A stretch of 64,000 bases of DNA. Source: Fibrobacter sp. UWB10 (GTDB lineage: Bacteria > Fibrobacterota > Fibrobacteria > Fibrobacterales > Fibrobacteraceae). Position 1 is the stretch's first letter; the number at the start of each line of letters is the position of its first letter. The DNA is taken from positions 558,001 through 622,000 of the forward strand of contig NZ_FXUE01000001.1 of NCBI RefSeq assembly GCF_900182935.1, read 5' to 3'. Positions 1 to 64,000 of the stretch are shown piece by piece. The position numbers were made by a program, and so were the translations under genes. The notes beneath the pieces were generated by a model. The model was not told where the DNA came from. It saw nothing but the letters and a program-made list of their open reading frames with translations, and searched no databases.

Positions 1-413
1 GCGCCCTCAAGATGTTCAAGGCCATGGGTCCGATCCCTGGCCCGGAATACAAGAAGTTTGTGAAGGAAACCTTCAAGGAAGTCAGTTTCAAGGGCATGAC
101 CAAGAAGCCGGTGTACTTGATTGGCGGCACGGGCACAGCGCTGGCCATGGTTTACCTGAACAAGCAACAGTTTGACTACAAGGCCATCGAAGGTTTGGAG
201 CTTTCGATTAGCGACCTAGATGCCGTGACAACAAAAATTTCGAACCTGTCCAAGGAACTGCGCGCTATGCTCCCGGGCCTTGAAAACGGTCGCCACGAAG
301 TCATTATTTGCGGGCTTTTCTGGCTCAAGTCGCTCTTGGAAAAACTCCGCGTCGAAACATTTAAAATTAGCACAGCCGGTTTAAGATTCGGGTTGCTTTA
401 TGAGAATCAATAA
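1..413 (+). CDS. Ppx/GppA phosphatase family protein, C-terminal part (5' end outside window)
   Basis: The frame is open from the window edge (codons in phase with base 3), so only the last ~136 residues are visible. They contain the glycine-rich motif GGTGTALA near residue 41 of the visible part and end in STAGLRFGLLYE, both typical of the C-terminal half of the Ppx/GppA actin-like ATPase fold. Family members hydrolyse inorganic polyphosphate or pppGpp in the cytoplasm; which substrate applies cannot be told from this fragment. The stop overlaps the start of the downstream pseudouridine synthase gene by 14 bases, suggesting translational coupling in one operon. Confidence 0.8.
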   Translation, partial: ALKMFKAMGPIPGPEYKKFVKETFKEVSFKGMTKKPVYLIGGTGTALAMVYLNKQQFDYKAIEGLELSISDLDAVTTKISNLSKELRAMLPGLENGRHEVIICGLFWLKSLLEKLRVETFKISTAGLRFGLLYENQ

Positions 414-1122
414 ATTCATTTCTCTCTGTGGAATTGCGAGCCGCCGCGCCGCCGACACCTTGATTGAAGAAGGTCGCGTGCAGGTGAATGGCGAGACAAT
501 CAAGGACCTCGGTCACCAGGTCGACGAAAACGCCGACGAAATTCTGGTGGACGGCAAGCCCGCCAAGCTCCCCCGCAAAACAACGACCATCATGTTCCAC
601 AAGCCGGCCGGTTGCGTGTGCACCAAGACCGACCCGCAGGGCCGCCGCACCGTATACGATTACCTGCCGCCAGCATACCAAAGCTTAAAGTATGTAGGCC
701 GCCTCGACTTGCAGAGCCGCGGACTGTTGCTGTTTACCGACGACGGCGAACTGCTTCATCGACTCACGCACCCGAGTTATGAAATTCCGCGCAGCTACTA
801 CGTGTGGACGGACCGCCCGTTGAGCGAACACTCCGCGCAAAAACTGGTGGACGGCGTAGACATTCGCGAAGAAGGCGAAGAACAAGAAGAAATCGCATTC
901 GCCACCGACATCTATTTGGAAAAGGGTTTCGCCGAACTCGTGCTGATTGAAGGCAAGAACCGCGAAATCCGCCGCATGATGCGCGCCGTGGGCTACGAGA
1001 TTCGCGACTTGAAGCGCGTGAGCTACTGCAAGCTGACCTTGGGCGACTTGCCCGCCGGCGAATTCCGCGAACTCACCGCAGATGAGATGAACAAACTGAG
1101 GCAAGCGGTTCACGTAAAATAA
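400..1122 (+). CDS. RsuA/RluB/E/F-family pseudouridine synthase
   Basis: This 240-residue protein has an N-terminal S4 RNA-binding domain (about residues 1-45, MRINKFISLCGIASRR) and a pseudouridine synthase domain with the catalytic motif VGRLDLQSRGLLLFT; the catalytic aspartate is Asp103. A conserved EGKNREIRRM segment follows near residues 195-205. The family isomerises specific uridines in 16S or 23S rRNA. Whether this is RsuA-, RluB- or RluE/F-like cannot be settled without phylogeny. The ATG lies inside the end of the Ppx/GppA gene. Downstream, immediately after the stop codon, is a long imperfect palindrome (1121..1201). Confidence 0.92.
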   Translation: MRINKFISLCGIASRRAADTLIEEGRVQVNGETIKDLGHQVDENADEILVDGKPAKLPRKTTTIMFHKPAGCVCTKTDPQGRRTVYDYLPPAYQSLKYVGRLDLQSRGLLLFTDDGELLHRLTHPSYEIPRSYYVWTDRPLSEHSAQKLVDGVDIREEGEEQEEIAFATDIYLEKGFAELVLIEGKNREIRRMMRAVGYEIRDLKRVSYCKLTLGDLPAGEFRELTADEMNKLRQAVHVK

Positions 1123-1201
1123 TGTGAGATGTGTGATGAGGAATGTGAAATGAAAAACAGATCATATCTAATCTCACATTACACATTTCACATCACTCAT
1201 T
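1121..1201. repeat. Imperfect palindrome of ATGTG/GTGATG words directly after a stop codon
   Basis: The 31-base arms at 1121-1151 and 1171-1201 match at 24 of 31 positions when one is reverse-complemented, around a 19-base loop. The left arm begins inside the stop codon of the pseudouridine synthase gene. A related hairpin built of the same words (AATGTGTAGTGTGAGATG) follows the cysS stop codon at 49879..49917. No run of T follows, so it is not a classical intrinsic terminator; it could protect or end the transcript, or be a dispersed repeat family. Confidence 0.7.
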
Positions 1202-1226
1202 TATTAACCAGTAACGAATAACTCTT

Positions 1227-2057
1227 ATGTCAAGGACTCTCTACATCGGTGATGTGCATGGTTGTGCCGACGAACTCGAGCGCATTGTAGACGCATTCGG
1301 TTTTGTGCGCGGCAAAGACACACTGTATCAGACCGGCGACATTATCAACAAAGGCCCCGACATGCTGCGGGCCCTGCAGTTCGTGAAGGATAACGGAATC
1401 CTCACAGTGCGCGGCAACCACGAAGAGCATTTGATTCGTGCGCTGGAACTGCCCGAAAGTGGCTGGACCGAAAAGCAACGCGCCCGATTCGCCAAACTCC
1501 CGATGGATATTTGGCACGCCATCGCCGCCGAAGTAAGCACTTGGCCCCTGTGGCGCGACACCCCACACGCACTGCTGGTTCATGCCGGCTTGGAACCTGG
1601 CAAGGTCAGACTAGAGGACATGGATCGAGAAGTTCTTTTGTCTGTAAGAAAATGGAACGATCGCCCGTGGTTTGAACAAATTAACTGGCCAAAAACTGTT
1701 GTATTCGGACATTGGGCCAAGATGGGATTCGTAAACAAGCCTGGATTTATCGGGCTTGACGCAGGTTGCGTTTACGGTAAAAAGCTGATGGGCTGGTGTC
1801 CTGAAGAAGACAAATTCTACGAAGTGCCTGCCGCCCGCGAATACACTCCGGTTAAGGATAAAGCGAAAACCGCCATCGATGCGCCCTGCATTGTGCCGGG
1901 AGACCAGTTGCCCGAATCTAAGCAACCAAAATCTTTCGAAGACATCAAGGCAAAAATTGCAAGCGGCGACATCGCACTTGCCGACGACAGCGAACACGCC
2001 AAAGAAATCCGCAAAGCATCACCCAGCGTCGCCGCCGAGTGGGCCGGATACCCTTAA
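1227..2057 (+). CDS. PPP-family metallophosphoesterase (Ser/Thr phosphatase or ApaH/PrpE-like)
   Basis: The 276-residue protein carries the metal-binding signature of PPP phosphatases in order: GDVHGC (residues 8-13), GDIINKGPD (37-45), RGNHEEH (62-68), and a later VFGHW. These residues bind two divalent metals and cleave phosphomonoesters or dinucleoside polyphosphates. The substrate is uncertain: protein phosphatases, ApaH (Ap4A hydrolase) and PrpE share this core. The C-terminal ~75 residues are polar, lysine-rich and outside the domain. Its stop overlaps the convergent minus-strand gene by four bases (TTAA). Confidence 0.88.
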   Translation: MSRTLYIGDVHGCADELERIVDAFGFVRGKDTLYQTGDIINKGPDMLRALQFVKDNGILTVRGNHEEHLIRALELPESGWTEKQRARFAKLPMDIWHAIAAEVSTWPLWRDTPHALLVHAGLEPGKVRLEDMDREVLLSVRKWNDRPWFEQINWPKTVVFGHWAKMGFVNKPGFIGLDAGCVYGKKLMGWCPEEDKFYEVPAAREYTPVKDKAKTAIDAPCIVPGDQLPESKQPKSFEDIKAKIASGDIALADDSEHAKEIRKASPSVAAEWAGYP

Positions 2058-2662
2058 AAATCACAGTTTTTAACACAGCGGTTTTGAACAAACTCCGCTT
2101 CAAAAACCATAACGCCCTTATTATAGCGGCGGTACGGTCCATTACGCAGTCCTCGATCTAGAGTCATTTCTTCTTTAAGGCCACCGAGTTCATCAAAAAT
2201 TTTTGCGGTGCCATGTAACTGTCCGCGCATGTACGGCAACTTGCGACGCAGGCGGCCCTTGTCGTCCCATTCTTCGGTCATACCGTCGAGCACGCCACCG
2301 CGGTAAATCTCTTTACTTTTTTTGGTTCCATTTTCGAAGTAGATGGTGGTAATCCCTTCTTCAATTCCGTTCTTGTAACCGATGGTCTGCCAAACTTTTC
2401 CGTTTTCGAAATAGCTTTTGAACACACCGTCGAGCTTGCCGTTTTTATACGGTGCCTCGACTGCGACCTTGCCGTTCGGGTGATAACTGTAGGCTATACC
2501 CTCACGAATGTTAGTCCCTTTTTGGACCGCGTAAAGGCGTGAAAGCGTACTGTCGGCGTAAAATTCTTTTATCGTATCAAGCGCCACCGCTGGCGAATTT
2601 TGCGCCAGCGCAATCGAGCAGAGCCCACATAGAGAAATACACAACGAAATTAACGCTTTCAT
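2054..2662 (-). CDS. Secreted MORN-repeat (YwqK-like) protein
   Basis: From the ATG at 2662 the protein is 202 residues and begins with a clear signal peptide (MKALISLCISLCGLCSIALA). A GTG eight codons upstream would put non-hydrophobic residues before the signal, so I prefer the ATG. The mature part is a series of ~22-residue repeats of the form Y-NG-K---Y-NG--DG, for example YHPNGKVAVEAPYKNGKLDG and YFENGKVWQTIGYKNGIEEG, as in YwqK/MORN_2 proteins. These repeats form beta-hairpins; their function in secreted bacterial proteins is unknown. It is transcribed divergently from the radical SAM gene; a TACATTTG box lies six bases before the ATG. Confidence 0.8.
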   Translation of the reverse strand: MKALISLCISLCGLCSIALAQNSPAVALDTIKEFYADSTLSRLYAVQKGTNIREGIAYSYHPNGKVAVEAPYKNGKLDGVFKSYFENGKVWQTIGYKNGIEEGITTIYFENGTKKSKEIYRGGVLDGMTEEWDDKGRLRRKLPYMRGQLHGTAKIFDELGGLKEEMTLDRGLRNGPYRRYNKGVMVFEAEFVQNRCVKNCDF

Positions 2663-2668
2663 CGAAAC

Positions 2669-2676
2669 CAAATGTA
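2669..2676 (-). promoter_or_regulatory. TAnnTTTG-type promoter box of the MORN gene
   Basis: On the minus strand the sequence is TACATTTG, a full match to the FCB-group -7 consensus TAnnTTTG, ending six bases before the ATG at 2662. If active it would give a nearly or fully leaderless mRNA. A partner box TATTTTGC on the plus strand (2698-2705) lies eight bases before the radical SAM start at 2714. Confidence 0.45.
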
Positions 2677-2713
2677 GCTTTATCACTGATAATTATGTAT
2701 TTTGCCATTGCTT

Positions 2714-4219
2714 ATGCGCATTACTTTTTTAAATCCCCCGTTTCATCCGATGTTCAGTCGCGAGTCGCGCAGTCCGTGCGTGACCAAGTCGTCTACCCTT
2801 TATTGGCCCATGTTTTTGAGCTACGCCGCCGGCACAGTCGAAGCCGACGGTAACGAGATTCAGCTCATCGATAGCCCGGCCATGGAGCTCGACCTTGCGC
2901 AGACTTTGGATGGCATCAAGAAGTTTGACCCCGAGCTCGTAGTTTGCAGCACGAGTACGCCGAGTATTCTGAATGACCTCAAGGTGGTGCACGCCATTAA
3001 AGAAGCGCTCCCGAAAACGAAGATCGCGATTATGGGTACGCACGCTACCGCCGAGCCGCTGGAATCCATGGAAATGGAACCGAGCCTCGACTTCGTGATT
3101 ATCGGCGAGGCGGACTACACCGCCAGGAATCTCGCCCGCTACCTGCGCGGCGACATCAAGGAAATTTCTAGCATCGCTGGTCTCGCCTTCCGCAAAGCAG
3201 ATGGCACGGTCGATTTTCAGCCCGAAGGCCCGAAGATCGAAAACCTCGACGAAATTCCCTGGGTTTCCAAGGTCTACCGCAAGTACCTTTACAGCTGCTA
3301 CAAGAAGTATTTCTACGGCGCCAACCTGAACCCGCTGATTGTGATTCTGTCGGGCCGCGGTTGCCCGAACCGCTGCAGCTACTGCGTGATTCCGCAGACG
3401 CTGAACGGCCACAAGTTCCGCCGCCGCTCTCCGAAGGACGTGGTCGACGAACTGCAGTACATCAAGGAAAACTTTGACGACCTCGGCGAAGTCTTCTTTG
3501 AAGATGACACGTTTACCGCAAGCCACGAACACGTTCGCGAAATCTGCAACCTGATTCTCGAACGCGGCCTCAAGATTACTTGGAGCTGCAACGCTCGCGC
3601 CGATGTTCCGCTCGACTTGCTCAAGCTCATGAAGAAGGCCGGCGGCCGCGAAATGTGCGTGGGCTTCGAAAGCGCCAGCCCGGTGGTTCTCGAAAACATC
3701 CACAAGGGTGTGAAGAACACCGACAAAGCAATCGAGTTCACGAAGAACGCCCGCAAGGCAGGCCTGCTGGTGCACGGCTGCTTCATGGTCGGCAACCCAG
3801 GCGACACGCCAGAAACACTCCGCATGACGCTCGACTACGCCAAGAAGTTGAACCCGAATACGGCTCAGTTCTACCCCATTATGGCATACCCCGGCACCGA
3901 AGCATACAAGGAAGCTTTGGAAAGCGGTGCATTGCAGACAAAGGATTACAACCAGTGGCTGGATAAGGACGGTTTCCACCGCACCACAATCCAGCGCGGA
4001 GAACTCACCAGCCAGGCTCTTGTGGACTTCTGCGACAAGGCCCGCCGTGAATTCTACCTGCGTCCGAGCTACATCCTGCGTCAGGGAATCATGGCAATTA
4101 AGAACCCGCGTGAACGCTACCGCGTGATGCGTGGCTTCGGCACACTCGTGAAGCACTTGTTCCGCAAGCACGGCCAGCTCGCTCCTGTTGCAAGGCAAGC
4201 CCCGACGGTGAAAGAGTAG
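2714..4219 (+). CDS. B12-binding-domain radical SAM protein
   Basis: This 501-residue protein has an N-terminal cobalamin-binding Rossmann-like region (about residues 1-150, with STPSILNDLKVVHAIKEALP and IIGEADYT) and a radical SAM domain with the cluster motif GRGCPNRCSYC (CxxxCxxC), followed by EVFFEDDTF and GFESASP. Such proteins use S-adenosylmethionine and often methylcobalamin for methylation or rearrangement of unactivated carbons in lipids, hopanoids or natural products; the substrate is unknown here. I chose ATG 2714 because it starts the usual MRITFLNPPF segment; a TTG at 2702 lies within a likely promoter box. A strong hairpin terminator follows at 4248. Confidence 0.85.
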   Translation: MRITFLNPPFHPMFSRESRSPCVTKSSTLYWPMFLSYAAGTVEADGNEIQLIDSPAMELDLAQTLDGIKKFDPELVVCSTSTPSILNDLKVVHAIKEALPKTKIAIMGTHATAEPLESMEMEPSLDFVIIGEADYTARNLARYLRGDIKEISSIAGLAFRKADGTVDFQPEGPKIENLDEIPWVSKVYRKYLYSCYKKYFYGANLNPLIVILSGRGCPNRCSYCVIPQTLNGHKFRRRSPKDVVDELQYIKENFDDLGEVFFEDDTFTASHEHVREICNLILERGLKITWSCNARADVPLDLLKLMKKAGGREMCVGFESASPVVLENIHKGVKNTDKAIEFTKNARKAGLLVHGCFMVGNPGDTPETLRMTLDYAKKLNPNTAQFYPIMAYPGTEAYKEALESGALQTKDYNQWLDKDGFHRTTIQRGELTSQALVDFCDKARREFYLRPSYILRQGIMAIKNPRERYRVMRGFGTLVKHLFRKHGQLAPVARQAPTVKE

Positions 4220-4247
4220 ATAGTAGGAAGTAGACAGTAAATAAAAG

Positions 4248-4275
4248 AAAGCCGCGGCGATGAGCTGCGGCTTTT
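4248..4275. terminator. Bidirectional intrinsic terminator
   Basis: An 11-bp stem, AAAGCCGCGGC pairing with GCTGCGGCTTT around a GATGA loop, has T on its plus-strand 3' side and A on the 5' side. It can end both the radical SAM transcript (plus) and the argBD transcript (minus). Confidence 0.85.
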
Positions 4276-4337
4276 CATTTATTCAATCATTTTTCAGCAA
4301 TTCAATTTTTAGGAGAAGCGAGCAGGGCAAGGCCGCA

Positions 4338-4372
4338 GGACCAAAGCTGTACAAAGCGTACAGCGAGAGTCC
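4338..4372. other. Symmetrical cruciform-type hairpin downstream of argD
   Basis: GCTGTAC (4346-4352) pairs with GTACAGC (4358-4364) over a 5-base loop, and an outer GGAC (4338-4341) pairs with GTCC (4369-4372) across a symmetric 4-by-4 internal loop. It lies in the 3' untranslated region of argD (minus strand) between the stop codon and the terminator at 4248. There is no T run. It may stabilise the mRNA end or be a protein-binding palindrome. Confidence 0.5.
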
Positions 4373-4405
4373 GAGAACGCAGCCATGCGACGCTTATCGT
4401 AAAAA

Positions 4406-5602
4406 TTATACGGCGGCGAATGCGCGGCCAAGCTTTTCAAGAGCCTCTTCACATTCAGAAGAAGACACGTTGAGCGGCGGGAGCATACGCAGCACGTTGC
4501 CCTTAGCAGAAAGTACCATGAGCTTTTCAGCGCGGGCAGCAGAGATGATGTTACCGACCGGCATGGATTCGTCGAGTGCTACACCGAGAATCAGGCCTTC
4601 GCCGCGGATTTCCTTGGCGAATGCATACTTTTCGGTAAGAGCCTTGAGGCCAGCCTTGATCTGGGCGGAACGTTCCGCAACGTTCTTCAACAAGCCCGGA
4701 ATCTGCTTCACGACAGCAAGACCTGCGGCGCATGCAATCGGGTTACCGCCGAAAGTCGTACCGTGGTCGCCAGCCTTCAGCTGGTCAGCAATGTGCTGGC
4801 GCAGAAGAACTGCACCGAGCGGGAGACCGCCACCAATTCCCTTGGCAAGTGTTACGAGGTCCGGATTCAGGCCGTACTTTTCGAAACCGAGGAATGTACC
4901 GAGCCTACCCACACCTGCCTGCACTTCGTCAACGATAACGAGGCAGCCGCATTCTTTCTGCAGGCTGTTAATGGTAGCGACCATTTCAGCAGAAAGCGTC
5001 ATCACGCCGCCTTCGGCAGCGAGGCTTTCGAGCATGATAGCGCAAGTGTCCTTGTTGACTTCTTTCTTCAAAGCTTCGCAGTCATTCCAAGTGACATGTA
5101 CGAAGTCACCCGGCATAGAGCCGAAGCCTTCGCGAATAGCCGGCTGACCCGTCGCAGAAAGAGCGGCGAAGGTACGGCCGTGGAAGCTGTTCACGAACGT
5201 CACAATCTTCTGGCGATTCTTTTCGCCCTTTCTATCGAAGTACTTACGTGCGAACTTGATGGCGCCTTCGTTGGCTTCGGTACCGGAATTGCAGAAGAAG
5301 GCCTTGTCGAACTTGGTGATTTCAAGGAGAGCCTTGCCGAGTTCGATCTGCGGGTAGTTCGGGTAAAGGTTGCTGATGTGGTTGAAGTGGTTCATCTGTT
5401 CCACCACAGCATCCTTGATGGCCTGGTTCTGGTGACCGAGTGCATTCACGGCGATACCAGCCACGAAGTCGAGGTACTTGTTGCCCTGATCGTCGTAGAG
5501 GTAAGAGCCTTCGCCCTTTACGAAGTTGATGTCAGCCTTGCCGTAGAGCGGCGCGATAATTTGTTTGTCCTGTTCGAGCAGGTTAGCGCAAGATTGTGCC
5601 AT
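4406..5602 (-). CDS. argD: Acetylornithine aminotransferase
   Basis: A 398-residue class III PLP aminotransferase, the normal family length. Landmarks are the phosphate-binding CNSGTEANE (104-112), NSFHGRT (138-144), the PLP-pyridine aspartate Asp225 in VDEVQAGVGR, and the Schiff-base lysine Lys254 in LAKGIGGG. It converts N-acetylglutamate semialdehyde and glutamate to N-acetylornithine in arginine synthesis. Its start overlaps the end of argB by 20 bases, so the two are translated as an operon (argB first). Paralogues such as GABA or ornithine aminotransferases are possible, but the argB linkage makes ArgD the best call. Confidence 0.93.
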   Translation of the reverse strand: MAQSCANLLEQDKQIIAPLYGKADINFVKGEGSYLYDDQGNKYLDFVAGIAVNALGHQNQAIKDAVVEQMNHFNHISNLYPNYPQIELGKALLEITKFDKAFFCNSGTEANEGAIKFARKYFDRKGEKNRQKIVTFVNSFHGRTFAALSATGQPAIREGFGSMPGDFVHVTWNDCEALKKEVNKDTCAIMLESLAAEGGVMTLSAEMVATINSLQKECGCLVIVDEVQAGVGRLGTFLGFEKYGLNPDLVTLAKGIGGGLPLGAVLLRQHIADQLKAGDHGTTFGGNPIACAAGLAVVKQIPGLLKNVAERSAQIKAGLKALTEKYAFAKEIRGEGLILGVALDESMPVGNIISAARAEKLMVLSAKGNVLRMLPPLNVSSSECEEALEKLGRAFAAV

Positions 5603-6359
5603 AGTTTAAATCTCCATTAATTTGTTTACCAAAGTGTTCCGCGTCCTTCCAACCCACGATGTGGATACTCTTGAGTCCTCGTCGGATCGACTTGAAACTC
5701 TCGCGGACTTTGGGAATCATACCGCCGGAGATGACGCCAGCTTCAATCAGCTTTTCGGCGTCCGCCTCGCTCAGTTCGGGAATCACATTCTTGTTTTCGT
5801 CCATCACGCCCGGCACGTCGCTCACCAGCACAAACTGGTCGGCTTCGAGTGCCACAGCCAGTTCGCTTGCGGCCGTGTCGGCGTTCACGTTCCAGCTCAT
5901 GCCTTCGCCAATCGAAATCGGGCTGACCACCGGAGTCCAACCGGCAGCCCACAGGTCAGCCACAATCTTCGGATTGACCTGCTTGATTTCGCCCACCAGG
6001 CCAAGGTCCACCTTGCCCTGCTTCTTGACGACCTGGAACAGGTTGCCGTCTACACCGGAAATACCGATGGCGTTGCAGTTGTTGTTCAGCAACATGCGCA
6101 CGAGCTTCTTGTTCACGTGGCCAGAAAGGGTCATTTCGACCATCTTCATGATGCCGGGGGTCGTGACTCGGAGACCGTCGATGAATGTCGGTTGTTCCTT
6201 GAGCAAGGCGATATTTTCGTTGATGTCCTTGCCACCGCCGTGAACCACGGCCACCTGACAGCCACTACCGGGGAGGGTAGAGACTGCCGACACAAAATCA
6301 GCGAGCTTGGCTTCGTCGATTGCCAGGCTGCCACCAATTTTTACAACCACTTTTTTCAT
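5583..6359 (-). CDS. argB: Acetylglutamate kinase
   Basis: A 258-residue amino-acid kinase with KIGG (7-10), the phosphate loop HGGGK (40-44), and the substrate-binding stretch around NVNADTAASELA. It phosphorylates N-acetylglutamate, the second step of arginine synthesis, in the cytoplasm. The length matches the short E. coli-like type and it lacks the N-terminal helix associated with arginine feedback-sensitive hexameric enzymes, so feedback control by arginine may be absent here (inference). It is the first gene of argB-argD. A TTTG-N18-TAAATTTA promoter candidate lies about 45-75 bases upstream. Confidence 0.95.
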   Translation of the reverse strand: MKKVVVKIGGSLAIDEAKLADFVSAVSTLPGSGCQVAVVHGGGKDINENIALLKEQPTFIDGLRVTTPGIMKMVEMTLSGHVNKKLVRMLLNNNCNAIGISGVDGNLFQVVKKQGKVDLGLVGEIKQVNPKIVADLWAAGWTPVVSPISIGEGMSWNVNADTAASELAVALEADQFVLVSDVPGVMDENKNVIPELSEADAEKLIEAGVISGGMIPKVRESFKSIRRGLKSIHIVGWKDAEHFGKQINGDLNYGTILR

Positions 6360-6404
6360 GTTTCGATGAATTCCTGTCGGAAGGTGAAAAATGAATTTTT
6401 GCGG

Positions 6405-6434
6405 TAAATTTAGAAAAATACAACTCCACTCAAA
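6405..6434 (-). promoter_or_regulatory. Candidate argB promoter with both -33 and -7 elements
   Basis: Read on the minus strand: TTTG (6431-6434), 18 bases, then TAAATTTA (6405-6412). This matches the Bacteroidetes-type arrangement TTTG-N19-TAnnTTTG with one base off in the second box. It would start transcription near 6398, about 40 bases before the argB ATG. It is one of only two sites in the window where I find both elements. Confidence 0.5.
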
Positions 6435-6465
6435 TACATGTATTCAATTTAAAAGATTAATAAAC

Positions 6466-6546
6466 ATGCGGGAGGGGCCCCAGCTCGGAGTTGCGAAGGC
6501 CGCACGGCCCCCTCCCTGCACCCTCCCCTCCGTTGGCCGACGCTTT
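6466..6546. repeat. 81-bp dispersed repeat, copy 1
   Basis: It matches 9389..9469 at 77 of 81 positions in the same orientation. It contains a GC-rich stem (GGGAGGGG near 6470 with CCCCCTCCC near 6508), an inner GGCC/GGCC pairing, and on the minus strand four G runs (GGGG-A-GGG-TGCA-GGG-A-GGGGG, 6508-6528) that fit a G-quadruplex motif. It lies between two divergent genes. No transposase or target-site duplication is visible. Confidence 0.85.
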
Positions 6547-6615
6547 ATTAATCCTCTTCTGTTCAGTTTTTTCATTTATTTCTTATTTTCCCGTCTGTTC
6601 AGAACAAGATTTTGT

Positions 6616-6623
6616 TATATTGC
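6616..6623 (+). promoter_or_regulatory. Promoter box of the ferredoxin gene
   Basis: TATATTGC, the same octamer as before the Crp/Fnr gene (47654-47661), lies 36 bases before the ferredoxin ATG, preceded by TTTTG. It would leave a ~30-base leader containing the AAAGAGG ribosome-binding site. Confidence 0.4.
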
Positions 6624-6659
6624 ATATATAAACTCAACCAAGACACAAAGAGGTATATT

Positions 6660-6857
6660 ATGGCAATCACGAAAGTTTGGCTGGACGAATCCAGTGACGA
6701 ATGCGTCTCCTGCGGCGCTTGCGAAGCTACTTGCGACGCAGTGTTCGAAGTTCCTGAAAAGATGAAGGTTAAGGAAGGCGTTGACTATTCCGCTTACGAA
6801 AGCGAAATCAAGGACGCTGCTGACAGCTGCCCGGCCGGCGTGATTAAGTACGAGTAA
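6660..6857 (+). CDS. Small 4Fe-4S ferredoxin
   Basis: From the ATG at 6660, behind a good ribosome-binding site (AAAGAGG), the product is 65 residues. Cysteines at 15, 18, 21 and 57 (CVSCGAC ... SCPAG) are in the arrangement of single-cluster 4Fe-4S ferredoxins of the Thermotoga/Desulfovibrio type; Cys25 is an extra cysteine that could form a disulfide. It carries low-potential electrons in the cytoplasm. In this window the obvious partner is the NfnAB transhydrogenase (42036..44422), which uses reduced ferredoxin, but that link is inference. It is monocistronic, closed by a strong terminator. Confidence 0.9.
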   Translation: MAITKVWLDESSDECVSCGACEATCDAVFEVPEKMKVKEGVDYSAYESEIKDAADSCPAGVIKYE

Positions 6858-6900
6858 TCATTAGGGGCGCTAGGCGTCCGTAATCTACTAAAACATTTAA

Positions 6901-6930
6901 AGCTCTGTCTTTTAGACAGAGCTCTTTTTT
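6901..6930 (+). terminator. Intrinsic terminator of the ferredoxin gene
   Basis: A 9-bp stem, AGCTCTGTC pairing with GACAGAGCT, is followed by C and six T. It separates the ferredoxin gene from the convergent lipoprotein gene. Confidence 0.9.
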
Positions 6931-6938
6931 ATGGATTG

Positions 6939-8360
6939 CTATTTTGCGTATTTTTCGTATTCAGCTTTGACCCAGTCAGCAGAACGAGCGACAGACTCGA
7001 TGCGAACTTCGTCAATGACGCCATTCCAAGTGTCGTTCGGCAATTCGGAACCACCAATACGGAACGGCAGCGGGGCTGCAACTTCCTTGGGCGTAAACGG
7101 GACACCGGCCTTGTTGCTCACGAGCACCCCGTTGATATAGAAGTACAGTTTGCCACCTTCGTTAACGAGCACCAGCAGCGACCATTCATTCATAGGCAGC
7201 GTGCCACCACGTTCGACATTGCCCTTGGCAAGCCATGCATAGCCATAGCCCGACAAGTCCATGCCATCGCCCACGGCAACAAAGGAACTTGTCATAAATT
7301 CATACTGCAGCTGGAACCTGGACAATCCGGTCATCCAGTCTTCACGTTCTGCAAAGAGGAGCTGGTAAATGCCATCGCCACGGTAACCGTTCCACTTGGT
7401 CCATGCGCTCATGGTAAAGTCACCTGCACAGGGGTCAATATCACCCACTTCGACGAACTGACCGACCTTGAGCAGAATGCCCTTGCCCGACACACCTTCC
7501 ACGTAGTTCACGGAATCGGCGACCGAACCGTCATTGTTATAGACCTTAGCTACGCTATCGGAGCCATCCATGTGGAGGTTCAAGGATATCGCAAGTTCTT
7601 CCGTGGTATCGACAGCGGTAGTATCTTTTGCAGTGGTGTCAGGCACCACCGGTTCCGGCGTAGCAGTATCCTGCGGAACAGAAATACCATCGGGCACGTT
7701 CACCATAATGCCACCGTAAGCGGCGCCACTATAGTAGTGGTAATCCGAAATCGTGAGCCAGCCCTCGTTCTTGTTTTCGAGAGACGGAATCTTGAGCGTA
7801 TCGCCCACGACAGCCGTCATGAAGTTGAAACGAGCCTGCGACTGTTCGCTCGCTACGTACACAAGCGAAATGTCGCCCACAGGCATGGCTTCAAACGCGA
7901 AGGAACCGTCGGACTTGACTGCCGCAACATCACTGCGCCCCACAATGCGCATGTAACCAGACTTGGCCTCGGCAACGCTACTTTCAAGTCTGCGCGGATG
8001 GCCCACCATCACAAGGGCGGCGCCACCATGCTGAATTCGGGAAAGGCCTGATTCGGAACCGTTTTCGGCATAAATCACCACAGAGCGCGTGCTGTCAAAC
8101 TTCAAACTGAAAATGCCGTTGTCGTCGGCTTCCACCACCACGGAATCTTCGATGGCGGTCTTATCCCAGTTGTCGTAATAAGCCACCACGCGGGCGCGGG
8201 CCACAGGCTGGTTCGCCTCAGTTACCACAATACCGCTTGCAACGGAGTTACCGATATCGGTCACGCCACCAGCGGTTTCGTTGCTCTTGGAACAAGAAGT
8301 CAAACAAGCCGCAAAAAGAGCTAAAGCCACACCAGAGGCATATTTGAACAAAGTATCCAT
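6939..8360 (-). CDS. Lipoprotein with C-terminal LamG/concanavalin-like domain
   Basis: This 473-residue protein starts with a lipoprotein signal ending in the lipobox LTSC (Cys23), so it should be lipid-anchored. Residues ~40-225 contain carboxypeptidase-regulatory-like beta segments (SGIVVTEANQPVARARVVAY). A Thr/Pro/Asp linker (~230-255) leads to a LamG/laminin-G jelly-roll (~265-465, with FTMSAWTKWNG, LYFYINGVLV and GVIDEVRI), a fold often used to bind carbohydrate. Its ATG overlaps the stop of the TIGR02147 gene by one base, so the two are co-translated. A role at the cell surface, perhaps glycan or cellulose contact, is inference. Confidence 0.85.
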   Translation of the reverse strand: MDTLFKYASGVALALFAACLTSCSKSNETAGGVTDIGNSVASGIVVTEANQPVARARVVAYYDNWDKTAIEDSVVVEADDNGIFSLKFDSTRSVVIYAENGSESGLSRIQHGGAALVMVGHPRRLESSVAEAKSGYMRIVGRSDVAAVKSDGSFAFEAMPVGDISLVYVASEQSQARFNFMTAVVGDTLKIPSLENKNEGWLTISDYHYYSGAAYGGIMVNVPDGISVPQDTATPEPVVPDTTAKDTTAVDTTEELAISLNLHMDGSDSVAKVYNNDGSVADSVNYVEGVSGKGILLKVGQFVEVGDIDPCAGDFTMSAWTKWNGYRGDGIYQLLFAEREDWMTGLSRFQLQYEFMTSSFVAVGDGMDLSGYGYAWLAKGNVERGGTLPMNEWSLLVLVNEGGKLYFYINGVLVSNKAGVPFTPKEVAAPLPFRIGGSELPNDTWNGVIDEVRIESVARSADWVKAEYEKYAK

Positions 8361-9202
8361 TATTTTGCCTCCTTTTCAATTTTCTTGCTCATCGGGAACG
8401 CCACAAGCATCATCTCGTAAACACGTTCTACATCAAGATCATTCGCAGCCCGTGCGATAATTTTCTTACGGGCCTCCTCCAACACCTCTACTGCATAATT
8501 ATAAGAACTTTCGCTCATGGCGAGAGTCGTGAACGTCGCAAAGCGCTCGTTTTTGGGCATCGATTCCACAGCGCCAATAGCATGCTGAATATATTCACGA
8601 CGAATTTGTCGCAGAGCAATCGGCGGAATTTCAGCGGCATCGAGCATTTGCGAGGTGGCTTCGTAACGGTCACCCACCTTTTTGAGCAAATTCCATTCGA
8701 CCAAGTTCTTGACCGCTTCGCGGGCTTCTTCGGTCGTAATTTGCGGGGTGAGCATACGGGCAAGCACCATGTAGTCGCCATGCCAATCACTGTTCACCGC
8801 CATTTCGCGCACAACCGGATAGTACCACTTGCTAAAGTAAGCCTGTTCGCGGGTCGTGACATGTGTAAATTCAATCTGCTTGCGGATCTGAACAATCTGT
8901 TCCCAGGCGTTTTCGCGTTCGTTCACCTGCTGCGCCTGGTTGTACTGCACCAAAGCTTCGAAATAAGCCTTCTGCAAAGGCTCGAAGTTCATGGCCTTCG
9001 AAATCTTTTCGATGGACTTGGGCGTCAGGTTGAAACGCCCACGGATTACGTTCAAACAATAAGAAGAACTGCTGAAGCCCGCCTTCGCCGCGAAAAAGCG
9101 GTGCGAAAAGACGGCGCGCATCTTCTTCTGTTCCTCGAAGTAATCTTGGAGGAACTTGCGGAAGTCGTCGTAATCAAACAGATGTTCTAGCGCAATACAC
9201 AT
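8360..9202 (-). CDS. TIGR02147 family protein (putative regulator)
   Basis: The 280-residue protein opens with the family hallmark FDYDDFRKFLQDYFEEQKK and has a helix-turn-helix-like segment at about residues 34-71 (HRFFAAKAGFSSSSY, LTPKSIEKISKAM). TIGR02147 is a paralogous family named from Fibrobacter succinogenes with many copies per genome and no established function; DNA binding is inferred from the helix-turn-helix-like part. The middle contains a second winged-helix-like stretch (ARMLTPQITTEEAREAVKNL). It is the first gene of a pair with a LamG lipoprotein. Its upstream region carries direct repeats that could be an autoregulatory operator. Confidence 0.9.
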   Translation of the reverse strand: MCIALEHLFDYDDFRKFLQDYFEEQKKMRAVFSHRFFAAKAGFSSSSYCLNVIRGRFNLTPKSIEKISKAMNFEPLQKAYFEALVQYNQAQQVNERENAWEQIVQIRKQIEFTHVTTREQAYFSKWYYPVVREMAVNSDWHGDYMVLARMLTPQITTEEAREAVKNLVEWNLLKKVGDRYEATSQMLDAAEIPPIALRQIRREYIQHAIGAVESMPKNERFATFTTLAMSESSYNYAVEVLEEARKKIIARAANDLDVERVYEMMLVAFPMSKKIEKEAK

Positions 9203-9219
9203 ACCCTTAAAATAAATAT

Positions 9220-9261
9220 TTTTTACACACTAAGCAATAGCGCGAGAAAATTTTTACACAC
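9220..9261. promoter_or_regulatory. Direct repeat pair upstream of the TIGR02147 gene, possible operator
   Basis: TTTTTACACAC occurs at 9220-9230 and 9251-9261, 31 bases apart start to start, which is about three helical turns and so the same DNA face. A weaker third copy (ATTTACACAA) lies near 9344. They sit 18-60 bases before the start codon of the minus-strand gene. Confidence 0.4.
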
Positions 9262-9268
9262 CCCAAAT

Positions 9269-9289
9269 GCCCCTTTAGGGGCTATTTTT
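9269..9289. terminator. Short GC hairpin with T run
   Basis: GCCCC (9269-9273) pairs with GGGGC (9278-9282) over a TTTA loop and is followed by TATTTTT on the plus strand. No plus-strand gene ends here, so it may end a small or antisense transcript or be part of the regulatory region. The stem is only 5 bp. Confidence 0.35.
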
Positions 9290-9388
9290 GACATTCGTCA
9301 CAGAAATCGGAACTTTCCGCACCACTTCTAATGCATACAAAAAATTTACACAAGCGTAGGGGCAAAGCCCCTAAACCCTTTTCTATTT

Positions 9389-9469
9389 ATGCGGGAGGGG
9401 CCCCAGCTCGGAGTTGCGAAGGCCGCACGGGCCCCTCCCTGCACCCTCCCCATCCTTGGCCGACGCTTT
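9389..9469. repeat. 81-bp dispersed repeat, copy 2
   Basis: It is 77/81 identical to 6466..6546. In this copy the outer stem is perfect: GGGAGGGGCCC pairs with GGGCCCCTCCC. The minus-strand G runs GGGG-A-GGG-TGCA-GGG-A-GGGG (9432-9451) are kept although nearby bases differ. It is followed by a T run and lies between the TIGR02147 promoter region and the tex terminator. Confidence 0.85.
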
Positions 9470-9495
9470 TTTCTCTCCTGTTTTACAGCACACAC

Positions 9496-9529
9496 AAAAA
9501 AAAAGACTAGTACACTTGCACTAGTCTTT
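9496..9529 (-). terminator. Intrinsic terminator of tex
   Basis: AAAGACTAGT (9502-9511) pairs with ACTAGTCTTT (9520-9529) over an 8-base loop; on the minus strand the stem runs into a tract of about nine T. Confidence 0.9.
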
Positions 9530-9562
9530 AATTACAATCAAAATATATTGTTCGAGAACAGA

Positions 9563-11971
9563 TTACTTTGCCTTCTTCATAATCTGTTTGAGCATGGAAT
9601 TGATTTTGCCAACCTGTACAGGGGCGTTGGCTTTCTTGGGAGCTGCACCCGGGCGGTCCTTGCCGGCGATTTTTGCCTTGAGGTCCGCAAGAGTTGCATG
9701 GCCCTGAATGCCGCCCTGCGGGCGGGCATTGCCGCGACCATCGCGGCCGTGGCCACCGAATCCGCCGCGGTTACCGCCTGCGCGCTGGCCACGCGGGCCA
9801 TTAGCGCCGGCACCTGCAACACCGTCGGTAGATTCCTGCTTCATCGAAAGGCTAATGCGCTTCTGGCCCACATCGACTGCGACCACACGCACCTTCACGA
9901 TATCGCCAACGGTCAAAACAGTCTTTGCATCTTCCACGAACTTGTCGCTGATTTCAGAAACGTGCACGAGGCCGTCCTGGTGAACACCGATATCCACGAA
10001 GGCGCCAAAGTTTGCCACGTTGGTGACGACACCTTCCATCCAGCTGCCCGTAATCAGGTCCTGAATGGTGCGGATTTTGTCGTCGAATTTAGCATAGCGG
10101 AATTCCTTACGCGGGTCGCGGCTCGGCTTCTGAAGTTCCTTCATGATGTCGTCCAAAGTAGCCTTACCCACTTCGTCGGAGAGGAATTCTTCGAGGTTGA
10201 TTGCCTTCACGGCTTCGGCGTTACCCACCATGTCCTTCACAGAAACGCCAGCCTTTTCGGCCATCTTTTCAACCAGGGCGTAGTTTTCCGGGTGAACGGC
10301 GGAATCATCCAGCGGGTTTTCAGCACCCGGAATGCGCATAAAGCCGGCAGCCTGTTCAAAGGCCTTCGGGCCAAAGCCCTTCACATTCTTCAAGGCTTCG
10401 CGGCTAGCGTAGGCACCGTTTTCTTCGCGGTACTTCACAATGGCTTCGGAAAGCGTGTTGCTGAGGCCAGCCACATGAGAAAGGAGCGGAGCAGAAGCGC
10501 TGTTCACGTCAACACCGACCATGTTCACGCAGCTTTCCACCACTTCATCCAGGCGCTTCTTGAGTTCGCGCTGGTTCACATCGTGCTGGTACTGGCCCAC
10601 ACCAATAGACTGCGGGTCAACCTTCACGAGTTCAGCAAGCGGATCCTGCAAGCGGCGGCCAATGGAGATGGCGCCACGAGTCGTCACGTCTTCCTTCGGG
10701 AATTCCTGAATAGCGATCATGCTTGCGCTATAAACAGAAGCACCGGCTTCAGAAACAATGACGCGCGGCGGAACCTTGCCCTTGAACTTGGCAGACATTT
10801 CAGCGCAGAAAGCATCCGTTTCGCGGCTAGCAGTACCGTTACCGATAGCAATCAAGTCAATCTTGTACTTGTCAATGAGACCCATCAGGTACACAGCAGC
10901 ACCAGCCTTGTCATTCCACGGTTCATGCGGCTTGATAATGCCGTGATCCATAAACTTGCCATTTTCGTCGAGTACGGCCACCTTGCAACCCGTACGGAAA
11001 CCCGGGTCGAGAGCGAGCACAGCCTTGTGGCCGGCCGGAGCGGCGAGCAAAACGTCTTGCAGGTTCTTACTGAACACCTTGAAAGCTTCTTCTTCGGCGG
11101 CATCCTTGAGCATCAGACGCACTTCGCTTTCCATGCTCGGCTGGAGCAAACGTTCCCAGGCATCCTGGCACATGGCTTCCAAATACGGAGTCCAAGTGGT
11201 GTTGCCCTTGATAATCTGCTGCTTGAGGTAGCCAATCATTTCTTCGTTCGGAACTTCGATAGAAAGGCGGAGTACCTTTTCCTTTTCGCCGCGACGGAGA
11301 GCCAGCATGCGGTGGCTCGGAATCTTGGAGACCGGTTCGCTAAAGTCGTAGTAATCCTTGAACTTGGTTTCCTGACCTTCGAAATCCTTCTTGACCTTGG
11401 AAATCATGACGCCGGTCTTTTCCATCTTGTTACGCAGATACTGACGGAATTCGGTATTGTCGGCGACTTCTTCAGCCAAAATGTCGGCAGCACCCTTGAG
11501 GGCGGCCTTCGGGTCGGCAAGACCCTTTTCTTCGGACAAATAAATTAACGCAATCTGTTCGGCGGTATTGCCCGTTTCTTCTTGAGCCCACATCAGGCGA
11601 GCCAAAGGCTCCAGTCCGAGTTCCTTGGCAGCGGTTGCGCGGGTGCGCTTCTTGGGCTTGTACGGAGCGTAAATATCTTCGAGGAGGGTCTTGTCCTTAC
11701 AGGCTTCAATCTGGGCCTTGAGTTCGGGAGTGAGCTTACCCTGTTCTTCGATGCTCTTGAGGATCGTTTCCTTACGGTCCACCAATTCTTGCAGGTAGTC
11801 ACGGCGGTGGCTAATGTCGCGCAGCTCGATTTCGTTCAGCGTGCCCGTTTGGTCTTTACGGTAGCGGGCGATAAAGGGGATGGTACCACCCTGGTCCATC
11901 AGTTCGAGCGCCTTGGCGACGCGCCATACTTCAAGGTTCAGCTCTTCAGCAATAATTGCAGAAAAATCCAT
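9563..11971 (-). CDS. tex: Tex family RNA-binding transcriptional accessory protein
   Basis: The 802-residue protein has the full Tex layout: N-terminal helical domain with IPFIARYRKDQTGTLNE, a YqgF/RNase H-like core (LALDPGFRTGCKVAVLD), helix-hairpin-helix repeats (LKNVKGFGPKAFEQAAGF) and a C-terminal S1 domain (about 645-715, VVTNVANFGAFVDIGVHQDG). It binds structured nucleic acid and is linked to transcription fidelity and toxin expression in other bacteria. An unusual ~85-residue tail follows S1; it is rich in Gly, Arg and Asn (RGQRAGGNRGGFGGHGRDGR) like RGG boxes and could add RNA affinity. It is monocistronic, with a structured leader of its own. Confidence 0.95.
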   Translation of the reverse strand: MDFSAIIAEELNLEVWRVAKALELMDQGGTIPFIARYRKDQTGTLNEIELRDISHRRDYLQELVDRKETILKSIEEQGKLTPELKAQIEACKDKTLLEDIYAPYKPKKRTRATAAKELGLEPLARLMWAQEETGNTAEQIALIYLSEEKGLADPKAALKGAADILAEEVADNTEFRQYLRNKMEKTGVMISKVKKDFEGQETKFKDYYDFSEPVSKIPSHRMLALRRGEKEKVLRLSIEVPNEEMIGYLKQQIIKGNTTWTPYLEAMCQDAWERLLQPSMESEVRLMLKDAAEEEAFKVFSKNLQDVLLAAPAGHKAVLALDPGFRTGCKVAVLDENGKFMDHGIIKPHEPWNDKAGAAVYLMGLIDKYKIDLIAIGNGTASRETDAFCAEMSAKFKGKVPPRVIVSEAGASVYSASMIAIQEFPKEDVTTRGAISIGRRLQDPLAELVKVDPQSIGVGQYQHDVNQRELKKRLDEVVESCVNMVGVDVNSASAPLLSHVAGLSNTLSEAIVKYREENGAYASREALKNVKGFGPKAFEQAAGFMRIPGAENPLDDSAVHPENYALVEKMAEKAGVSVKDMVGNAEAVKAINLEEFLSDEVGKATLDDIMKELQKPSRDPRKEFRYAKFDDKIRTIQDLITGSWMEGVVTNVANFGAFVDIGVHQDGLVHVSEISDKFVEDAKTVLTVGDIVKVRVVAVDVGQKRISLSMKQESTDGVAGAGANGPRGQRAGGNRGGFGGHGRDGRGNARPQGGIQGHATLADLKAKIAGKDRPGAAPKKANAPVQVGKINSMLKQIMKKAK

Positions 11972-11997
11972 AATATGTAGTTTCCGTATTTGTATTC

Positions 11998-12083
11998 GGT
12001 TGAGGGTCTTAAAGCCCTAAGTTCAACCCAGCACCGCAGTGCGGGGTACCCCGGGAGTCAGTTCCAAAGGTAAGGGGAATATA
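11998..12083 (-). promoter_or_regulatory. Structured 5' leader of tex
   Basis: Three adjacent inverted repeats lie in the untranslated leader: GGTTGA/TCAACC (11998-12003 with 12023-12028) enclosing AGGG/CCCT, then GCAC/GTGC (12031-12042), then the palindrome GGGGTACCCC (12043-12052). On the minus strand a TATATTCC box (12076-12083) would start an RNA near 12070, placing all three hairpins in a ~100-base leader. I recognise no known riboswitch class; autoregulation by the RNA-binding Tex protein is one possibility. Confidence 0.4.
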
Positions 12084-12216
12084 GATAATTCCGATGACAG
12101 CTGAGTGTCAAAACGGGGCCTTTCTCTGTAAGTTTATTATAGCGAAATTGTTAACTCACGGAGTCTCAACAACTTACGACCAGCACAAAACCCCTTTAGA
12201 ACATTGAATATTTTTC

Positions 12217-12224
12217 TATCTTTG
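12217..12224 (+). promoter_or_regulatory. TAnnTTTG promoter box of queF
   Basis: TATCTTTG is a full match to TAnnTTTG; TTTA lies 18 bases upstream (12195-12198). Transcription starting 5-7 bases downstream would begin at about 12230, exactly at the first stem of the candidate riboswitch. Confidence 0.5.
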
Positions 12225-12228
12225 GCCC

Positions 12229-12270
12229 AGTCAGTTCGAAAACCATCCTGACTTAAAACAAAACTAGGAG
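12229..12270 (+). promoter_or_regulatory. Candidate preQ1-I riboswitch controlling queF and yhhQ
   Basis: A 6-bp stem AGTCAG (12229-12234) with CTGACT (12248-12253) encloses a loop TTCGAAAACCATC that begins with TTC and ends in a C next to the stem, the position of the ligand-pairing cytosine in preQ1-I aptamers. An A-rich tail TAAAACAAAACTAGGAG follows, as in known members, and contains the ribosome-binding site AGGAG five bases before the queF ATG. A pseudoknot between loop CC (12243-12244) and tail GG (12267-12268) would hide that site, so ligand binding should lower translation. The genes downstream reduce and transport queuosine precursors, which fits. The pseudoknot pairing is the weakest part. 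Confidence 0.55.
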
Positions 12271-12275
12271 ACATC

Positions 12276-12752
12276 ATGCGTTCAGAAGCTGAACTCGAAG
12301 GCGTTACGCTACTCGGTAACAACAAAACCCAATACAAGACCACCTACAGCCCCGAAGTGCTGGAAAAGTTCCCGAATAAGCATCCGGGTAACGACTACAT
12401 GGTCACCTTCAACTGCCCTGAATTCACAAGCCTCTGCCCGAAAACCGGCCAGCCGGACTTTGCCGAAATCAAGATCAACTACATTCCGGACCAATTTCTG
12501 GTAGAATCCAAGTCCCTCAAGCTTTATATGTTTTCGTTCCGCAATCACGGCGATTTCCACGAAGACTGCGTGAACATTATCATGAAAGACTTGGTGAAGC
12601 TTCTGGACCCGAAGTACATCGAAGTCGAAGGCATCTTTATGCCGCGCGGCGGCATTTCGCTCTATCCGTTTGCCAACTACGGCAAGCCGGGCACTGAATT
12701 CGAAGCGCTCGCCAAGAGCCGCCTGTTCACCGCCATCGATAGGAGAAAGTAA
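12276..12752 (+). CDS. queF: NADPH-dependent 7-cyano-7-deazaguanine (preQ0) reductase
   Basis: A 158-residue short (YkvM-type) QueF. The nucleophile is Cys54 in [14 protein letters not shown], with the general acid Asp61, and the substrate-binding [20 protein letters not shown] follows from Glu77. It reduces the nitrile of preQ0 to preQ1 in queuosine synthesis, in the cytoplasm. It starts at an ATG behind AGGAG and ends one base before yhhQ, so the two form an operon; no other queuosine synthesis gene is visible in this window. Confidence 0.95.
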
Positions 12753-12753
12753 G

Positions 12754-13470
12754 ATGCCTTTCCAGAACGAAATCATCCTTATCGCCTCTATCTTTGTGTT
12801 CTTTGGCGGACTCGTCGCCTTTTTCCGTTTCTTTGGCAAGCAGGGCATTTTCGCTTGGACCGTAATTTGCACGATTGCCGCCAATATCGAAGTGCTGATT
12901 TTGGTGCACGCCTTCGGGCTCGACACCACGCTCGGCAACGTGATTTTTGCATCGTCGTTCCTAGCCACCGATATCATGAGCGAAATCTACGGCAAGAAAG
13001 AGGCTAGCCGCTGCGTTAAGATTGGCATTCTCGCAAACGTGACCTTCATTCTGATTTCGCAGAGCTGGTTCCTGTATATTCCGGCCGCAGGCGACACCAT
13101 GGCAGAACCGATTTGCACCGTATTTGCCAACACCCCGCGCGTGATGCTTGCCAGCCTGTTTGCCTACGCCATCTGCGAACTGTTCGACGTGTGGGCCTAC
13201 CATGCTTGGTGGAAATGGACCGAGAAAAAGTTCGGCGACAGGCGCGGTTTCTTGTGGGTGCGTAACAACGGCTCCACGCTCGTAAGCCAGCTGATTAACG
13301 TGGTCGCATTCAACCTGCTCGCCTTCGCAGGCGTGTTCCCGTGGAATACGATTGGCGAAATCCTGGTATTTGGCTACGGAATCTTTATCGTGACATCGCT
13401 GATGGATACCCCGTTCGTGTACCTCGCACGCCGAATTTCCGAAAAGCACCCGGAATTACTGAAAGACTAA
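12754..13470 (+). CDS. yhhQ: Queuosine precursor transporter (YhhQ/Vut_1 family)
   Basis: From the ATG at 12754, eight bases after AGGAG, the product is 238 residues with about six membrane segments. It carries the family signature FLATDIMSEIYGKKEA near residues 70-85 and a conserved NNGSTLVSQLINV stretch. YhhQ imports preQ0 or other queuosine precursors across the inner membrane. Its place one base after queF and under the same candidate preQ1 riboswitch supports the role. I rejected an earlier in-frame start inside queF because it lacks a ribosome-binding site. Confidence 0.9.
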   Translation: MPFQNEIILIASIFVFFGGLVAFFRFFGKQGIFAWTVICTIAANIEVLILVHAFGLDTTLGNVIFASSFLATDIMSEIYGKKEASRCVKIGILANVTFILISQSWFLYIPAAGDTMAEPICTVFANTPRVMLASLFAYAICELFDVWAYHAWWKWTEKKFGDRRGFLWVRNNGSTLVSQLINVVAFNLLAFAGVFPWNTIGEILVFGYGIFIVTSLMDTPFVYLARRISEKHPELLKD

Positions 13471-13503
13471 TTACAAAGAGTCTTGATACTAAAATCTTGG
13501 CAT

Positions 13504-13534
13504 AAAAAACGCGCCCGGTGAGGCGCGATTTTTT
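13504..13534. terminator. Bidirectional intrinsic terminator
   Basis: CGCGCC (13510-13515) pairs with GGCGCG (13522-13527); A run before, seven T after. It serves both queF-yhhQ (plus) and sstT (minus), whose stop codon abuts it. Confidence 0.88.
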
Positions 13535-14820
13535 TATGCTTCATGTTCTTCGATTTCGTGTTCTTCGACTTTCTGCTCGCGGAACAAATCTTTAGGCAAG
13601 GGCTTGCCTTGCTTGCGCCAAGCAGCATATTCCGCCGTCGCCGTGAATATGGCATCGGTCGTAGAGTTCAGCGCCGTTTCCATACTGTCTTGAATCACGC
13701 CGATAATAAAGCCCACAGCCACCACCTGCATGGCAATGTCTGTCGAAACGCCAAAGGGGGCACATGCCAAGGGAATCAATAGGAGCGAACCACCCGCGAC
13801 ACCGCTCGTACCGCAAGCACCGATAGTGGCAAGCAGGCACACGATTATGGTCGACGAAAACGACACCGGAATCCCGAGCGTATGCACCGTGGCAAGCGAC
13901 ATGATGGTAATGGTGATTGCTGCACCGCTCATGTTGACAGTTGCGCCCAGCGGAATAGACACAGAATAAAATTCGCGGTCGAGCCCGAGCCTTTTACAAA
14001 GCGCCATGTTCACGGGAATGTTCGCGGCGGAACTGCGGGTAAAGAAGGCCGTAACGGCACTACTCTTGAGGCACTTGAGCACCAGCGGATACGGGTCATG
14101 GCGCAACACAAGTCCTACAAGAGCCGGCACCACCACAAGCATCACGAAAAGCATGGTTCCCACAAGAACCAGAATGAGCGAACCGTAAGTCTTGAAAATT
14201 CCGATTCCGTTCGTAGAAACCGAGGTATACATAATACCCATGATACCGAACGGGGCCAAATTGATAATCCAGCGAACCACCATCGAAACCGCATTCGACA
14301 CATCCTGCAGCACGGTAAACGTCACCGGACTTGCAATCTTCTTGATAGCAAAGCCCAGAAAGGCAGCCCAAACCAGAATACCGATATAGTTCGCATCGGA
14401 AATAGACGCAAACGGATTCGACACCGCATTCACCAACAAATTATGCAGGATTTCGTAAATATCGGACGGCACGGTCGAAACGTCTGCCGACACATTCAAC
14501 TCTAGATTCTGCGGGAACATGATGCTCGACCCCACGGCGGCAAAGGACGCTAGCAGCGTACCCACCAGGTATAGGGCAACCACGCGGCCAAAGCGACGAT
14601 CCAAGCGAGACTTGCCGGTAGCCAGCGAACAGATAATCAAAACAAACACAAGCACAGGCGCTACGGCCTTGAGCGCACCCACGAACAGCACGCCGAACTC
14701 GGTAATCCATTTCTGCGAAGGCAGGAACATTCCCAAAAGTGCACCCACGACAATCGCGATGGCGATACGGAGCACCAGGTTTGCATTGTTATACTTATTG
14801 ATTAAAGCGCTTAATTTCAT
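13534..14820 (-). CDS. sstT: Sodium:serine/threonine symporter
   Basis: The protein is 428 residues from the ATG at 14820, which follows AAGGAGG seven bases upstream; a start ten codons earlier lacks a site. It belongs to the dicarboxylate/amino acid:cation symporter family (DAACS). The substrate region SIPLGATVNMSGAAITITIM and the hairpin segment IGACGTSGVAGGSLLLIPLA match SstT rather than GltP or DctA. It imports serine and threonine with sodium across the inner membrane. The C-terminus is charged (EQKVEEHEIEEHEA), which is unusual but harmless-looking. Confidence 0.92.
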   Translation of the reverse strand: MKLSALINKYNNANLVLRIAIAIVVGALLGMFLPSQKWITEFGVLFVGALKAVAPVLVFVLIICSLATGKSRLDRRFGRVVALYLVGTLLASFAAVGSSIMFPQNLELNVSADVSTVPSDIYEILHNLLVNAVSNPFASISDANYIGILVWAAFLGFAIKKIASPVTFTVLQDVSNAVSMVVRWIINLAPFGIMGIMYTSVSTNGIGIFKTYGSLILVLVGTMLFVMLVVVPALVGLVLRHDPYPLVLKCLKSSAVTAFFTRSSAANIPVNMALCKRLGLDREFYSVSIPLGATVNMSGAAITITIMSLATVHTLGIPVSFSSTIIVCLLATIGACGTSGVAGGSLLLIPLACAPFGVSTDIAMQVVAVGFIIGVIQDSMETALNSTTDAIFTATAEYAAWRKQGKPLPKDLFREQKVEEHEIEEHEA

Positions 14821-14974
14821 TCCAAACCTCCTTATATATAGTGGAGACACTATGTAATATAAATATAATTATGGCGTTTTTGCGAGAAAAACGCAGGTGG
14901 CGCAAAAAATCAAGGCCATTTTGGCAGGCGAAAATTTTCAACGCCTTTTCGATGAACTAAATTTTGCGCGAAAA

Positions 14975-16108
14975 ATGTTTTTTACGGTGCTCACATACCT
15001 GGTCATCGGCCTCTTAGCCGTATTCGGACTATTCTATATAGTCTTGGAGGCGCGGTTCTTCCGTGCGCTCGGTAAAGTGCGCGTGGGAAACTCCGATGTG
15101 GAGCCCGCACCCAAGGTGAGCATTCTGATTTCGGCCCGCAATGAAGAGGCCGGCATACGCGAGACTCTGGATTCGGTCCTTGCCCAAGACTACCGAGGTG
15201 AATGGGATGTGTGGGTGGCCGATGACCGAAGTGAAGACGGAACTCCGGCAATTCTCGCCGAGTACGCCGCCAAGAACCCCAGACTGCATGTTCTTTCCAT
15301 CAAGGAAATCCCCGAAGGTGCAAGCCCGAAAAAGCATGCTCTTTCGCTGTTGATTGAAGCCTGCGAGGGCGAAATCTTGTGCCTGACCGACGCCGACTGT
15401 CTGGTAAAGCCCACCTGGGTCACGGGAATTGTCGCCGAATTCGAACCGGGAATCGAACTGGTAGCCGGACATTCATACATTCCGACCCTCCCTGGTAAGT
15501 CCAGCGTGCTCATTTGCATGCAAGCCGTCGAAACGCTCATTTACCGCGTCGCCGGCACCGCGGGCCTCGCCATGCGCCTGCCGCTTACCAGCACCGGCAA
15601 CAACCTCGCCTACCGCAAGAGCTTTTTCAAGAGCGTAAACGGCTTTGACAACGTGATCAAGATACAAAGCGGCGACGACGACCTACTGATGCAGAAACTG
15701 GCCGCGGACCGCCCTTGGGCCATGCGCTACTGCATAGCCGAGTCGACCTTTGTGACCACAAGTGGCAAAGAAACCTTGAAGGAACTCTGGGAACAGCGCA
15801 AGCGCTGGGCATCGAAGACTATATATTATACACCGAAAATCGTATTTGTACTCAGCATGGTGTTCCTGTTCCTCGTCATGCAATGTATCGCTGCGGCTCT
15901 ATCGCCGTTCAGTTTCGGAATTTTGATGGCGACCATCGTCGCCTTTATCGCCAAATGCATTGGCGACCTGGTTTTAATACTTCGCGGGCTTAGGATCTTT
16001 AAGCAGGAGCACCTTTTAAAGTGGTGCATTCCGGTTGAAATTATCCACGCCCCCTTTACCGTGCTGGCCGTGCTTTTTGGCCTGTTCGGACGATTTAAAT
16101 GGAAATAA
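14975..16108 (+). CDS. Family 2 glycosyltransferase, membrane-bound
   Basis: A processive-type GT2 with an N-terminal membrane helix (FFTVLTYLVIGLLAVFGLF), the GT-A domain (VSILISARNEEAGIRETL, WVADDRSEDGT, LCLTDADC, GDDDLLMQK and EQRKRWASK, the last being a QxxRW-like motif) and C-terminal helices. It should transfer sugar from a nucleotide donor at the cytoplasmic side of the inner membrane. I prefer ATG 14975, which follows a TAAATTTT promoter box (14958-14965) and starts the hydrophobic helix; a GTG at 14897 would add 26 polar residues without a ribosome-binding site. Its stop overlaps the topB start (TAATG). Confidence 0.85.
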   Translation: MFFTVLTYLVIGLLAVFGLFYIVLEARFFRALGKVRVGNSDVEPAPKVSILISARNEEAGIRETLDSVLAQDYRGEWDVWVADDRSEDGTPAILAEYAAKNPRLHVLSIKEIPEGASPKKHALSLLIEACEGEILCLTDADCLVKPTWVTGIVAEFEPGIELVAGHSYIPTLPGKSSVLICMQAVETLIYRVAGTAGLAMRLPLTSTGNNLAYRKSFFKSVNGFDNVIKIQSGDDDLLMQKLAADRPWAMRYCIAESTFVTTSGKETLKELWEQRKRWASKTIYYTPKIVFVLSMVFLFLVMQCIAAALSPFSFGILMATIVAFIAKCIGDLVLILRGLRIFKQEHLLKWCIPVEIIHAPFTVLAVLFGLFGRFKWK

Positions 16109-18639
16109 TGATGGCAACAACAACTAAAAAAGCAACCACGACTAAAACAACAGCAACCAAGACCGCCGCAAAGAAAACGACGAAGGCGGTTAAAGCTCCG
16201 GTCGACGGCAAGACCCTGATTATCGCCGAAAAACCGAGCGTAGCCCTGGACCTGGTCCGCGTGCTCGGACAAAAGAACTTCAAGAACGAAAAGACCCACT
16301 ACGAAAGCGACACCACCATCGTGAGCCATGCCATCGGCCACCTGGTCGAAATCGCCGACCCCAAGGAAATTGACGAGAAGTATAAGAAGTGGGAAATGAG
16401 CACGCTCCCCATGCTCCCCAAAGAATTCCCGCTCGTCGCCACACCGGCTACCAAGGGTCAGCTTTCCGCCCTTAGCAAACTCATCAAGCGCAAAGACGTG
16501 ACGACCATCGTGAACGCATGCGATGCGGGCCGCGAAGGTGAACTGATTTTCTTCTATATATTACAGTATGTGCTCAAGGGCAAGTTCACAGGTAAGACCA
16601 TCAAGCGCCTGTGGATGCAGAGTATGACCCCGGCCGCCATCAAGGAAGCGTTCGAAAATATGCGCGACGGCGCCGAAATGGAAAACCTGAAGGCCGCCGC
16701 CCTTTGCCGTAGCGAAGCCGACTGGCTGATTGGCATGAACGGAAGCCGCGGCCTTACCGCCTACAACAGTTCCATGGGCGGATTCCAGGTGACCCCGTGC
16801 GGCCGCGTGCAGACGCCGACGCTTGCCATTATCGTGAACCGCGAAGAAGAACGCCTGCAGTTTGTGCCTCAAAAGTTCTGGACCGTGGAAGCCGAATTCG
16901 ACAACGACGGCAGCCACTACCCCGGCAAGTGGTTCACTACCAGTAAGGAAGACGGCAAGGACAAGGTCAAGCAGATTTTCGACGAAAAGAAAGTCAAGGA
17001 AATCTTGAAGAAGTGCAAGGGCAAGGCCGGCACGGTTGAAGAAACGTCAGCCCCCTCGCTCCAGAAGTGCGGCCCGCTGTACGATTTGACGACTTTGCAA
17101 CGCGAAGCGAACAACCGCTTCGGCTTTAGCGCCAAGACTACCCTTTCGATTGCGCAGGCTTTGTACGAACGCCACAAGGCGACCACCTACCCGCGTACCG
17201 ACAGCCGTTGCTTGCCCGAAGACTACGTGGCACCAGTAAAGGCGACCCTCGGAAAGATTGAAGGTCCACTCGCCAAGTTCGCCGAGACCGCCCTCAAGAA
17301 CAACTGGGTTGTGAAGACTCCCAAGGTGTTCGACAACTCCAAGATTTCGGACCACTTTGCAATCATCCCCACCGGCGTGATGCCTACGGGCCTGACCGAA
17401 GCCGAACAAAAGATTTTCACGATGATTTGCCAGCGATTCATCGCTGTGTTCTTCCCGCCTGCCAAGTACGAAAACACCACCCGCGTAACGACCGTGGAAG
17501 GTGAAACCTTCCTCACCGAAGGCAAGGTGCTGGTGGACCCGGGCTTCAAGGCTGTGTACGGTAAAGACAGCGACGACGAATCCAGCATTCCGGCCCTGAA
17601 GGGCAAGTCCGCAAAGACGGTCGCCCTCGAAGAAAAGGAAGACTTTACCAAACCGCCTGCACACTACACCGAAAGCACGCTCCTTTCGATGATGGAAAGC
17701 GCCGGTAAGCTAGTGGAAGACGAAGAACTCCGCGACGCCATGAAGGAACGCGGACTTGGAACGCCGGCAACTCGCGCCGCTATTATTGAAAAGCTCGTCA
17801 GCGACAAGTACGTGGTTCGCGACGGCAAAGACATGATTCCGACCGCCAAGGCATTCGACCTGATCAAGGTGCTGAAGGCCATGGACATCGAAGCGCTCAC
17901 CAGCCCGGAACTCACCGGCAACTGGGAATATAAAATGGAGCAAATCGAGAAGGGCAAGGAAACCCGCGAAAAGTTCATGGAAGGCATCGTCGACATGACG
18001 CGCACCATGGTCAAGAACATCAAGGGATTCAAGGAAGAAAGCACCACCGGCGAAGCCCCGTTTAGCCCCGTGAACGGCAAGAAGGTTTTCGAGACCGTGA
18101 GCCGCTACACCACCGAAGACGGCATCGTGATTCGCAAGATGATTGGCGGCAAGAGACTGACTCCGGAAGAAATCACCGAGCTCTTGACCAACCGCAAAAT
18201 TGGTCCGCTCACCGGATTCCGCAGCAAGCGCGGTGCCGAATTTTCGGCCGTCGTCATCATCAACGACGAAAACAAGATTGAATTTGTATTCGAAGAAAAA
18301 CCCGAAGAAGTAGAAGTCGGAGCCGAAGTCGGCAAGTCGCCTGTAGACGGCGCCGCTGTGTACGAGACCATGACCGGCTACGTGAGCGATTCTTACTTGA
18401 AGAAGGAACCCAGCGGCATTACGCTCCCGAAGATTCTCTTGGGCAAGGAAATCCCGCTCGAAGAAATCAAGAAGATGCTCGCCGGCGAAAAGACGACGCT
18501 CCTGAAGGGCTTCCGCAGCAACAAGACCCACCGCACCTTTGACGCATACCTTTATTTGGATAAAGGCGGCAAGCTCAAGTTCGACTTCCCGCCCCGTGAA
18601 TTCAAACCGAGACGCTTTGGCAAGAAAAAAGCCGAGTAG
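16108..18639 (+). CDS. topB: DNA topoisomerase III (type IA)
   Basis: About 843 residues. The TOPRIM domain starts at about residue 36 (LIIAEKPSVALDLVRVLG) and has CDAGREGELIF; the active-site tyrosine is Tyr361 in TYPRTDSRCLP. After the catalytic core come two copies of the topoisomerase C-terminal repeat (SPVNGKKVFETVSRYTTEDG and SPVDGAAVYETMTGYVSD), each ending in a GFRS motif. The first ~30 residues are an odd low-complexity Lys/Thr/Ala tail, probably extra DNA contact. It relaxes and decatenates DNA during replication. The ATG overlaps the preceding stop (TAATG); alternative in-frame ATGs at 16099 and 16111 exist. Confidence 0.93.
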   Translation: MMATTTKKATTTKTTATKTAAKKTTKAVKAPVDGKTLIIAEKPSVALDLVRVLGQKNFKNEKTHYESDTTIVSHAIGHLVEIADPKEIDEKYKKWEMSTLPMLPKEFPLVATPATKGQLSALSKLIKRKDVTTIVNACDAGREGELIFFYILQYVLKGKFTGKTIKRLWMQSMTPAAIKEAFENMRDGAEMENLKAAALCRSEADWLIGMNGSRGLTAYNSSMGGFQVTPCGRVQTPTLAIIVNREEERLQFVPQKFWTVEAEFDNDGSHYPGKWFTTSKEDGKDKVKQIFDEKKVKEILKKCKGKAGTVEETSAPSLQKCGPLYDLTTLQREANNRFGFSAKTTLSIAQALYERHKATTYPRTDSRCLPEDYVAPVKATLGKIEGPLAKFAETALKNNWVVKTPKVFDNSKISDHFAIIPTGVMPTGLTEAEQKIFTMICQRFIAVFFPPAKYENTTRVTTVEGETFLTEGKVLVDPGFKAVYGKDSDDESSIPALKGKSAKTVALEEKEDFTKPPAHYTESTLLSMMESAGKLVEDEELRDAMKERGLGTPATRAAIIEKLVSDKYVVRDGKDMIPTAKAFDLIKVLKAMDIEALTSPELTGNWEYKMEQIEKGKETREKFMEGIVDMTRTMVKNIKGFKEESTTGEAPFSPVNGKKVFETVSRYTTEDGIVIRKMIGGKRLTPEEITELLTNRKIGPLTGFRSKRGAEFSAVVIINDENKIEFVFEEKPEEVEVGAEVGKSPVDGAAVYETMTGYVSDSYLKKEPSGITLPKILLGKEIPLEEIKKMLAGEKTTLLKGFRSNKTHRTFDAYLYLDKGGKLKFDFPPREFKPRRFGKKKAE

Positions 18640-18647
18640 CCCGCGGA

Positions 18648-19919
18648 ATGCACCTAAAAAGAGCAGTCACATTTTTACTTGCGGCATTTGCCTTTGTGCA
18701 GGCAGAGGATTCTCTGTCTGACGTGCAGTTTGTTCCGCTGAATTCTCTCACGGAATCTATCGCAAGCGAACAGGCAGATTCGTCTAACGCAAGCGCGGAA
18801 CCCGCAAGCAGTTCAGCGACAAGCGCACCATACACAGCAGAAGCCTTACCGCAAACCGATTCAGTGCAGACGCCCTACGGACTCCCCCGCGAACTCATGC
18901 CACTGTGGGATTCGCTGACCATTAAGCAGAAAGCAGCGCAAATGGTAATGGTGTACCTCACCTCGTCGCAATTCATTATCGAAAACGAAATCGGCGGAGT
19001 GCTTATCACAGGCCAGCACCTTCGCTCAGCAAAACGCTACCTGAACACGATGGCCGAAATCGACTCCGGCCTAAGAATCCCGCTCGTCGTCGCCACGGAC
19101 CAAGAAGGCGGAATCGTCAACCGACTGGCCTCTTACTCCGATACATGGCGAGGCATTCCCAGCGCACTGGAAATGCGACGCATGGATTCGACAGACATCC
19201 ACTCGCTCGCCAACAAAATCGGAAGCGCACTGAAAGAACTCAAAATAAACATGAACCTGGCTCCCGTTCTTGACCCTTCTAAAGACAGCCGCGGCAAGAA
19301 TTCGTTCATGGAAGAAAGCCGCCGCTCCTGGGGCAACGACACCACAAACGCATTCAAAGTAAGAGCATTCGTCAAGGGCATGAGCGAAAACGGAGTCATT
19401 TGCGTTTCCAAGCATTTCCCGGGTTACGACAGTTGGACCAATAGCGATCACCAAATTGCCGTGAGCGCAACCCCCAGGGCGAAGATTGCAAAGAACGTGA
19501 GCTTCTTCAAGACACTCGCAAACGACATTCCCGTGACCATGATGAGCAGCGTAAGCTTTGTACGCATATCAAGCCGCCCCGCTGTATTCGAGCCAAAGAT
19601 TGTCAAAATGGCCCGCGATATGTCGCCCGAGACCGTCATATTGACCGATGACCTGTGGGGCGTCAGCCTACGCGCCTGGATTAGCGGCAACGAACGTGTC
19701 CGAAGCAAGAACTACCCCGCCAAGGATTTTAGAAAACTCGTACGCACCGCCTTGATGGCCGGCAACGACATGTTCATGATTACCTACTCGTCAAAAGCGG
19801 TAGAAATGATCAACTATCTGGCAGCACTTTCTAAACAAAGTAAATATTACAGGCAGCGCATCGAAGAATCTGCAGCAAGAATTCTGAAGATGAAATATAA
19901 GGCGGGAATTATCAAATAA
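18648..19919 (+). CDS. Secreted glycoside hydrolase family 3 protein (NagZ-like N-terminal domain)
   Basis: The 423-residue protein has a signal peptide (residues 1-19) and a Ser/Ala-rich linker (~35-75) before a GH3 barrel. Family motifs are present: DQEGG (151-155), KHFPG (255-259) and TDDLW (333-337) with the expected nucleophile Asp. The usual KHFPGHGDT loop reads KHFPGYDSWTNSDH, so the catalytic His-Asp dyad of NagZ is altered but a His remains at 268. GH3 enzymes of this type remove beta-N-acetylglucosamine from peptidoglycan fragments or act on plant beta-glycans. It has no C-terminal GH3 domain. It follows topB by eight bases. Confidence 0.82.
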   Translation: MHLKRAVTFLLAAFAFVQAEDSLSDVQFVPLNSLTESIASEQADSSNASAEPASSSATSAPYTAEALPQTDSVQTPYGLPRELMPLWDSLTIKQKAAQMVMVYLTSSQFIIENEIGGVLITGQHLRSAKRYLNTMAEIDSGLRIPLVVATDQEGGIVNRLASYSDTWRGIPSALEMRRMDSTDIHSLANKIGSALKELKINMNLAPVLDPSKDSRGKNSFMEESRRSWGNDTTNAFKVRAFVKGMSENGVICVSKHFPGYDSWTNSDHQIAVSATPRAKIAKNVSFFKTLANDIPVTMMSSVSFVRISSRPAVFEPKIVKMARDMSPETVILTDDLWGVSLRAWISGNERVRSKNYPAKDFRKLVRTALMAGNDMFMITYSSKAVEMINYLAALSKQSKYYRQRIEESAARILKMKYKAGIIK

Positions 19920-19920
19920 C

Positions 19921-20487
19921 CTAAATTGCCTCGACTTTCGCTTTCTTGGGAGTCGAAAGATTCTTGACTTCTTTCAGAATCTTTTCGGGCCCGACTTTAT
20001 TGAAGGCAAGCTTCAAAATCTCAGCCGCCGCCAGCGCATCGTCTAAAGCGCGGTGATGATTGAACTCCGGCAGTTCTAGCGCCTGCGTCAACTTATGCAG
20101 GCTGTAACTCGGAAGCCCCGGGAAAAAGCGACGAGAAATCTTGACCGTGCAAAGCCTCGGCGGGTCGATCTTGATGCAACAGCGCTTGAGTTCCGTACGC
20201 ATAAACTTGATATCGTACAGCACGTTGTGTGCCACAAAAATGCGGTCTTTCAAGAGTTCAGCCACCTCTTCGGCAATCGATGCAAACTGAGGCTTGCCCT
20301 GCACCATTTCGTCGGTAATACCCGTCAAATGCTGCACAAAAGGCTGAATCGGCATACCCGGGTCAACTAGTGCCGAATAAGTCTTGACTACTTCACAATC
20401 ATCTAAAAGAACAATGCCTATTTCGGTAATGCGGCCCACTTCGGCCGTACCACCCGTCGTTTCTAAATCTACTACAGCAAACTTCAT
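19921..20487 (-). CDS. DnaQ-like 3'-5' exonuclease (DEDDh)
   Basis: This 188-residue protein is a stand-alone DEDDh exonuclease: Asp7 and Glu9 in VVDLETTG, AHNVLYDIKF in the second motif, and HRALDDALAA in the third. It could be a proofreading-subunit homologue or a DNA/RNA processing nuclease; the short length and lysine-rich tail (STPKKAKVEAI) do not decide between them. Its stop lies two bases from the convergent GH3 gene, and it is five bases downstream of the secreted hypothetical gene, probably in one transcript. Confidence 0.88.
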   Translation of the reverse strand: MKFAVVDLETTGGTAEVGRITEIGIVLLDDCEVVKTYSALVDPGMPIQPFVQHLTGITDEMVQGKPQFASIAEEVAELLKDRIFVAHNVLYDIKFMRTELKRCCIKIDPPRLCTVKISRRFFPGLPSYSLHKLTQALELPEFNHHRALDDALAAAEILKLAFNKVGPEKILKEVKNLSTPKKAKVEAI

Positions 20488-20492
20488 GGGGG

Positions 20493-21098
20493 CTATTTAA
20501 TCGGAATGTCGAACTCCAGAGTCTGCTTGGCTGATTCGCTCACGACTTTTGCCCTGAGCACCTTGGATTTAGGCTTTGCATACAGCGGCACCACCATCAA
20601 ATTCATGATGCTACTGGATTCACTCGGGGTGGCTTCGCTATCGCGTGCCGTCTGCGAGAAAATCGGCTTTTTACCCTTGTCATAAATGTAATACGTCAAC
20701 TCGCGCGGAAATCCCGGCTTGATCTGTTTGGTGGCAACCTGGAAATACACCATGCCACCCTTCGGCACCTTACGCAGGCTGTCTTTAATTTCTTCTTCGG
20801 TGGCGAAATCGCCTTCCATCATCATGCGAACATCTTTCTTGATTTTGTTCACGCTTTCATACTGAACGGTAATCTGGAACTTGGCATCTTCGGGAATGGC
20901 ACTCGGGCGCACATCGCGAATTTTTGCGTTGTTCTGGTAGTATTCCCAACGGCCGTTGTCGTGCAAAATCACTGTCGAGCCGTTAGAAGTCGTCGCCACA
21001 ATATCTTCAGCAAAAGAATTTGTCGCAGAAAGCAACAAAACCATCGCCAGGACCCATAAAAAGCCAACCGACCCACATACCCAAACATTAAATTTCAT
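20493..21098 (-). CDS. Secreted protein of unknown function
   Basis: The 201-residue protein begins with a long hydrophobic signal segment (residues ~8-30) with a likely cleavage after NSFA. The first mature residues, ATTSNGSTVILHDNGRWEYY, resemble a short beta motif found in other secreted proteins that end in a 'dGrWey' strand. The rest is predicted beta-rich. I do not recognise a catalytic motif. It is the first gene of a two-gene unit with the DnaQ-like exonuclease. Confidence 0.7.
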   Translation of the reverse strand: MKFNVWVCGSVGFLWVLAMVLLLSATNSFAEDIVATTSNGSTVILHDNGRWEYYQNNAKIRDVRPSAIPEDAKFQITVQYESVNKIKKDVRMMMEGDFATEEEIKDSLRKVPKGGMVYFQVATKQIKPGFPRELTYYIYDKGKKPIFSQTARDSEATPSESSSIMNLMVVPLYAKPKSKVLRAKVVSESAKQTLEFDIPIK

Positions 21099-21266
21099 TC
21101 AGACCTCGTCCGTTTTACCCAAATATAAGCCATAAAATCGAAAAAAGGCGAAAAATAAGAAATTTATGTAAATCGTAATATTCGTTTCTGTGTAAAAAGC
21201 GCGTTTTCAGCCCGAAATCGTCATTTTTTTTGTAAAATCCGGAATAGTTTTATTTATTTTAAAGGC

Positions 21267-22493
21267 ATGAATTTCCCGATTTACGCTCTTGCTATTGCCG
21301 CATTATTTTTTTGCGCATGCAGCAACAGCGAAGGGGAAATTTCCGCGGTTTCGGCACAACCTTCAACAAAAAAATATCTCCCCCTAAACGATACGGAATA
21401 CCCCTACGCAGGCATCCCGAGAATCGTAATTGAAACCGAAAACAGAAGCCCCGTCAAAGACCGCAAAAACGAAATTCCCGCCAAGCTGCAAATATGGGGC
21501 GAACACGCCCCCGAAAGCGAAGTGCTGGACATGACAATCAGGGGAAGGGGAAATTCCACCTGGGACATGCCCAAGAAAGGCTACAAAATCGAATTCATCG
21601 ACAAGCAACCCATGTTAGGAATGCCTGCCGAGCGGGATTGGGCGCTGATTGCCAACCATTCCGACAAGACCTTGATGAAAAACTACCTGGCCTACCAACT
21701 TTCTGCAGGGCTAGGCGCCTACTACTCGCCACGCTGTGAATTTGTCGAACTGTACCTGAACAGAGAATACCTGGGTGTATACCAACTCACCGAAACTATC
21801 AAAATCGGAAAGAACAGAATCAAGGTTCCTTCACCAAGCACAACCTTTCTTGTCGAAATCGATGCGAAATACCGAAAAGACGAACACGTATATTTCACCA
21901 ACCTGGGAAAAGCGCTCAACATTCATTACCCCAAAGAGCTGAACACGCTGTCTCAAGACACACTGATTTCGTTTGTCAATAACTTTGAATCCTACGTCCA
22001 GTTCATGCAACAATACAAGACGCTGTCTTTAGACCGATGGATCGATGTCCACGAATACATTTTGCACTACTGGGTTCAGGAATTTGCCAAGAACCTAGAC
22101 GCCAACTTTTACACAAGCGTCTATTTTACATGGTCCATTGACGGACGCATTTTCATGGGCCCCGTATGGGACTTTGACCTGGCATTCGGAGGCCACAACG
22201 AAACTAAAGACCGCAAACCATCGGGGTACGGAATTCGGGATCGCTATTGGAACAAATACCTGTTTGAAGACGCTGACTTTTTGCAAAAAGCCCAAGAATT
22301 TTGGAAAGAACACAGGCCAGTCTTTCTGTCTGTCCTAGACACAATCGAACACTACCGCGCCGTATTAGAAAAGCCCGCCAAAAACAACTTTAAACGCTGG
22401 AACATGCCCTACTCTGATTACGACGAAGCCGTGAAAGAACTAAAAATCTGGACAACAAAACGCTTTCTTTGGATTGACCGGACCATTGACTAA
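21267..22493 (+). CDS. CotH kinase family lipoprotein 1
   Basis: This 408-residue protein has a signal peptide with a lipid-anchor cysteine (Cys18) and the CotH kinase-like fold: TIRGRGNSTW (90-99), PKKGYKIEF, LGVYQLTETIKIG, and the metal-binding GPVWDFDLAFGG. CotH is an atypical protein kinase that phosphorylates spore-coat proteins in Bacillus; in non-sporulating bacteria such lipoproteins are often tied to surface proteins or polyphosphate, and the target is unknown here. The next gene is a paralogue sharing a strongly conserved N-terminal block (residues 37-110). It is preceded by 168 bases of AT-rich DNA. Confidence 0.88.
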   Translation: MNFPIYALAIAALFFCACSNSEGEISAVSAQPSTKKYLPLNDTEYPYAGIPRIVIETENRSPVKDRKNEIPAKLQIWGEHAPESEVLDMTIRGRGNSTWDMPKKGYKIEFIDKQPMLGMPAERDWALIANHSDKTLMKNYLAYQLSAGLGAYYSPRCEFVELYLNREYLGVYQLTETIKIGKNRIKVPSPSTTFLVEIDAKYRKDEHVYFTNLGKALNIHYPKELNTLSQDTLISFVNNFESYVQFMQQYKTLSLDRWIDVHEYILHYWVQEFAKNLDANFYTSVYFTWSIDGRIFMGPVWDFDLAFGGHNETKDRKPSGYGIRDRYWNKYLFEDADFLQKAQEFWKEHRPVFLSVLDTIEHYRAVLEKPAKNNFKRWNMPYSDYDEAVKELKIWTTKRFLWIDRTID

Positions 22494-22543
22494 AAATCAA
22501 AAACAGTAAGAAAAAAGACATTAAAAGCCTTTTACAAAAAATC

Positions 22544-22551
22544 TATATTTG
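22544..22551 (+). promoter_or_regulatory. TAnnTTTG promoter box of the second CotH gene
   Basis: TATATTTG is a full match and ends five bases before the GTG start codon at 22557. If transcription starts at the usual distance, the mRNA is leaderless. Confidence 0.45.
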
Positions 22552-22556
22552 TAAAC

Positions 22557-23840
22557 GTGCGTTATCATTTTGCAAAACAACTCCCCCTGTTCCTGAGCCT
22601 CGTTATTGGAAGCCTGTTTTTGGGATGCAGCAATAGCGAAGGGGTGGATCAAGAAATCATTGCTAATTGGAACATTGCAGAAGACGACGCCACCCCACTC
22701 TCCGCAAAATTAGACTATCTGCCTTTAGACGATTCAGAATACCCTTACGCAGGAATCCCTCGTATTGTGATTGAAACGGAGAACCATCGCGAAATCAAGG
22801 ACCGCGAAACAGAGATTCCCGCAAGATTGCAGATATGGGGAGAACATGCACCTGAAAGCGAAGTGATGGAACTGACAATTAGAGGGAGAGGAAATACATC
22901 ATGGGGATATCCCAAAAAGCCCTATGCAATAAAATTCGAAAAAAAACAGGCTTTCCTTGGCATGCCTAAATCAAAAAAATGGGTAATGTTAGCAAATTAT
23001 AGGGATCGTACTTTAATCCGGAACGCAGTTGCTTTTGAAATAGCTCGTCAAACGAGCCAAGAATGGGTACCCCAAGGGAGATTTGCAGAAATATTCTTGA
23101 ACAAGAAATTTATAGGAAACTATTATATATGCGAAAAAATTGAAATAAAAAAAGAAAAACTTGATTTGGACTCAAATAGCTTTTTGCTGGAATTCGACAC
23201 ATATTTTGATGAAACAAACAAATTCCGATCAGCATATAGAAATTTTCCAATAAATATCAAACAACCTAAGGATTTGTCTGACGAAAAATTTAACCACATA
23301 CGTAATTATATTGACTCTATAGAATGTTCACTATACGGAGAATGTTCAAACAATGATTATAAGTTTCTTTTAGATTTGAAAAGTTTAGCTTCATTTTGGA
23401 TTGTTCAAGAAGTTACACAAAATCCAGAAGTTAAAATGCCCAAGAGTGTTTACGCCTACAAAGATACTATCTTAAAATTTGGTCCTGTCTGGGATTTTGA
23501 CTGGCAAACCTTCACCACTCGCCCCAAAGGCCTTATCGCAAAAAATGCACTTTGGCTCCAAAAAATTCGTGAAAAAAGAGAATTCCAAGAAATTATTCAA
23601 AGTGAATGGGCTCAATCAGAAAAAAAGCTCCAATCATTAACCACATTCATTGATTCTCTCGCAAATTATACACAATTATCCAACGAGCGGAATTTCAATC
23701 TCTGGGGATTAAAGCTTACAAATGGCCTCGCCGGTGACGAAGAAGAAGACTTTTCCTCCGCCATACAAATGATGAAACAGTCTCTCTTAAACAGACTAGA
23801 AGAACTACATATGTTTTGGGCCAGCGACCCTAATTTCTAG
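22557..23840 (+). CDS. CotH kinase family lipoprotein 2
   Basis: The 427-residue product starts at GTG, the only start that keeps the signal peptide and lipobox LFLGC (Cys24). It has the CotH motifs TIRGRGNTSWGYPKKPY, IGNYYICEKIEIKK and FGPVWDFDWQTF, so the metal-binding DFD is kept. Over a 74-residue block (54-127) it is 55/74 identical to the preceding paralogue, yet the rest is far more divergent. The gene becomes AT-rich from about 22.9 kb and marks the left edge of the AT-rich surface-glycan region. Its stop overlaps glf on the other strand by four bases (CTAG). Confidence 0.87.
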   Translation: MRYHFAKQLPLFLSLVIGSLFLGCSNSEGVDQEIIANWNIAEDDATPLSAKLDYLPLDDSEYPYAGIPRIVIETENHREIKDRETEIPARLQIWGEHAPESEVMELTIRGRGNTSWGYPKKPYAIKFEKKQAFLGMPKSKKWVMLANYRDRTLIRNAVAFEIARQTSQEWVPQGRFAEIFLNKKFIGNYYICEKIEIKKEKLDLDSNSFLLEFDTYFDETNKFRSAYRNFPINIKQPKDLSDEKFNHIRNYIDSIECSLYGECSNNDYKFLLDLKSLASFWIVQEVTQNPEVKMPKSVYAYKDTILKFGPVWDFDWQTFTTRPKGLIAKNALWLQKIREKREFQEIIQSEWAQSEKKLQSLTTFIDSLANYTQLSNERNFNLWGLKLTNGLAGDEEEDFSSAIQMMKQSLLNRLEELHMFWASDPNF

Positions 23841-24967
23841 ACATTACTCAAGCAAAGAACCTGTTCAATAATTGGAGCCATATCATAGTACTTGTACTGC
23901 GCCAGGCGACCGCCAAACACAACATCCTTTTCCGCAGAAGCCAGTTTACGATATTCATCGGCCAAGGCATTGTTACGACTGTCATTTACTGGATAATAAG
24001 GTTCCATACCATCTTTATATTCTGTTGAATATTCTTCCGAGACAACCGTTTTCGGGCAGTCGTAAACAGTCTGTCCGAACATTTCAAAATGTTTATGTTC
24101 AATAATGCGGGTAAAAGGTTGGTCATGCGACGTATAGTTTACGACTGCGTTTCCCTGGTAATCCGGGGTATTTTCGATGCGAGTCTTAAAACTTACCGTG
24201 CGCCAGTCAAGCTTTCCGAGCTTGTAATCGAAATATTCGTCAATGGCACCGGTATAAACAAGTTTATCAGCAATATTACGCCAGTTGTCCTTGTACTCTG
24301 CGAAAAAATCAACCCCCGTACGGGTTTCAACACCTTCTAGCAAACCATCAATAAGTTTGTTGTATCCACCGATAGGAATCCCTTGATAACGGTCATTAAA
24401 GTAATTGTTATCAAAGACTAGGCGCACTGGGAGGCGCTTAATAATAAAAGCTGGTAAATCCTTACAGTTTCGGCCCCATTGTTTTTCAGTGTATTCCTTG
24501 ATAAGTTTTTCAAAGATGTCTTTACCGACAAGCGTCAACGCCTGTTCCTCGAGATTCGCAGGCTCGCGACCATTCAGCGCAGCAACAGCAGCAGCTTTCT
24601 GTTCGTCAATTTTCGCCTGAGCTTCGGCCGGAGTAGTCACGCCCCACATCTGGTAGAACGTATTCATATTGAACGGTAGGTTATAAAGTTTGCCCTTATA
24701 ATTCGCAATGGGACTATTCGTGTATCGGTTGAATTCCACAATAGAGTTCACAAAGTTCCACACCTGTTTATTGTTGGTATGGAAAATATGGGCGCCATAC
24801 TTGTGAACGTTTATGCCTTCTACATTTTCGCAATATACATTCCCACCCAATTGGGGACGCTTGTCAATGACCAAGCATTTCTTGTCTGCCTTGGTTGCAC
24901 GATAGGCAAAAGTCGCCCCGAACAAGCCGGAACCTACGATAAGATAGTCATATTTTTCATTCTTCAT
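23837..24967 (-). CDS. glf: UDP-galactopyranose mutase
   Basis: The 376-residue flavoenzyme has the FAD-binding YDYLIVGSGLFGATFAYRA at the N-terminus, the GGNVYCENVEGINVHKYGAH segment and a C-terminal DMAPIIEQVL. It interconverts UDP-galactopyranose and UDP-galactofuranose in the cytoplasm, supplying galactofuranose for the glycan made by this locus. A probable galactofuranosyltransferase is encoded at 32843..33871. The ATG at 24967 begins the usual N-terminus, but AAGGA lies at a better distance from two upstream TTG codons (24973 and 24976), so the start may be three codons earlier. Confidence 0.95.
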   Translation of the reverse strand: MKNEKYDYLIVGSGLFGATFAYRATKADKKCLVIDKRPQLGGNVYCENVEGINVHKYGAHIFHTNNKQVWNFVNSIVEFNRYTNSPIANYKGKLYNLPFNMNTFYQMWGVTTPAEAQAKIDEQKAAAVAALNGREPANLEEQALTLVGKDIFEKLIKEYTEKQWGRNCKDLPAFIIKRLPVRLVFDNNYFNDRYQGIPIGGYNKLIDGLLEGVETRTGVDFFAEYKDNWRNIADKLVYTGAIDEYFDYKLGKLDWRTVSFKTRIENTPDYQGNAVVNYTSHDQPFTRIIEHKHFEMFGQTVYDCPKTVVSEEYSTEYKDGMEPYYPVNDSRNNALADEYRKLASAEKDVVFGGRLAQYKYYDMAPIIEQVLCLSNV

Positions 24968-24991
24968 TATCAACAAAATCCTTGTTGCTCT

Positions 24992-26581
24992 TTATGTCTT
25001 TTCCTCAACATTCCTTATCTTTTCTATCTCATCATTCTCTTCGGGAACAAACGGAACCTTGGATTTTCTTCTGTAGTCCATTTTCAGCATCTTATAAACC
25101 GCATACATGATAAAGAATACGATGACAGCGAGCGGTAAGCCAGCGATATAGCACACCGAGCGCACCGCTTTCGCGCCACCCAGTTGAACCACGATGAATG
25201 CGATAATTGCAGCCACTGCAGCCCATACCACACGGAGCCAGCGAGGAGCCAAATTGTCGGAACCCGTCTGCACGGCAGTCATTTCAGCGGCAGCAAATGC
25301 GCTAGAGTCCATCGTAGTAGCAAGGAAGATGAATGCAATCGCAAGTAGCACAACCATAAAAATCGTCGACATCGGCAACGTGTTAATCAAGGCAATGATA
25401 GCACCAGCTTCGTCACCATTGGCAAGGAATCCGGCCACGTCAACAGAACCACTCATCTGGGCCTTGACCGCGAAGTTACCGAAAGTACCCATAGCCACCC
25501 AGCAACCGAGAGTGCAAAGGATCAACTGACCAAATGCAATCTGTCTGAGCGTTCTACCCTTCGAAATCTTGGCGTTAAACACACCCATCAAAGGCATATA
25601 CACAAAATAGCAAGCCCAATAGCTGAAAGTCCAGCCCTTCACGAAGCCGCCATTGCCATAGGGGTCCGTAAACGTACTCAGGCGAATAATGTCCTGAACA
25701 AACAAACCCGCGGTATTGATTTCGGAACTAAAAACCTGAATCAAGCCCACAAAGAGTCCTATAATGCCCATAAAGATAAATGCAGCCGAGACATTAAAGT
25801 TACTCAACTTCTTAATACCCTTATTGAGGCCCAGGTACACGCTGGTTCCAAATATAGCCACCCAGATGAAAAGAATGACAATATGGATTGTTGCCTTGTA
25901 AGCGTCTGGGACACCAAAAATGTTTTGAACAAGAGCGGTCAACAAAGGCATGCCCGTACCGATAGAAATCACGGGCGCAAACACGGCACTACAAATGGCA
26001 ATCACATCTACGACAACGCCAAGCAACTTGCCCCACCTGTTTTGCGGAGTTACACTGCTGATGCCAGCGCTCACAGTAGCTTCATGACCTTTACGATTAT
26101 ACAGAACATAACCAATGGCAATAGAAATAGGGACATAAATCGCCCACGCATTGGAGCCCCAATGGAAGTGCGCATACAACTGGCCCAACTCATAAGACCT
26201 TGCAATGTTTTCTCCAGTCACAATTGCATTCTGCGAAGCACAGTAAATCGGTTCAAGGAATCCGTAAACGACAAGCCAGCCACCGCAACTTGTCGTGAAC
26301 ATCATTCCCGCCCACGACAGCGAGCTAAAAACAGGCTTACAATCCGGCCCACCCAGGCGCACATCCTTATAGCGGCCAAACATAAGCCACACAGAGAACA
26401 ACAAACAGCAAATATCTGCAAATATGAAAAGCCAGCCGAAAGAGCTAATGCAGTTTTCATAGATGGCACCCATCGATGTCTGCAAGAGTTCCAAGTTGGT
26501 TGCGACAGCGATGATAACCGCGAGTAGTATGATCATGGACGGGAAGAATAGCTTCTTCTCCACTTTGAGTTTTGGTTCCAT
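24992..26581 (-). CDS. BCCT family transporter (betaine/carnitine/choline type)
   Basis: A 529-residue protein with about twelve membrane helices. The family hallmark after the central helix reads GWTFSYWACYFVYMPLMGVF, corresponding to the conserved WTxFYWAWW region but with several aromatic residues replaced, so the substrate may differ from betaine. Other landmarks are GGWLVVYGFLEP and FIFLATTMDSSAFAAAE. BCCT carriers move quaternary ammonium compounds, by sodium or proton symport or by exchange as in CaiT. Its position between two ATP-grasp genes and glf, with 8-base and 24-base gaps, is unusual and suggests that the imported compound feeds glycan decoration (inference). Confidence 0.9.
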   Translation of the reverse strand: MEPKLKVEKKLFFPSMIILLAVIIAVATNLELLQTSMGAIYENCISSFGWLFIFADICCLLFSVWLMFGRYKDVRLGGPDCKPVFSSLSWAGMMFTTSCGGWLVVYGFLEPIYCASQNAIVTGENIARSYELGQLYAHFHWGSNAWAIYVPISIAIGYVLYNRKGHEATVSAGISSVTPQNRWGKLLGVVVDVIAICSAVFAPVISIGTGMPLLTALVQNIFGVPDAYKATIHIVILFIWVAIFGTSVYLGLNKGIKKLSNFNVSAAFIFMGIIGLFVGLIQVFSSEINTAGLFVQDIIRLSTFTDPYGNGGFVKGWTFSYWACYFVYMPLMGVFNAKISKGRTLRQIAFGQLILCTLGCWVAMGTFGNFAVKAQMSGSVDVAGFLANGDEAGAIIALINTLPMSTIFMVVLLAIAFIFLATTMDSSAFAAAEMTAVQTGSDNLAPRWLRVVWAAVAAIIAFIVVQLGGAKAVRSVCYIAGLPLAVIVFFIMYAVYKMLKMDYRRKSKVPFVPEENDEIEKIRNVEEKT

Positions 26582-26589
26582 ATTTTCCC

Positions 26590-27876
26590 CTATTTTATTT
26601 CGAAGCCAAATTCTTTTAGACCAAGTTCGTACTGTTCTTTGAGAGAATCATAATCCGTATAATGAATAATCAAGTCTTCTCCCTTTGCGTTCAGCACCCT
26701 GAGATTGTCATTGATTATGCGAATATATTCTAGAAGTTCCTTTTCGGAGTGTGCTGGGAATCGGATAACGCCCAAGGTTCCGAGATATCGAGTCTTGAAA
26801 TTCTTTCGATGACGGATGTCGATTACCACATTTGGGATTTTCTCTATGACGTCAAGCCCCTCGATCCTTTCGACAGTGTCGACGGTATGAGCAAAAAGAA
26901 GATAAGAGACCCCGCTGCCATAATGGGCCGTTGTCAACGGGGGTGGGAGCTGATCATGTGTGTGCTTGACGCCCTTGGCGATATCCAGCATCCATTTGAT
27001 TCCATTAAAACCTGAAATTTGACCATATGGAACGGCCGTCATTTCCCCACAGAATCTAAAACCGGGTTCAATCAGGTAGAAGTGCCCATCCTGATCAAGC
27101 ATGCATTCGACCCATGCGATTCCTTCATTGAATTCCGCCATCTCGAAAATCTTAATGACGTAGTCATTCAATTCTTCGAGATATTGCTTTAGGTGGCAAC
27201 TTGTCGTGTTGATTATGGAGTAGAGATTGGCCTTTTCGCCGGGTTGGTGATGCTCTGCGCTGAGGTGGTTGAGTACAGCCTTGCCGTCTGCAATGACGTA
27301 GTTTGCGACAAATTCGGGGCCATACAAACGCCGCTCAACTATAATTCGCGGATTATCTGATATTTCGCGAGCAAGCTTATAGGCAGCCCTGAGTTCGTCC
27401 TTATTGTCGCAGTAACTCATGCCCCTATTGGCAGAACGATCGACAGGTTTTACCACGACAGGGAAAGTTATTTTGTCAAGTTCTTCATCGGTCAGGTTTT
27501 CAGAAACGATGTAGTCAGTAGCGATGGGCGCTCCAATCTTTTTGCAAATTTCTTTGAACTTTCCCTTATTCCTTGCGACACCCCATGCAACATCGCTAGA
27601 ACAATAACATGGTAGTCCAAGGCGTTTGGCAAGTTGCCTTCCGTTTGTCACATTCAAGTCACTTGCTGCGAAAGTGACAGCTTCGATACCATTCTTTCTG
27701 CAAAGGTCTTCAAGAGCATCGATATCAAGAGTGCTTACGACCCATGATTCGTCGGCCACCGATTTGGTCAACGTTTCTTCATAGTAATCGGCGACGACAA
27801 CGTAGTCCCCACACTTGCGGGCCTCATTGACCATATCGACGGTTCCGTAATCACTGCCTACGACCAAAATTTTCAT
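26590..27876 (-). CDS. ATP-grasp ligase 1
   Basis: The 428-residue protein has an N-terminal pre-ATP-grasp Rossmann half (MKILVVGSDYGTVDMV) and an ATP-grasp domain with VKPVDRSANRGMSYC (nucleotide loop) and the metal/ATP site in FYLIEPGFRFCGE. ATP-grasp enzymes form carboxylate-amine or carboxylate-thiol bonds through an acyl-phosphate. Substrates are unknown. It is six bases from the second ATP-grasp gene and eight bases from the BCCT gene. Two different ATP-grasp genes next to a sugar aminotransferase suggest amide formation on an aminosugar. Confidence 0.85.
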   Translation of the reverse strand: MKILVVGSDYGTVDMVNEARKCGDYVVVADYYEETLTKSVADESWVVSTLDIDALEDLCRKNGIEAVTFAASDLNVTNGRQLAKRLGLPCYCSSDVAWGVARNKGKFKEICKKIGAPIATDYIVSENLTDEELDKITFPVVVKPVDRSANRGMSYCDNKDELRAAYKLAREISDNPRIIVERRLYGPEFVANYVIADGKAVLNHLSAEHHQPGEKANLYSIINTTSCHLKQYLEELNDYVIKIFEMAEFNEGIAWVECMLDQDGHFYLIEPGFRFCGEMTAVPYGQISGFNGIKWMLDIAKGVKHTHDQLPPPLTTAHYGSGVSYLLFAHTVDTVERIEGLDVIEKIPNVVIDIRHRKNFKTRYLGTLGVIRFPAHSEKELLEYIRIINDNLRVLNAKGEDLIIHYTDYDSLKEQYELGLKEFGFEIK

Positions 27877-27882
27877 TGTGGG

Positions 27883-29091
27883 TTACCTTATGTTTATTGT
27901 TATGAATTTTGACATGCTTGACATTGCAGTTTCTAATGCCTTACGACTTTCAAATCGCAGGAATAACGTCCCAAGCGAATTGTTTGCTCCCGTAAAAGGG
28001 ACAACCTTGTCGCCAGGCTTTACGATCAGGCCTACATTGCGAACATATTTTTGCTGAAAGTCTGGAGCAATGTCTATTGAAACGAATGTACCAGTCTTAT
28101 TGGTGTGCAGGATGTAGTTGCACCAGACGCCGTCGTATCGCGGCGCGGTGATGTTGTCCATCGGCATGCCGAGCGCTTTCCGGATCTCGTTTGCGATCAG
28201 GCTCTGACCGGTCGCCATGTCCTGCAGTTCGGCGATGCGGTTCCCTCCGCCGCGGGGGGAGACTTCCATGATGTACGCCTTGCCGTCGGAGCACACGCGG
28301 CTCTCCACATTGTAGATGCCCGACTTCACGCCGAGAAGCGTGAACAGGCGCTGCAGTTGTGCTGTCAAGTCGTCTTGGAACTTCTGCTCCATGGAGGCGG
28401 GCCAAATTTCGATTGCGGGCGTGTATGGGTTCGCGGCGTTCTTGTCGAACAACTGATCGGAATACGCCGGGTAGACGAGCTTGCCGTCTACCGTGAAGAT
28501 GTCTGCGCTGGACTGAGCACCGACTTTGTCGAGAAAGTCCTCGATTATGAAATGTTTTGAAAGCGACGACGAGAGAGCGGTCTCAATGGCGTTACGTAAA
28601 TTTTCCTTGTTTTCAACCTTCGTGACCCCCTTGCTGCCTGCTGAATCGACAGGCTTCACGATGACGGGCCAGTTAAAATAGTCTACGTCGTTCAGGGCGT
28701 CCTCGACGTTCGTATAGCCCTTCGCCTTCGGGCAGTTGAACCCGTGTTCGGCGAGGAACTTGCGAAAAAGAGACTTGTCCTGCAGAATGCAGGTCGCCTC
28801 GTAGCTGCACTGGAACGGCAGTCCCATCTTCTCTGCTACGTATGCGGCTGAAACGACTCCGGGATCAACGGCATGCGAGAGGATACCATCGATTTTCAAT
28901 TCTTTGGCTGCTTTCAGGACTGCGTCCTTGTCCACGATGCTTACGTTGCAGTATTCGTCGGAATACTTGTGCGCAATGTTGTTGGGCAGGTAATCGGCTG
29001 TAATCACATGGACGCCCAGCCTGTGGGCTTCCTCGATCACGGGCAGCAGGTACCTAAGCCCGCCCAGGAGCATCAGCTTCTTCTGCGACAT
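27883..29091 (-). CDS. ATP-grasp ligase 2
   Basis: The 402-residue protein is a second ATP-grasp enzyme, not a close copy of its neighbour: N-terminal MSQKKLMLLGGLRYLLPVIE, nucleotide loop VKPVDSAGSKGVTKV, active site YIMEVSPRGGGNRIAEL. This form resembles carbamoyl-phosphate-synthase-like or amino-acid ligases found in surface polysaccharide and natural-product clusters. Most of the gene is GC-rich (about 60% in sampled lines), while its last ~200 bases match the AT-rich surroundings, suggesting a recombination edge inside the coding sequence near 28090. Confidence 0.87.
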   Translation of the reverse strand: MSQKKLMLLGGLRYLLPVIEEAHRLGVHVITADYLPNNIAHKYSDEYCNVSIVDKDAVLKAAKELKIDGILSHAVDPGVVSAAYVAEKMGLPFQCSYEATCILQDKSLFRKFLAEHGFNCPKAKGYTNVEDALNDVDYFNWPVIVKPVDSAGSKGVTKVENKENLRNAIETALSSSLSKHFIIEDFLDKVGAQSSADIFTVDGKLVYPAYSDQLFDKNAANPYTPAIEIWPASMEQKFQDDLTAQLQRLFTLLGVKSGIYNVESRVCSDGKAYIMEVSPRGGGNRIAELQDMATGQSLIANEIRKALGMPMDNITAPRYDGVWCNYILHTNKTGTFVSIDIAPDFQQKYVRNVGLIVKPGDKVVPFTGANNSLGTLFLRFESRKALETAMSSMSKFITINIR

Positions 29092-29097
29092 CGCGGG

Positions 29098-30210
29098 CTA
29101 CCTTTTGTTCCTGACGACGTCGATGACACGATCCGAGCTCTCTCCGTCGAGGCCCGCGAACATGGGCAGGCAGAGTACCTGGTCGGCGAGCTTGTGCGCG
29201 ACGGGCAAGTTCTTCGGGTTGGCGGATTCGAGGCCCTTGTAGGCGCCGAACGTGCTAATGAGCGGGTAGAAGTAGCGGCGACCGAAGATGTCGTGTTCCT
29301 GCAGCTTGGCGTAAAGGTCATCGCGGCTGATGCCGTATTCCTCGCTGATGAAGATCGGGAAGTAGGCGTAGTTGTGGCGCACGCCCTCGATGTCCTGCAG
29401 GCAGCGTACGCCGGGGACGTCTTTGAGGGCTTCGCGATACTTCTCGGCGGTCGCCTTGCGCTTCGCGATGGCGTCGTCCACCTGCTTCAGGTTCAACAGG
29501 CCGTAGGCGGAACGGATCTCGTCCATCTTGCTGTTGATGCCGGGGGCAACCACGGTGGTTTCGCCCGCAAAGCCGAAGTTCTTGAGGTAGTCGATACGCT
29601 TCTTGGTCGCTGCGTCATGGCAGACGAGTGCGCCACCTTCGATGGTGTTGTACACCTTGGTGGCGTGGAAACTGAGCGTGCTCATGTCGCCCGCGTTCAG
29701 GACCGATTCTCCATCCTTCCTGACACCGAAGGCGTGGGCCGCGTCGTAGATAACCTTGAGGCCATAGATATCGGCGATTTCCTGGATACGTTTCATGTTA
29801 CAGGGCGTACCGTAGACATGTACCGGCATAATTGCCATCGTGTGCGGAGTGATGGCGGCCTCAATCTTTTCGGGGTCAATATTGCCTGTTTCCTCGTCGA
29901 CGTCCACGAAGACGGGCTTCAGGCCGTTCCACCAGATGGAATGGGTCGTCGCGACAAAGCTGTATGGAGTCGTGATGACTTCACCAGCAATCTTCATTGC
30001 CTGCAGGGCCGTAATCAGAGGAAGCGTCCCGTTGGTGAACAGGCTGATGTATTCAACCCCTAAGTATTCTGCCAGAGCCTTTTCGAGTTCCTTGTGGTAG
30101 TAGCCATTGTTCGTCAGCCATTTTCTATCCCAAATATCCTGGAGCATAGGAATAAAATCTTCCAGTTTCGGAAGAAGGGGAGAAGTAACAAAAACTGTTT
30201 TTTTTGACAT
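29098..30210 (-). CDS. DegT/DnrJ/EryC1-family sugar aminotransferase (VioA/WecE-like)
   Basis: A 370-residue PLP enzyme of the nucleotide-sugar aminotransferase family. Landmarks: TNGTLPLITALQAM, TTPYSFVATTHSI, the PLP-binding YDAAHAFGV, and the Schiff-base lysine in SFHATKVYNTIEGGA. Members such as VioA and WecE convert dTDP-4-keto-6-deoxyhexose to a 4-amino-4,6-dideoxyhexose using glutamate. The 4-amino sugar product is inferred from similarity. It leads a five-gene unit (aminotransferase, two ATP-grasp enzymes, BCCT, glf) and has its own promoter candidate. No dTDP-sugar dehydratase (RmlB) is in the window, so the keto sugar must come from elsewhere. Confidence 0.9.
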   Translation of the reverse strand: MSKKTVFVTSPLLPKLEDFIPMLQDIWDRKWLTNNGYYHKELEKALAEYLGVEYISLFTNGTLPLITALQAMKIAGEVITTPYSFVATTHSIWWNGLKPVFVDVDEETGNIDPEKIEAAITPHTMAIMPVHVYGTPCNMKRIQEIADIYGLKVIYDAAHAFGVRKDGESVLNAGDMSTLSFHATKVYNTIEGGALVCHDAATKKRIDYLKNFGFAGETTVVAPGINSKMDEIRSAYGLLNLKQVDDAIAKRKATAEKYREALKDVPGVRCLQDIEGVRHNYAYFPIFISEEYGISRDDLYAKLQEHDIFGRRYFYPLISTFGAYKGLESANPKNLPVAHKLADQVLCLPMFAGLDGESSDRVIDVVRNKR

Positions 30211-30234
30211 ACGTACCTTTTATAATTATGTCCA

Positions 30235-30267
30235 TAAATATAGTATAGATTACTTTTTTTATTTCAA
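30235..30267 (-). promoter_or_regulatory. Promoter candidate for the aminotransferase-glf unit
   Basis: On the minus strand TTGAAA (30262-30267), 16 bases, TACTAT (30240-30245) resembles a sigma-70 promoter; overlapping it, TATATTTA (30235-30242) resembles the TAnnTTTG box. It lies 25 bases before the aminotransferase ATG and suggests this block can be transcribed separately from the glycosyltransferase genes upstream. Confidence 0.45.
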
Positions 30268-30316
30268 CCTTCTTTTTCGCACAATCCATTAAAAAGCCAT
30301 TTATTATCATGCAAAT

Positions 30317-31771
30317 CTATTTTTTCTTTTTCAAATATTCCTTTATTGAATTCAAAATATATTCAAGACTTTCAAATCGGAACACCCAGGCACAAAGGAT
30401 ATACATAAATCCGCCAGCAAAAGCTAGCAGAGGCAATTGAACAATCAAAGAACATTCTATCATTTTCGACAAAAGATATACCCCAAAACCAATCGCTACA
30501 GCCAATACAAAAGAAGGCAGAAAATCTTTCATCTGCTCAACAAAGCCGTAATTCAATATTTTTTTATTAGGATAAGCATTTACAAACGAGCCTAACGGGG
30601 CTGTGACGGCCGCGCTCATAGCTATTCCGATTGGAGAGTGAAAGAACCAAATAAAAAGAACTAAAACTGCAAAACCATAACATTTTTTTATTATTTCCAA
30701 TTTCAAAAAAACATCACTACGGCCAACAGCATTTATAGCAGACAAATTAGTGGTATGAATCGGCCAAAAAGCATAACTAAAGCAACATATTCTAATAAAT
30801 GGAACAGCGGGCAACCATTTTTCACCCAAAACAAACAGCGTAACAGGTTCCGCAAGAGCAGCAAGTCCAGACATCATGGGAAGAAGTAAAAAAGCGCTCA
30901 TCCTAATTGAACGACGCGCCAACAATTTCAAACGTTCACGATCATCCTGCACCATTGAAAGTGATGGCAAAAGAACTGCTTGAATTGAAGAATTTATGTT
31001 CGTAATAATAATCTTGGGAAACTGATCTCCACGATTATAAAAGCCTAATTCAGCAGGAGAAAACAATTTGCCAATGACCAAGTCTCGGACATTTCGATAA
31101 AACGTATCTAGCAAAGACGAGACAAGGAGTTTCCACCCAAAAGCAAATAAACCTTTAAAACGAGTATAAGAAAAAGCCAAAATAGGGCGCCATTTAACAG
31201 TAAACCACATAATAGCGCACACCAAAAAAGCATTCATCAATTGTTGACCAACTAAAGCCCAAACTTCAAATCCTGCATAGGCGAGAATAACACCAAAAAG
31301 ACCCGAAGGAATTGTCGCACCAATACTCCTATAGAACAGCTTTTTGAACATCATATTGCGAGCAACGTAAGCTTCTTGAACAGAATTTAACGAACCAAAA
31401 AAAACTGTCACCCCCATCACGCGAATAACTTCAATTATTTTTATCTGTCCATTAAAAAAAGCCGCAAGCAATGGTGCGGAAAAAAATAAAAGTACATAAA
31501 ACAATGCTGCTACAACAAGACTTGCGTAAAAGACTGTCGAAAAATCAAGATCGTCTGCATTTTTCTTTTGAACTAGAGCCGTATTTAAGCCACTTTGGAC
31601 GAATACGTTTGCAATTGCGATAAACACCATCACAAGAGCAATCAATCCAAAGTCTGCAGGAGCAAGCAAACGAGCAAGTACAATTGCAACAACAAAAGAT
31701 GCCGCTTGAGAGCCAATCCGCTCCATAAATTTCCAAATAAGAGACGAAACAACTACCGATTTTTGAGACAT
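30317..31771 (-). CDS. Wzx-type polysaccharide flippase
   Basis: The protein is 484 residues from the ATG at 31771 (MSQKSVVVSSLIWKFMERIG), which fits the usual N-terminus; an upstream start would add polar residues overlapping the preceding gene. About twelve to fourteen membrane helices and the N-terminal LARLLAPADFGLIALVMVF are typical of the oligosaccharidyl-lipid flippase (PST) family. It should move undecaprenyl-linked repeat units across the inner membrane. Paired with the EpsG/Wzy-like protein at 33880 it indicates a Wzx/Wzy-dependent pathway. Confidence 0.9.
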   Translation of the reverse strand: MSQKSVVVSSLIWKFMERIGSQAASFVVAIVLARLLAPADFGLIALVMVFIAIANVFVQSGLNTALVQKKNADDLDFSTVFYASLVVAALFYVLLFFSAPLLAAFFNGQIKIIEVIRVMGVTVFFGSLNSVQEAYVARNMMFKKLFYRSIGATIPSGLFGVILAYAGFEVWALVGQQLMNAFLVCAIMWFTVKWRPILAFSYTRFKGLFAFGWKLLVSSLLDTFYRNVRDLVIGKLFSPAELGFYNRGDQFPKIIITNINSSIQAVLLPSLSMVQDDRERLKLLARRSIRMSAFLLLPMMSGLAALAEPVTLFVLGEKWLPAVPFIRICCFSYAFWPIHTTNLSAINAVGRSDVFLKLEIIKKCYGFAVLVLFIWFFHSPIGIAMSAAVTAPLGSFVNAYPNKKILNYGFVEQMKDFLPSFVLAVAIGFGVYLLSKMIECSLIVQLPLLAFAGGFMYILCAWVFRFESLEYILNSIKEYLKKKK

Positions 31772-31788
31772 ACAACTCTCGCCAACAG

Positions 31789-32841
31789 TCAAACACTCTT
31801 CACTATTTCTACCATTTTTTTCGCCTCTTTGCCCCAATCAAACTTCTTTAGTATTTTTTCGCTAGACGCAACATGTTGGCTTAATAATTTTTTCAAGTCA
31901 ACGTCATAATCATATGGATCAATGTAATAAGCAGCATCTTCATACAATTCCGGCAAGCACGTTGCCCTCGAAACAACAACTTTAGCTCCACACGACATTG
32001 CTTCTAAAGGAGGGATCCCAAATCCTTCATATATCGCAGGATGAACAAAAGCCAAGCAATTAGACATTAAAGATTTGACTTGGGCATCACTAATATATCC
32101 CGTAAAATGGACGTTTTCACATTTTAAATCATTTTCTTTATAGCTGCTAAGATTAACAGATTTACCGCAAACAACAAACTGCAAATCACTATTTCGTTTT
32201 GCAACTTCTTTTATCCAAATAAAATTTTTCTGCGGCAACAAACTACTTAAAGCTAATATATATTCTTTCTTTTTCACATTAGCGGGTAAACAAGAAAAAA
32301 TTTCATCATCAAGCCCCACTCGATTAAAATGTTGCCACGCATCATAAACAACGTCTATTCGACCACTAGAAACTTTTAGAATTTCAGAGAGTCGGGTTTT
32401 AGAATAATTGCTAACGGTTAAAATTTTCTTCGCCCATTTGGCAGAAGCCCAGGCAAGTAATTTATGCCATAATGTAGACAATTTTCCATACAAGGTCGTT
32501 GTCAACAAATTGCTAATTTCATAATAAGCGGCATCATGAATGCATACAATATCTGGGCTAAAGAAAGGGCATGTCGTAGTCAAATTAATGCTTAACAACT
32601 TATTCTTTTTTATATATCGATAAAAACTGATTTGCTCCCACAAATGACTTTTTACCCGGCCGTATTTTACAACTTCAATGTGTTTTAATTCAGGAATACA
32701 CGAAGCATACTCTGGAACAACTAAAACGAACTCTTGTGCTTCAGGAAGTTTATCCAATTCTAATATTAATTCTTTCGCAAAACGTTCTTGTCCTGTCAAC
32801 TTCCTTGCAGTAAATCGTCCATTTAAAGCGAAACGATGCAT
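31789..32841 (-). CDS. Family 4 (GT-B) glycosyltransferase
   Basis: A 350-residue GT-B enzyme. The donor-binding half has ILALSSLLPQKNFIWIKEVA, VHFTGYISDAQVKSL and the EX7E-like nucleotide-sugar site HPAIYEGFGIPPLEAMSCG. N-terminal LNGRFTARKLTGQERFAKEL resembles mannosyltransferases of O-antigen clusters, but the sugar cannot be assigned. It is one base from the next gene upstream in the operon (32843) and 17 bases before wzx. Confidence 0.88.
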   Translation of the reverse strand: MHRFALNGRFTARKLTGQERFAKELILELDKLPEAQEFVLVVPEYASCIPELKHIEVVKYGRVKSHLWEQISFYRYIKKNKLLSINLTTTCPFFSPDIVCIHDAAYYEISNLLTTTLYGKLSTLWHKLLAWASAKWAKKILTVSNYSKTRLSEILKVSSGRIDVVYDAWQHFNRVGLDDEIFSCLPANVKKKEYILALSSLLPQKNFIWIKEVAKRNSDLQFVVCGKSVNLSSYKENDLKCENVHFTGYISDAQVKSLMSNCLAFVHPAIYEGFGIPPLEAMSCGAKVVVSRATCLPELYEDAAYYIDPYDYDVDLKKLLSQHVASSEKILKKFDWGKEAKKMVEIVKSV

Positions 32842-32842
32842 A

Positions 32843-33871
32843 CTAAACCTCCAAGCAAGTATTCAATGCCTTTCGGAACATTTCCCCATGTCTAATCTGA
32901 TTAGAGATCTTTTTCACATTACGCAAGATTATTTCATTTTCATCGGGGGAAATCCTTGACAATTTCTCCGGAATTTCCGCAAGAGATTTTACAAGCACTC
33001 CCAAATGATTTTTCGCAACAAATTCAGCCATAGCACTTTTTTCCCAGACAATCACTTTAAAACCACACGCTAAATACAGAGACAATTTATGCGGTGCAAT
33101 CAACGTCAGGTATTCTCCAAAATTTCCAACACAATCAAAAGCGCTATCACCATCCCATAACAATCCCCATTCGCCTTCAATAGAAGACACATCACTGGGC
33201 AAGAACTTACCCCGATATCGAACACACTCGTCTAAATCTACTTTAGGACATGTTCCTCCATATAAATTTATAAGCATCTTACCGAAATCTATTTTTTTCA
33301 AATCCTTCAAAAACACACTTTTTTCAAGCGCTCCAGCAAATATAATCGTCCCTCTCTGCTCAATGGCCTTGTTAGAATCATCTAAAAGATAATCAAAAAG
33401 TTCTAGCACCACAATATGCGTACGAACGCCATCCAAGACAAGCCTTTTTTTCATATTTTGGGAATGAACGATAACATGTTTGTGCTGATTTAAAATATTT
33501 ATTTCCAGTTGACGGAAATGTTCAAAATGAGGGAATCTATACGATTGCAAATCATGGACTATTGTAATCGCATTATACTTCGCTAAACTCCTATAGCAAT
33601 ATTTAAAAATTCCCAAATTAATTAAAGGATATTGAATAAAGACGTTACTTCCCTTTGGAATCTTACGCAGCGCAAGGAAGAACATAAATAAAAATTCTAT
33701 AGATCCCAAAATCTTATTAAGAAAATGCCTTGTAATCAAGACATCTTTTACTTTAAAATGCCTTTGCAAAATATCCGACACGTCCTGCGTTGCTTTTGAT
33801 GACGCAACATACTTTCCCGTTCCATTTAACATTTTGGGGTAAGCAAATCGAATATAATAAAGTTTTTTCAT
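32843..33871 (-). CDS. Probable galactofuranosyltransferase (WbbI/GlfT1-like)
   Basis: The 342-residue protein carries the pattern seen in beta-1,6-galactofuranosyltransferases of the WbbI group: GEWGLLWDGDSAFDC, then FGEYLTLIAPHKLSLYLACG, then VIVWEKSAMAEFVAKN. Such enzymes use UDP-galactofuranose, which fits the glf gene in the same locus. The N-terminal half contains FIQYPL and a GT-B-like acceptor domain. The galactofuranose assignment rests on motif resemblance plus context and should be treated as likely, not proven. The gene is AT-rich. Confidence 0.72.
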   Translation of the reverse strand: MKKLYYIRFAYPKMLNGTGKYVASSKATQDVSDILQRHFKVKDVLITRHFLNKILGSIEFLFMFFLALRKIPKGSNVFIQYPLINLGIFKYCYRSLAKYNAITIVHDLQSYRFPHFEHFRQLEINILNQHKHVIVHSQNMKKRLVLDGVRTHIVVLELFDYLLDDSNKAIEQRGTIIFAGALEKSVFLKDLKKIDFGKMLINLYGGTCPKVDLDECVRYRGKFLPSDVSSIEGEWGLLWDGDSAFDCVGNFGEYLTLIAPHKLSLYLACGFKVIVWEKSAMAEFVAKNHLGVLVKSLAEIPEKLSRISPDENEIILRNVKKISNQIRHGEMFRKALNTCLEV

Positions 33872-33879
33872 AAGTCACT

Positions 33880-35034
33880 CTATCTCATTTTCAAAAACTT
33901 AATCATTGAATTAGGCGTTATTTGATCATTCCAAACAAAATACATACACTGATCTATCTCAAACGGCCAACAAAAGCCCAATGCCTTCCGCGCAAAATAA
34001 ATTCCACATATTACCAAGAATATAACATTTTTCACATTTTTCTTTTTTCGCAATTGTTCAAAAGTCAATGCACAAAAATATCCATAAAAAGGCTCAAAGA
34101 AATAACTAAACCGAATAAACAATTCCAGTCCACTTGACATAGACTTAACAAACAAGCCCACAACGAATAAATTGTAGAGAGGAGCAACGTCCATTTTTTT
34201 TCGAGCCTCTCCATCGCCACATTTTGCAAATATAAATAACGGAATTGTCATTACAATCGCAACAATAGGTAATCGCCTTTCTATGGAAGACGCTTGAGAA
34301 GCACCAGTTAGCCACCCCTTCGCATCTGCAGTATATCCAGAAAAACGCGCGGAAAGCAAAACCAAATAATCAAAAATTCCCGCGAGATTGCCCAAAATTT
34401 GCGGATCAAAAGCAATCATCAACAGCATATTTACAACAACAACAGCTTTAAACGACATTATTGGTTTACGAAGCTGTATTAAGAAATAAAGCAACAGCAA
34501 AAGAATCATTGCATAATGACAACCAACTGCGCAAACAAAAAAGATTAGCGCCATGAATTTTCTTCCATCAAGGACACATCTCACCGCAAAGAACAAAAAA
34601 GACAGGCCTGTATACCAACGGATCAAATTTTCCGCATTAACATAGGAAAAGAATATAAAAAAAGGTATCGCAATCGGAAGATATTTTTTATAAGGTCTAA
34701 ACAGATAAAAAGTTGAAACTATAAAGAGGAATGATGAAAAAGATATAACAGACCAATACGGAAGACCCGATTTTGCAAAAATACTCCATATCAAAGTAAA
34801 CAGAGGCTCAAAATCGTCCTGCATTCCATATTTAAAATCGTTGAATGTATAAAAGTATAAGTTCCAGTCAGTTTCACGCCCCCAACGTAAACCTTCTACA
34901 ATGGTAAATATTATTATCGGGAAAAAGGCTAACTTCCAATAATGAGCATCCTTCATTTTTGATTGTAAATAACAAAACAAAAATAAAGACAATGCACACA
35001 AAAAATGCAGGGAAACATATACAGCAGCAATCAT
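33880..35034 (-). CDS. EpsG/Wzy-like polysaccharide polymerase
   Basis: A 384-residue membrane protein with roughly ten to eleven helices and the EpsG-family pattern: IVEGLRWGRETDWNLYFYTF early in the protein, then FEPLF and LIRWYTGLSFLFFA. EpsG/Wzy proteins link repeat units on the periplasmic side. It overlaps the upstream GT2 gene by four bases. AT content is high (sampled line 34441 is about 32% GC), consistent with a horizontally exchanged glycan locus. Confidence 0.82.
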   Translation of the reverse strand: MIAAVYVSLHFLCALSLFLFCYLQSKMKDAHYWKLAFFPIIIFTIVEGLRWGRETDWNLYFYTFNDFKYGMQDDFEPLFTLIWSIFAKSGLPYWSVISFSSFLFIVSTFYLFRPYKKYLPIAIPFFIFFSYVNAENLIRWYTGLSFLFFAVRCVLDGRKFMALIFFVCAVGCHYAMILLLLLYFLIQLRKPIMSFKAVVVVNMLLMIAFDPQILGNLAGIFDYLVLLSARFSGYTADAKGWLTGASQASSIERRLPIVAIVMTIPLFIFAKCGDGEARKKMDVAPLYNLFVVGLFVKSMSSGLELFIRFSYFFEPFYGYFCALTFEQLRKKKNVKNVIFLVICGIYFARKALGFCWPFEIDQCMYFVWNDQITPNSMIKFLKMR

Positions 35035-35924
35035 ACACTAGCCCAAATTCGAACTAATTTATTTTTTATTTTAAACGGGAAAGAAATGCACAAATACAAA
35101 AGCATATTTTGCAAAGCAAGACGTTGCAAACCAGCATTTTTACATCTTGCAACAGCATCTCTCCAGACAATAGTTCTCGCCTCTAGACGACCAATAAAGC
35201 CCAACTTGCGATACAATACAGCGTGTTTACAATAAATATAATTGACAGATTCCATCCAAGAATAAAACTTATTCGTCAATCGATTTGCGTCATTTAAGTC
35301 CACACGGTAAATAGACAAAGCCTCATTTACAAAGAAAAAAGGTGTTTTTTGAGCCAAACGAATCAAAAGTTCGTATTCTTGCCAAAATTTTAATTTTTCA
35401 TCAAAGCCATCGCACAGAACAAGCAGTTTTTTTTCAACAAGAATATTTGAAGTAACCGTACAGATTTCCTTCAAAATTTTTTTCGACATATCGCCTTGCA
35501 ATTCAACATGAGGCAATTCATCGCTAAAAGAAACCCCTTTTTCCGTGATTCTTTCATAACGACGACCACAATAAACCAGTCCATTGTGCTTTTTCTGGAT
35601 CAGACAAACTTGTTTTTCAATCTTTTCTGGCAACCAATAATCATCATCGTCCAAAAAAGCAATATATTCCCCTACCGCTTTTTTTACGCCTTGGTTTCTT
35701 GCATAATTTCCACCTCGGCTTTCATCAGCAGGAATTCGAACATACACAACATTACCTAAAGAGTTGCAATAATCCTCAGTTTCATCAGTTGATGCATCGT
35801 CAACCACAATGCATTCTATATTCTTGTATGTTTGCAATAACACGCTTTCAACAGCTCTTTTTAAAAGAGCACACCGATTCTTAGTCGTAATAATCGCGCT
35901 TACTTTAGGATTGTTGCCGAGCAT
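35031..35924 (-). CDS. Family 2 glycosyltransferase
   Basis: A 297-residue GT-A enzyme: VSAIITTKNRCALLKRAVES at the start, CIVVDDASTDET for nucleotide binding, and the metal-binding FLDDDDYW. A FWQEYELLIRLA segment follows, as in many O-antigen transferases. The C-terminal part is basic and amphipathic, probably membrane-associated. Donor and acceptor are unknown. It is in the ten-gene minus-strand run from 40187 to 30317. Confidence 0.9.
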   Translation of the reverse strand: MLGNNPKVSAIITTKNRCALLKRAVESVLLQTYKNIECIVVDDASTDETEDYCNSLGNVVYVRIPADESRGGNYARNQGVKKAVGEYIAFLDDDDYWLPEKIEKQVCLIQKKHNGLVYCGRRYERITEKGVSFSDELPHVELQGDMSKKILKEICTVTSNILVEKKLLVLCDGFDEKLKFWQEYELLIRLAQKTPFFFVNEALSIYRVDLNDANRLTNKFYSWMESVNYIYCKHAVLYRKLGFIGRLEARTIVWRDAVARCKNAGLQRLALQNMLLYLCISFPFKIKNKLVRIWASV

Positions 35925-35930
35925 GTTGTT

Positions 35931-36911
35931 CTATCTTTTTGACCTATTTCCAATAAACATAGCAGCATGCTTTTGGAGAAATATCGTTGGGTAATATAGC
36001 AAAAATAAAATCACAGCCGCTTTTACAAAAGCAAAGAGAACATTATTAAAGTCGTCAGCAAACGCCGACGAAAAACGACGAGCAACCGCATTTACATAAA
36101 AAAATACACTTCCATGCAGCCCCATGATGACGATTGACCCCGAAGAAAAGATATCAACAAATCTATTTGAAAATTTATCAACAAGCCTGCATAAAGAGCA
36201 AACCATCATTATACCCGCAAAACCTTCTACATAATACAACGCAGGAACTTCGCCAAACTGTAAAGAATGAATAGAAACAGGCCCCATTATTATGTTTAAC
36301 GCAAAAACAACCATTAGAGAAACACAGCCCATAAAAAAATTAATTACGTTCTTTTTGCTAAACAGAACAAACCTTTTAAAGACATTCCCAACATAGAAAA
36401 AAGGATACGCCATAAAACAAGCCCCCAATCCCCAATACAACGGGGAAGGCAGGCAGTAAGCAACAACAACAGTCATTATAAGAATAACATACTGCAGCCA
36501 CATTTTTCCTGACAAAGATACAAAGGCTATCAACCGAACAAAGAAAAGACTGAGCAAAAACCACGATGCCCCTGAATACGAATGTCCACCACCAAACAAA
36601 AAATCTTCAACGGCTTTTTTATGGAACTGAACATCTGATATCAAAAGAAAGTCCATTAAGCAACACAATACATTAAAAAAAATGTATGGGACAACCAATG
36701 ATTTTACATTTTTTTTCAAAAAGCAAAAAAAAGAATCTCTTTTTTTAAATAAATATCCAGACAAAAAGAAGAACAATGGCATATGGAAAGCATAAACAAA
36801 ATTTTTTACATCACATCCATAGCCCTCTGTTGGATAAAAGGCATGGCCAAATACAACTAAATATATTCCAATAGACTTAGCCCAATCAACCCAATTTTCT
36901 CTTATAGTCAT
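35931..36911 (-). CDS. Acyltransferase family 3 membrane protein
   Basis: A 326-residue protein with about ten membrane helices and the Acyl_transf_3 pattern: WVDWAKSIGIYLVVFGHAF with the catalytic-type His, then FHMPLFFFLSGYLF. Such proteins O-acetylate or otherwise acylate surface sugars. It is inside the glycan operon, six bases from the GT2 gene and nine from the WecF-like gene, so a role in modifying the repeat unit is likely. The C-terminus is short and basic. Confidence 0.85.
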   Translation of the reverse strand: MTIRENWVDWAKSIGIYLVVFGHAFYPTEGYGCDVKNFVYAFHMPLFFFLSGYLFKKRDSFFCFLKKNVKSLVVPYIFFNVLCCLMDFLLISDVQFHKKAVEDFLFGGGHSYSGASWFLLSLFFVRLIAFVSLSGKMWLQYVILIMTVVVAYCLPSPLYWGLGACFMAYPFFYVGNVFKRFVLFSKKNVINFFMGCVSLMVVFALNIIMGPVSIHSLQFGEVPALYYVEGFAGIMMVCSLCRLVDKFSNRFVDIFSSGSIVIMGLHGSVFFYVNAVARRFSSAFADDFNNVLFAFVKAAVILFLLYYPTIFLQKHAAMFIGNRSKR

Positions 36912-36920
36912 ACGCGATTC

Positions 36921-38066
36921 TTACGAACAGTCAAATGATGCAAAAAAATTTAACATTCCCTCGTCATACCTATCTAAATTGACCTCATCCACATATGCAT
37001 CATAATTTTTCTTTTGATCATCGATTGACAAATGCGGCTTCCCAGTAAAATCACACAAATCATTTTCTATTGAAAAGAATTTATAGCCAAGTCCACTAAA
37101 AAAAGAATAATTTATTGAATCATTATAAAGATAAACATCAAAACCACTTTTCAAAGCATAACCAATATTACCTGCAGACTGCTGCCTCATATGTCCAAAA
37201 ACAGCTGCACAACAGGTATTTACTAAATTAAAATATTGTTCTCTGCTCATAAAGTTTTCTAAAAATATGGTTTTCACATTTTTGAACTTTAAAACATATT
37301 GTTTCAAGGCCGCTTTATACCTTTCATTTCCACCATAGCTAATCGGAATCAACACTTCAACAATTCGACCAATTTTTTCTATTCTTTCAAGAATATCTAT
37401 ATGATTATTTGTAGGATCTAGACTATTACCAACTAAAATTCTTGGAACAGATAAAGATTCCGGCGTTTTTTTGGGAATAAAGCTTTCAGGCATACTCAAC
37501 GGCATGTACTTAAGCGGAAAATACCTTTTCCCAGGCAAGTTCATCATACTAAACTCAACCGAGAAAACCGTTGAAACCGCAGAAACTTTTTCAAATAGCT
37601 TTCGGTACAGATAATTGTGTACAAAATAAACACCCATAAACAATTTTAAGTATTCCCAAACACTCTCAGAAAATTTTTTTTGAGAATCCAACACCCTCCT
37701 TGTAAGCGGTTTATATAAATCTAACGGCAACATCTTTTTTATTTTGCTATGTACGTCAGAATATATATCCCATCCCCAACAACAAATAAAAACAGTACGT
37801 TGTAATTTAAGCAGATATCGAATATCTATAAATATACTATGTAAAATTACAACACAATCCCTCGAGCTTTGATTTACCTTATCAATCAATTCTTTTTCCG
37901 ATTGGAAAAAAAACACATTTGCATTACGAGTTTTGATGTATTTAATTTCTGGAGTTCTTTGAATGACAAAAAAAGTGGATTCTATCATCCTGTATCTAGC
38001 AAATTGAGCAATTACGCCATCAATAAATTTTTCATCACTACATATGTGGATCGTTTTTTTTATCAT
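36921..38066 (-). CDS. WecF-like (GT56) 4-amino-deoxysugar transferase
   Basis: This 381-residue protein has the key segments of TDP-Fuc4NAc:lipid II transferase WecF: VGNSLDPTNNHIDILERI, VLIPISYGGNERYKAAL, and FGHMRQQSAGNIGYALKSG. WecF adds 4-acetamido-4,6-dideoxygalactose in enterobacterial common antigen. Here the sugar could be the 4-amino-4,6-dideoxyhexose made by the aminotransferase at 29098..30210, which fits the locus. The N-terminal ~150 residues are diverged. Exact sugar is inferred only. Confidence 0.75.
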   Translation of the reverse strand: MIKKTIHICSDEKFIDGVIAQFARYRMIESTFFVIQRTPEIKYIKTRNANVFFFQSEKELIDKVNQSSRDCVVILHSIFIDIRYLLKLQRTVFICCWGWDIYSDVHSKIKKMLPLDLYKPLTRRVLDSQKKFSESVWEYLKLFMGVYFVHNYLYRKLFEKVSAVSTVFSVEFSMMNLPGKRYFPLKYMPLSMPESFIPKKTPESLSVPRILVGNSLDPTNNHIDILERIEKIGRIVEVLIPISYGGNERYKAALKQYVLKFKNVKTIFLENFMSREQYFNLVNTCCAAVFGHMRQQSAGNIGYALKSGFDVYLYNDSINYSFFSGLGYKFFSIENDLCDFTGKPHLSIDDQKKNYDAYVDEVNLDRYDEGMLNFFASFDCS

Positions 38067-38087
38067 ATTTCAGTTCTCTACAAGCAA

Positions 38088-39221
38088 TCAATTCACAATA
38101 ACATTAATCAATTCCGTAAATTTTCTAGTAGTCCCAGCCAAATCAAATTTATTACGAACAATATTTGCTGCAGTTTCAGAAAGATTTATGACAAAAGAAG
38201 CATCTTCATACATATGAACAACAGCTTTTTCAATCGCATCCACATCATCAATACCAACAACACATCCATTCACACCATCTTCAATCATGTCGTCAACAGC
38301 ATCAATCTTGGTGCAAACAACAGGCTTTTTTGCAGCAAAATACTCCGGAACAACAAGTGGCAAACCTTCCCAACGAGAACAAAGGACGGCCACGTCGAAT
38401 AGAGCCAAATATTCGATGGCATGTTTTGTCCAGCCCGTTATCAAGAACGAGTCATTCAAGCCCAAATCATCAATCATTTTTTTTATTTGATCTTGATCGG
38501 GACCATCACCGACAATTATAAAGAACGATTCGGGAATAGCATCTTTTATCTTTCGAGCAGCCTTTACAAAAACATCAGGAGCCTTTTGCTCTGATATTCG
38601 TCCCACCATGCCAACAACATAGGCTTTTTCAGGGATATTCAAAGAGTCCCGAGTCAATTTAGAAGCAGCAATTTTTTTCTCAATTTCTTCAATATCCACA
38701 CCGTTCAAAATCACTTGCAATTTATTTGTTTTGCATATATGATTTTGCAACGCAGACTCTTTCTCGTAATTGGAGACACAAATAATTGTATCAGTAAAAA
38801 AAGCAAAGACTTTTTCTATCAAACGATAGAAAAGCTTTTTCTTATTGCTCATTCGCATATTGAACGCCCAGCTATGAGCATTATAAAGGACCTTGGTTCC
38901 GGAACCAATCGCAGCTAATCGTCCAACAGCACCAGCGATGCTGCTATTACAGTAAACAACATCCGGTTTATACTTCCTAATCAGTTTGCGAGTTTCCCAT
39001 GCCGGTTTCAATATTTTCAAAACACTTATGGACCGTTCCATGCCAACTTTTTCTATGGCACTAAAATACGGAGCAAATCGTTCTTTCTCATAAGCATTTG
39101 AGCAAACAAGAATACAATCAAACTTCGACTTATCAAGATGTTTGACAAGTTCTTCAATATATACCGGAACACCACCAGGATACGCCTGGGCAACAAACAT
39201 TATCTTGGTGCGTGTCGTCAC
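38088..39221 (-). CDS. Family 4 (GT-B) glycosyltransferase
   Basis: A 377-residue GT-B enzyme of the GT4 type: AQAYPGGVPVYIEELVKHLD at the N-terminus, VGMVGRISEQKAPDVFVKAA starting the donor domain, and the nucleotide-sugar site CSRWEGLPLVVPEYFAAKKP. It starts at a GTG that directly follows the epimerase stop, with GGAG nine bases upstream; an internal ATG seven codons later is an alternative. The pattern resembles EpsD/PssF-like transferases, but the sugar is unknown. Confidence 0.88.
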   Translation of the reverse strand: MTTRTKIMFVAQAYPGGVPVYIEELVKHLDKSKFDCILVCSNAYEKERFAPYFSAIEKVGMERSISVLKILKPAWETRKLIRKYKPDVVYCNSSIAGAVGRLAAIGSGTKVLYNAHSWAFNMRMSNKKKLFYRLIEKVFAFFTDTIICVSNYEKESALQNHICKTNKLQVILNGVDIEEIEKKIAASKLTRDSLNIPEKAYVVGMVGRISEQKAPDVFVKAARKIKDAIPESFFIIVGDGPDQDQIKKMIDDLGLNDSFLITGWTKHAIEYLALFDVAVLCSRWEGLPLVVPEYFAAKKPVVCTKIDAVDDMIEDGVNGCVVGIDDVDAIEKAVVHMYEDASFVINLSETAANIVRNKFDLAGTTRKFTELINVIVN

Positions 39222-40187
39222 CTACACCAACTCCTTTCCTTCGCAATCCTTATACCAATCCTTAAACGCCTCTTCAAGCGTGTAAGAAATCGGATAATTC
39301 CTTGCGAGTTTCTGGCCGTCAATATTCGTACTAACCATAAGTTTTTTCACACGAGCAGGGCAAATACCTAGTCCCAAGCCACCAAGTACACCACAAATGG
39401 TAGCAGCTGCCATCATGGGTTTCTTGGGTATATACGGAATATGACGGCTCATGCCAGTTGCTTTGAGCATGGTATTAGCAATTTGTTCAATGGTAAATGA
39501 GGGATAGTAGCAACAGTTATGCAACTGAATGCGATCTGCATTCCCATTTTCAGCCATAGCCAACATTGCACGAACAAGGTCCTTCACATAAATGCAAGCC
39601 TTGATTGTATCTTTGCGGCCGGCATAAGCAAACTTATGACTCCTTAAGCCTCTATAGAGACGGGTCATATTACCGTTTTCACCTGTACCGAACACAATTC
39701 CCGGACGGACGATAGAGAGTCTGCGGTCCTTACTTTCGGCAGCCCATTCACGGTGGATTTTTTCGGCCACCAATTTAGAGATGCCGTAAGGCGTGTTAGG
39801 GGTAGGCAGCGTTTCTTCGGTCTTTAACTCTTCAGCCGCTCCGTACGGAGCAATGCTGCTAGTAAAAACAATGTTTTCAATGTTGTGTTTGCGTGCGAAT
39901 TCGCAAACATTTTCTGCACCACGAATGTTCGTTTCAAAGTACGCATGATCAGGATGACCTGGCGTGCGATGGATTGCCGCGAAATTAAATATTAAGGTAC
40001 TTTTACCAAATTCACCCTGTAAACTGATCGGGTTGCGCACATCGACTCTTTGAGAAAGAGCGGATCCATCTGCCAAAAGGTCTGCAATAACAATTTTTGC
40101 ATCTGGGTATCTTGAACGAAGCAAATTCGCCGTATGCGAACCAATAAAACCGCAACCACCAAATATGATAAAAGTATCGAACTGCAT
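39222..40187 (-). CDS. NAD-dependent nucleotide-sugar epimerase/dehydratase
   Basis: A 321-residue extended short-chain dehydrogenase: FIIFGGCGFIGSHTANLL (Rossmann GxxGxxG), SSIAPYG, and the catalytic YGISK. It should epimerise, reduce or dehydrate a nucleotide sugar for the glycan. No similarity strong enough to name the product is visible. I chose ATG 40187; a TTG three codons upstream is too close to the GAGGAG site. It is the first gene of the ten-gene run that ends with wzx. The 196 bases upstream to the Wzi gene hold no strong terminator, so transcription from the Wzi gene may continue into the operon. Confidence 0.87.
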   Translation of the reverse strand: MQFDTFIIFGGCGFIGSHTANLLRSRYPDAKIVIADLLADGSALSQRVDVRNPISLQGEFGKSTLIFNFAAIHRTPGHPDHAYFETNIRGAENVCEFARKHNIENIVFTSSIAPYGAAEELKTEETLPTPNTPYGISKLVAEKIHREWAAESKDRRLSIVRPGIVFGTGENGNMTRLYRGLRSHKFAYAGRKDTIKACIYVKDLVRAMLAMAENGNADRIQLHNCCYYPSFTIEQIANTMLKATGMSRHIPYIPKKPMMAAATICGVLGGLGLGICPARVKKLMVSTNIDGQKLARNYPISYTLEEAFKDWYKDCEGKELV

Positions 40188-40383
40188 ATTATACAATTCT
40201 CCTCTCGCAGGGAACTCCGCACCGAGGTCCGTTCAACAAAATAACACTGTCACACAAGATCATCGCAAGTTTATAATAACTAAAAGAACATTCTCCACAT
40301 AATTTAATAAATACATAAAGAAAGAGACAAAAAACTTTCCTGTATAGAGCTATTTCCACTAAAGAGTATAGACGCCCTCTTTT

Positions 40384-41856
40384 TTACCACTTAAATCCAG
40401 CTCTAGAGTATATTTTCTTATCATCAACAAAGGTCCATTCTAACGCAAAATTGACAAATCGGCCCTCATAACCCAAAATTGGGGTTAGCGAATATTGCAT
40501 TTTGGCTCCATGGAGAAAACGTTTTTTCACATTCGCATGATTCGAAGGATTCGGATCATTCAAGGAACTTCCTGCATCATTTCCTTTCCAGAACCACTTC
40601 TGATGAAGTCCCGCAACCCATCGACTGTCAACACGTGAATAAGCAAGCCATTCAATAGTCTGACTATTCGGTCCTCCCTGATTTCCCAAGGGTACCTCCA
40701 GGTGCGCCAACTGAGCCGTATTGCTATTAAAATGCGTATATACATAAGGTTCAACTCGAGCATATTCGACTAGGGTTCCTAATTCAAGCTTATGAGACTT
40801 CCACTCAAAATCATGACCTATCTGGGCGCCCACCATCCAAGCCCATTTGGATTGAACATCCTCATTTTTTATGAGTTCCGCCGGGCTCTGAAAATCATCC
40901 ATAAAAAATTCTGTATAAATTCGAGCCATATTGAACAATCTGTAGTTCAAATCAAAAGACAGCGCCCCGTTATTGGAACTTTCAGTATAATTCCCTTTTT
41001 CCATGAATAGCGGAACAATCGGAACAAATAGCCACACATCGTTATCATCATAAACAACCTGAAGTTCACTCATTCCTATAATCAAATTACCGAAGTTCAG
41101 CTCATAACGATGTCCATAAAGATTGCGGGCTTCTTTATTTCCTTCATTAACATTCCCCTTATAAATACGCAAATCACCGTAAACGGAAACCACTGTGAGA
41201 GGCCCAACTTGTAAATCGACCGACATTGAATTGAATGGTAGCGAGAATTGGTTTAACGCCAAATTATTATAATAGCCTGGGCCCCAATGCATCACGTCAC
41301 GTCCGACATCGAACCGGGCAAAGCCCATATTCAAAGCCAAATGTCCTCGATAGCGAGCATAGCTCACATATTCCAACCCATCATTACTGTCTTCTTCTTG
41401 CAAGTCAATATATTCCCCATCATACGATTTGGGATTTTGAGAAGAATGACTTTCAGAATAAATTCGTGCGTCTAAAACAAACTCCAAGGAATCAATATAT
41501 CCTCTCAAAAAAAGGCCCCCATCGATTCCCGGCCAAATTGTATCGCCAAGGGCTTCCCCACCGCGATAATCGATTCCACCGACAAGACTTGCAGCAAGAA
41601 AAGTACGATCGGATTGATGCAGAAACAGGGCATCTTTTTCAGACGATTTCGCATTCTTACGCCAAGAAGAATCACGCTGCGGATAATGAAATTCCTGTCT
41701 TAACGAAGAAGTCGTTAACCGATGAAAGTCAAACAGCATTGGAGCCGTTTGAAGGAGTTTAAGATTGTACCGTTCTGGCGAAATAACTGGAGATGCAAAA
41801 GAAGACGCCGATATGCACAAAAAAAGGATTAATAAATATCTATAAATCATCGTCAT
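40384..41856 (-). CDS. Wzi-like capsule assembly outer-membrane protein
   Basis: The 490-residue protein has a signal peptide (cleavage near SSFA) and a large beta-barrel. The segment FDVGRDVMHWGPGYYNNLAL followed by NQFSLPFNSM matches the Wzi/capsule-assembly family, which anchors capsular polysaccharide at the outer surface. The C-terminus ends in aromatic and basic residues (SRAGFKW), usual for barrels. It lies at the head of the polysaccharide locus, which suggests that the glycan made here is surface-attached as capsule or slime. TTTG-N19-TAAATTGA upstream is a promoter candidate. Confidence 0.8.
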   Translation of the reverse strand: MTMIYRYLLILFLCISASSFASPVISPERYNLKLLQTAPMLFDFHRLTTSSLRQEFHYPQRDSSWRKNAKSSEKDALFLHQSDRTFLAASLVGGIDYRGGEALGDTIWPGIDGGLFLRGYIDSLEFVLDARIYSESHSSQNPKSYDGEYIDLQEEDSNDGLEYVSYARYRGHLALNMGFARFDVGRDVMHWGPGYYNNLALNQFSLPFNSMSVDLQVGPLTVVSVYGDLRIYKGNVNEGNKEARNLYGHRYELNFGNLIIGMSELQVVYDDNDVWLFVPIVPLFMEKGNYTESSNNGALSFDLNYRLFNMARIYTEFFMDDFQSPAELIKNEDVQSKWAWMVGAQIGHDFEWKSHKLELGTLVEYARVEPYVYTHFNSNTAQLAHLEVPLGNQGGPNSQTIEWLAYSRVDSRWVAGLHQKWFWKGNDAGSSLNDPNPSNHANVKKRFLHGAKMQYSLTPILGYEGRFVNFALEWTFVDDKKIYSRAGFKW

Positions 41857-41869
41857 CTCTATTTCTTAC

Positions 41870-41900
41870 TCAATTTAACAAAATACGTAATTACTACAAA
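41870..41900 (-). promoter_or_regulatory. Candidate promoter of the Wzi-like gene
   Basis: On the minus strand TTTG (41897-41900), 19 bases, TAAATTGA (41870-41877), 13 bases, ATG. It is the second place in the window where both FCB-type elements occur at the expected distance. Confidence 0.45.
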
Positions 41901-41982
41901 GGCAACACACTAAAAATACACCTTTTCAAGTAAATGTTTTGTTCACATTTCGTTCTGTACACAAAAAGTCCCAATTACGCAT

Positions 41983-42017
41983 AAAAAACACCCCGGCTCG
42001 CGAGAGTCGGGGTTGTT
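41983..42017 (-). terminator. Intrinsic terminator of the nfn operon
   Basis: CCCCGGCTC (41991-41999) pairs with GAGTCGGGG (42004-42012) over GCGA; on the minus strand six T follow after TG. It closes the nfnA-nfnB transcript 24 bases past the stop codon. Confidence 0.85.
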
Positions 42018-42035
42018 TTCAGCCGAAGTAATTAA

Positions 42036-43535
42036 CTACTTCTTCAAGAACTCGTTAATGCCTGCGGCAGCGCGACGACCTTCGCCCATAGCGAGGATCA
42101 CGGTTGCAGCGCCGAGCACGATGTCACCACCAGCGTAGACCTTTTCCATGAAAGTCTTGTTGGCAGTTGCATCTTCGAGAAGGATGTGACCCTTCTTGTC
42201 GACAGAGAGTTCCGGCGTGGTGTTGCTGATAAGCGGGTTGGAACCGTTACCGATAGCAACGAGCACGGTGTCGCATTCGATTTCGAAGCTTGCACCTTCG
42301 ACCTTGACCGGACGCGGACGGCCCTTTTCATCGGGTTCGCCGAGTTCGTACTTGTCGACGAGCATGCCGCGCACGTGGCCGGCTTCGTCGCCAAGGATCT
42401 TGGCCGGGTTCTGCAGAACGCAGAATTCGACACCCTCTTCCTGAGCATGGAGAACTTCTTCCTTACGGGCCGGGAGTTCGTTCATGCTGCGGCGGTAAAT
42501 GATGCGGACCTTTTCGGCACCGAGACGGAGAGCCATACGGGCAGCGTCCATAGCGACGTTACCACCACCGAGAACGACCACGTTCTTACCGGGCCACATC
42601 GGAGTATCGGCATGTTCCTTGTCGTAGGCGCGCATGAGGTTAGCGCGGGTCAGGTATTCGTTAGCAGCGAACACACCGACCAGGTTTTCACCTTCGATGT
42701 TCATGAAGAGCGGGAGGCCTGCACCGGTACCGACGAACACGGCATCGAAGCCATCCTTTTCAATCAGGTCCTTGAGCTTGCGGGTACGACCGATGACAAA
42801 ATTTGTCTCGAACTTCACGCCCATGGCAGCAAGGGATTCAATTTCGTTGTCCACGATCTTCTTCGGAAGACGGAATTCAGGAATACCGTAGCGGACCACA
42901 CCACCGAGCTTGTGGAAAGCTTCGAAGATGGTCACGTCGTGGCCTTCGCGGCGCACGTCAGCAGCGACAACCAGGCCGGCAGGACCGGAACCGATCACAG
43001 CCACCTTCTTGCCGGTAGCGGGCTTCACGGCCGGCACAGAGGCGCCACCGTTGTTGCGTTCATAGTCAGCAGCAAAGCGTTCCAGACGGCCAATAGCCAC
43101 AGCCTGGTTCACGTCCTTGTGCATCTTGCCCATGGTGCAGTTCATCTGGCACTGGCGTTCCTGCGGGCAAACGCGGCCGCAGATAGCCGGGAGCAAACTG
43201 GTTTCCTTAATCTTGGCGATAGCGGCCTTGAAGTCACCTTCGGCAATCTTGGCGATGAAGGCCGGGATGTCGATGTGCACCGGGCAGCTTTCGACGCAAG
43301 GCTGGTTCTTACAAGCGAGGCAGCGGTTAGCTTCCACGATAGCCTGAGCTTCGGTGTAACCCTGAGCCACTTCTTCCATCACGCGTGCACGATAAGACGG
43401 TTCAAGCTGCGGCATCGGCTGAGCCGGGATAGCAGTCTTGTCCTTCGGCTTGAGCGGCTGCGGAAGAGCCTTAATCTTTTCAAGTTCCACCTTAGCGGCG
43501 GCGTCCAACTGTTCACGAGTCAAATGTTCAGACAT
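42036..43535 (-). CDS. nfnB: NfnB: large subunit of NADH-dependent ferredoxin:NADP oxidoreductase
   Basis: The 499-residue flavoprotein belongs to the glutamate-synthase small-subunit family. Its N-terminus has two 4Fe-4S cysteine sets (CLACKNQPCVESCP and CGRVCPQERQCQMNC), then FAD-binding VIGSGPAGLVVAADVRREGH and NADPH-binding VVLGGGNVAMDAARMALR. It could be read as GltD, but the gene upstream is NfnA, overlapping by one base, and there is no glutamate synthase large subunit. NfnAB bifurcates electrons: NADPH reduces ferredoxin and NAD together, or the reverse, in the cytoplasm of anaerobes. Confidence 0.88.
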   Translation of the reverse strand: MSEHLTREQLDAAAKVELEKIKALPQPLKPKDKTAIPAQPMPQLEPSYRARVMEEVAQGYTEAQAIVEANRCLACKNQPCVESCPVHIDIPAFIAKIAEGDFKAAIAKIKETSLLPAICGRVCPQERQCQMNCTMGKMHKDVNQAVAIGRLERFAADYERNNGGASVPAVKPATGKKVAVIGSGPAGLVVAADVRREGHDVTIFEAFHKLGGVVRYGIPEFRLPKKIVDNEIESLAAMGVKFETNFVIGRTRKLKDLIEKDGFDAVFVGTGAGLPLFMNIEGENLVGVFAANEYLTRANLMRAYDKEHADTPMWPGKNVVVLGGGNVAMDAARMALRLGAEKVRIIYRRSMNELPARKEEVLHAQEEGVEFCVLQNPAKILGDEAGHVRGMLVDKYELGEPDEKGRPRPVKVEGASFEIECDTVLVAIGNGSNPLISNTTPELSVDKKGHILLEDATANKTFMEKVYAGGDIVLGAATVILAMGEGRRAAAGINEFLKK

Positions 43536-44422
43536 TACTTGCTCTCCTTGGCCTTTGCGTCAGCCATCTTGTCAATGTTGCACTTGTGGCCATCGTTTGC
43601 ACCGAAGCGGTGCAGAGATTCCTGTTCCTGGGGCTTGAAAGCGCCCATACGCTGGAGCATGTTGTTCCAGTCGACTTCGTGACCGTCGAATTCCGGGCCA
43701 TCGACGCAGACGAACTTCGTCTTGCCACCGATAGTCACGCGGCAGCCACCGCACATGCCGGTTCCGTCCACCATGATGCTGTTGAGGCTGACCACGGTCT
43801 TGACTTCGTAGGGCTTGGTAGTGAGGGCGCAGAACTTCATCATGATCGGAGGACCGATAGCGATGACCATGTCCGGCTTGCCCTTGGTGTCTTCGCAGAG
43901 TTCCTTAAGCGGTTCGGTAACGAGACCCTTGCGGCCATAAGAACCGTCGTCGGTCATGAAGATGATGTTGTCAGCGAGAGCGGTCATTTCTTCCTTCATG
44001 AGGAAGAGGCTTTCGTTACGGGCACCCATGATGATGGTGACCTTGTTGCCTGCGGCCTTGAGGGCCTGAACGATCGGGTGCATCGGGGCGATACCCACGC
44101 CACCGCACACGCAGACCACGTGGCCAAAGTTTTCGATGTGGGTCGGAGAACCGAGCGGGCCCACGAGCACCGGAATATCGTCACCGACTTCGAACTTGGA
44201 GAGTTCGGTGGTGGTCTTACCGACGGTCTGGAAAATCAAAGTGATAGAGCCTTCAGTCGTGTCAGCATCGGCGATGGTGAGAGGCACGCGTTCGCCGTTG
44301 TCCTTGTTCGTCTGGAGGATGATAAACTGGCCGGCCTTACGCTCTTGAGCGATCAGCGGGGCCTCGACGCGGAACATATAGACCGCGGAAGACATTTGTT
44401 TTTTAAAGAGAATTTTTGCCAT
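43535..44422 (-). CDS. nfnA: NfnA: FNR-like small subunit with 2Fe-2S cluster
   Basis: The 295-residue protein has an FNR-like FAD domain (GQFIILQTNKDNGERVPLTI), an NAD(H)-binding domain (VVCVCGGVGIAPMHPI) and a C-terminal 2Fe-2S motif (DGTGMCGGCRVTIGGKTKFV then CVDGPEFDGHEVDW). This is the pattern of NfnA/sulfide dehydrogenase beta. Its ATG follows a TATTTTTC promoter box (44431-44438) by eight bases. The last ~30 residues are basic and extend past the family core. The neighbouring ferredoxin gene (6660) and this complex would share reduced ferredoxin. Confidence 0.9.
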   Translation of the reverse strand: MAKILFKKQMSSAVYMFRVEAPLIAQERKAGQFIILQTNKDNGERVPLTIADADTTEGSITLIFQTVGKTTTELSKFEVGDDIPVLVGPLGSPTHIENFGHVVCVCGGVGIAPMHPIVQALKAAGNKVTIIMGARNESLFLMKEEMTALADNIIFMTDDGSYGRKGLVTEPLKELCEDTKGKPDMVIAIGPPIMMKFCALTTKPYEVKTVVSLNSIMVDGTGMCGGCRVTIGGKTKFVCVDGPEFDGHEVDWNNMLQRMGAFKPQEQESLHRFGANDGHKCNIDKMADAKAKESK

Positions 44423-44439
44423 AGTGGGTGGAAAAATAG

Positions 44440-44471
44440 AAAAAAGGCACCCCGAACGAGGTTACCTTTTT
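44440..44471 (-). terminator. Intrinsic terminator after the Ala/Pro-rich outer-membrane gene
   Basis: AAAAAGG and CCTTTTT flank a GGCACC/GGTTACC stem with one small bulge; on the minus strand six T follow. Upstream on that strand GGCACC (near 44514) could pair with the terminator's GGTGCC instead, so an alternative antiterminator fold is possible. It separates the outer-membrane gene from nfnA. Confidence 0.6.
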
Positions 44472-44522
44472 CATAAAAAGATACTCCATTTGGACCATTA
44501 AGGCCCGAAAAGGAGGTGCCGG

Positions 44523-45995
44523 CTAGAAGTAGATGAATCCGCCGAAGCTTACGAACACGCCTTCGCCGTTGAAGATGGACTTGGTGTCGGTGAAGAACTT
44601 GTCACCGAAGGCAAATTCGCAGGCAGCCCAATCCTTATACTGGTAGCGCAACCCAACGGTCGCCTGGACCTTGTCGGCCACACTTTCGAGCACCTTGTAG
44701 TCACCGGCATCCACGTTTTCACCCTTGGTGTAAGAGAAAGCTTCCCACTGGTAGGCGGCTTCACCAAAGAGCATGAATGATTCACCTAGAAGGACTTCGC
44801 CCACCACGTTCGGCGTAAGCGTAAGGCCCACGTGGGTCATGTTCTTTTTGGCCTCAGCACCACTTACAGTATCGCGAACCATATATTCGTCTTGAATAAT
44901 CACAGGAACAGCGGTGTTCAAGCCGAGCATGAGTCTTGCATGTTCCGACTGGAGCGCTGGAGTACCATAATTGAAGAACGGGACAATACCAATATAGGAG
45001 TCCGGATTATCGTTCTTGAGAGTCTTGGCAACTTCCTGCTCATTTTCATGGCGAGTAAAGTTCACACCGGCAGACCAAAAATGCGTACGGGCCGACGGAC
45101 CATCGGTAAGCACGAGCGTTGCCGTAATGTCACGGTAGTTTTCTTCGGTTTTGGGAGCCTTCGGTGCCTTCGGGTCCGTATCCGTTTCTTGAGAAATGGT
45201 CACGAGATCGCCGCCCAAGGTAAGCACGTAACCACCGAGCATCTTAGACAAAGTAACACCGAAGTCGTTTCCTTTGAACGAGACTTTCTGTTCTACGTTG
45301 TCATTTTCATAATAGCGCTTGCCGACACCCGCACGGATTTCGGCACCAAAGCTTCCGTTGGTGTAACCGATGAGTGCACGACCAATATCGCCCGAAATAT
45401 CCATGGCACCAAAGAAGTTGCCAAGCGACACGACACCGCGTTCGCCAGCAGGTTCAATGTAGAAGAACTTCTGTCCGTAAAGCTTAGTCAGACGACGTTC
45501 CAACAGAATATCGACATTGTCAGCAGCAGCTTCGTTCAAGACTGTGTTGTAGGCACTTCCGTGAATGACCGTAAACGGCGTTTTGGGCGGACCCATACGC
45601 ACACCTTCGGGAGCACCCTGCGGACCTTCAGGAGCGGCAGACACGGCCACCGGTTCCGGCGCCGGAGCTTCTGCAGGCTGAACATTTTCGGCCGTAGCAG
45701 GAGCGGGTTCTTGTGCGGGCTGAGGAACAGGTTCCGCGACAGGCTTGAAGTCTTCGGCCGGAACAGCAGCTTCAGCAACAGGTTGTGCCTGTTCTGCAGC
45801 CGGCGCAGTTTCTGCAACAGGCGTTTCAGCAACAGGAGCGGCGGCTTCAGCAGGAGCCGCTTCTGGCGCAGGAGCAGCCACTTCAGCAGGCTGAGCGGTT
45901 ACAGCAGACGCTGCAGCCGCAGGTTCAGCAGCTTCTTGTGCCATCGCAAAAGCGACCGACACAAGGGTCATTGCAAAAGATTTCTTCAAATTCAT
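44523..45995 (-). CDS. Outer-membrane beta-barrel protein with long Ala/Pro/Glu-rich N-terminal region
   Basis: From the ATG at 45995, behind AAAGAGG, the protein is 490 residues: signal peptide (MNLKKSFAMTLVSVAFAMAQ), then ~125 residues of Ala, Pro, Glu and Val with PAE/PVA motifs, then a predicted barrel ending in FGGFIYF (C-terminal Phe). The low-complexity part may span the periplasm and contact peptidoglycan. I do not recognise a named family. The barrel has repeated aromatic strand ends (LGVTLSKMLGGYVLTLGG, VGLRYQYKDW). A porin-like or structural role is inference. A TAAATTGC box lies about 26 bases before the start. Confidence 0.75.
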   Translation of the reverse strand: MNLKKSFAMTLVSVAFAMAQEAAEPAAAASAVTAQPAEVAAPAPEAAPAEAAAPVAETPVAETAPAAEQAQPVAEAAVPAEDFKPVAEPVPQPAQEPAPATAENVQPAEAPAPEPVAVSAAPEGPQGAPEGVRMGPPKTPFTVIHGSAYNTVLNEAAADNVDILLERRLTKLYGQKFFYIEPAGERGVVSLGNFFGAMDISGDIGRALIGYTNGSFGAEIRAGVGKRYYENDNVEQKVSFKGNDFGVTLSKMLGGYVLTLGGDLVTISQETDTDPKAPKAPKTEENYRDITATLVLTDGPSARTHFWSAGVNFTRHENEQEVAKTLKNDNPDSYIGIVPFFNYGTPALQSEHARLMLGLNTAVPVIIQDEYMVRDTVSGAEAKKNMTHVGLTLTPNVVGEVLLGESFMLFGEAAYQWEAFSYTKGENVDAGDYKVLESVADKVQATVGLRYQYKDWAACEFAFGDKFFTDTKSIFNGEGVFVSFGGFIYF

Positions 45996-46067
45996 ACAAC
46001 CTCTTTTGTTTACTTTCTTTTGCAATTTAATCTAAAAAATGTAAAAAAGCAATAACTTTCTACAAAA

Positions 46068-47183
46068 TTATCGCATCATATCGCAGATTTCAGGGCCAAT
46101 GGCCCCATTCTGGATAGTCGTTACCAACAAACGTTGTTCGATTTCGCTCGGAGGGTCCTGTACCCCCTTGAAAGGACTAGCGTTTTCGGCACATTCCTGC
46201 AACAGGCGTTCGCCCAAGGCAGCATGCAATGCAAGGCTTGTATCGATATACTTAAGGTGCGTAGGCTCGTCAAGTATAAAATTTAGTGGCGATTTTTCGT
46301 TCAGCACTCTTGTATTGGGGACAAATTCACCAAATTCGTCTTCGACCCCCATATTGGCCACAATCGCCTTAGTATTAGCCAAAATTGCAGAAACGGCAGA
46401 TTGGGTCAGCGCATTCTTGAGGCCAGTTGCTGTCACAACAAAATCAGCCGTCGAAATTACCTGCGCCACCATTTCGTCGTCCTTGTAGTCTTCAATGCGG
46501 ACTGCGTTATTCAAAAGGACGTTGCTGAAATTCGAGTTGGAATCTCCGTTTCGCGTATTCGTAATTGTGCAAACATTCATGCCGCGACGCACTCCGTGCA
46601 AGGCAATACCGCAACCAACTTTACCGCTACCAAAGACAACGAGCGACTTTCCCTCAAATTCGGTATGGCCCAAAGATTCCAAGGCGCGAAAGTATCCGTC
46701 ACCCGTACCGAGCACGGTTTCGATTCTCTTGACGATTCCGCTATCTGCCACATACACCGGGTGTTCCGACTTTTCAAAGAACTGTACACCGCTGCGGGTG
46801 AGTTCTACAAAGCCCTTTTTCGGGTGGCAAAAGGAAAACTGCCCGGCACAATCTAGAATCAGGTCAAAGTCATCGGCGACTTTACCGCTCTTGATATCTT
46901 GATCGGTAATAACCGGAATGTCTTCATCCTTGAGCATTTCAACGATCTTCAGGTCACACGGCATAGCCGCTCCCGAATCACCAACAGCACGGCCTACAGA
47001 CAGGATTGCCCCACCGGCTATCAGGGCGCGGTACTCCACCAGCGTATTCCTGAAAATCGGGGTTGCAACAAGGACTTTATAACCCCAAAACGGACGAGTT
47101 TGTGCCCACTCATCTGAAAGCTGAGCAAGGGCCGGATACTCTCTCGGTTCGTAAGATTCTTCGATGATTTCAGAAAAAATCAT
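46068..47183 (-). CDS. Adenosylhomocysteinase-like NAD-binding protein, divergent
   Basis: The 371-residue protein resembles S-adenosylhomocysteine hydrolase in its middle: VADSGIVKRIETVLGTGDGY aligns with the conserved NDSVTKxxFDNxYGCxES of that enzyme, followed by the NAD-binding FEGKSLVVFGSGKVGCGIAL and later ATGLKNALTQ. The catalytic lysine position is kept (IVK), but the following Asp, Asn and Cys are not, and it is about 60 residues shorter than the enzyme. It may bind NAD without hydrolysing adenosylhomocysteine. A TAAATTCG box ends five bases before its ATG. Confidence 0.6.
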   Translation of the reverse strand: MIFSEIIEESYEPREYPALAQLSDEWAQTRPFWGYKVLVATPIFRNTLVEYRALIAGGAILSVGRAVGDSGAAMPCDLKIVEMLKDEDIPVITDQDIKSGKVADDFDLILDCAGQFSFCHPKKGFVELTRSGVQFFEKSEHPVYVADSGIVKRIETVLGTGDGYFRALESLGHTEFEGKSLVVFGSGKVGCGIALHGVRRGMNVCTITNTRNGDSNSNFSNVLLNNAVRIEDYKDDEMVAQVISTADFVVTATGLKNALTQSAVSAILANTKAIVANMGVEDEFGEFVPNTRVLNEKSPLNFILDEPTHLKYIDTSLALHAALGERLLQECAENASPFKGVQDPPSEIEQRLLVTTIQNGAIGPEICDMMR

Positions 47184-47188
47184 GACGC

Positions 47189-47196
47189 CGAATTTA
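47189..47196 (-). promoter_or_regulatory. Promoter box of the adenosylhomocysteinase-like gene
   Basis: On the minus strand TTCTAAATTCGGC has the octamer TAAATTCG, one base off TAnnTTTG. It ends five bases before the ATG at 47183, predicting a leaderless mRNA. Confidence 0.4.
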
Positions 47197-47293
47197 GAAT
47201 TTTTTTCGGCTAATGTGACCTAGTCACAGATAAACGGACTCTCAATATCTAAAATATAGGTGTAAACAAGAACAAAACTAAAGAGAGGTAAAA

Positions 47294-47605
47294 ATGACCG
47301 AATTGAACATCACCAAGAGCAACTTTGAAGCAGAAGTCATGAACGCCGACAAGCCTGTTCTGATTGACTTTTGGGCACCCTGGTGTGGGCCCTGCCGCAT
47401 GCTTTCGCCCACCATCTCCGAAATCGCCGAAGAGCATGGTGACAAGGTGAAGGTCTGCAAGGTGAACGTTGATGAGCAGGGTGAACTGGCGTCTTTCTTT
47501 GGCGTCATGAGCATTCCTACGCTTGTCGTCATCAAAGAAGGCAAGATTGTGAATTCCGCCGTCGGGGTTCGCCCGAAAGACCAGATTGTAAACATGTTCA
47601 ACTAA
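47294..47605 (+). CDS. trxA: Thioredoxin
   Basis: A 103-residue thioredoxin with the active site WCGPC (Cys31 and Cys34), buried Asp25-type residue in IDFWAPWCGPC, and the cis-proline SIPT. It reduces disulfides in the cytoplasm with thioredoxin reductase, which is not in the window. AGAGAGG precedes the ATG. It is followed by a long hairpin that also covers the ribosome-binding site of the Crp/Fnr gene. Confidence 0.95.
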   Translation: MTELNITKSNFEAEVMNADKPVLIDFWAPWCGPCRMLSPTISEIAEEHGDKVKVCKVNVDEQGELASFFGVMSIPTLVVIKEGKIVNSAVGVRPKDQIVNMFN

Positions 47606-47638
47606 ACGCTTGATCGATTAAACCGTCCTCCTTAAGGC

Positions 47639-47679
47639 GATGCACCTTTTTTGTATATTGCAAGGAAGGTGCATCTTTT
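47639..47679 (+). promoter_or_regulatory. Long hairpin between trxA and the Crp/Fnr gene
   Basis: GATGCACCTTTTTTG (47639-47653) pairs with CAAGGAAGGTGCATC (47661-47675), 15 bp including two G-U pairs, with a 7-base loop TATATTG; TTTT and then the crp-type ATG follow at once. It can act as trxA terminator, yet its 3' arm contains the AAGGAAGG ribosome-binding site of the next gene and its loop overlaps a TATATTGC promoter box. Transcripts from upstream would have this site hidden; those from the internal promoter would not. Confidence 0.6.
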
Positions 47680-48351
47680 ATGAGCTTAGGTCCATTCAGT
47701 CACTTCCTTCCGAATCTGCCCTTTTGGCAGAATCTTTCGTCCGAAGAAAAGGCGATGGTTTCGGACCGTTGCGTTACAAAGCGCTTCGGCAAGAACCAGA
47801 TGATTCACAACAGCAAGGCCTCTTGCCTCGGGATTATCTTTATCTTGAGCGGAGGGATTCGCGTGGGACTCATCTCTGACGAAGGTCGCGAAATCACCCT
47901 GTACCGCGCCAAGGCAAACGAGTTTTGCGTTTCGACGGCCTCTTGCGTGATTCACCAGCTGACTTTCGAGACCCAAGTCACCGCCGAAGAAGACACGACT
48001 GTGTTGGTGATTCCGGCGGCTCTGTGCGCCAAGCTGATGGATACGAATATTCATGTGCGGGCTTTCATTTTTGAAAAAGAGACCGAGCGTTATTCGCAGA
48101 CCATTTGGGCGATTCAGCTCATGCTGTTCAAACGGTTCGACCAGCGTCTGGCTTCTTACCTGATTTCGGCTTTTGAAAGCACCGGCAAAGACGAAGTCAA
48201 GAAAACGCAGGAAGAAATCGCCCGCGACGTGAATTCTGCCCGCGAAGTAGTGGCCCGCATGCTCCAAGAATTCGCCGCCAAGGGCCTAGTCGAAATCAAG
48301 AGGGGCAGAATCTTGCTCCGCGACATCGACGGACTAAAGAAAATCCTGTAA
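47680..48351 (+). CDS. Crp/Fnr family transcriptional regulator
   Basis: A 223-residue regulator with an N-terminal cyclic-nucleotide-binding-like domain (about 20-130) and a C-terminal helix-turn-helix (TQEEIARDVNSAREVVARML). The effector domain has CVSTASCV (Cys83 and Cys89), a cysteine pair found in a redox- or stress-linked subgroup of this family in anaerobes, so thiol or iron-sulfur sensing is possible. The cAMP-binding Arg/Ser residues are not evident. It lies 74 bases after thioredoxin, which fits a redox role (inference). Confidence 0.88.
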   Translation: MSLGPFSHFLPNLPFWQNLSSEEKAMVSDRCVTKRFGKNQMIHNSKASCLGIIFILSGGIRVGLISDEGREITLYRAKANEFCVSTASCVIHQLTFETQVTAEEDTTVLVIPAALCAKLMDTNIHVRAFIFEKETERYSQTIWAIQLMLFKRFDQRLASYLISAFESTGKDEVKKTQEEIARDVNSAREVVARMLQEFAAKGLVEIKRGRILLRDIDGLKKIL

Positions 48352-48359
48352 AATAATTC

Positions 48360-48367
48360 TATATTTG
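48360..48367 (+). promoter_or_regulatory. TAnnTTTG promoter box of cysS
   Basis: TTCTATATTTGGCC contains a perfect TATATTTG, 48 bases before the cysS ATG and eight bases after the Crp/Fnr stop codon. No TTTG lies 18-20 bases upstream. Confidence 0.5.
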
Positions 48368-48415
48368 GCCGCGAACGACGCAAGTTGCGCCGCATTAACT
48401 AACCGGAGGCTTAAA

Positions 48416-49870
48416 ATGGCACTTCAATTCTACAACACTGCATCGCGTAAGAAAGAGATTTTCACACTTCCTGAAGGCGTTCCCGCCGTGCGCATGTACT
48501 GTTGCGGCCCGACGGTGTACCATTTCGCCCACATTGGCAACCTCCGCACCTACATTTTCGAAGACTTTTTGGTGCGTACGCTGAACTACTACGGCTACAA
48601 GGTGAACCACATCGTGAACATCACCGACGTGGGCCACTTGACCAGCGACGCCGACTCTGGCGACGACAAAATGGAAAAGGGCGCCGCCCGCGAAGGCAAG
48701 TCCGTGTGGGATATCGCTAAGTTCTACACCGACGCTTTCATGGCCGACTGGCACCGTCTCAACATCCAGGAACCGACCCGCTGGACTCCTGCCACGCAGC
48801 ACATCCAAGAACAGATTGACTTGGTAAAAACTCTCGAAGAAAAGGGTTACACCTATCGCACCAGCGACGGCATCTACTTCGATAGCCTTAAGTTCCCGCG
48901 CTATGCCGACTTTGCGCGCCTGGACGTGGAAAACCTCCGCAAGGGCAGCCGCATCGACATGGGTGAAAAGAAGAACGCCACCGACTTTGCCCTGTGGAAG
49001 TTCAGCCCGAAGGACAAGAAGCGCGCTATGGAATGGGACAGCCCGTGGGGCGTCGGTTTCCCCGGCTGGCACATTGAATGCTCCGCCATGGCCATGAAGT
49101 ACAACGGCCCGACCCTCGACATTCACTGCGGCGGTACCGACCACATCCGCGTGCACCACACCAACGAAATTGCCCAGAGCGAATGCGCCAACGGCGTGCA
49201 GTTTGCCCGCTTCTGGATGCACGGCGAATTTCTCCGCACCGCTAGCGAAGAAAAATTGGAAGACGGCACCACCGAACAGAAGTTCGGCAAGATGAGTAAG
49301 TCCAGCGGCGAATTCCTGACGGTTTCGCTCCTCATGGACCGCGGCTTCAATCCGCTTGACTACCGCTTCTTTGCCATCGGCAGCCACTACCGCAACTACC
49401 TGAACTTCACGTGGGAAGCTTTGGAAGGCGCCAAGGAAGGCCTGAAGAGCTTGCACAAGAAGACGGACCCGCTGATCGGTAAGGCTACCGCTATCACTAG
49501 CGAAGCAGCCAAGGCCTTCCAGAATGAATTCAAGGACGCCATCGGTGATGACCTGAACATGCCGCGTGCCCTCGGTATCATGAACACGATGCTCAAGAGC
49601 GATATCGACGACGGCGAAAAGGCTGCCCTCGTGGCCGACTTCGACAAGATTTTCGGTTTGAAGCTCGACCAGCCTCGTGAAGAATATGCCAAGAAGGGAG
49701 CCAACGACGGCGTGGATGTCGCCAAGATTGAAGCGCTGATTGCCGCCCGTAAGGAAGCCCGCGCCAACAAGAACTGGGCCGAAAGTGACCGCATCCGCGA
49801 CGAACTCGCCGCCATGAACGTGGTCATCAAGGACTCCAAGGAAGGCACGACTTGGGAAATCAAAGGTTAG
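48416..49870 (+). CDS. cysS: Cysteinyl-tRNA synthetase
   Basis: The protein is 484 residues from the ATG at 48416 behind GGAGG. The class I signature HIGN (39-42, variant of HIGH) follows the zinc cysteine Cys30 in CCGPTVYHFAHIGN; FPGWHIECSAM and HCGGTDHIRVHHTNE hold further zinc and substrate residues; KMSKS is at 292-296. It charges tRNA-Cys. Length and motif order are normal. An earlier in-frame ATG at 48365 lies in the promoter region and lacks a site. A palindromic repeat and a terminator follow. Confidence 0.96.
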   Translation: MALQFYNTASRKKEIFTLPEGVPAVRMYCCGPTVYHFAHIGNLRTYIFEDFLVRTLNYYGYKVNHIVNITDVGHLTSDADSGDDKMEKGAAREGKSVWDIAKFYTDAFMADWHRLNIQEPTRWTPATQHIQEQIDLVKTLEEKGYTYRTSDGIYFDSLKFPRYADFARLDVENLRKGSRIDMGEKKNATDFALWKFSPKDKKRAMEWDSPWGVGFPGWHIECSAMAMKYNGPTLDIHCGGTDHIRVHHTNEIAQSECANGVQFARFWMHGEFLRTASEEKLEDGTTEQKFGKMSKSSGEFLTVSLLMDRGFNPLDYRFFAIGSHYRNYLNFTWEALEGAKEGLKSLHKKTDPLIGKATAITSEAAKAFQNEFKDAIGDDLNMPRALGIMNTMLKSDIDDGEKAALVADFDKIFGLKLDQPREEYAKKGANDGVDVAKIEALIAARKEARANKNWAESDRIRDELAAMNVVIKDSKEGTTWEIKG

Positions 49871-49878
49871 AAATGTGT

Positions 49879-49917
49879 AATGTGTAGTGTGAGATGAAAC
49901 ATTCCACACCACACATT
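49879..49917. repeat. Hairpin repeat related to the one at 1121, after cysS
   Basis: AATGTGTAGTGTGAGATG (49879-49896) pairs with CATTCCACACCACACATT (49900-49917) at 15 of 18 positions over a 3-base loop. Like the element after the pseudouridine synthase gene, it consists of ATGTG/GTGAGATG words and lies nine bases after a stop codon. Confidence 0.65.
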
Positions 49918-49938
49918 GTATAGTTTATGTTCAAAGGC

Positions 49939-49975
49939 GAAGGTCCCGAGCGAAAAGTGTCGGGCCTTCTTTTTT
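49939..49975 (+). terminator. Intrinsic terminator of cysS
   Basis: GAAGG-CCCGA pairs with TCGGGCCTTC, with one bulged T, over a 10-base loop and is followed by six T. The T run merges into the TATATTAG box of the next gene. Confidence 0.85.
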
Positions 49976-49987
49976 ATATTAGGCATT

Positions 49988-50644
49988 ATGAATTTCAAGC
50001 CTTTCGTCTTCAATTCCTTTGGCGTGAACGGTTTCGTTTTAAGTAACGACGCCGGCGATGCCATTCTGATTGACCCGAGTGCCGGAAGCGAGCAAGAGGA
50101 ACAAGCCCTCGCCCGCTACATTGAGCAGAACAAACTTACGGTAAAGCACCTGCTGAATACGCACCTGCACTTGGACCATGTGCTAGGCAATGCATTTATC
50201 GCCAACAAATACGGCGTGCAACCCGAGGCTCACGAAGAAGACGCCTTCTTGCTTGACCTGCAGGAAGAACAGAGCCAGATGTTCGGCCTCCCGCTGCGTG
50301 AACTATCGCCCGGACTCGGCAACTACCTTGCCGAGGGCGATGCCGTCGAGGTGCCCGGCATCAAGCTGCAGGTAATTCACGTGGCTGGGCACTCCCCCGG
50401 CGGCATCGCGTTTTACTGCGAAAACCCGGGCGAAGTGAATGGACAGAAGGATGTTCCGCCACTCCTGTTCCCGGGCGACATTCTGTTTGCAGGCAGCCGC
50501 GGACGCAGCGATTTATTCGGTGGCGATGACCACGCACTTGTCACAGGCATCAAGAATAAATTGATGACACTCCCGAAAGACACGATCGTATTCCCCGGGC
50601 ACGGGCCGATGACGACGATTGCCGATGAGAGGCGCTGGTATTAA
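49988..50644 (+). CDS. Metallo-beta-lactamase-fold hydrolase (glyoxalase II-like)
   Basis: A 218-residue protein from the ATG at 49988. The metal-binding motif THLHLDH (58-64), AGHSPGGIAFY, FPGDILFAG and FPGHGPMT are in the order seen in hydroxyacylglutathione hydrolase-like enzymes. The family hydrolyses thioesters such as lactoylglutathione or related compounds; short members like this have uncertain substrates. A TATATTAG box ends five bases before the ATG, so the mRNA may be leaderless. Its stop overlaps the next start (TAATG). Confidence 0.87.
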   Translation: MNFKPFVFNSFGVNGFVLSNDAGDAILIDPSAGSEQEEQALARYIEQNKLTVKHLLNTHLHLDHVLGNAFIANKYGVQPEAHEEDAFLLDLQEEQSQMFGLPLRELSPGLGNYLAEGDAVEVPGIKLQVIHVAGHSPGGIAFYCENPGEVNGQKDVPPLLFPGDILFAGSRGRSDLFGGDDHALVTGIKNKLMTLPKDTIVFPGHGPMTTIADERRWY

Positions 50645-51843
50645 TGGGTCGAATCGGGTGGATTGACGAATTCAAGGGATTCGTGTTGTTGCTCGTATGC
50701 CTGTACCATGTGGAGCAATCGTTCCCTCAGGCGCAAATGGGAATGCTGCATCTGAGTGCGCTTCGTATGTCAGCATTTTTCTTCATTTCAGGAATGCTTT
50801 TCAGCACACGCCGTTTTCCCAATTTCAAAAGCTACTTCATTCACAAAACTAAAGTTTTACTCATCCCCTACATTCTGCTTTCGCTGTTATTCTTGGCGTT
50901 AGATCCGGTCGTGTACAACTTCGACTTATTCCCGAAAGCACCACGCATGACAGTGATGAATATACACCCACATATCGCTAGCGTTTGGGATTACATCTAC
51001 TGGAATCTGGCGAAGATTTTTGTGGCTGGGAAATCTTCGATTGGGTCGGGGCCGCTGTGGTTTGTGTTCACGCTGTATTCAGTAAGCCTGATGTTCTATG
51101 GCTTGCAGAAGCTGGCGAATTTGATAGCAAAGAAGCTGAACATAATTCAGCACGACAAGAAGGCAAGAAAGGCAGATGCAGAGCGTCCTCAGCATGACAT
51201 GAAGGCAAAAATCGCGATTGCAGTCACGGCAGTCGCAAGTCTTGCGGGCGGGTGGTTGCTGTACAAGAATCATATTCGCTTGCCGCTGGGAATCGAGCGA
51301 GATTTGACGGTGCTATTCTTCTTCACTTGCGGATGGCTGAGCAAAGAACCTATTCGCAATAAGCTCTGCGGGAAAGGAAAAAAACGCATTCCCTGGAGTC
51401 TTGTAGTTGCCACCTCCATCACGACATTCATTCTCTACGCCGCATTCGAAATTCCGGACCCGAATTTCAGCATCATGAACAACACCCTCGGAAAATCACT
51501 CCCGATATTCGTCGCCAGTTCTTTCTTCGGTATTGCAGGCCTTGTAACCGCCTTTGTCGCAGCCGACAAGATTCCAAACATCGGGCCCATTCGCACACTC
51601 AAGGGAATCCTCCGCAACATTTCAAGGAACGCGCTCGTGATTCTTGCGGTTCACTGGTATATATTGCTGGTAATGCGTCTGCTTTTCCGCGGGACTTTCA
51701 ACAAACCAGGCATTGCATACATTTCTATCGCCATCGTAGCGACTGGCGTTGTCGCCGCCATTCCATTATTCCGATGCAAACTTTACAAGCTGCTCGGTAA
51801 GCAGCCTGCGAGCGTGCGCGAAAGTTTGAATATTCGCGATTAA
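50644..51843 (+). CDS. Acyltransferase family 3 membrane protein
   Basis: The 399-residue protein has about ten membrane helices and the Acyl_transf_3 core: IGWIDEFKGFVLLLVCLYHVEQS with the conserved His, then MSAFFFISGMLF. Members transfer acetyl or other acyl groups to sugars at the membrane. It is coupled to the hydrolase gene (ATG overlaps its stop by one base). It converges on the patatin gene with a four-base overlap of stop codons (TTAA). A link to the lipid operon on the other strand is possible but not shown. Confidence 0.85.
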   Translation: MGRIGWIDEFKGFVLLLVCLYHVEQSFPQAQMGMLHLSALRMSAFFFISGMLFSTRRFPNFKSYFIHKTKVLLIPYILLSLLFLALDPVVYNFDLFPKAPRMTVMNIHPHIASVWDYIYWNLAKIFVAGKSSIGSGPLWFVFTLYSVSLMFYGLQKLANLIAKKLNIIQHDKKARKADAERPQHDMKAKIAIAVTAVASLAGGWLLYKNHIRLPLGIERDLTVLFFFTCGWLSKEPIRNKLCGKGKKRIPWSLVVATSITTFILYAAFEIPDPNFSIMNNTLGKSLPIFVASSFFGIAGLVTAFVAADKIPNIGPIRTLKGILRNISRNALVILAVHWYILLVMRLLFRGTFNKPGIAYISIAIVATGVVAAIPLFRCKLYKLLGKQPASVRESLNIRD

Positions 51844-52685
51844 ATTTCCAAGAAAGCTTTCAAGTCGTCCATGCGGCGCTTAGCCATTTCAACGCCATGC
51901 TCGTACGACTCGTTCATCTTTTCCATGTTCGTATCAAACTGGTCGCACAAATCAATCACAGGTCGAATCAAGAAGAGTTTGCCTTCTTTTTCGAGTTTTT
52001 CCATTTGCACGAACATTTTTTCGTAACGCTTTAAGCGAATCATGAGCGCTCGGAACATGTCCGGATATTTGCGCTTATACATCGGATTCAAAATCGCACG
52101 ATACTTGCGGAAGTCCGTCACCGCTTCGCCCGGATAATGCGTCGAAATAGCAACCACCTTATCGCAGCCCTTTTCAAAAGCACGCAGGTAAGGAATCGGA
52201 GCCGTAATGCAACCGTCGGCATAATGCTTGCCATCAATTTCTGCCATCGGGAAAATCATCGGCAGGGCGCAACTGGCGCTAATCAAATCGAGCAAGCGTT
52301 TTTTTTCGTTCTTTTCGCTCTTGAATTCGGCACGGCCCGTTTCGCAACACGTCAGTCCGATTTCGCATTCGATTTTAGAATTATGGAACGCTTCAAAGTC
52401 AAACGGCATTTCGCCATCGGCAGCCAGATAGTTCAACGCATGGAATTCCTTTTGGATTCCAATGAACTTGCTCGCCCACTTTTTGCCTTTCTGCAAGCGC
52501 GTCGGGAGCACGATAAAACGCAAGCGACCTTGCTGGCGCGTAACAAAGTTCACCGCCGCATGGGCTCCGGCAGAAACACCTGCCACGTAATTAAAATCAA
52601 TATCTTCGTCAAGCCAGGTGTCAATCACACCTGCGCTGAACATCGTCTGACGAGAACCGCCCTCTAACACCAACCCAGTCTTCAT
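51840..52685 (-). CDS. Patatin-like phospholipase
   Basis: A 281-residue patatin with the Ser-Asp dyad: glycine-rich LVLEGGSRQTMFSAGV as oxyanion loop, nucleophile Ser38 in GVSAGA, and Asp in YADGCI. The YjjU group of patatins is similar. It hydrolyses lipid acyl esters. It is last in a six-gene minus-strand operon (ACP, ketosynthase, reductase, dehydratase, acyltransferase, patatin), overlapping the acyltransferase gene by four bases; here it may release or remodel the lipid product (inference). Confidence 0.88.
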   Translation of the reverse strand: MKTGLVLEGGSRQTMFSAGVIDTWLDEDIDFNYVAGVSAGAHAAVNFVTRQQGRLRFIVLPTRLQKGKKWASKFIGIQKEFHALNYLAADGEMPFDFEAFHNSKIECEIGLTCCETGRAEFKSEKNEKKRLLDLISASCALPMIFPMAEIDGKHYADGCITAPIPYLRAFEKGCDKVVAISTHYPGEAVTDFRKYRAILNPMYKRKYPDMFRALMIRLKRYEKMFVQMEKLEKEGKLFLIRPVIDLCDQFDTNMEKMNESYEHGVEMAKRRMDDLKAFLEI

Positions 52686-53380
52686 GCCACAACCTCTTCG
52701 GGCGTTTCAGCCGCAACCGGGAGCGGAGTCACTTCAGTCTTGCCCAACGCTTGCTGTTTAAGACTCCAGACTTTCTGTCTGAAATATTCACTGCGTTCGG
52801 CCAAGTGTTTCGAAGAAGGAATTCCCTTCACGCGTTCAATCTTTTCAGGTTCGCTAACAACAATCTGCGTGCGATGACCACGCTTATAAATGCCATCGAT
52901 ACCCACCGCAATCACCGGAGCGCCGGTACTGCGAGCAAGGAACGCAAAACCCGTCTTGAATTCATTCAGCAAGCCGTCATAGCGGCACTTGCCTTCGGGG
53001 AATATAATCACCGAATTGCCTTTTTCCAGTTCATGCTTTGCAATCAAGGCCCATTCGGTATCCAAGTTAAAGCGGTCGCAAGGAATCACGCATTTTACGC
53101 GAGTCAGAGCCCAGCTAAAATGCGGGTCTTCAATTTGGTCTTTCGCCACCACGATGCTTCTATTGTGAAAAAAGATTGCAAGCATCATGAGGGGGTCCCA
53201 CATGCTCGTATGATTCGCAATAATTATCGAAGGCGTCTTAAGGCGCGGAGACTTCACCGTTTCACCGGCAAAAGTCACCTTCGGGCGGTTCCAAACAAGC
53301 AAATAAACACGCACGGTGTAGATCACTACCACCATGACGAACTGCATGAAAAGTTCAAACAGCGGGTTCTTCTTTTTCAT
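52682..53380 (-). CDS. PlsC-type 1-acylglycerol-3-phosphate acyltransferase family protein
   Basis: A 232-residue membrane-associated acyltransferase with the PlsC blocks: NHTSMWDPL (NHxxxxD), CDRFNLDTEWALI, and FPEGKC. One N-terminal helix anchors it to the inner membrane. Besides lysophosphatidate acylation, enzymes of this fold transfer acyl chains in lipid A and aryl-polyene clusters, and the ketosynthase operon context supports a dedicated acyl transfer role. It overlaps neighbouring genes by four bases and one base. The C-terminal tail (EVTPLPVAAETPEEVVA) is outside the domain. Confidence 0.87.
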   Translation of the reverse strand: MKKKNPLFELFMQFVMVVVIYTVRVYLLVWNRPKVTFAGETVKSPRLKTPSIIIANHTSMWDPLMMLAIFFHNRSIVVAKDQIEDPHFSWALTRVKCVIPCDRFNLDTEWALIAKHELEKGNSVIIFPEGKCRYDGLLNEFKTGFAFLARSTGAPVIAVGIDGIYKRGHRTQIVVSEPEKIERVKGIPSSKHLAERSEYFRQKVWSLKQQALGKTEVTPLPVAAETPEEVVA

Positions 53381-53826
53381 TATTTTCCGAGAGATTCTTT
53401 CGGGATGCTCGTAAAGGTCAGGGCGCCCTTCGCGTGAACGTTGCCATTCACTTTCACAATGCAGTCAAAGCCGACCAACACACCGCCTTCCTTCGTCTTC
53501 TTCACGGAAATTTCAAGCTGGTCGCCAGGAATCACCGGCTTCACGAACTTGAATCCATCAATCTTCAAAAGCACGTAGAGATTCTTTTCCAAATCTTCGG
53601 CAGGCTTTTCGATTACAAGCGAACAAAGCTGAGCGCAGCTTTCCACAATGAGCACGCCCGGCATAATCGGAGTGCCCGGGAAGTGCCCCATAAAATAGGG
53701 TTCATTCACGCTCACATTCTTAATGCCCACAGCAGATTCATTCGGCACAAGTTCCGTGACCTTTTCAATCATCTGGAACGGCGGACGCTGAGCAATCTTT
53801 TCGCTGATTTCGTAAATATTCATCAT
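53380..53826 (-). CDS. FabZ-like 3-hydroxyacyl-ACP dehydratase
   Basis: A 148-residue hot-dog-fold dehydratase. His48 in GHFPGTPIMPGVLIVE and Glu62 form the catalytic pair; length and the hot-dog helix (VESCAQLCSLV) match FabZ. It removes water from beta-hydroxyacyl-ACP to give the trans-2-enoyl form. In this operon there is no enoyl reductase, so the double bonds would remain, as in polyene synthesis. It is translationally coupled to the acyltransferase (one base overlap) and to the reductase (four bases). Confidence 0.92.
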   Translation of the reverse strand: MMNIYEISEKIAQRPPFQMIEKVTELVPNESAVGIKNVSVNEPYFMGHFPGTPIMPGVLIVESCAQLCSLVIEKPAEDLEKNLYVLLKIDGFKFVKPVIPGDQLEISVKKTKEGGVLVGFDCIVKVNGNVHAKGALTFTSIPKESLGK

Positions 53827-54554
53827 AGAGAGAGACCTCCATCGAGCACGAACACCTGGCCAGTCACGTAGGCGAACTGGTCAGAAGCAAGCGCAGACAC
53901 AATGTTTGCGACTTCGTCGGCAGAACCAAAGCGCTTCAGAGGAATCTTTTCAAGGTAGCCCTTGCGAGTTTCTTCGGGAATAGCTTCGATCATTTCGGTA
54001 GCGATAAAGCCCGGAGCCACGGCATTCACGCGAATACCAAAGCCACCAAGTTCTTTAGCCAGCGTCTGAGTCAAGGAGTTCACGGCACCCTTGGTAGCGC
54101 TGTAAACAGCCTGGCCAGCGAGAGCAAACTTCGAAGACACGGAGCTCATGTTGATAATCACGCCGGACTTCTGCTTGTACATTTTCACAGCTACCTGCTG
54201 AGCGCAATAGAAGTAACCCTTCACGTTCAGGTCGAAGCACTTGTCCAAGGTTTCCGGATTCATCATCATCAGGTATTCGTCGCGCACAATACCGGCATTG
54301 TTCACCAGCACGTCGATGCGACCGTAAGCCTTAAAGATTTCGCGAATCATGACCTTCACTTGAGAAAGGTCGGCGACATTTGCCTTGTAAATCATGCCGT
54401 CGCCACCTTCGGACTTAATCTGGTCCAAGGTCTGCTGGGCAGCCTCGTCGGAACTGGAGTAGTTCACTACAACTGTATAACCATCGCGAGCAAGGCGCAA
54501 AGCACAAGCCTTACCGATACCCTTAGAAGCTCCTGTTACCAAAGCTACTTTCAT
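53823..54554 (-). CDS. FabG-like 3-oxoacyl-ACP reductase
   Basis: A 243-residue classical short-chain dehydrogenase: cofactor motif TGASKGIGKA (7-16), NNAG (86-89), and the active site Ser138/Ser140, Tyr151, Lys155 in INMSSVSSKF and YSATKGA. It reduces beta-ketoacyl-ACP with NADPH. The protein could also serve the general fatty acid pathway, but the operon with ACP, a KS pair and a dehydratase suggests a dedicated role. It is 24 bases from the ketosynthase gene. Confidence 0.93.
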   Translation of the reverse strand: MKVALVTGASKGIGKACALRLARDGYTVVVNYSSSDEAAQQTLDQIKSEGGDGMIYKANVADLSQVKVMIREIFKAYGRIDVLVNNAGIVRDEYLMMMNPETLDKCFDLNVKGYFYCAQQVAVKMYKQKSGVIINMSSVSSKFALAGQAVYSATKGAVNSLTQTLAKELGGFGIRVNAVAPGFIATEMIEAIPEETRKGYLEKIPLKRFGSADEVANIVSALASDQFAYVTGQVFVLDGGLSL

Positions 54555-54578
54555 ATTCTAGCTCCTTCTACCTAAACG

Positions 54579-56975
54579 CTATTTTCCGAAAACGACGGCG
54601 CTATAAGAGCCACCAGCCGCAAAGGAGATTACCAAAATTTTCTTGAGGTTTGCAGATTCCACATTCTTTGCAGAAACAGAGCCATCTGCAGCCACAAAGT
54701 AAGCGTTATCGTTTGCCAGTTCACCACTCAACAGGAGAGTTGCTTCGGCAGCGGCCAAAGCGGCAGACCCCGCACGACCTTCACCGGTGCGTTCCTTGAC
54801 TTCGAAGAGCGGCATCGTCGCAAGCTTTTCGCCAAACACGCGCTTGAGAGCACCCTTTTCAATATCGTCAATCTTCTTGCAGCCATTGGCAAAACCGCAA
54901 ACGGCATCAATTTCATTGGCAGAAATTCCGGCATCAGCAAGGGCGTCGGCAATAGCCTTATCCAAAGCTTCGTCAGAACCAACCAATTTGCCGAACTTCA
55001 CGTTCTTGCGGCCATGACCGAAACCGAGTGCGTAGCAGTAAACCTTTGCATCACGGCTCTTGGCATAAGATTCATCTTCGAGCATGATCGACACGCTACC
55101 GTCGCCAACCACAAAGCCTTCAGAATCGGAATACGGAGCAACCACATCGTTTGCAGCCACACCGAGCTTCTGGGCAAATTCCGTAATAATCGGCAGGTTT
55201 TCGTCGGTACCGGTAGCCATCATGACTTTTTCTTGGCCATCATGAATCACGTTCATGGAATAGCCAATGCTGTCGAGGCCCGAAAGCGGACCGGTGGTAA
55301 TGGTAACGCCGTAGCCCTTGATACCGGAGCAAATCGACAGGTAACCACCAGCAGCATTATAAACCGTGTGCGGGAACTTGAAGGCAGAACCGCCGGCATT
55401 GCCGAGTTCAGCAATCAGTTCTTCAAAATCGTAAGTTGCGCCAAGACCACCTTCGCTTGTACCCACGATAATACCGATATCCATGGCATTTTCGTCGGAC
55501 ACCTTGAAGTTCGCATCTTGGAGTGCACGCATACCCGAAACAGTCTGGAGCTGGCCCAGATTATCGAGCTTGCGGTAGAAAGCCATCTTGATGCCGAGTT
55601 CCTTGTAGTCATCGAGTGCAATCGTAGAATGCACCGAAGCGGACTCAGGCTTCTTGCCTGCATTCACAGCTTCAAGATAGGCAGCCTTGCTATTACCGAG
55701 CGGAGACACAATTCCCACACCCGTCACAGCAATCTTACAGTCCTTAGCGGACTGAGCAGACACATTTCCCGATTCCTTCGAGAAGACGATAGCCGCATTC
55801 GTGCCACCGAAAGCCACATTGTTGCTCAAGACGCTCTTGAGTTCCTTATGGCGAGCCTTGTTCTGCACGAAGTCCATGTCGCCCACTTTTTCCTTGAGGG
55901 CGGCAGACTGTTCTTCGCTATACGGGAAGGTCGGAAGAACGGTATCCGTGGTAAGAGCCTTGATGCTAAAGACAGCTTCAATGGCACCAGCGGCACCCAA
56001 GCAATGGCCCGTAAGCACCTTGGTAGAACTTACGCTCACCGTCGGATTTTCTTCGCCGAAGTAGGCCTTGAAAGCGGTCATTTCGGCATTGTCATTCTTA
56101 CCCGTGCCCGTACCATGAGCATTGATGTAACCGATGTCGGTTTTAGCAATGCCGGAGTTCTTGACAGAGCGGTTGATGGCTTCTTTCAGGCAAAGACCAT
56201 CTTCACGCGGGGCGGTAATGTGGTTTGCATCGCTCGTGACGCCAGAACCAAGCACTTCGCAGTACTGCTTGGCAGCACGCTTCTGCGCATGTTCGTAAGA
56301 TTCCACAATCACGATACCAGCACCTTCGCCAAGCGTAATGCCGTTGCAACGGTTAAACGGAGAGCATCCGTTTTCATCGAGTGCATGGAGCGAAAGGAAT
56401 CCGGAATACGGGACCGAAGCAAAAGAATCGGCGCCGCCCGCAATCACGACATCGGCCTTACCGGCGCGAATCAAGTCGCAAGCGACCGCAATCGAAATTG
56501 TACCAGCAGCACAAGCATTCGCTACGTTAGTGACAATGCCACCAGCCCCGCAAGTTTCAGCCACCTGAGACGCAATAGATGCAATCGGCATCTTTGCGAT
56601 TTCAGAAGCGTCGCGACCATGTTGATGATACTGTTCAATCGAAAGAACGCCGCCCACACAACTTCCGATAACCACGCTCACACGTTGGTCGTCGTTAAAG
56701 TTTTTGAGTCCGGCATCGGCTAGAGCTTCGTTTGCCGCCTTGATGCAAAGTTTCGAGACGCGGTCCTTTTCTTCGGGCGCATCAATTTCATCAAGGGAAT
56801 CGCACTTGACTTCGGCAGCCAAGTCCGCATAACAGTTCACAGTATCAACAGAAGTGGTTTTATGAATGCCGGAAACAGATTCCAGCGCACTTTTCCAAGC
56901 TTCTTCAACATTGTTACCGACTGCGCAAATTACGCCAAGGCCGGTAACTACACAACGCTTATCGTCAGATGTCAT
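54579..56975 (-). CDS. Fused ketosynthase plus catalytically dead ketosynthase (KS-CLF-like)
   Basis: This 798-residue protein contains two ketosynthase domains in one chain. The first (1-405) has all catalytic residues: Cys154 in VANACAAGTIS, His287 in NAHGTGTG, His324 in LTGHCLGAAG. The second (412-798, starting KIAVTGVGIVSPLGNSKAAY) has lost them: Pro563 stands where Cys is expected (TTGPLSGLD), GFANGCK replaces the first His motif and TGEGRAG the second. This pair of active and dead ketosynthases is the arrangement of chain-length-factor systems in type II polyketide and aryl polyene synthesis, here as one polypeptide. It lies between the ACP and FabG genes. Confidence 0.9.
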   Translation of the reverse strand: MTSDDKRCVVTGLGVICAVGNNVEEAWKSALESVSGIHKTTSVDTVNCYADLAAEVKCDSLDEIDAPEEKDRVSKLCIKAANEALADAGLKNFNDDQRVSVVIGSCVGGVLSIEQYHQHGRDASEIAKMPIASIASQVAETCGAGGIVTNVANACAAGTISIAVACDLIRAGKADVVIAGGADSFASVPYSGFLSLHALDENGCSPFNRCNGITLGEGAGIVIVESYEHAQKRAAKQYCEVLGSGVTSDANHITAPREDGLCLKEAINRSVKNSGIAKTDIGYINAHGTGTGKNDNAEMTAFKAYFGEENPTVSVSSTKVLTGHCLGAAGAIEAVFSIKALTTDTVLPTFPYSEEQSAALKEKVGDMDFVQNKARHKELKSVLSNNVAFGGTNAAIVFSKESGNVSAQSAKDCKIAVTGVGIVSPLGNSKAAYLEAVNAGKKPESASVHSTIALDDYKELGIKMAFYRKLDNLGQLQTVSGMRALQDANFKVSDENAMDIGIIVGTSEGGLGATYDFEELIAELGNAGGSAFKFPHTVYNAAGGYLSICSGIKGYGVTITTGPLSGLDSIGYSMNVIHDGQEKVMMATGTDENLPIITEFAQKLGVAANDVVAPYSDSEGFVVGDGSVSIMLEDESYAKSRDAKVYCYALGFGHGRKNVKFGKLVGSDEALDKAIADALADAGISANEIDAVCGFANGCKKIDDIEKGALKRVFGEKLATMPLFEVKERTGEGRAGSAALAAAEATLLLSGELANDNAYFVAADGSVSAKNVESANLKKILVISFAAGGSYSAVVFGK

Positions 56976-56993
56976 AATACGAAAAGGGTAAAA

Positions 56994-57233
56994 TTAAGCC
57001 TTATGGGATTCGATGTAAGCAGCGATCGTATCGATGCTCTGGAAGTTTTCCTTGGCAACGCCCGTCATGGAAACGCCAAAGTTGGAATCCACGAAGGAGA
57101 TGATTTCAAGGGAATCCACAGAATCAAGGCCGATTTCTTCGCCAAAAAGCGGAGTATCGAACTGGAGCACGTCGCCATCGACGCCGAGATCAGACATAAA
57201 GAAGGCCTTGAGTTTTTCTTTCATTTCGTTCAT
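56994..57233 (-). CDS. Acyl carrier protein
   Basis: A 79-residue acidic ACP with the phosphopantetheine site GLDSVDSLEI, Ser38 carrying the prosthetic group. It differs from the usual housekeeping ACP (EFxxxIxDEDAE is absent) and is the first gene of the ketosynthase operon, 18 bases from it. It should carry the growing chain of this system. AAACGAGG precedes the ATG. Confidence 0.93.
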   Translation of the reverse strand: MNEMKEKLKAFFMSDLGVDGDVLQFDTPLFGEEIGLDSVDSLEIISFVDSNFGVSMTGVAKENFQSIDTIAAYIESHKA

Positions 57234-57351
57234 AATTTACCTCGTTTTTAATTTTTTGCCAAAAATAATAAAATTATAACGAATTATCTTTGCAAAAACT
57301 TACAATTACGACATAATTGCGAAAAATAGCGACAAAATGGAGACATTCTAG

Positions 57352-58425
57352 CTAAAAAGCCTGACGAACGTAGAAGGACAGGCCTAAGTGGTCAAAATCG
57401 ATCCACGAAAAGTCTGCACGAGCAAACAAATTCTGTTTTAGATTCAAGCCCAAAAGTGCGCCAGCACCAATGGACCGGTGCCAATCGTTACGTACAAGTT
57501 CACTAAAATAGCGTCCTGATTTTCCACCTTCGAAAAACAAATGCCCGCCCAGGCGCCACCAAATATACTGTCGAACCTCGGCCTGCATGATAACAGCCTG
57601 ATTATCGCCAAAATACAGGCTTTCTACCCCTCGGAAACGGCAAATGCCATCAGGGCCCGCAAGCATGTCAAAGGGAACATCGCCATCGGCACGTTGCCAC
57701 AAGAAGCCAACAGCCATGGTCGTATTCGGGGAAAAACTGGAATAACCGCGCAAATCAAGCGATTCCACGTCGAACGTATAGTCGCCCAAACGGTCACTAT
57801 AGAACATCTGCTGCCATTGGGCCAAAAATCCATGTCGTGTCCAGTTAATGTTGTCGCGGGTATCCACGCCCAACAAATAGCCCGCACCGTTTCGCCAACC
57901 GGAATGAGCATCGGGCAAGTCGGTAATTTCGCCAATATCAAAATCAATTTCGGTATATTCTGCATGGACTTCGACACCATACTTGAGCGCCCGAGGAAGC
58001 CCTATTCTCGATTCAATACGCGTGCCATACTGGAACTTTTTGCGGTTGAAGTTCGTGAATACATCGATATCGGGATTGTTGCCGCGACCATAATAACCGG
58101 CCACCCAGTCCTGGTACTTGAGCAAGCCCCAAATACTTACTTGATCATGGAATAAATAATAGTATGGTTCCAACTGCAACTGCAGCTGTCCGCGAGTTGA
58201 GCCGTAAGCCGTGAGTCCAATTTCAGGGACATTGCCACCCGATTCGTCGGGCTTCAAGAACAGGAGCGCCATCACACCAATCTGGAATTCCGTCTCTTCG
58301 GTGTAGCCAAGAATAGGCACCACAGAATAACGCTGAAAATTGTCTCCAGACGCCTCTTCAGTTGCCGCAGCGACAAACGCCACGAAAGCAATCAAAAGTA
58401 ATCCTATTTTTTTCAACAAATCCAT
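57352..58425 (-). CDS. BamA/Omp85-like outer-membrane beta-barrel protein (no POTRA)
   Basis: The 357-residue protein has a signal peptide (MDLLKKIGLLLIAFVAFVAA) and a C-terminal barrel with the bacterial surface antigen pattern: CRFRGVESLYFGDNQAV (the FRG of the RGF-like motif), VRQYIWWRLGGHLFFEGG, and last strand GLSFYVRQAF ending in Phe. No POTRA domains are present. Similar proteins sit in lipid-export or outer-membrane assembly clusters. It lies 118 bases upstream of the ACP gene on the same strand, so it could be the first gene of the same transcription unit. A TATATTTG box ends seven bases before its ATG. Confidence 0.78.
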   Translation of the reverse strand: MDLLKKIGLLLIAFVAFVAAATEEASGDNFQRYSVVPILGYTEETEFQIGVMALLFLKPDESGGNVPEIGLTAYGSTRGQLQLQLEPYYYLFHDQVSIWGLLKYQDWVAGYYGRGNNPDIDVFTNFNRKKFQYGTRIESRIGLPRALKYGVEVHAEYTEIDFDIGEITDLPDAHSGWRNGAGYLLGVDTRDNINWTRHGFLAQWQQMFYSDRLGDYTFDVESLDLRGYSSFSPNTTMAVGFLWQRADGDVPFDMLAGPDGICRFRGVESLYFGDNQAVIMQAEVRQYIWWRLGGHLFFEGGKSGRYFSELVRNDWHRSIGAGALLGLNLKQNLFARADFSWIDFDHLGLSFYVRQAF

Positions 58426-58432
58426 TACAAAC

Positions 58433-58440
58433 CAAATATA
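58433..58440 (-). promoter_or_regulatory. TAnnTTTG promoter box of the BamA-like gene
   Basis: On the minus strand TATATTTG is a full match, ending seven bases before the ATG at 58425 (GTTTGTA between). The short distance again suggests a leaderless or near-leaderless transcript. Confidence 0.45.
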
Positions 58441-58499
58441 AAATTTAAACGAAGCCTTTCATTTATTGTTAATTTTTCATTGTTCATTATTTATATCAC

Positions 58500-60704
58500 A
58501 TGGCCCGCGCACGCAAGACAATCACACCTGACCCGTATGCGAAACCGATAGCGAAACCGCTACCGCCCGAGCAGAGTTTGCCGGGACACTTGAAGCAGTT
58601 TCAGTCTCCGACGCGTGCGAACTTTGAACTCGTGAGCCCTTATGGTGCAGCGGGCGACCAGCCGAAGGCCATCGAAGAACTCACGGTCGGATTCAAACAC
58701 GGCGAACAGTTCCAGACGCTTCTCGGCGTCACGGGTTCTGGTAAGACTTTTACGATGGCAAACGTCATCAAGAACGTGGGCAAGCCGACGCTGATTTTGA
58801 CCCACAACAAGACGCTTGCAGCCCAGCTCTACCAAGAATTCAAGGCGTTTTTTCCGCATAATGCGGTGGAATATTTCGTAAGCTACTACGACTACTTCCA
58901 GCCCGAAGCCTACATTCCGCATACGGATACTTTCATCGAAAAAGACGCGAGCATCAACGACGAAATCGATAAGCTGCGCCTGCGCGCGACAGCGAACCTT
59001 TTGACACGCCGCGACGTGATTATCGTTGCCTCCGTGAGCTGCATTTACGGTTTGGGAAGCCCGAGCGAATATTTTGATTTGATGGTTCGCATCAAAAAGG
59101 GCGACGTTTACGACCGCGACAAGATTCTGCATGACCTGGTTCGCATTCAATATACGCGAAACGATTTCAGCCTGGAACGAGGTTCTTTCCGCGTCCACGG
59201 CGACGTGATTGAAATTCACCCGAGCTACGACGAAGAAGGACTGCGCATTGAACTTTTTGGCGACGAGGTAGACAGGCTCGTCCGATTCAATATGATTACC
59301 GGCGAAGTCACGCAAGAGCTGGACGAGATGACTATCGCTCCGGCAAAGCACTTCGTGACCAAGGAAGAGGGCCGTGCAGGAATCTTGCAGCGCATGCAAA
59401 TGGAACTGACCGACCGCCTCGCCGAGCTCGACAAAGAAGGCAAGGTGCTGGAATCGGCCCGCCTTAGTAGCCGCACCCGCTACGACATGGAAATGATTCG
59501 CGAAACCGGCATGTGCAGCGGTATTGAAAACTACTCCCGCATTATCGAAAACCGCGCCCCGGGTACGCGTCCGTTTACGCTCATCGACTACTTCGGCGAT
59601 GACTGGCTTTTGATGATCGACGAATCCCACGTGAGCATTCCGCAAGTGGGAGGCATGGCCGAAGGCGATAAGAGCCGCAAGACCACGCTGGTGCAGTACG
59701 GGTTCCGCCTCCCCTGCGCCTTGGACAACCGCCCGATGAATTTTGCCGAATTCGAGTACATGTACCCGAAGCAGGTGCTCTTTGTGAGCGCCACCCCTGG
59801 CGATTATGAACTGACAAAAACAGGCGGCGTCGTTACCGAACAAATTAACAGACCGACCGGACTTTTGGACCCGAAAATTGAGATATTCCCCATCAAGGGC
59901 CAGATGGACGTGCTGCTGTACCGCATCGAAGAAGTCGTCAAGAATGGCGACCGCGTGCTCGTCACGACGCTCACCAAGAAAATGGCACAAGACCTCACCG
60001 ACTTCTTTGTAGAAGCGGGAATTCGTGCGCGTTACCTGCACAGCGACATCAAGACTTTGGAACGCCACGAATTGATTCGCGGGCTCCGTACTGGGGAATT
60101 TGACGTACTCGTGGGCATCAACCTGCTGCGTGAAGGCTTGGACTTGCCCGAAGTGAGCATGGTCGCAATTCTCGACGCCGACAAGGAAGGCTTCTTGCGC
60201 AACTACCGCAGCCTGATTCAGACCATGGGACGCGCAAGCCGCAACGTGAACGGCACCGTACTTTTGTTCGCCGACAACATGACCGACAGCCTCGACAAGG
60301 CCATCACCGAAACCGCCCGCCGAAGAGCCGTTCAGGAAGAATTCAACAAGGAACACGGCATCACGCCGAAATCCGTGACCCGCAAACTCGAAGACGACCT
60401 GAGAATCAACGACCCGCTCGGCGATATTGGCGACGACTCCGTCGACGAAGACTGGGAAGACGATGGTAACGGCATCCGCCCGATGGAACCGCTACAGCCT
60501 TCGAGCAAGACCAAGAAGAAAGGCGTACGAGGCTCGAAACGCGACAACAGTGTCATTCTGAGCGGAGCACGTAGTGCGAAGTCGAAGAATCCAGAACCGC
60601 AATCCCAGCTGGAAGACCTGGAACGTCAGATGAAAGAAGCCGCCGCCCGACTCGATTTTGAGGAAGCGGCCCGACTCCGCGACATTATTCGCAGCATGAA
60701 ATAG
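58500..60704 (+). CDS. uvrB: Excinuclease ABC subunit B
   Basis: A 734-residue UvrB, longer than the usual ~670. The Walker A site is GVTGSGKTF, the DNA-threading beta-hairpin YYDYFQPEAYIP follows, then helicase motifs (DESHVSIPQVGG, GRASRN) and the C-terminal UVR domain (QLEDLERQMKEAAARLDFEE). Two additions explain the length: ~40 residues before the normal start (no internal Met, so it is real or a mis-start upstream of the family N-terminus NFELVSPYGAAGDQPKAI), and a linker at about 640-700 that includes a palindromic repeat translated in frame (60551..60592). It acts with UvrA and UvrC in nucleotide excision repair. Confidence 0.95.
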   Translation: MARARKTITPDPYAKPIAKPLPPEQSLPGHLKQFQSPTRANFELVSPYGAAGDQPKAIEELTVGFKHGEQFQTLLGVTGSGKTFTMANVIKNVGKPTLILTHNKTLAAQLYQEFKAFFPHNAVEYFVSYYDYFQPEAYIPHTDTFIEKDASINDEIDKLRLRATANLLTRRDVIIVASVSCIYGLGSPSEYFDLMVRIKKGDVYDRDKILHDLVRIQYTRNDFSLERGSFRVHGDVIEIHPSYDEEGLRIELFGDEVDRLVRFNMITGEVTQELDEMTIAPAKHFVTKEEGRAGILQRMQMELTDRLAELDKEGKVLESARLSSRTRYDMEMIRETGMCSGIENYSRIIENRAPGTRPFTLIDYFGDDWLLMIDESHVSIPQVGGMAEGDKSRKTTLVQYGFRLPCALDNRPMNFAEFEYMYPKQVLFVSATPGDYELTKTGGVVTEQINRPTGLLDPKIEIFPIKGQMDVLLYRIEEVVKNGDRVLVTTLTKKMAQDLTDFFVEAGIRARYLHSDIKTLERHELIRGLRTGEFDVLVGINLLREGLDLPEVSMVAILDADKEGFLRNYRSLIQTMGRASRNVNGTVLLFADNMTDSLDKAITETARRRAVQEEFNKEHGITPKSVTRKLEDDLRINDPLGDIGDDSVDEDWEDDGNGIRPMEPLQPSSKTKKKGVRGSKRDNSVILSGARSAKSKNPEPQSQLEDLERQMKEAAARLDFEEAARLRDIIRSMK
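60551..60592. repeat. TGTCATTCTGAG...GAATCC palindromic repeat inside uvrB
   Basis: The 42-base stretch runs TGTCATTCTGAGCGGAGC then ACGTAGTGCGAAGTCGAAGA and ATCC. It is a form of the repeat GTCATTCTGAG...GCGAAGTCGAAGAATC that is common between genes of many bacteria. Its length is a multiple of three and it is translated as NSVILSGARSAKSKN-type residues in the linker before the UVR domain. Confidence 0.7.
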
Positions 60705-60847
60705 CAAAAAGGCGTGTTATAGCTCAAGAAATTGCGCAAAAACGCCTAAATTTGCATTTTTTAGCCAAAATTTACACATTTTCGTTTGCATTTTAGGCCT
60801 TTTTTGTTTATTTTCAAGGGCAGAAAACATTTAATGAGGATATATCC

Positions 60848-61915
60848 ATGAACTTTGCAAAGAAACTTTTCCTAAGTTCCGTTTTCGCTGTAGGCGCATT
60901 CGGTCTCGTTGCTTGCGGAAGCGACAGCAAGTCTTCTACCGAACCCGGCCCGGACGAACCGGGTGGAAAAATTGAAATTCCGACCCAGAAAGACGCCAAC
61001 ATCACCGTAAGTTCTGACATTGGCTCTAGAATTTCCGGCGATGACGTCCGCTTTACTGGCCGTTTTGGATTGGACCTCGTTGTCGACTCCATTGAAAACT
61101 CTTTCGACATTGCCTTTACGAATATCGAATACAAGGTGGCTAAGGGCTCTGACGCAAGTAATTTGACAATGGTACCTGCTGTTATCACTTCGAACACCAT
61201 TGTTTTCCCCACAGAAAACTCCATCGACCTGAACTCGATGAATTCTGCTTTCGTATCTGTCAGCCTGCTCGATCCGGCCTTTACCGAATGTGGTACGTAT
61301 AGCCTTATCGTTACGGTAACCGCAAACAATGGCGCAAAGGACTTCCAGAGAACCGAAATCATTCCGTTCGAACGCGCAGCCGACTATTACTGCCAAGTCA
61401 TTGACACGACTACCCAAGAACAGCCCAAGGCCGAAGTCGCCATGACTGCTTGCCAGGTTGAACTGTCTACGAACATTAACCCGGGTCTTAGCCTAGCCAC
61501 CTGCACCGCAGTGCCTGCCGCAAGTGCTGCAACCGCTGACATCATCTTCGCAAAGGCTGGCTCCAAGAGCAATCCTGAAATGACTGCTACTAGCGGCACC
61601 GGCCTTATGTTCGCACCGATTAACAACGGTGACCTTCCGCCGTATACCGACGACTACGAAGTGGATATGTGGCCTGAAGACATGAACTCCCGTACCCCGC
61701 CCACCGCCTACGTGAGCGACTTCAAGTTCAAGAGCACCGGTACGGGCGCCTCCATCGCCTCCATGATTGAAAACTCCAACCAGATCTACGTTGCTTTGGC
61801 TCCGGGCTACAACGCTGAAACTGGCGTAGGCTTCTACGCTTTCGCAATCACTGAAGCGACCGAAGGCAACAACGGCGATTACACCTTCAAGGTGAAGCTC
61901 TATAAGGTCCAGTAA
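60848..61915 (+). CDS. Lipoprotein of unknown function
   Basis: A 355-residue lipoprotein: signal peptide with lipobox LVACG (Cys23) and a Pro/Glu/Gly-rich spacer (SSTEPGPDEPGGK). The remainder is rich in Ser, Thr, Asp and Val with no motif I recognise; it looks like beta-sandwich material. Six or so cysteines in the mature part could form disulfides. TGAGGA lies nine bases before the ATG. Upstream are two near-identical words, TTTGCATTTTTTAGCC and TTTGCATTTTAGGCC, that may be binding sites. It ends with a strong terminator. Confidence 0.75.
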   Translation: MNFAKKLFLSSVFAVGAFGLVACGSDSKSSTEPGPDEPGGKIEIPTQKDANITVSSDIGSRISGDDVRFTGRFGLDLVVDSIENSFDIAFTNIEYKVAKGSDASNLTMVPAVITSNTIVFPTENSIDLNSMNSAFVSVSLLDPAFTECGTYSLIVTVTANNGAKDFQRTEIIPFERAADYYCQVIDTTTQEQPKAEVAMTACQVELSTNINPGLSLATCTAVPAASAATADIIFAKAGSKSNPEMTATSGTGLMFAPINNGDLPPYTDDYEVDMWPEDMNSRTPPTAYVSDFKFKSTGTGASIASMIENSNQIYVALAPGYNAETGVGFYAFAITEATEGNNGDYTFKVKLYKVQ

Positions 61916-61934
61916 TCGGGTCTAAACCAAATTT

Positions 61935-61962
61935 AAGCCCTCCCCCCGCGGGAGGGCTTTTT
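61935..61962 (+). terminator. Intrinsic terminator of the lipoprotein gene
   Basis: AAGCCCTCC pairs with GGAGGGCTT over a C/G-rich loop, followed by five T. The T run leads straight into the gpmI promoter box. Confidence 0.9.
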
Positions 61963-61963
61963 C

Positions 61964-61971
61964 TATATTTT
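61964..61971 (+). promoter_or_regulatory. Promoter box of gpmI
   Basis: TTCTATATTTTCGCGC contains TATATTTT, one base off TAnnTTTG, 28 bases before the gpmI ATG, immediately after the terminator T run. Confidence 0.4.
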
Positions 61972-61999
61972 CGCGCGTAATTTAAACATGGAGTAAAAC

Positions 62000-63634
62000 A
62001 TGCTCAAGAAGCTTTCCAATTTCCCCGGCATCAAGGGACCGGTCGTAACCATCGTGATGGATGGTTTTGGTATCACTGATAAGGTCGAAGGCAACGCCAT
62101 CAAGGCCGCCCGCACCCCGACTCTCGACAACCTCTTCAAGATGTACCCGAACGTGCTCCTGAAGGCTCACGGCCGCGCCGTGGGTATGCCGACCAACGAA
62201 GACATGGGTAACTCCGAAGTGGGTCACAACGCTATCGGTGCTGGCCAGGTGTACAACCAGGGTGCCGCCCTCGTGCAGGACGCAATCGTCTCTGGCGACA
62301 TCTTCGGCCGCGACGCTTGGAAGGAAATCGCCGGCAACGCCCGCGAAAAGAACACAGTGCTCCACTTCATCGGTCTCTTCAGCGACGGTAACGTTCACTC
62401 CAACATTTCTCACCTGAAGGCCATGGTGGCCCAGGCCAAGAAGGAAGGCCTGAAGAAGGTCCGCGTGCACATCCTCCTCGACGGTCGTGACGTGCCGGAA
62501 ACTTCCGCCCTCGATTACGTTGGCCCGTTCGAAAAGTTCCTCGACGAACTCCGCTCTCCGGAATTCGACGTTTGCATTGCTAGCGGCGGTGGCCGTATGC
62601 AGATCACCATGGACCGTTACAACGCTAACTGGAAGATGGTGGAACTCGGCTGGAAGACCCACGTGCTCGGCGAAGGCCGCTACTTCGACAACGCCACCCA
62701 GGCTATCGAAACCCTCCGTGGCGAAACCAAGGCTATTGACCAGGATCTCCCGCCGTTCGTGATTGCGAAGGATGGCCAGCCGGTCGGCACCATCAACGAC
62801 GGCGACTCCGTGGTGTTCTTCAACTTCCGTGGCGACCGCGCCATCGAAATCACCCGCGCCTTCGAAGAAGAATCCTTCAACGAATTTGACCGCAAGCGCT
62901 TCCCGCACGTCTGCTACGCTGGCATGCTCCAGTACGACGGCGACCTCAAGCTCCCGAACCGCTTCCTCGTTCCGCCTCCGGCCATCAAGGAAACCAGCGG
63001 CGAATGGCTCGCTGAAACGGGTGTCAAGCAGTTCGCTTGCTCCGAAACGCAGAAGTACGGCCACGTGACTTACTTCTGGAATGGTAACCGTTCCAGCAAG
63101 TTCGACGGCGAAACCTACCTCGAAATCGAATCTGACGTTGTTCCGTTCGAACAGCGCCCGTGGATGAAGGCAGCCGAAATCACCGACGCCATGATCGAAG
63201 CTTTGAAGAGCGGCAAGTACCAGACTCTCCGCTGCAACTTCCCGAACGGCGACATGGTGGGCCACACTGGTTCCTTCCGCGCTGCTACGATGGCTATCGA
63301 AGCTGTGGACATCGGCCTCGCCCGCTTGCTCCCGGTGATCGACGCCCTCGGTGGTGTTGCTATCATCACGGCTGACCACGGTAACGCCGACGAAATGTAC
63401 GAAATCGACAAGAAGACCGGCATGCCGAAGGTCAACAAGGACGGTTCCTTCAAGGCCAAGACGAGCCACACCCTCAACAAGGTGCCCTGCATCCTTTACG
63501 ATAACGTAACGGGCGGCAAGCTCGGCCTCAAGGAAGGCGACTGGGGTCTTTCGAACATCGCCGCCACGACCGCAAACCTCCTCGGCCTCGAAAAGCACGA
63601 GGCGTGGGATGATTCTATGCTCATCATCAAGTAA
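62000..63634 (+). CDS. gpmI: 2,3-bisphosphoglycerate-independent phosphoglycerate mutase
   Basis: A 544-residue iPGM of the alkaline phosphatase superfamily. Metal ligand Asp21 is in IVMDGFG, the phosphoserine is Ser72 in GNSEVGH, and later metal sites are NGDMVGHTG and TADHGNADEM. It interconverts 3- and 2-phosphoglycerate in glycolysis using manganese. The length is slightly above the ~510 usual. Codon use is strongly biased toward C- and G-ending codons, as expected for a highly expressed gene. It is monocistronic. Confidence 0.96.
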   Translation: MLKKLSNFPGIKGPVVTIVMDGFGITDKVEGNAIKAARTPTLDNLFKMYPNVLLKAHGRAVGMPTNEDMGNSEVGHNAIGAGQVYNQGAALVQDAIVSGDIFGRDAWKEIAGNAREKNTVLHFIGLFSDGNVHSNISHLKAMVAQAKKEGLKKVRVHILLDGRDVPETSALDYVGPFEKFLDELRSPEFDVCIASGGGRMQITMDRYNANWKMVELGWKTHVLGEGRYFDNATQAIETLRGETKAIDQDLPPFVIAKDGQPVGTINDGDSVVFFNFRGDRAIEITRAFEEESFNEFDRKRFPHVCYAGMLQYDGDLKLPNRFLVPPPAIKETSGEWLAETGVKQFACSETQKYGHVTYFWNGNRSSKFDGETYLEIESDVVPFEQRPWMKAAEITDAMIEALKSGKYQTLRCNFPNGDMVGHTGSFRAATMAIEAVDIGLARLLPVIDALGGVAIITADHGNADEMYEIDKKTGMPKVNKDGSFKAKTSHTLNKVPCILYDNVTGGKLGLKEGDWGLSNIAATTANLLGLEKHEAWDDSMLIIK

Positions 63635-63665
63635 TGAGCTTGCGACCAATCGTCGCAAAACCATT

Positions 63666-63697
63666 AAAAAAGGAACCCCGCAAGGGTTCCTTTTTTT
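63666..63697. terminator. Bidirectional intrinsic terminator
   Basis: GGAACCC (63672-63678) pairs with GGGTTCC (63684-63690) over CGCAA, with A before and seven T after. It ends gpmI (plus) and the minus-strand gene whose stop codon lies at 63696. Confidence 0.9.
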
Positions 63698-64000
63698 ATT
63701 TACCTAAAGTGCCGCGAGCGTATTCGTTGATGCAGGTGACGGCTTTGCGCTTGCAAGGCGTACTTTCATCGTAGAAGACGACGCGGTCATTGCGGAATAC
63801 TTCGCCGAAGATTTCTTTACCGGCGGCGTTGCTCGCCTTATTGTACTTGACATCGTAGAAAATGTCGGTGTCGCGGGTAACGACACGAATTTCGGCATCA
63901 ATCTTGTAGGCGCCGTGCGCCCCCTTCAGTTTAAAACCGTAAGGGATTTCATCCATCTTTAAGAACTTGAGGTTGGGAGCATCGAAATCGAGCTGCATCC
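63696..64000 (-). CDS. Hypothetical protein, C-terminal part (5' end outside or at window edge)
   Basis: The visible 100 residues run from a Met at 63998 (MQLDFDAPNLKFLKMDEIPY), but the frame is open to the window edge, so the gene probably starts further right. It has several Lys/Asp/Tyr-rich beta segments (YDVKYNKASNAAGKEIFGEV) and two cysteines (PCKRKAVTC) close to the end that could form a disulfide. I recognise no family. Its stop is inside the terminator it shares with gpmI. Confidence 0.55.
   Translation of the reverse strand, partial: MQLDFDAPNLKFLKMDEIPYGFKLKGAHGAYKIDAEIRVVTRDTDIFYDVKYNKASNAAGKEIFGEVFRNDRVVFYDESTPCKRKAVTCINEYARGTLGK

Follow-up and report, generated by a model that had tools for sequence, protein, structure and literature searches.

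What acyl product is assembled by a set of discrete enzymes organised around an active ketosynthase fused to a dead one is the question raised by six adjoining genes in the 64,000-nucleotide stretch of Fibrobacter sp. UWB10 DNA analysed here (the window). The original prediction regarded these genes as the source of a polyene or unusual acyl group attached to a lipid or glycan, likened them to aryl polyene systems and gave a neighbouring BamA-like barrel a possible part in outer-membrane delivery. Here we weigh these proposals using active-site alignments, phylogeny, structure modelling and the comparison of loci across bacterial genomes; statements on whole genomes derive from targeted searches of those genomes.

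Operon layout and the fused ketosynthase

All six open reading frames (ORF) were confirmed when the window was re-checked. They lie on the minus strand between positions 51840 and 57233 and are tightly coupled, with gaps of 18 bases between the acyl carrier protein (ACP) and ketosynthase (KS) genes and of 24 bases between the KS and ketoreductase (KR) genes, followed by overlaps of 4, 1 and 4 bases at the remaining junctions. The operon and its upstream neighbour comprise the following features, in which CLF denotes a chain length factor:

56994..57233, minus strand: acyl carrier protein, 79 amino acids, with a GLDS phosphopantetheine site (PF00550, E 2.7e-7)
54579..56975, minus strand: single-chain KS (about residues 1-405, active) and CLF (about residues 410-798, dead), 798 amino acids (PF00109/PF02801 twice; active-site columns; tree; fold match to PfaC KS-CLF 6riw)
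53823..54554, minus strand: FabG-like ketoreductase, 243 amino acids (TIGR01830, 271 bits, just below the cut-off)
53380..53826, minus strand: FabZ-type 3-hydroxyacyl-ACP dehydratase, 148 amino acids (NCBIfam PRK00006, 136.7 bits, cut-off 113)
52682..53380, minus strand: PlsC-type acyltransferase, 232 amino acids (PF01553, E 1.1e-21; motifs NHTSMWD and FPEGKCR)
51840..52685, minus strand: patatin-like acyl hydrolase with a DUF6363 tail, 281 amino acids (PF01734 and PF19890)
57352..58425, minus strand: predicted outer-membrane barrel, 357 amino acids, a neighbour and not a core part (weak Omp85 match, E 0.0023, below the cut-off)

The Pfam domains of the operon are, in order, PP-binding, the N- and C-terminal ketoacyl-synthase domains twice, SDR/KR, FabA/FabZ-type dehydratase, PlsC-type acyltransferase and patatin with DUF6363, and the small enzymes retain their motifs (GLDSVDS in the ACP, SSVSS...YSATK in the KR, GHFPG...E in FabZ, NHTSMWD/FPEGKCR in PlsC and GVSAG in the patatin). 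Pfam and NCBIfam annotation places no enoyl reductase within the operon, and neither of the starter enzymes FabH and AMP ligase is encoded in it. ORFs, spacing, domains and motifs thus agree with the gene set first proposed, including its KR and dehydratase (DH) unaccompanied by an enoyl reductase, its lipid acyltransferase and its lack of starter-unit enzymes. The convergent genes at 49916-51843 (MBL fold, Acyl_transf_3) are retained only at the closest Fibrobacter loci, and we therefore treat them as neighbours.

Aligned with FabF and FabB of E. coli, the fusion keeps Cys155, His287, His324 and Lys319 in its first half, and the second half carries Pro563, Phe695 and Glu732 at the three catalytic positions and retains the lysine alone, as expected of an active KS joined to a dead one. 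The KS triad is intact in all ten family members examined, while the CLF triad is lost at the Cys position in the same ten and at the His positions in each of the nine that reach them; across Fibrobacter, Treponema, Anaeroplasma, Lachnospiraceae and Lachnospira eligens, the replacements are Pro, Ala or Ser at the Cys position, Phe at the first His position and Glu at the second. In a tree of 50 KS and CLF domains, the KS halves constitute a clade of their own (100/100) outside the FabF clade (100/92), and the second halves form a single clade (91/95) that groups with CLFs. All rows with an active KS are split from all CLF rows by a branch with 96/94 support, while the tree fixes no deep order among KS-CLF types. 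The proposed pairing of active and dead domains therefore survives the tree, the first domain falling apart from housekeeping FabF and the second apart from active KS proteins.

The AlphaFold2 model of the fusion is of moderate quality (pLDDT 74, pTM 0.78). Because the PfaC KS-CLF didomain (6riw; TM 0.74 on the query, rmsd 7.6) is the one PDB entry whose fold the model matches over its full length, single KS subunits making up the rest of the matches listed, we read the two halves as an intramolecular KS-CLF pair, and the modelled protein most likely works as such a pseudo-dimer on one chain. The likeness to PfaC noted in the original prediction is thereby borne out at the level of the predicted fold.

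Comparison with known acyl-chain synthases

With the PfaC didomain of the omega-3 PUFA synthase the fusion shares a KS and a full-size CLF on one chain, in a system whose chains are bound for lipids. PUFA synthases are, however, multidomain type I enzymes with tandem ACPs, PfaC dehydratase domains and the PfaD reductase, whereas the operon consists, besides the fusion, of small single-domain proteins only, with no tandem ACPs, no PfaB or PfaD and no DH domains on the KS-CLF chain, and its KS half is nearest in sequence to FabF-type synthases and not to type I synthases.

An active KS paired with a dead full-size CLF also makes up the minimal set of aromatic type II polyketide synthases (PKS) of the actinorhodin type, and the intact Cys-His-His of the KS half, the lost triad of the CLF half and the grouping of the latter with CLFs all agree with a type II polyketide KS-CLF. 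The aromatic systems differ in using separate genes for the two subunits, in placing Gln at the Cys position of the CLF and in having cyclases and no FabZ, whereas the operon has Pro at that position (Ala or Ser in relatives), includes FabZ and holds no cyclase. The Gln of actinorhodin-type CLFs drives malonyl priming, and it is not conserved in the CLF halves of the operon family. Bacterial type II fatty acid synthase (FAS), in turn, has in common with the operon its FabG-, FabZ- and FabF-like parts and a lipid acyltransferase, but its KS is a homodimer, in contrast to the dead partner found here, and the operon is devoid of FabH, FabI and FabK. The original prediction took the operon to be additional to other fab genes, and two FabF genes are indeed present elsewhere in the genome of the window, which yielded no match to the FabH model, no FabI ortholog and only sub-cutoff FabK matches.

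Polyene-type chemistry in anaerobic fibre degraders is a trait shared with the celluxanthene (yellow affinity substance) cluster of cellulolytic anaerobes, which encodes an iterative type I PKS with a KASIII pair and an AMP ligase (PMC12144888); since celluxanthene is made by a type I iterative enzyme, we rejected it as the identity of the product.

The closest resemblance in enzyme classes is to aryl polyene clusters, which likewise combine KS and CLF, KR, DH, ACP and a PlsC-like acyltransferase with no enoyl reductase, and the ketoreductase of the operon has FlxB-type similarity in NCBIfam profile comparison. In aryl polyene systems, the CLF ApeC is half-size, with a single thiolase fold, and separate from the KS ApeO (PMC8358021), whereas the CLF described here is fused and full-size (about 390 amino acids), both Pfam KS halves being matched twice. 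No AMP ligase, ApeR, ApeP, LolA, MMPL or DUF3261 export gene occurs in or beside the operon, and its FabZ matches the ApeI-like model only below the cut-off. Most of these accessory genes are instead found in a separate, standard aryl polyene cluster on contig 4 of the same genome (locus L053), comprising AMP ligase/ApeI-like, glycosyltransferase, LolA, MMPL, DUF3261, KS, ApeP-like, KR and KS genes. A KS of that cluster matches ApeO (6qsp) at 4e-64, whereas the KS of the operon has no ApeO match among its best 60 and the KS halves belong to a different clade. On these grounds the suggested tie to aryl polyene systems is not supported, and the idea that the operon belongs to a canonical aryl polyene cluster, or is a detached piece of the aryl polyene pathway of this genome, is largely refuted and hardly credible.

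Distribution among bacteria and the flavoprotein partner

Orthologs of the fusion, 78-100% identical, occur in 23 of 37 Fibrobacter genomes, that of the nearest named record, Fibrobacter succinogenes RUG13981, being 99.9% identical. Elsewhere, the fusion occurs in a Treponema metagenome-assembled genome (MAG; 67% identity), an Anaeroplasma MAG (60%), six MAGs of Lachnospiraceae (49-51%) and, on a 627-kb plasmid, Lachnospira eligens ATCC 27750 (60%). Because KR (64-77%) and FabZ (64-86%) remain so similar across these phyla, their sequences suggest that the operon spread by horizontal transfer between phyla, MAG contamination being a possible source where a taxon is represented by a single MAG. 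The order ACP, KS-CLF, KR, FabZ is found at every locus long enough, this core set being kept in Fibrobacterota, Bacillota and the Treponema MAG, and an ACP ortholog adjoins the fusion at nearly every locus compared. Around this core, PlsC is present in the operons of Fibrobacter and Lachnospiraceae and the patatin in those of Fibrobacter only, neither being next to the Treponema or L. eligens operons; the Lachnospiraceae operons carry FabD and a fused AccD/AccA carboxyltransferase, that of L. eligens carries FabD, AccD and PlsX, and in a subset of Fibrobacter the same run of genes continues with MlaE, an ABC ATPase, MlaD and a lipoprotein. Literature searches turned up no description of such a system.

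The barrel gene lies 118 bases upstream of the operon on the same strand and is often similarly placed at other Fibrobacter loci, as would fit an operon whose product goes by way of this neighbour into a glycan of the cell surface or a component of the outer membrane. We nevertheless consider such a route very unlikely and reject the barrel as a core part, given that it is not adjacent at several fusion-positive loci, is absent beside many orthologous operons and has paralogs in fusion-negative genomes. Because Gram-positive bacteria carry the operon, outer-membrane delivery is not its core function, and the role first suggested for the barrel is not upheld.

The constant partner of the operon, by co-occurrence, is a protein that the original prediction did not see: a flavodoxin-fold flavoprotein (FMN_red/Flavodoxin_2) of the azoreductase/ene-reductase type with an invariant CX2CX2CX7C motif. 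Its gene adjoins the operon in Lachnospiraceae (at all loci with that flank covered), L. eligens, Treponema and several Fibrobacter. In the genome of the window it is unlinked, on contig 4 (C4:200747-201499), and the remaining fusion-positive Fibrobacter likewise hold it elsewhere in the genome; a 134-residue protein and the ribosomal L13 gene, conserved beside the unlinked gene, were judged to be ordinary context. Close orthologs of the flavoprotein are present in 23 of 23 fusion-positive Fibrobacter genomes and in 2 of 14 fusion-negative ones, the latter two being 74% and 81% complete. The plain Fisher probability for this co-occurrence (p 5e-8) overstates the association, because it reflects few independent changes within the genus (two to three, on well supported branches of its FabF tree), and the strongest evidence is therefore the neighbourhood conserved across phyla.

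FLR and azoreductases are the best solved relatives of this flavoprotein. The nearest by sequence, 7d38, is FLR, a flavone ene-reductase from the gut that uses reduced FMN to hydrogenate C=C bonds (PMC7862272); the similarity is weak (E 1e-6) and confined to the FMN-binding half. Azo-, quinone and indigo reductases are the nearest by fold, and the substrates of FLR and azoreductases are flavones and azo dyes. Since the match to FLR is half-length and the fold is common to many quinone and azo reductases, ene-reduction of an acyl-ACP by the flavoprotein is a guess.

Nature of the product

Judging from gene content and sequence comparison, we consider it reasonably probable that the operon is a compact type II (discrete-enzyme) acyl-lipid synthase whose unsaturated chain would be partly reduced by the flavoprotein. 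Within this reading, the product would quite likely be a lipid-bound acyl chain, as the PlsC or PlsX and the MlaE, ABC ATPase, MlaD and lipoprotein genes that accompany the operon point to a lipid, and the chances that the chain is at least partly polyunsaturated seem slightly better than even; a direct ene-reductase action of the flavoprotein on the chain is put forward more tentatively. The original proposal of a polyene or unusual acyl group on a lipid or glycan is partly supported, by the KS-CLF, the KR and DH and the acyltransferase, and is not supported in its aryl polyene affinity and its recourse to the barrel.

Malonyl-ACP would be supplied by the host FabD and acetyl-CoA carboxylase in Fibrobacter and by the operon copies in Lachnospiraceae. 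Decarboxylative condensation would take place at the KS cysteine, with the CLF closing the tunnel and setting chain length, and repeated rounds of KR and FabZ would leave C=C bonds, some of which the flavoprotein may remove by hydride transfer to the conjugated enoyl chain, or it may otherwise tune the redox state. The motifs and linkage of PlsC (PlsX in L. eligens) suggest that it would move the chain onto a glycerolipid, which in some Fibrobacter may be moved by the Mla-type system of the same gene run, and the patatin may recycle or proof-read the esterified chain. This reading is weakened by the lack of PlsC and patatin beside the Treponema and L. eligens operons, by the moderate quality of the fusion model and by the chance that, in Fibrobacter, an enoyl reductase of the housekeeping kind works in trans.

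An operon that has KS-CLF, KR and FabZ but lacks an enoyl reductase would also accommodate a fully unsaturated polyene, a pigment or membrane antioxidant esterified to lipid and made in the manner of aryl polyenes but on a non-aromatic starter, with the flavoprotein only protecting or recycling redox cofactors, and the want of detectable FabI, FabK and FabH in four carrier genomes is in keeping with it. This is an alternative to be taken seriously, if one that we would not bet on: the system is conserved together with a flavoprotein of the reductase type dedicated to it, no accessory gene of aryl polyene clusters is present and the CLF is of a different type.

The four genomes in question are Lachnospiraceae MAGs of unstated completeness (loci L043, L044, L046 and L049), in which targeted searches for FabF, FabH, FabK and FabI found the fusion as the sole FabF-type synthase and no ortholog of the other three. 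Several relatives thus appear to be without any other FabF-type synthase, a point missed by the original prediction. Combined with the FabD and fused AccD/AccA of the Lachnospiraceae operons and the invariable presence of the flavoprotein where the flank is covered, this could indicate a CLF-containing FAS for ordinary saturated or monounsaturated membrane fatty acids, with an accessory part in Fibrobacter and the main part in some Lachnospiraceae, and with the flavoprotein as its enoyl reductase. We hold this to be unlikely. Besides the unstated completeness of the MAGs and the restriction of the enoyl reductase search to FabK and FabI, FakA, which serves the use of exogenous fatty acids, occurs in all these Lachnospiraceae genomes, so that fatty acids may be taken up; in sister genomes (L045, L047) FabH, FabF and FabK are clustered in one place, so that one missing contig could hide all three; and Fibrobacter retains FabF genes elsewhere. 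Still more speculative, and in our view improbable, is that a Lachnospiraceae clade makes acyl chains de novo by the KS-CLF system alone, with its own FabD, carboxyltransferase and flavodoxin-fold enoyl reductase, which would make the system a FAS with a chain length factor, lacking FabH and classical enoyl reductases and shared between gut phyla.

If the operon is the acyl-lipid synthase that we favour, it would represent a type II KS-CLF system that makes lipids, differs from the aryl polyene systems and extends over phyla of the gut and rumen; one carrier, Lachnospira eligens, is a cultured species of the human gut. The interest of the operon lies in this spread, in the flavoprotein partner and in the possible absence of another synthase in some carriers. 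Studies of chain-length control would gain from the single-chain KS-CLF a simple tool that dispenses with heterodimer assembly, the conserved flavoprotein may point to an unrecognised route of enoyl reduction, and, in carriers apparently devoid of a classical fatty acid synthase, the origin of their lipids becomes a directly testable question.

Genomic setting of the operon

The KS-CLF fusion and a flavodoxin-fold flavoprotein track each other in presence across Fibrobacter. The flavoprotein gene lies at most a few kb from the KS-CLF operon in several other Fibrobacter, and in the UWB10 genome the two are unlinked.

Contig C4:200747-201499 (8748-9500 of locus L069), minus strand: flavodoxin-fold flavoprotein
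Window 23837-41856: polysaccharide locus

The latter encodes UDP-galactopyranose mutase, a DegT aminotransferase and glycosyltransferases, together with an ATP-grasp pair, a flippase and EpsG-like and Wzi-like proteins. The predicted barrel family neighbouring the operon (window 57352-58425) gave a weak match to Omp85 and no other, and the genome has a second paralog at C3:23428-24438.

Other fatty acid and polyene genes in UWB10

Across the whole genome, the FabH model returned 0 matches, FabK sub-cutoff matches only and FabI no ortholog, so a search covering these three families yielded neither an initiation enzyme nor an enoyl reductase for the housekeeping pathway. UWB10 also has, on contig 4 (214000-233000), a canonical cluster of the aryl polyene type, unlinked to the KS-CLF operon.

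Fusions and pairs in other bacteria

On a small plasmid of a honeybee Lactobacillus (Apilactobacillus kunkeei, OX335249) we observed genes for an actinorhodin-like KS, a CLF-like protein and a benzoate-CoA-ligase-like protein.

KS-CLF fusions were found at two other loci.

L057 (phylum relative G056, contig 7) 6589-10380 and 10377-12710: two adjacent, distant fusions
L066 (Streptomyces sp. NBC_00876 plasmid) 5974-8340: fusion of 788 residues

One L057 fusion joins an N-terminal B12-binding radical SAM part to KS-CLF, and KR, FabD, DH and PlsC-like genes lie nearby; the chemistry of this locus is possibly that of an unusual lipid. The Streptomyces fusion belongs to a reducing type II cluster and has His at the CLF Cys position. 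KS-CLF fusions may have more than one origin.
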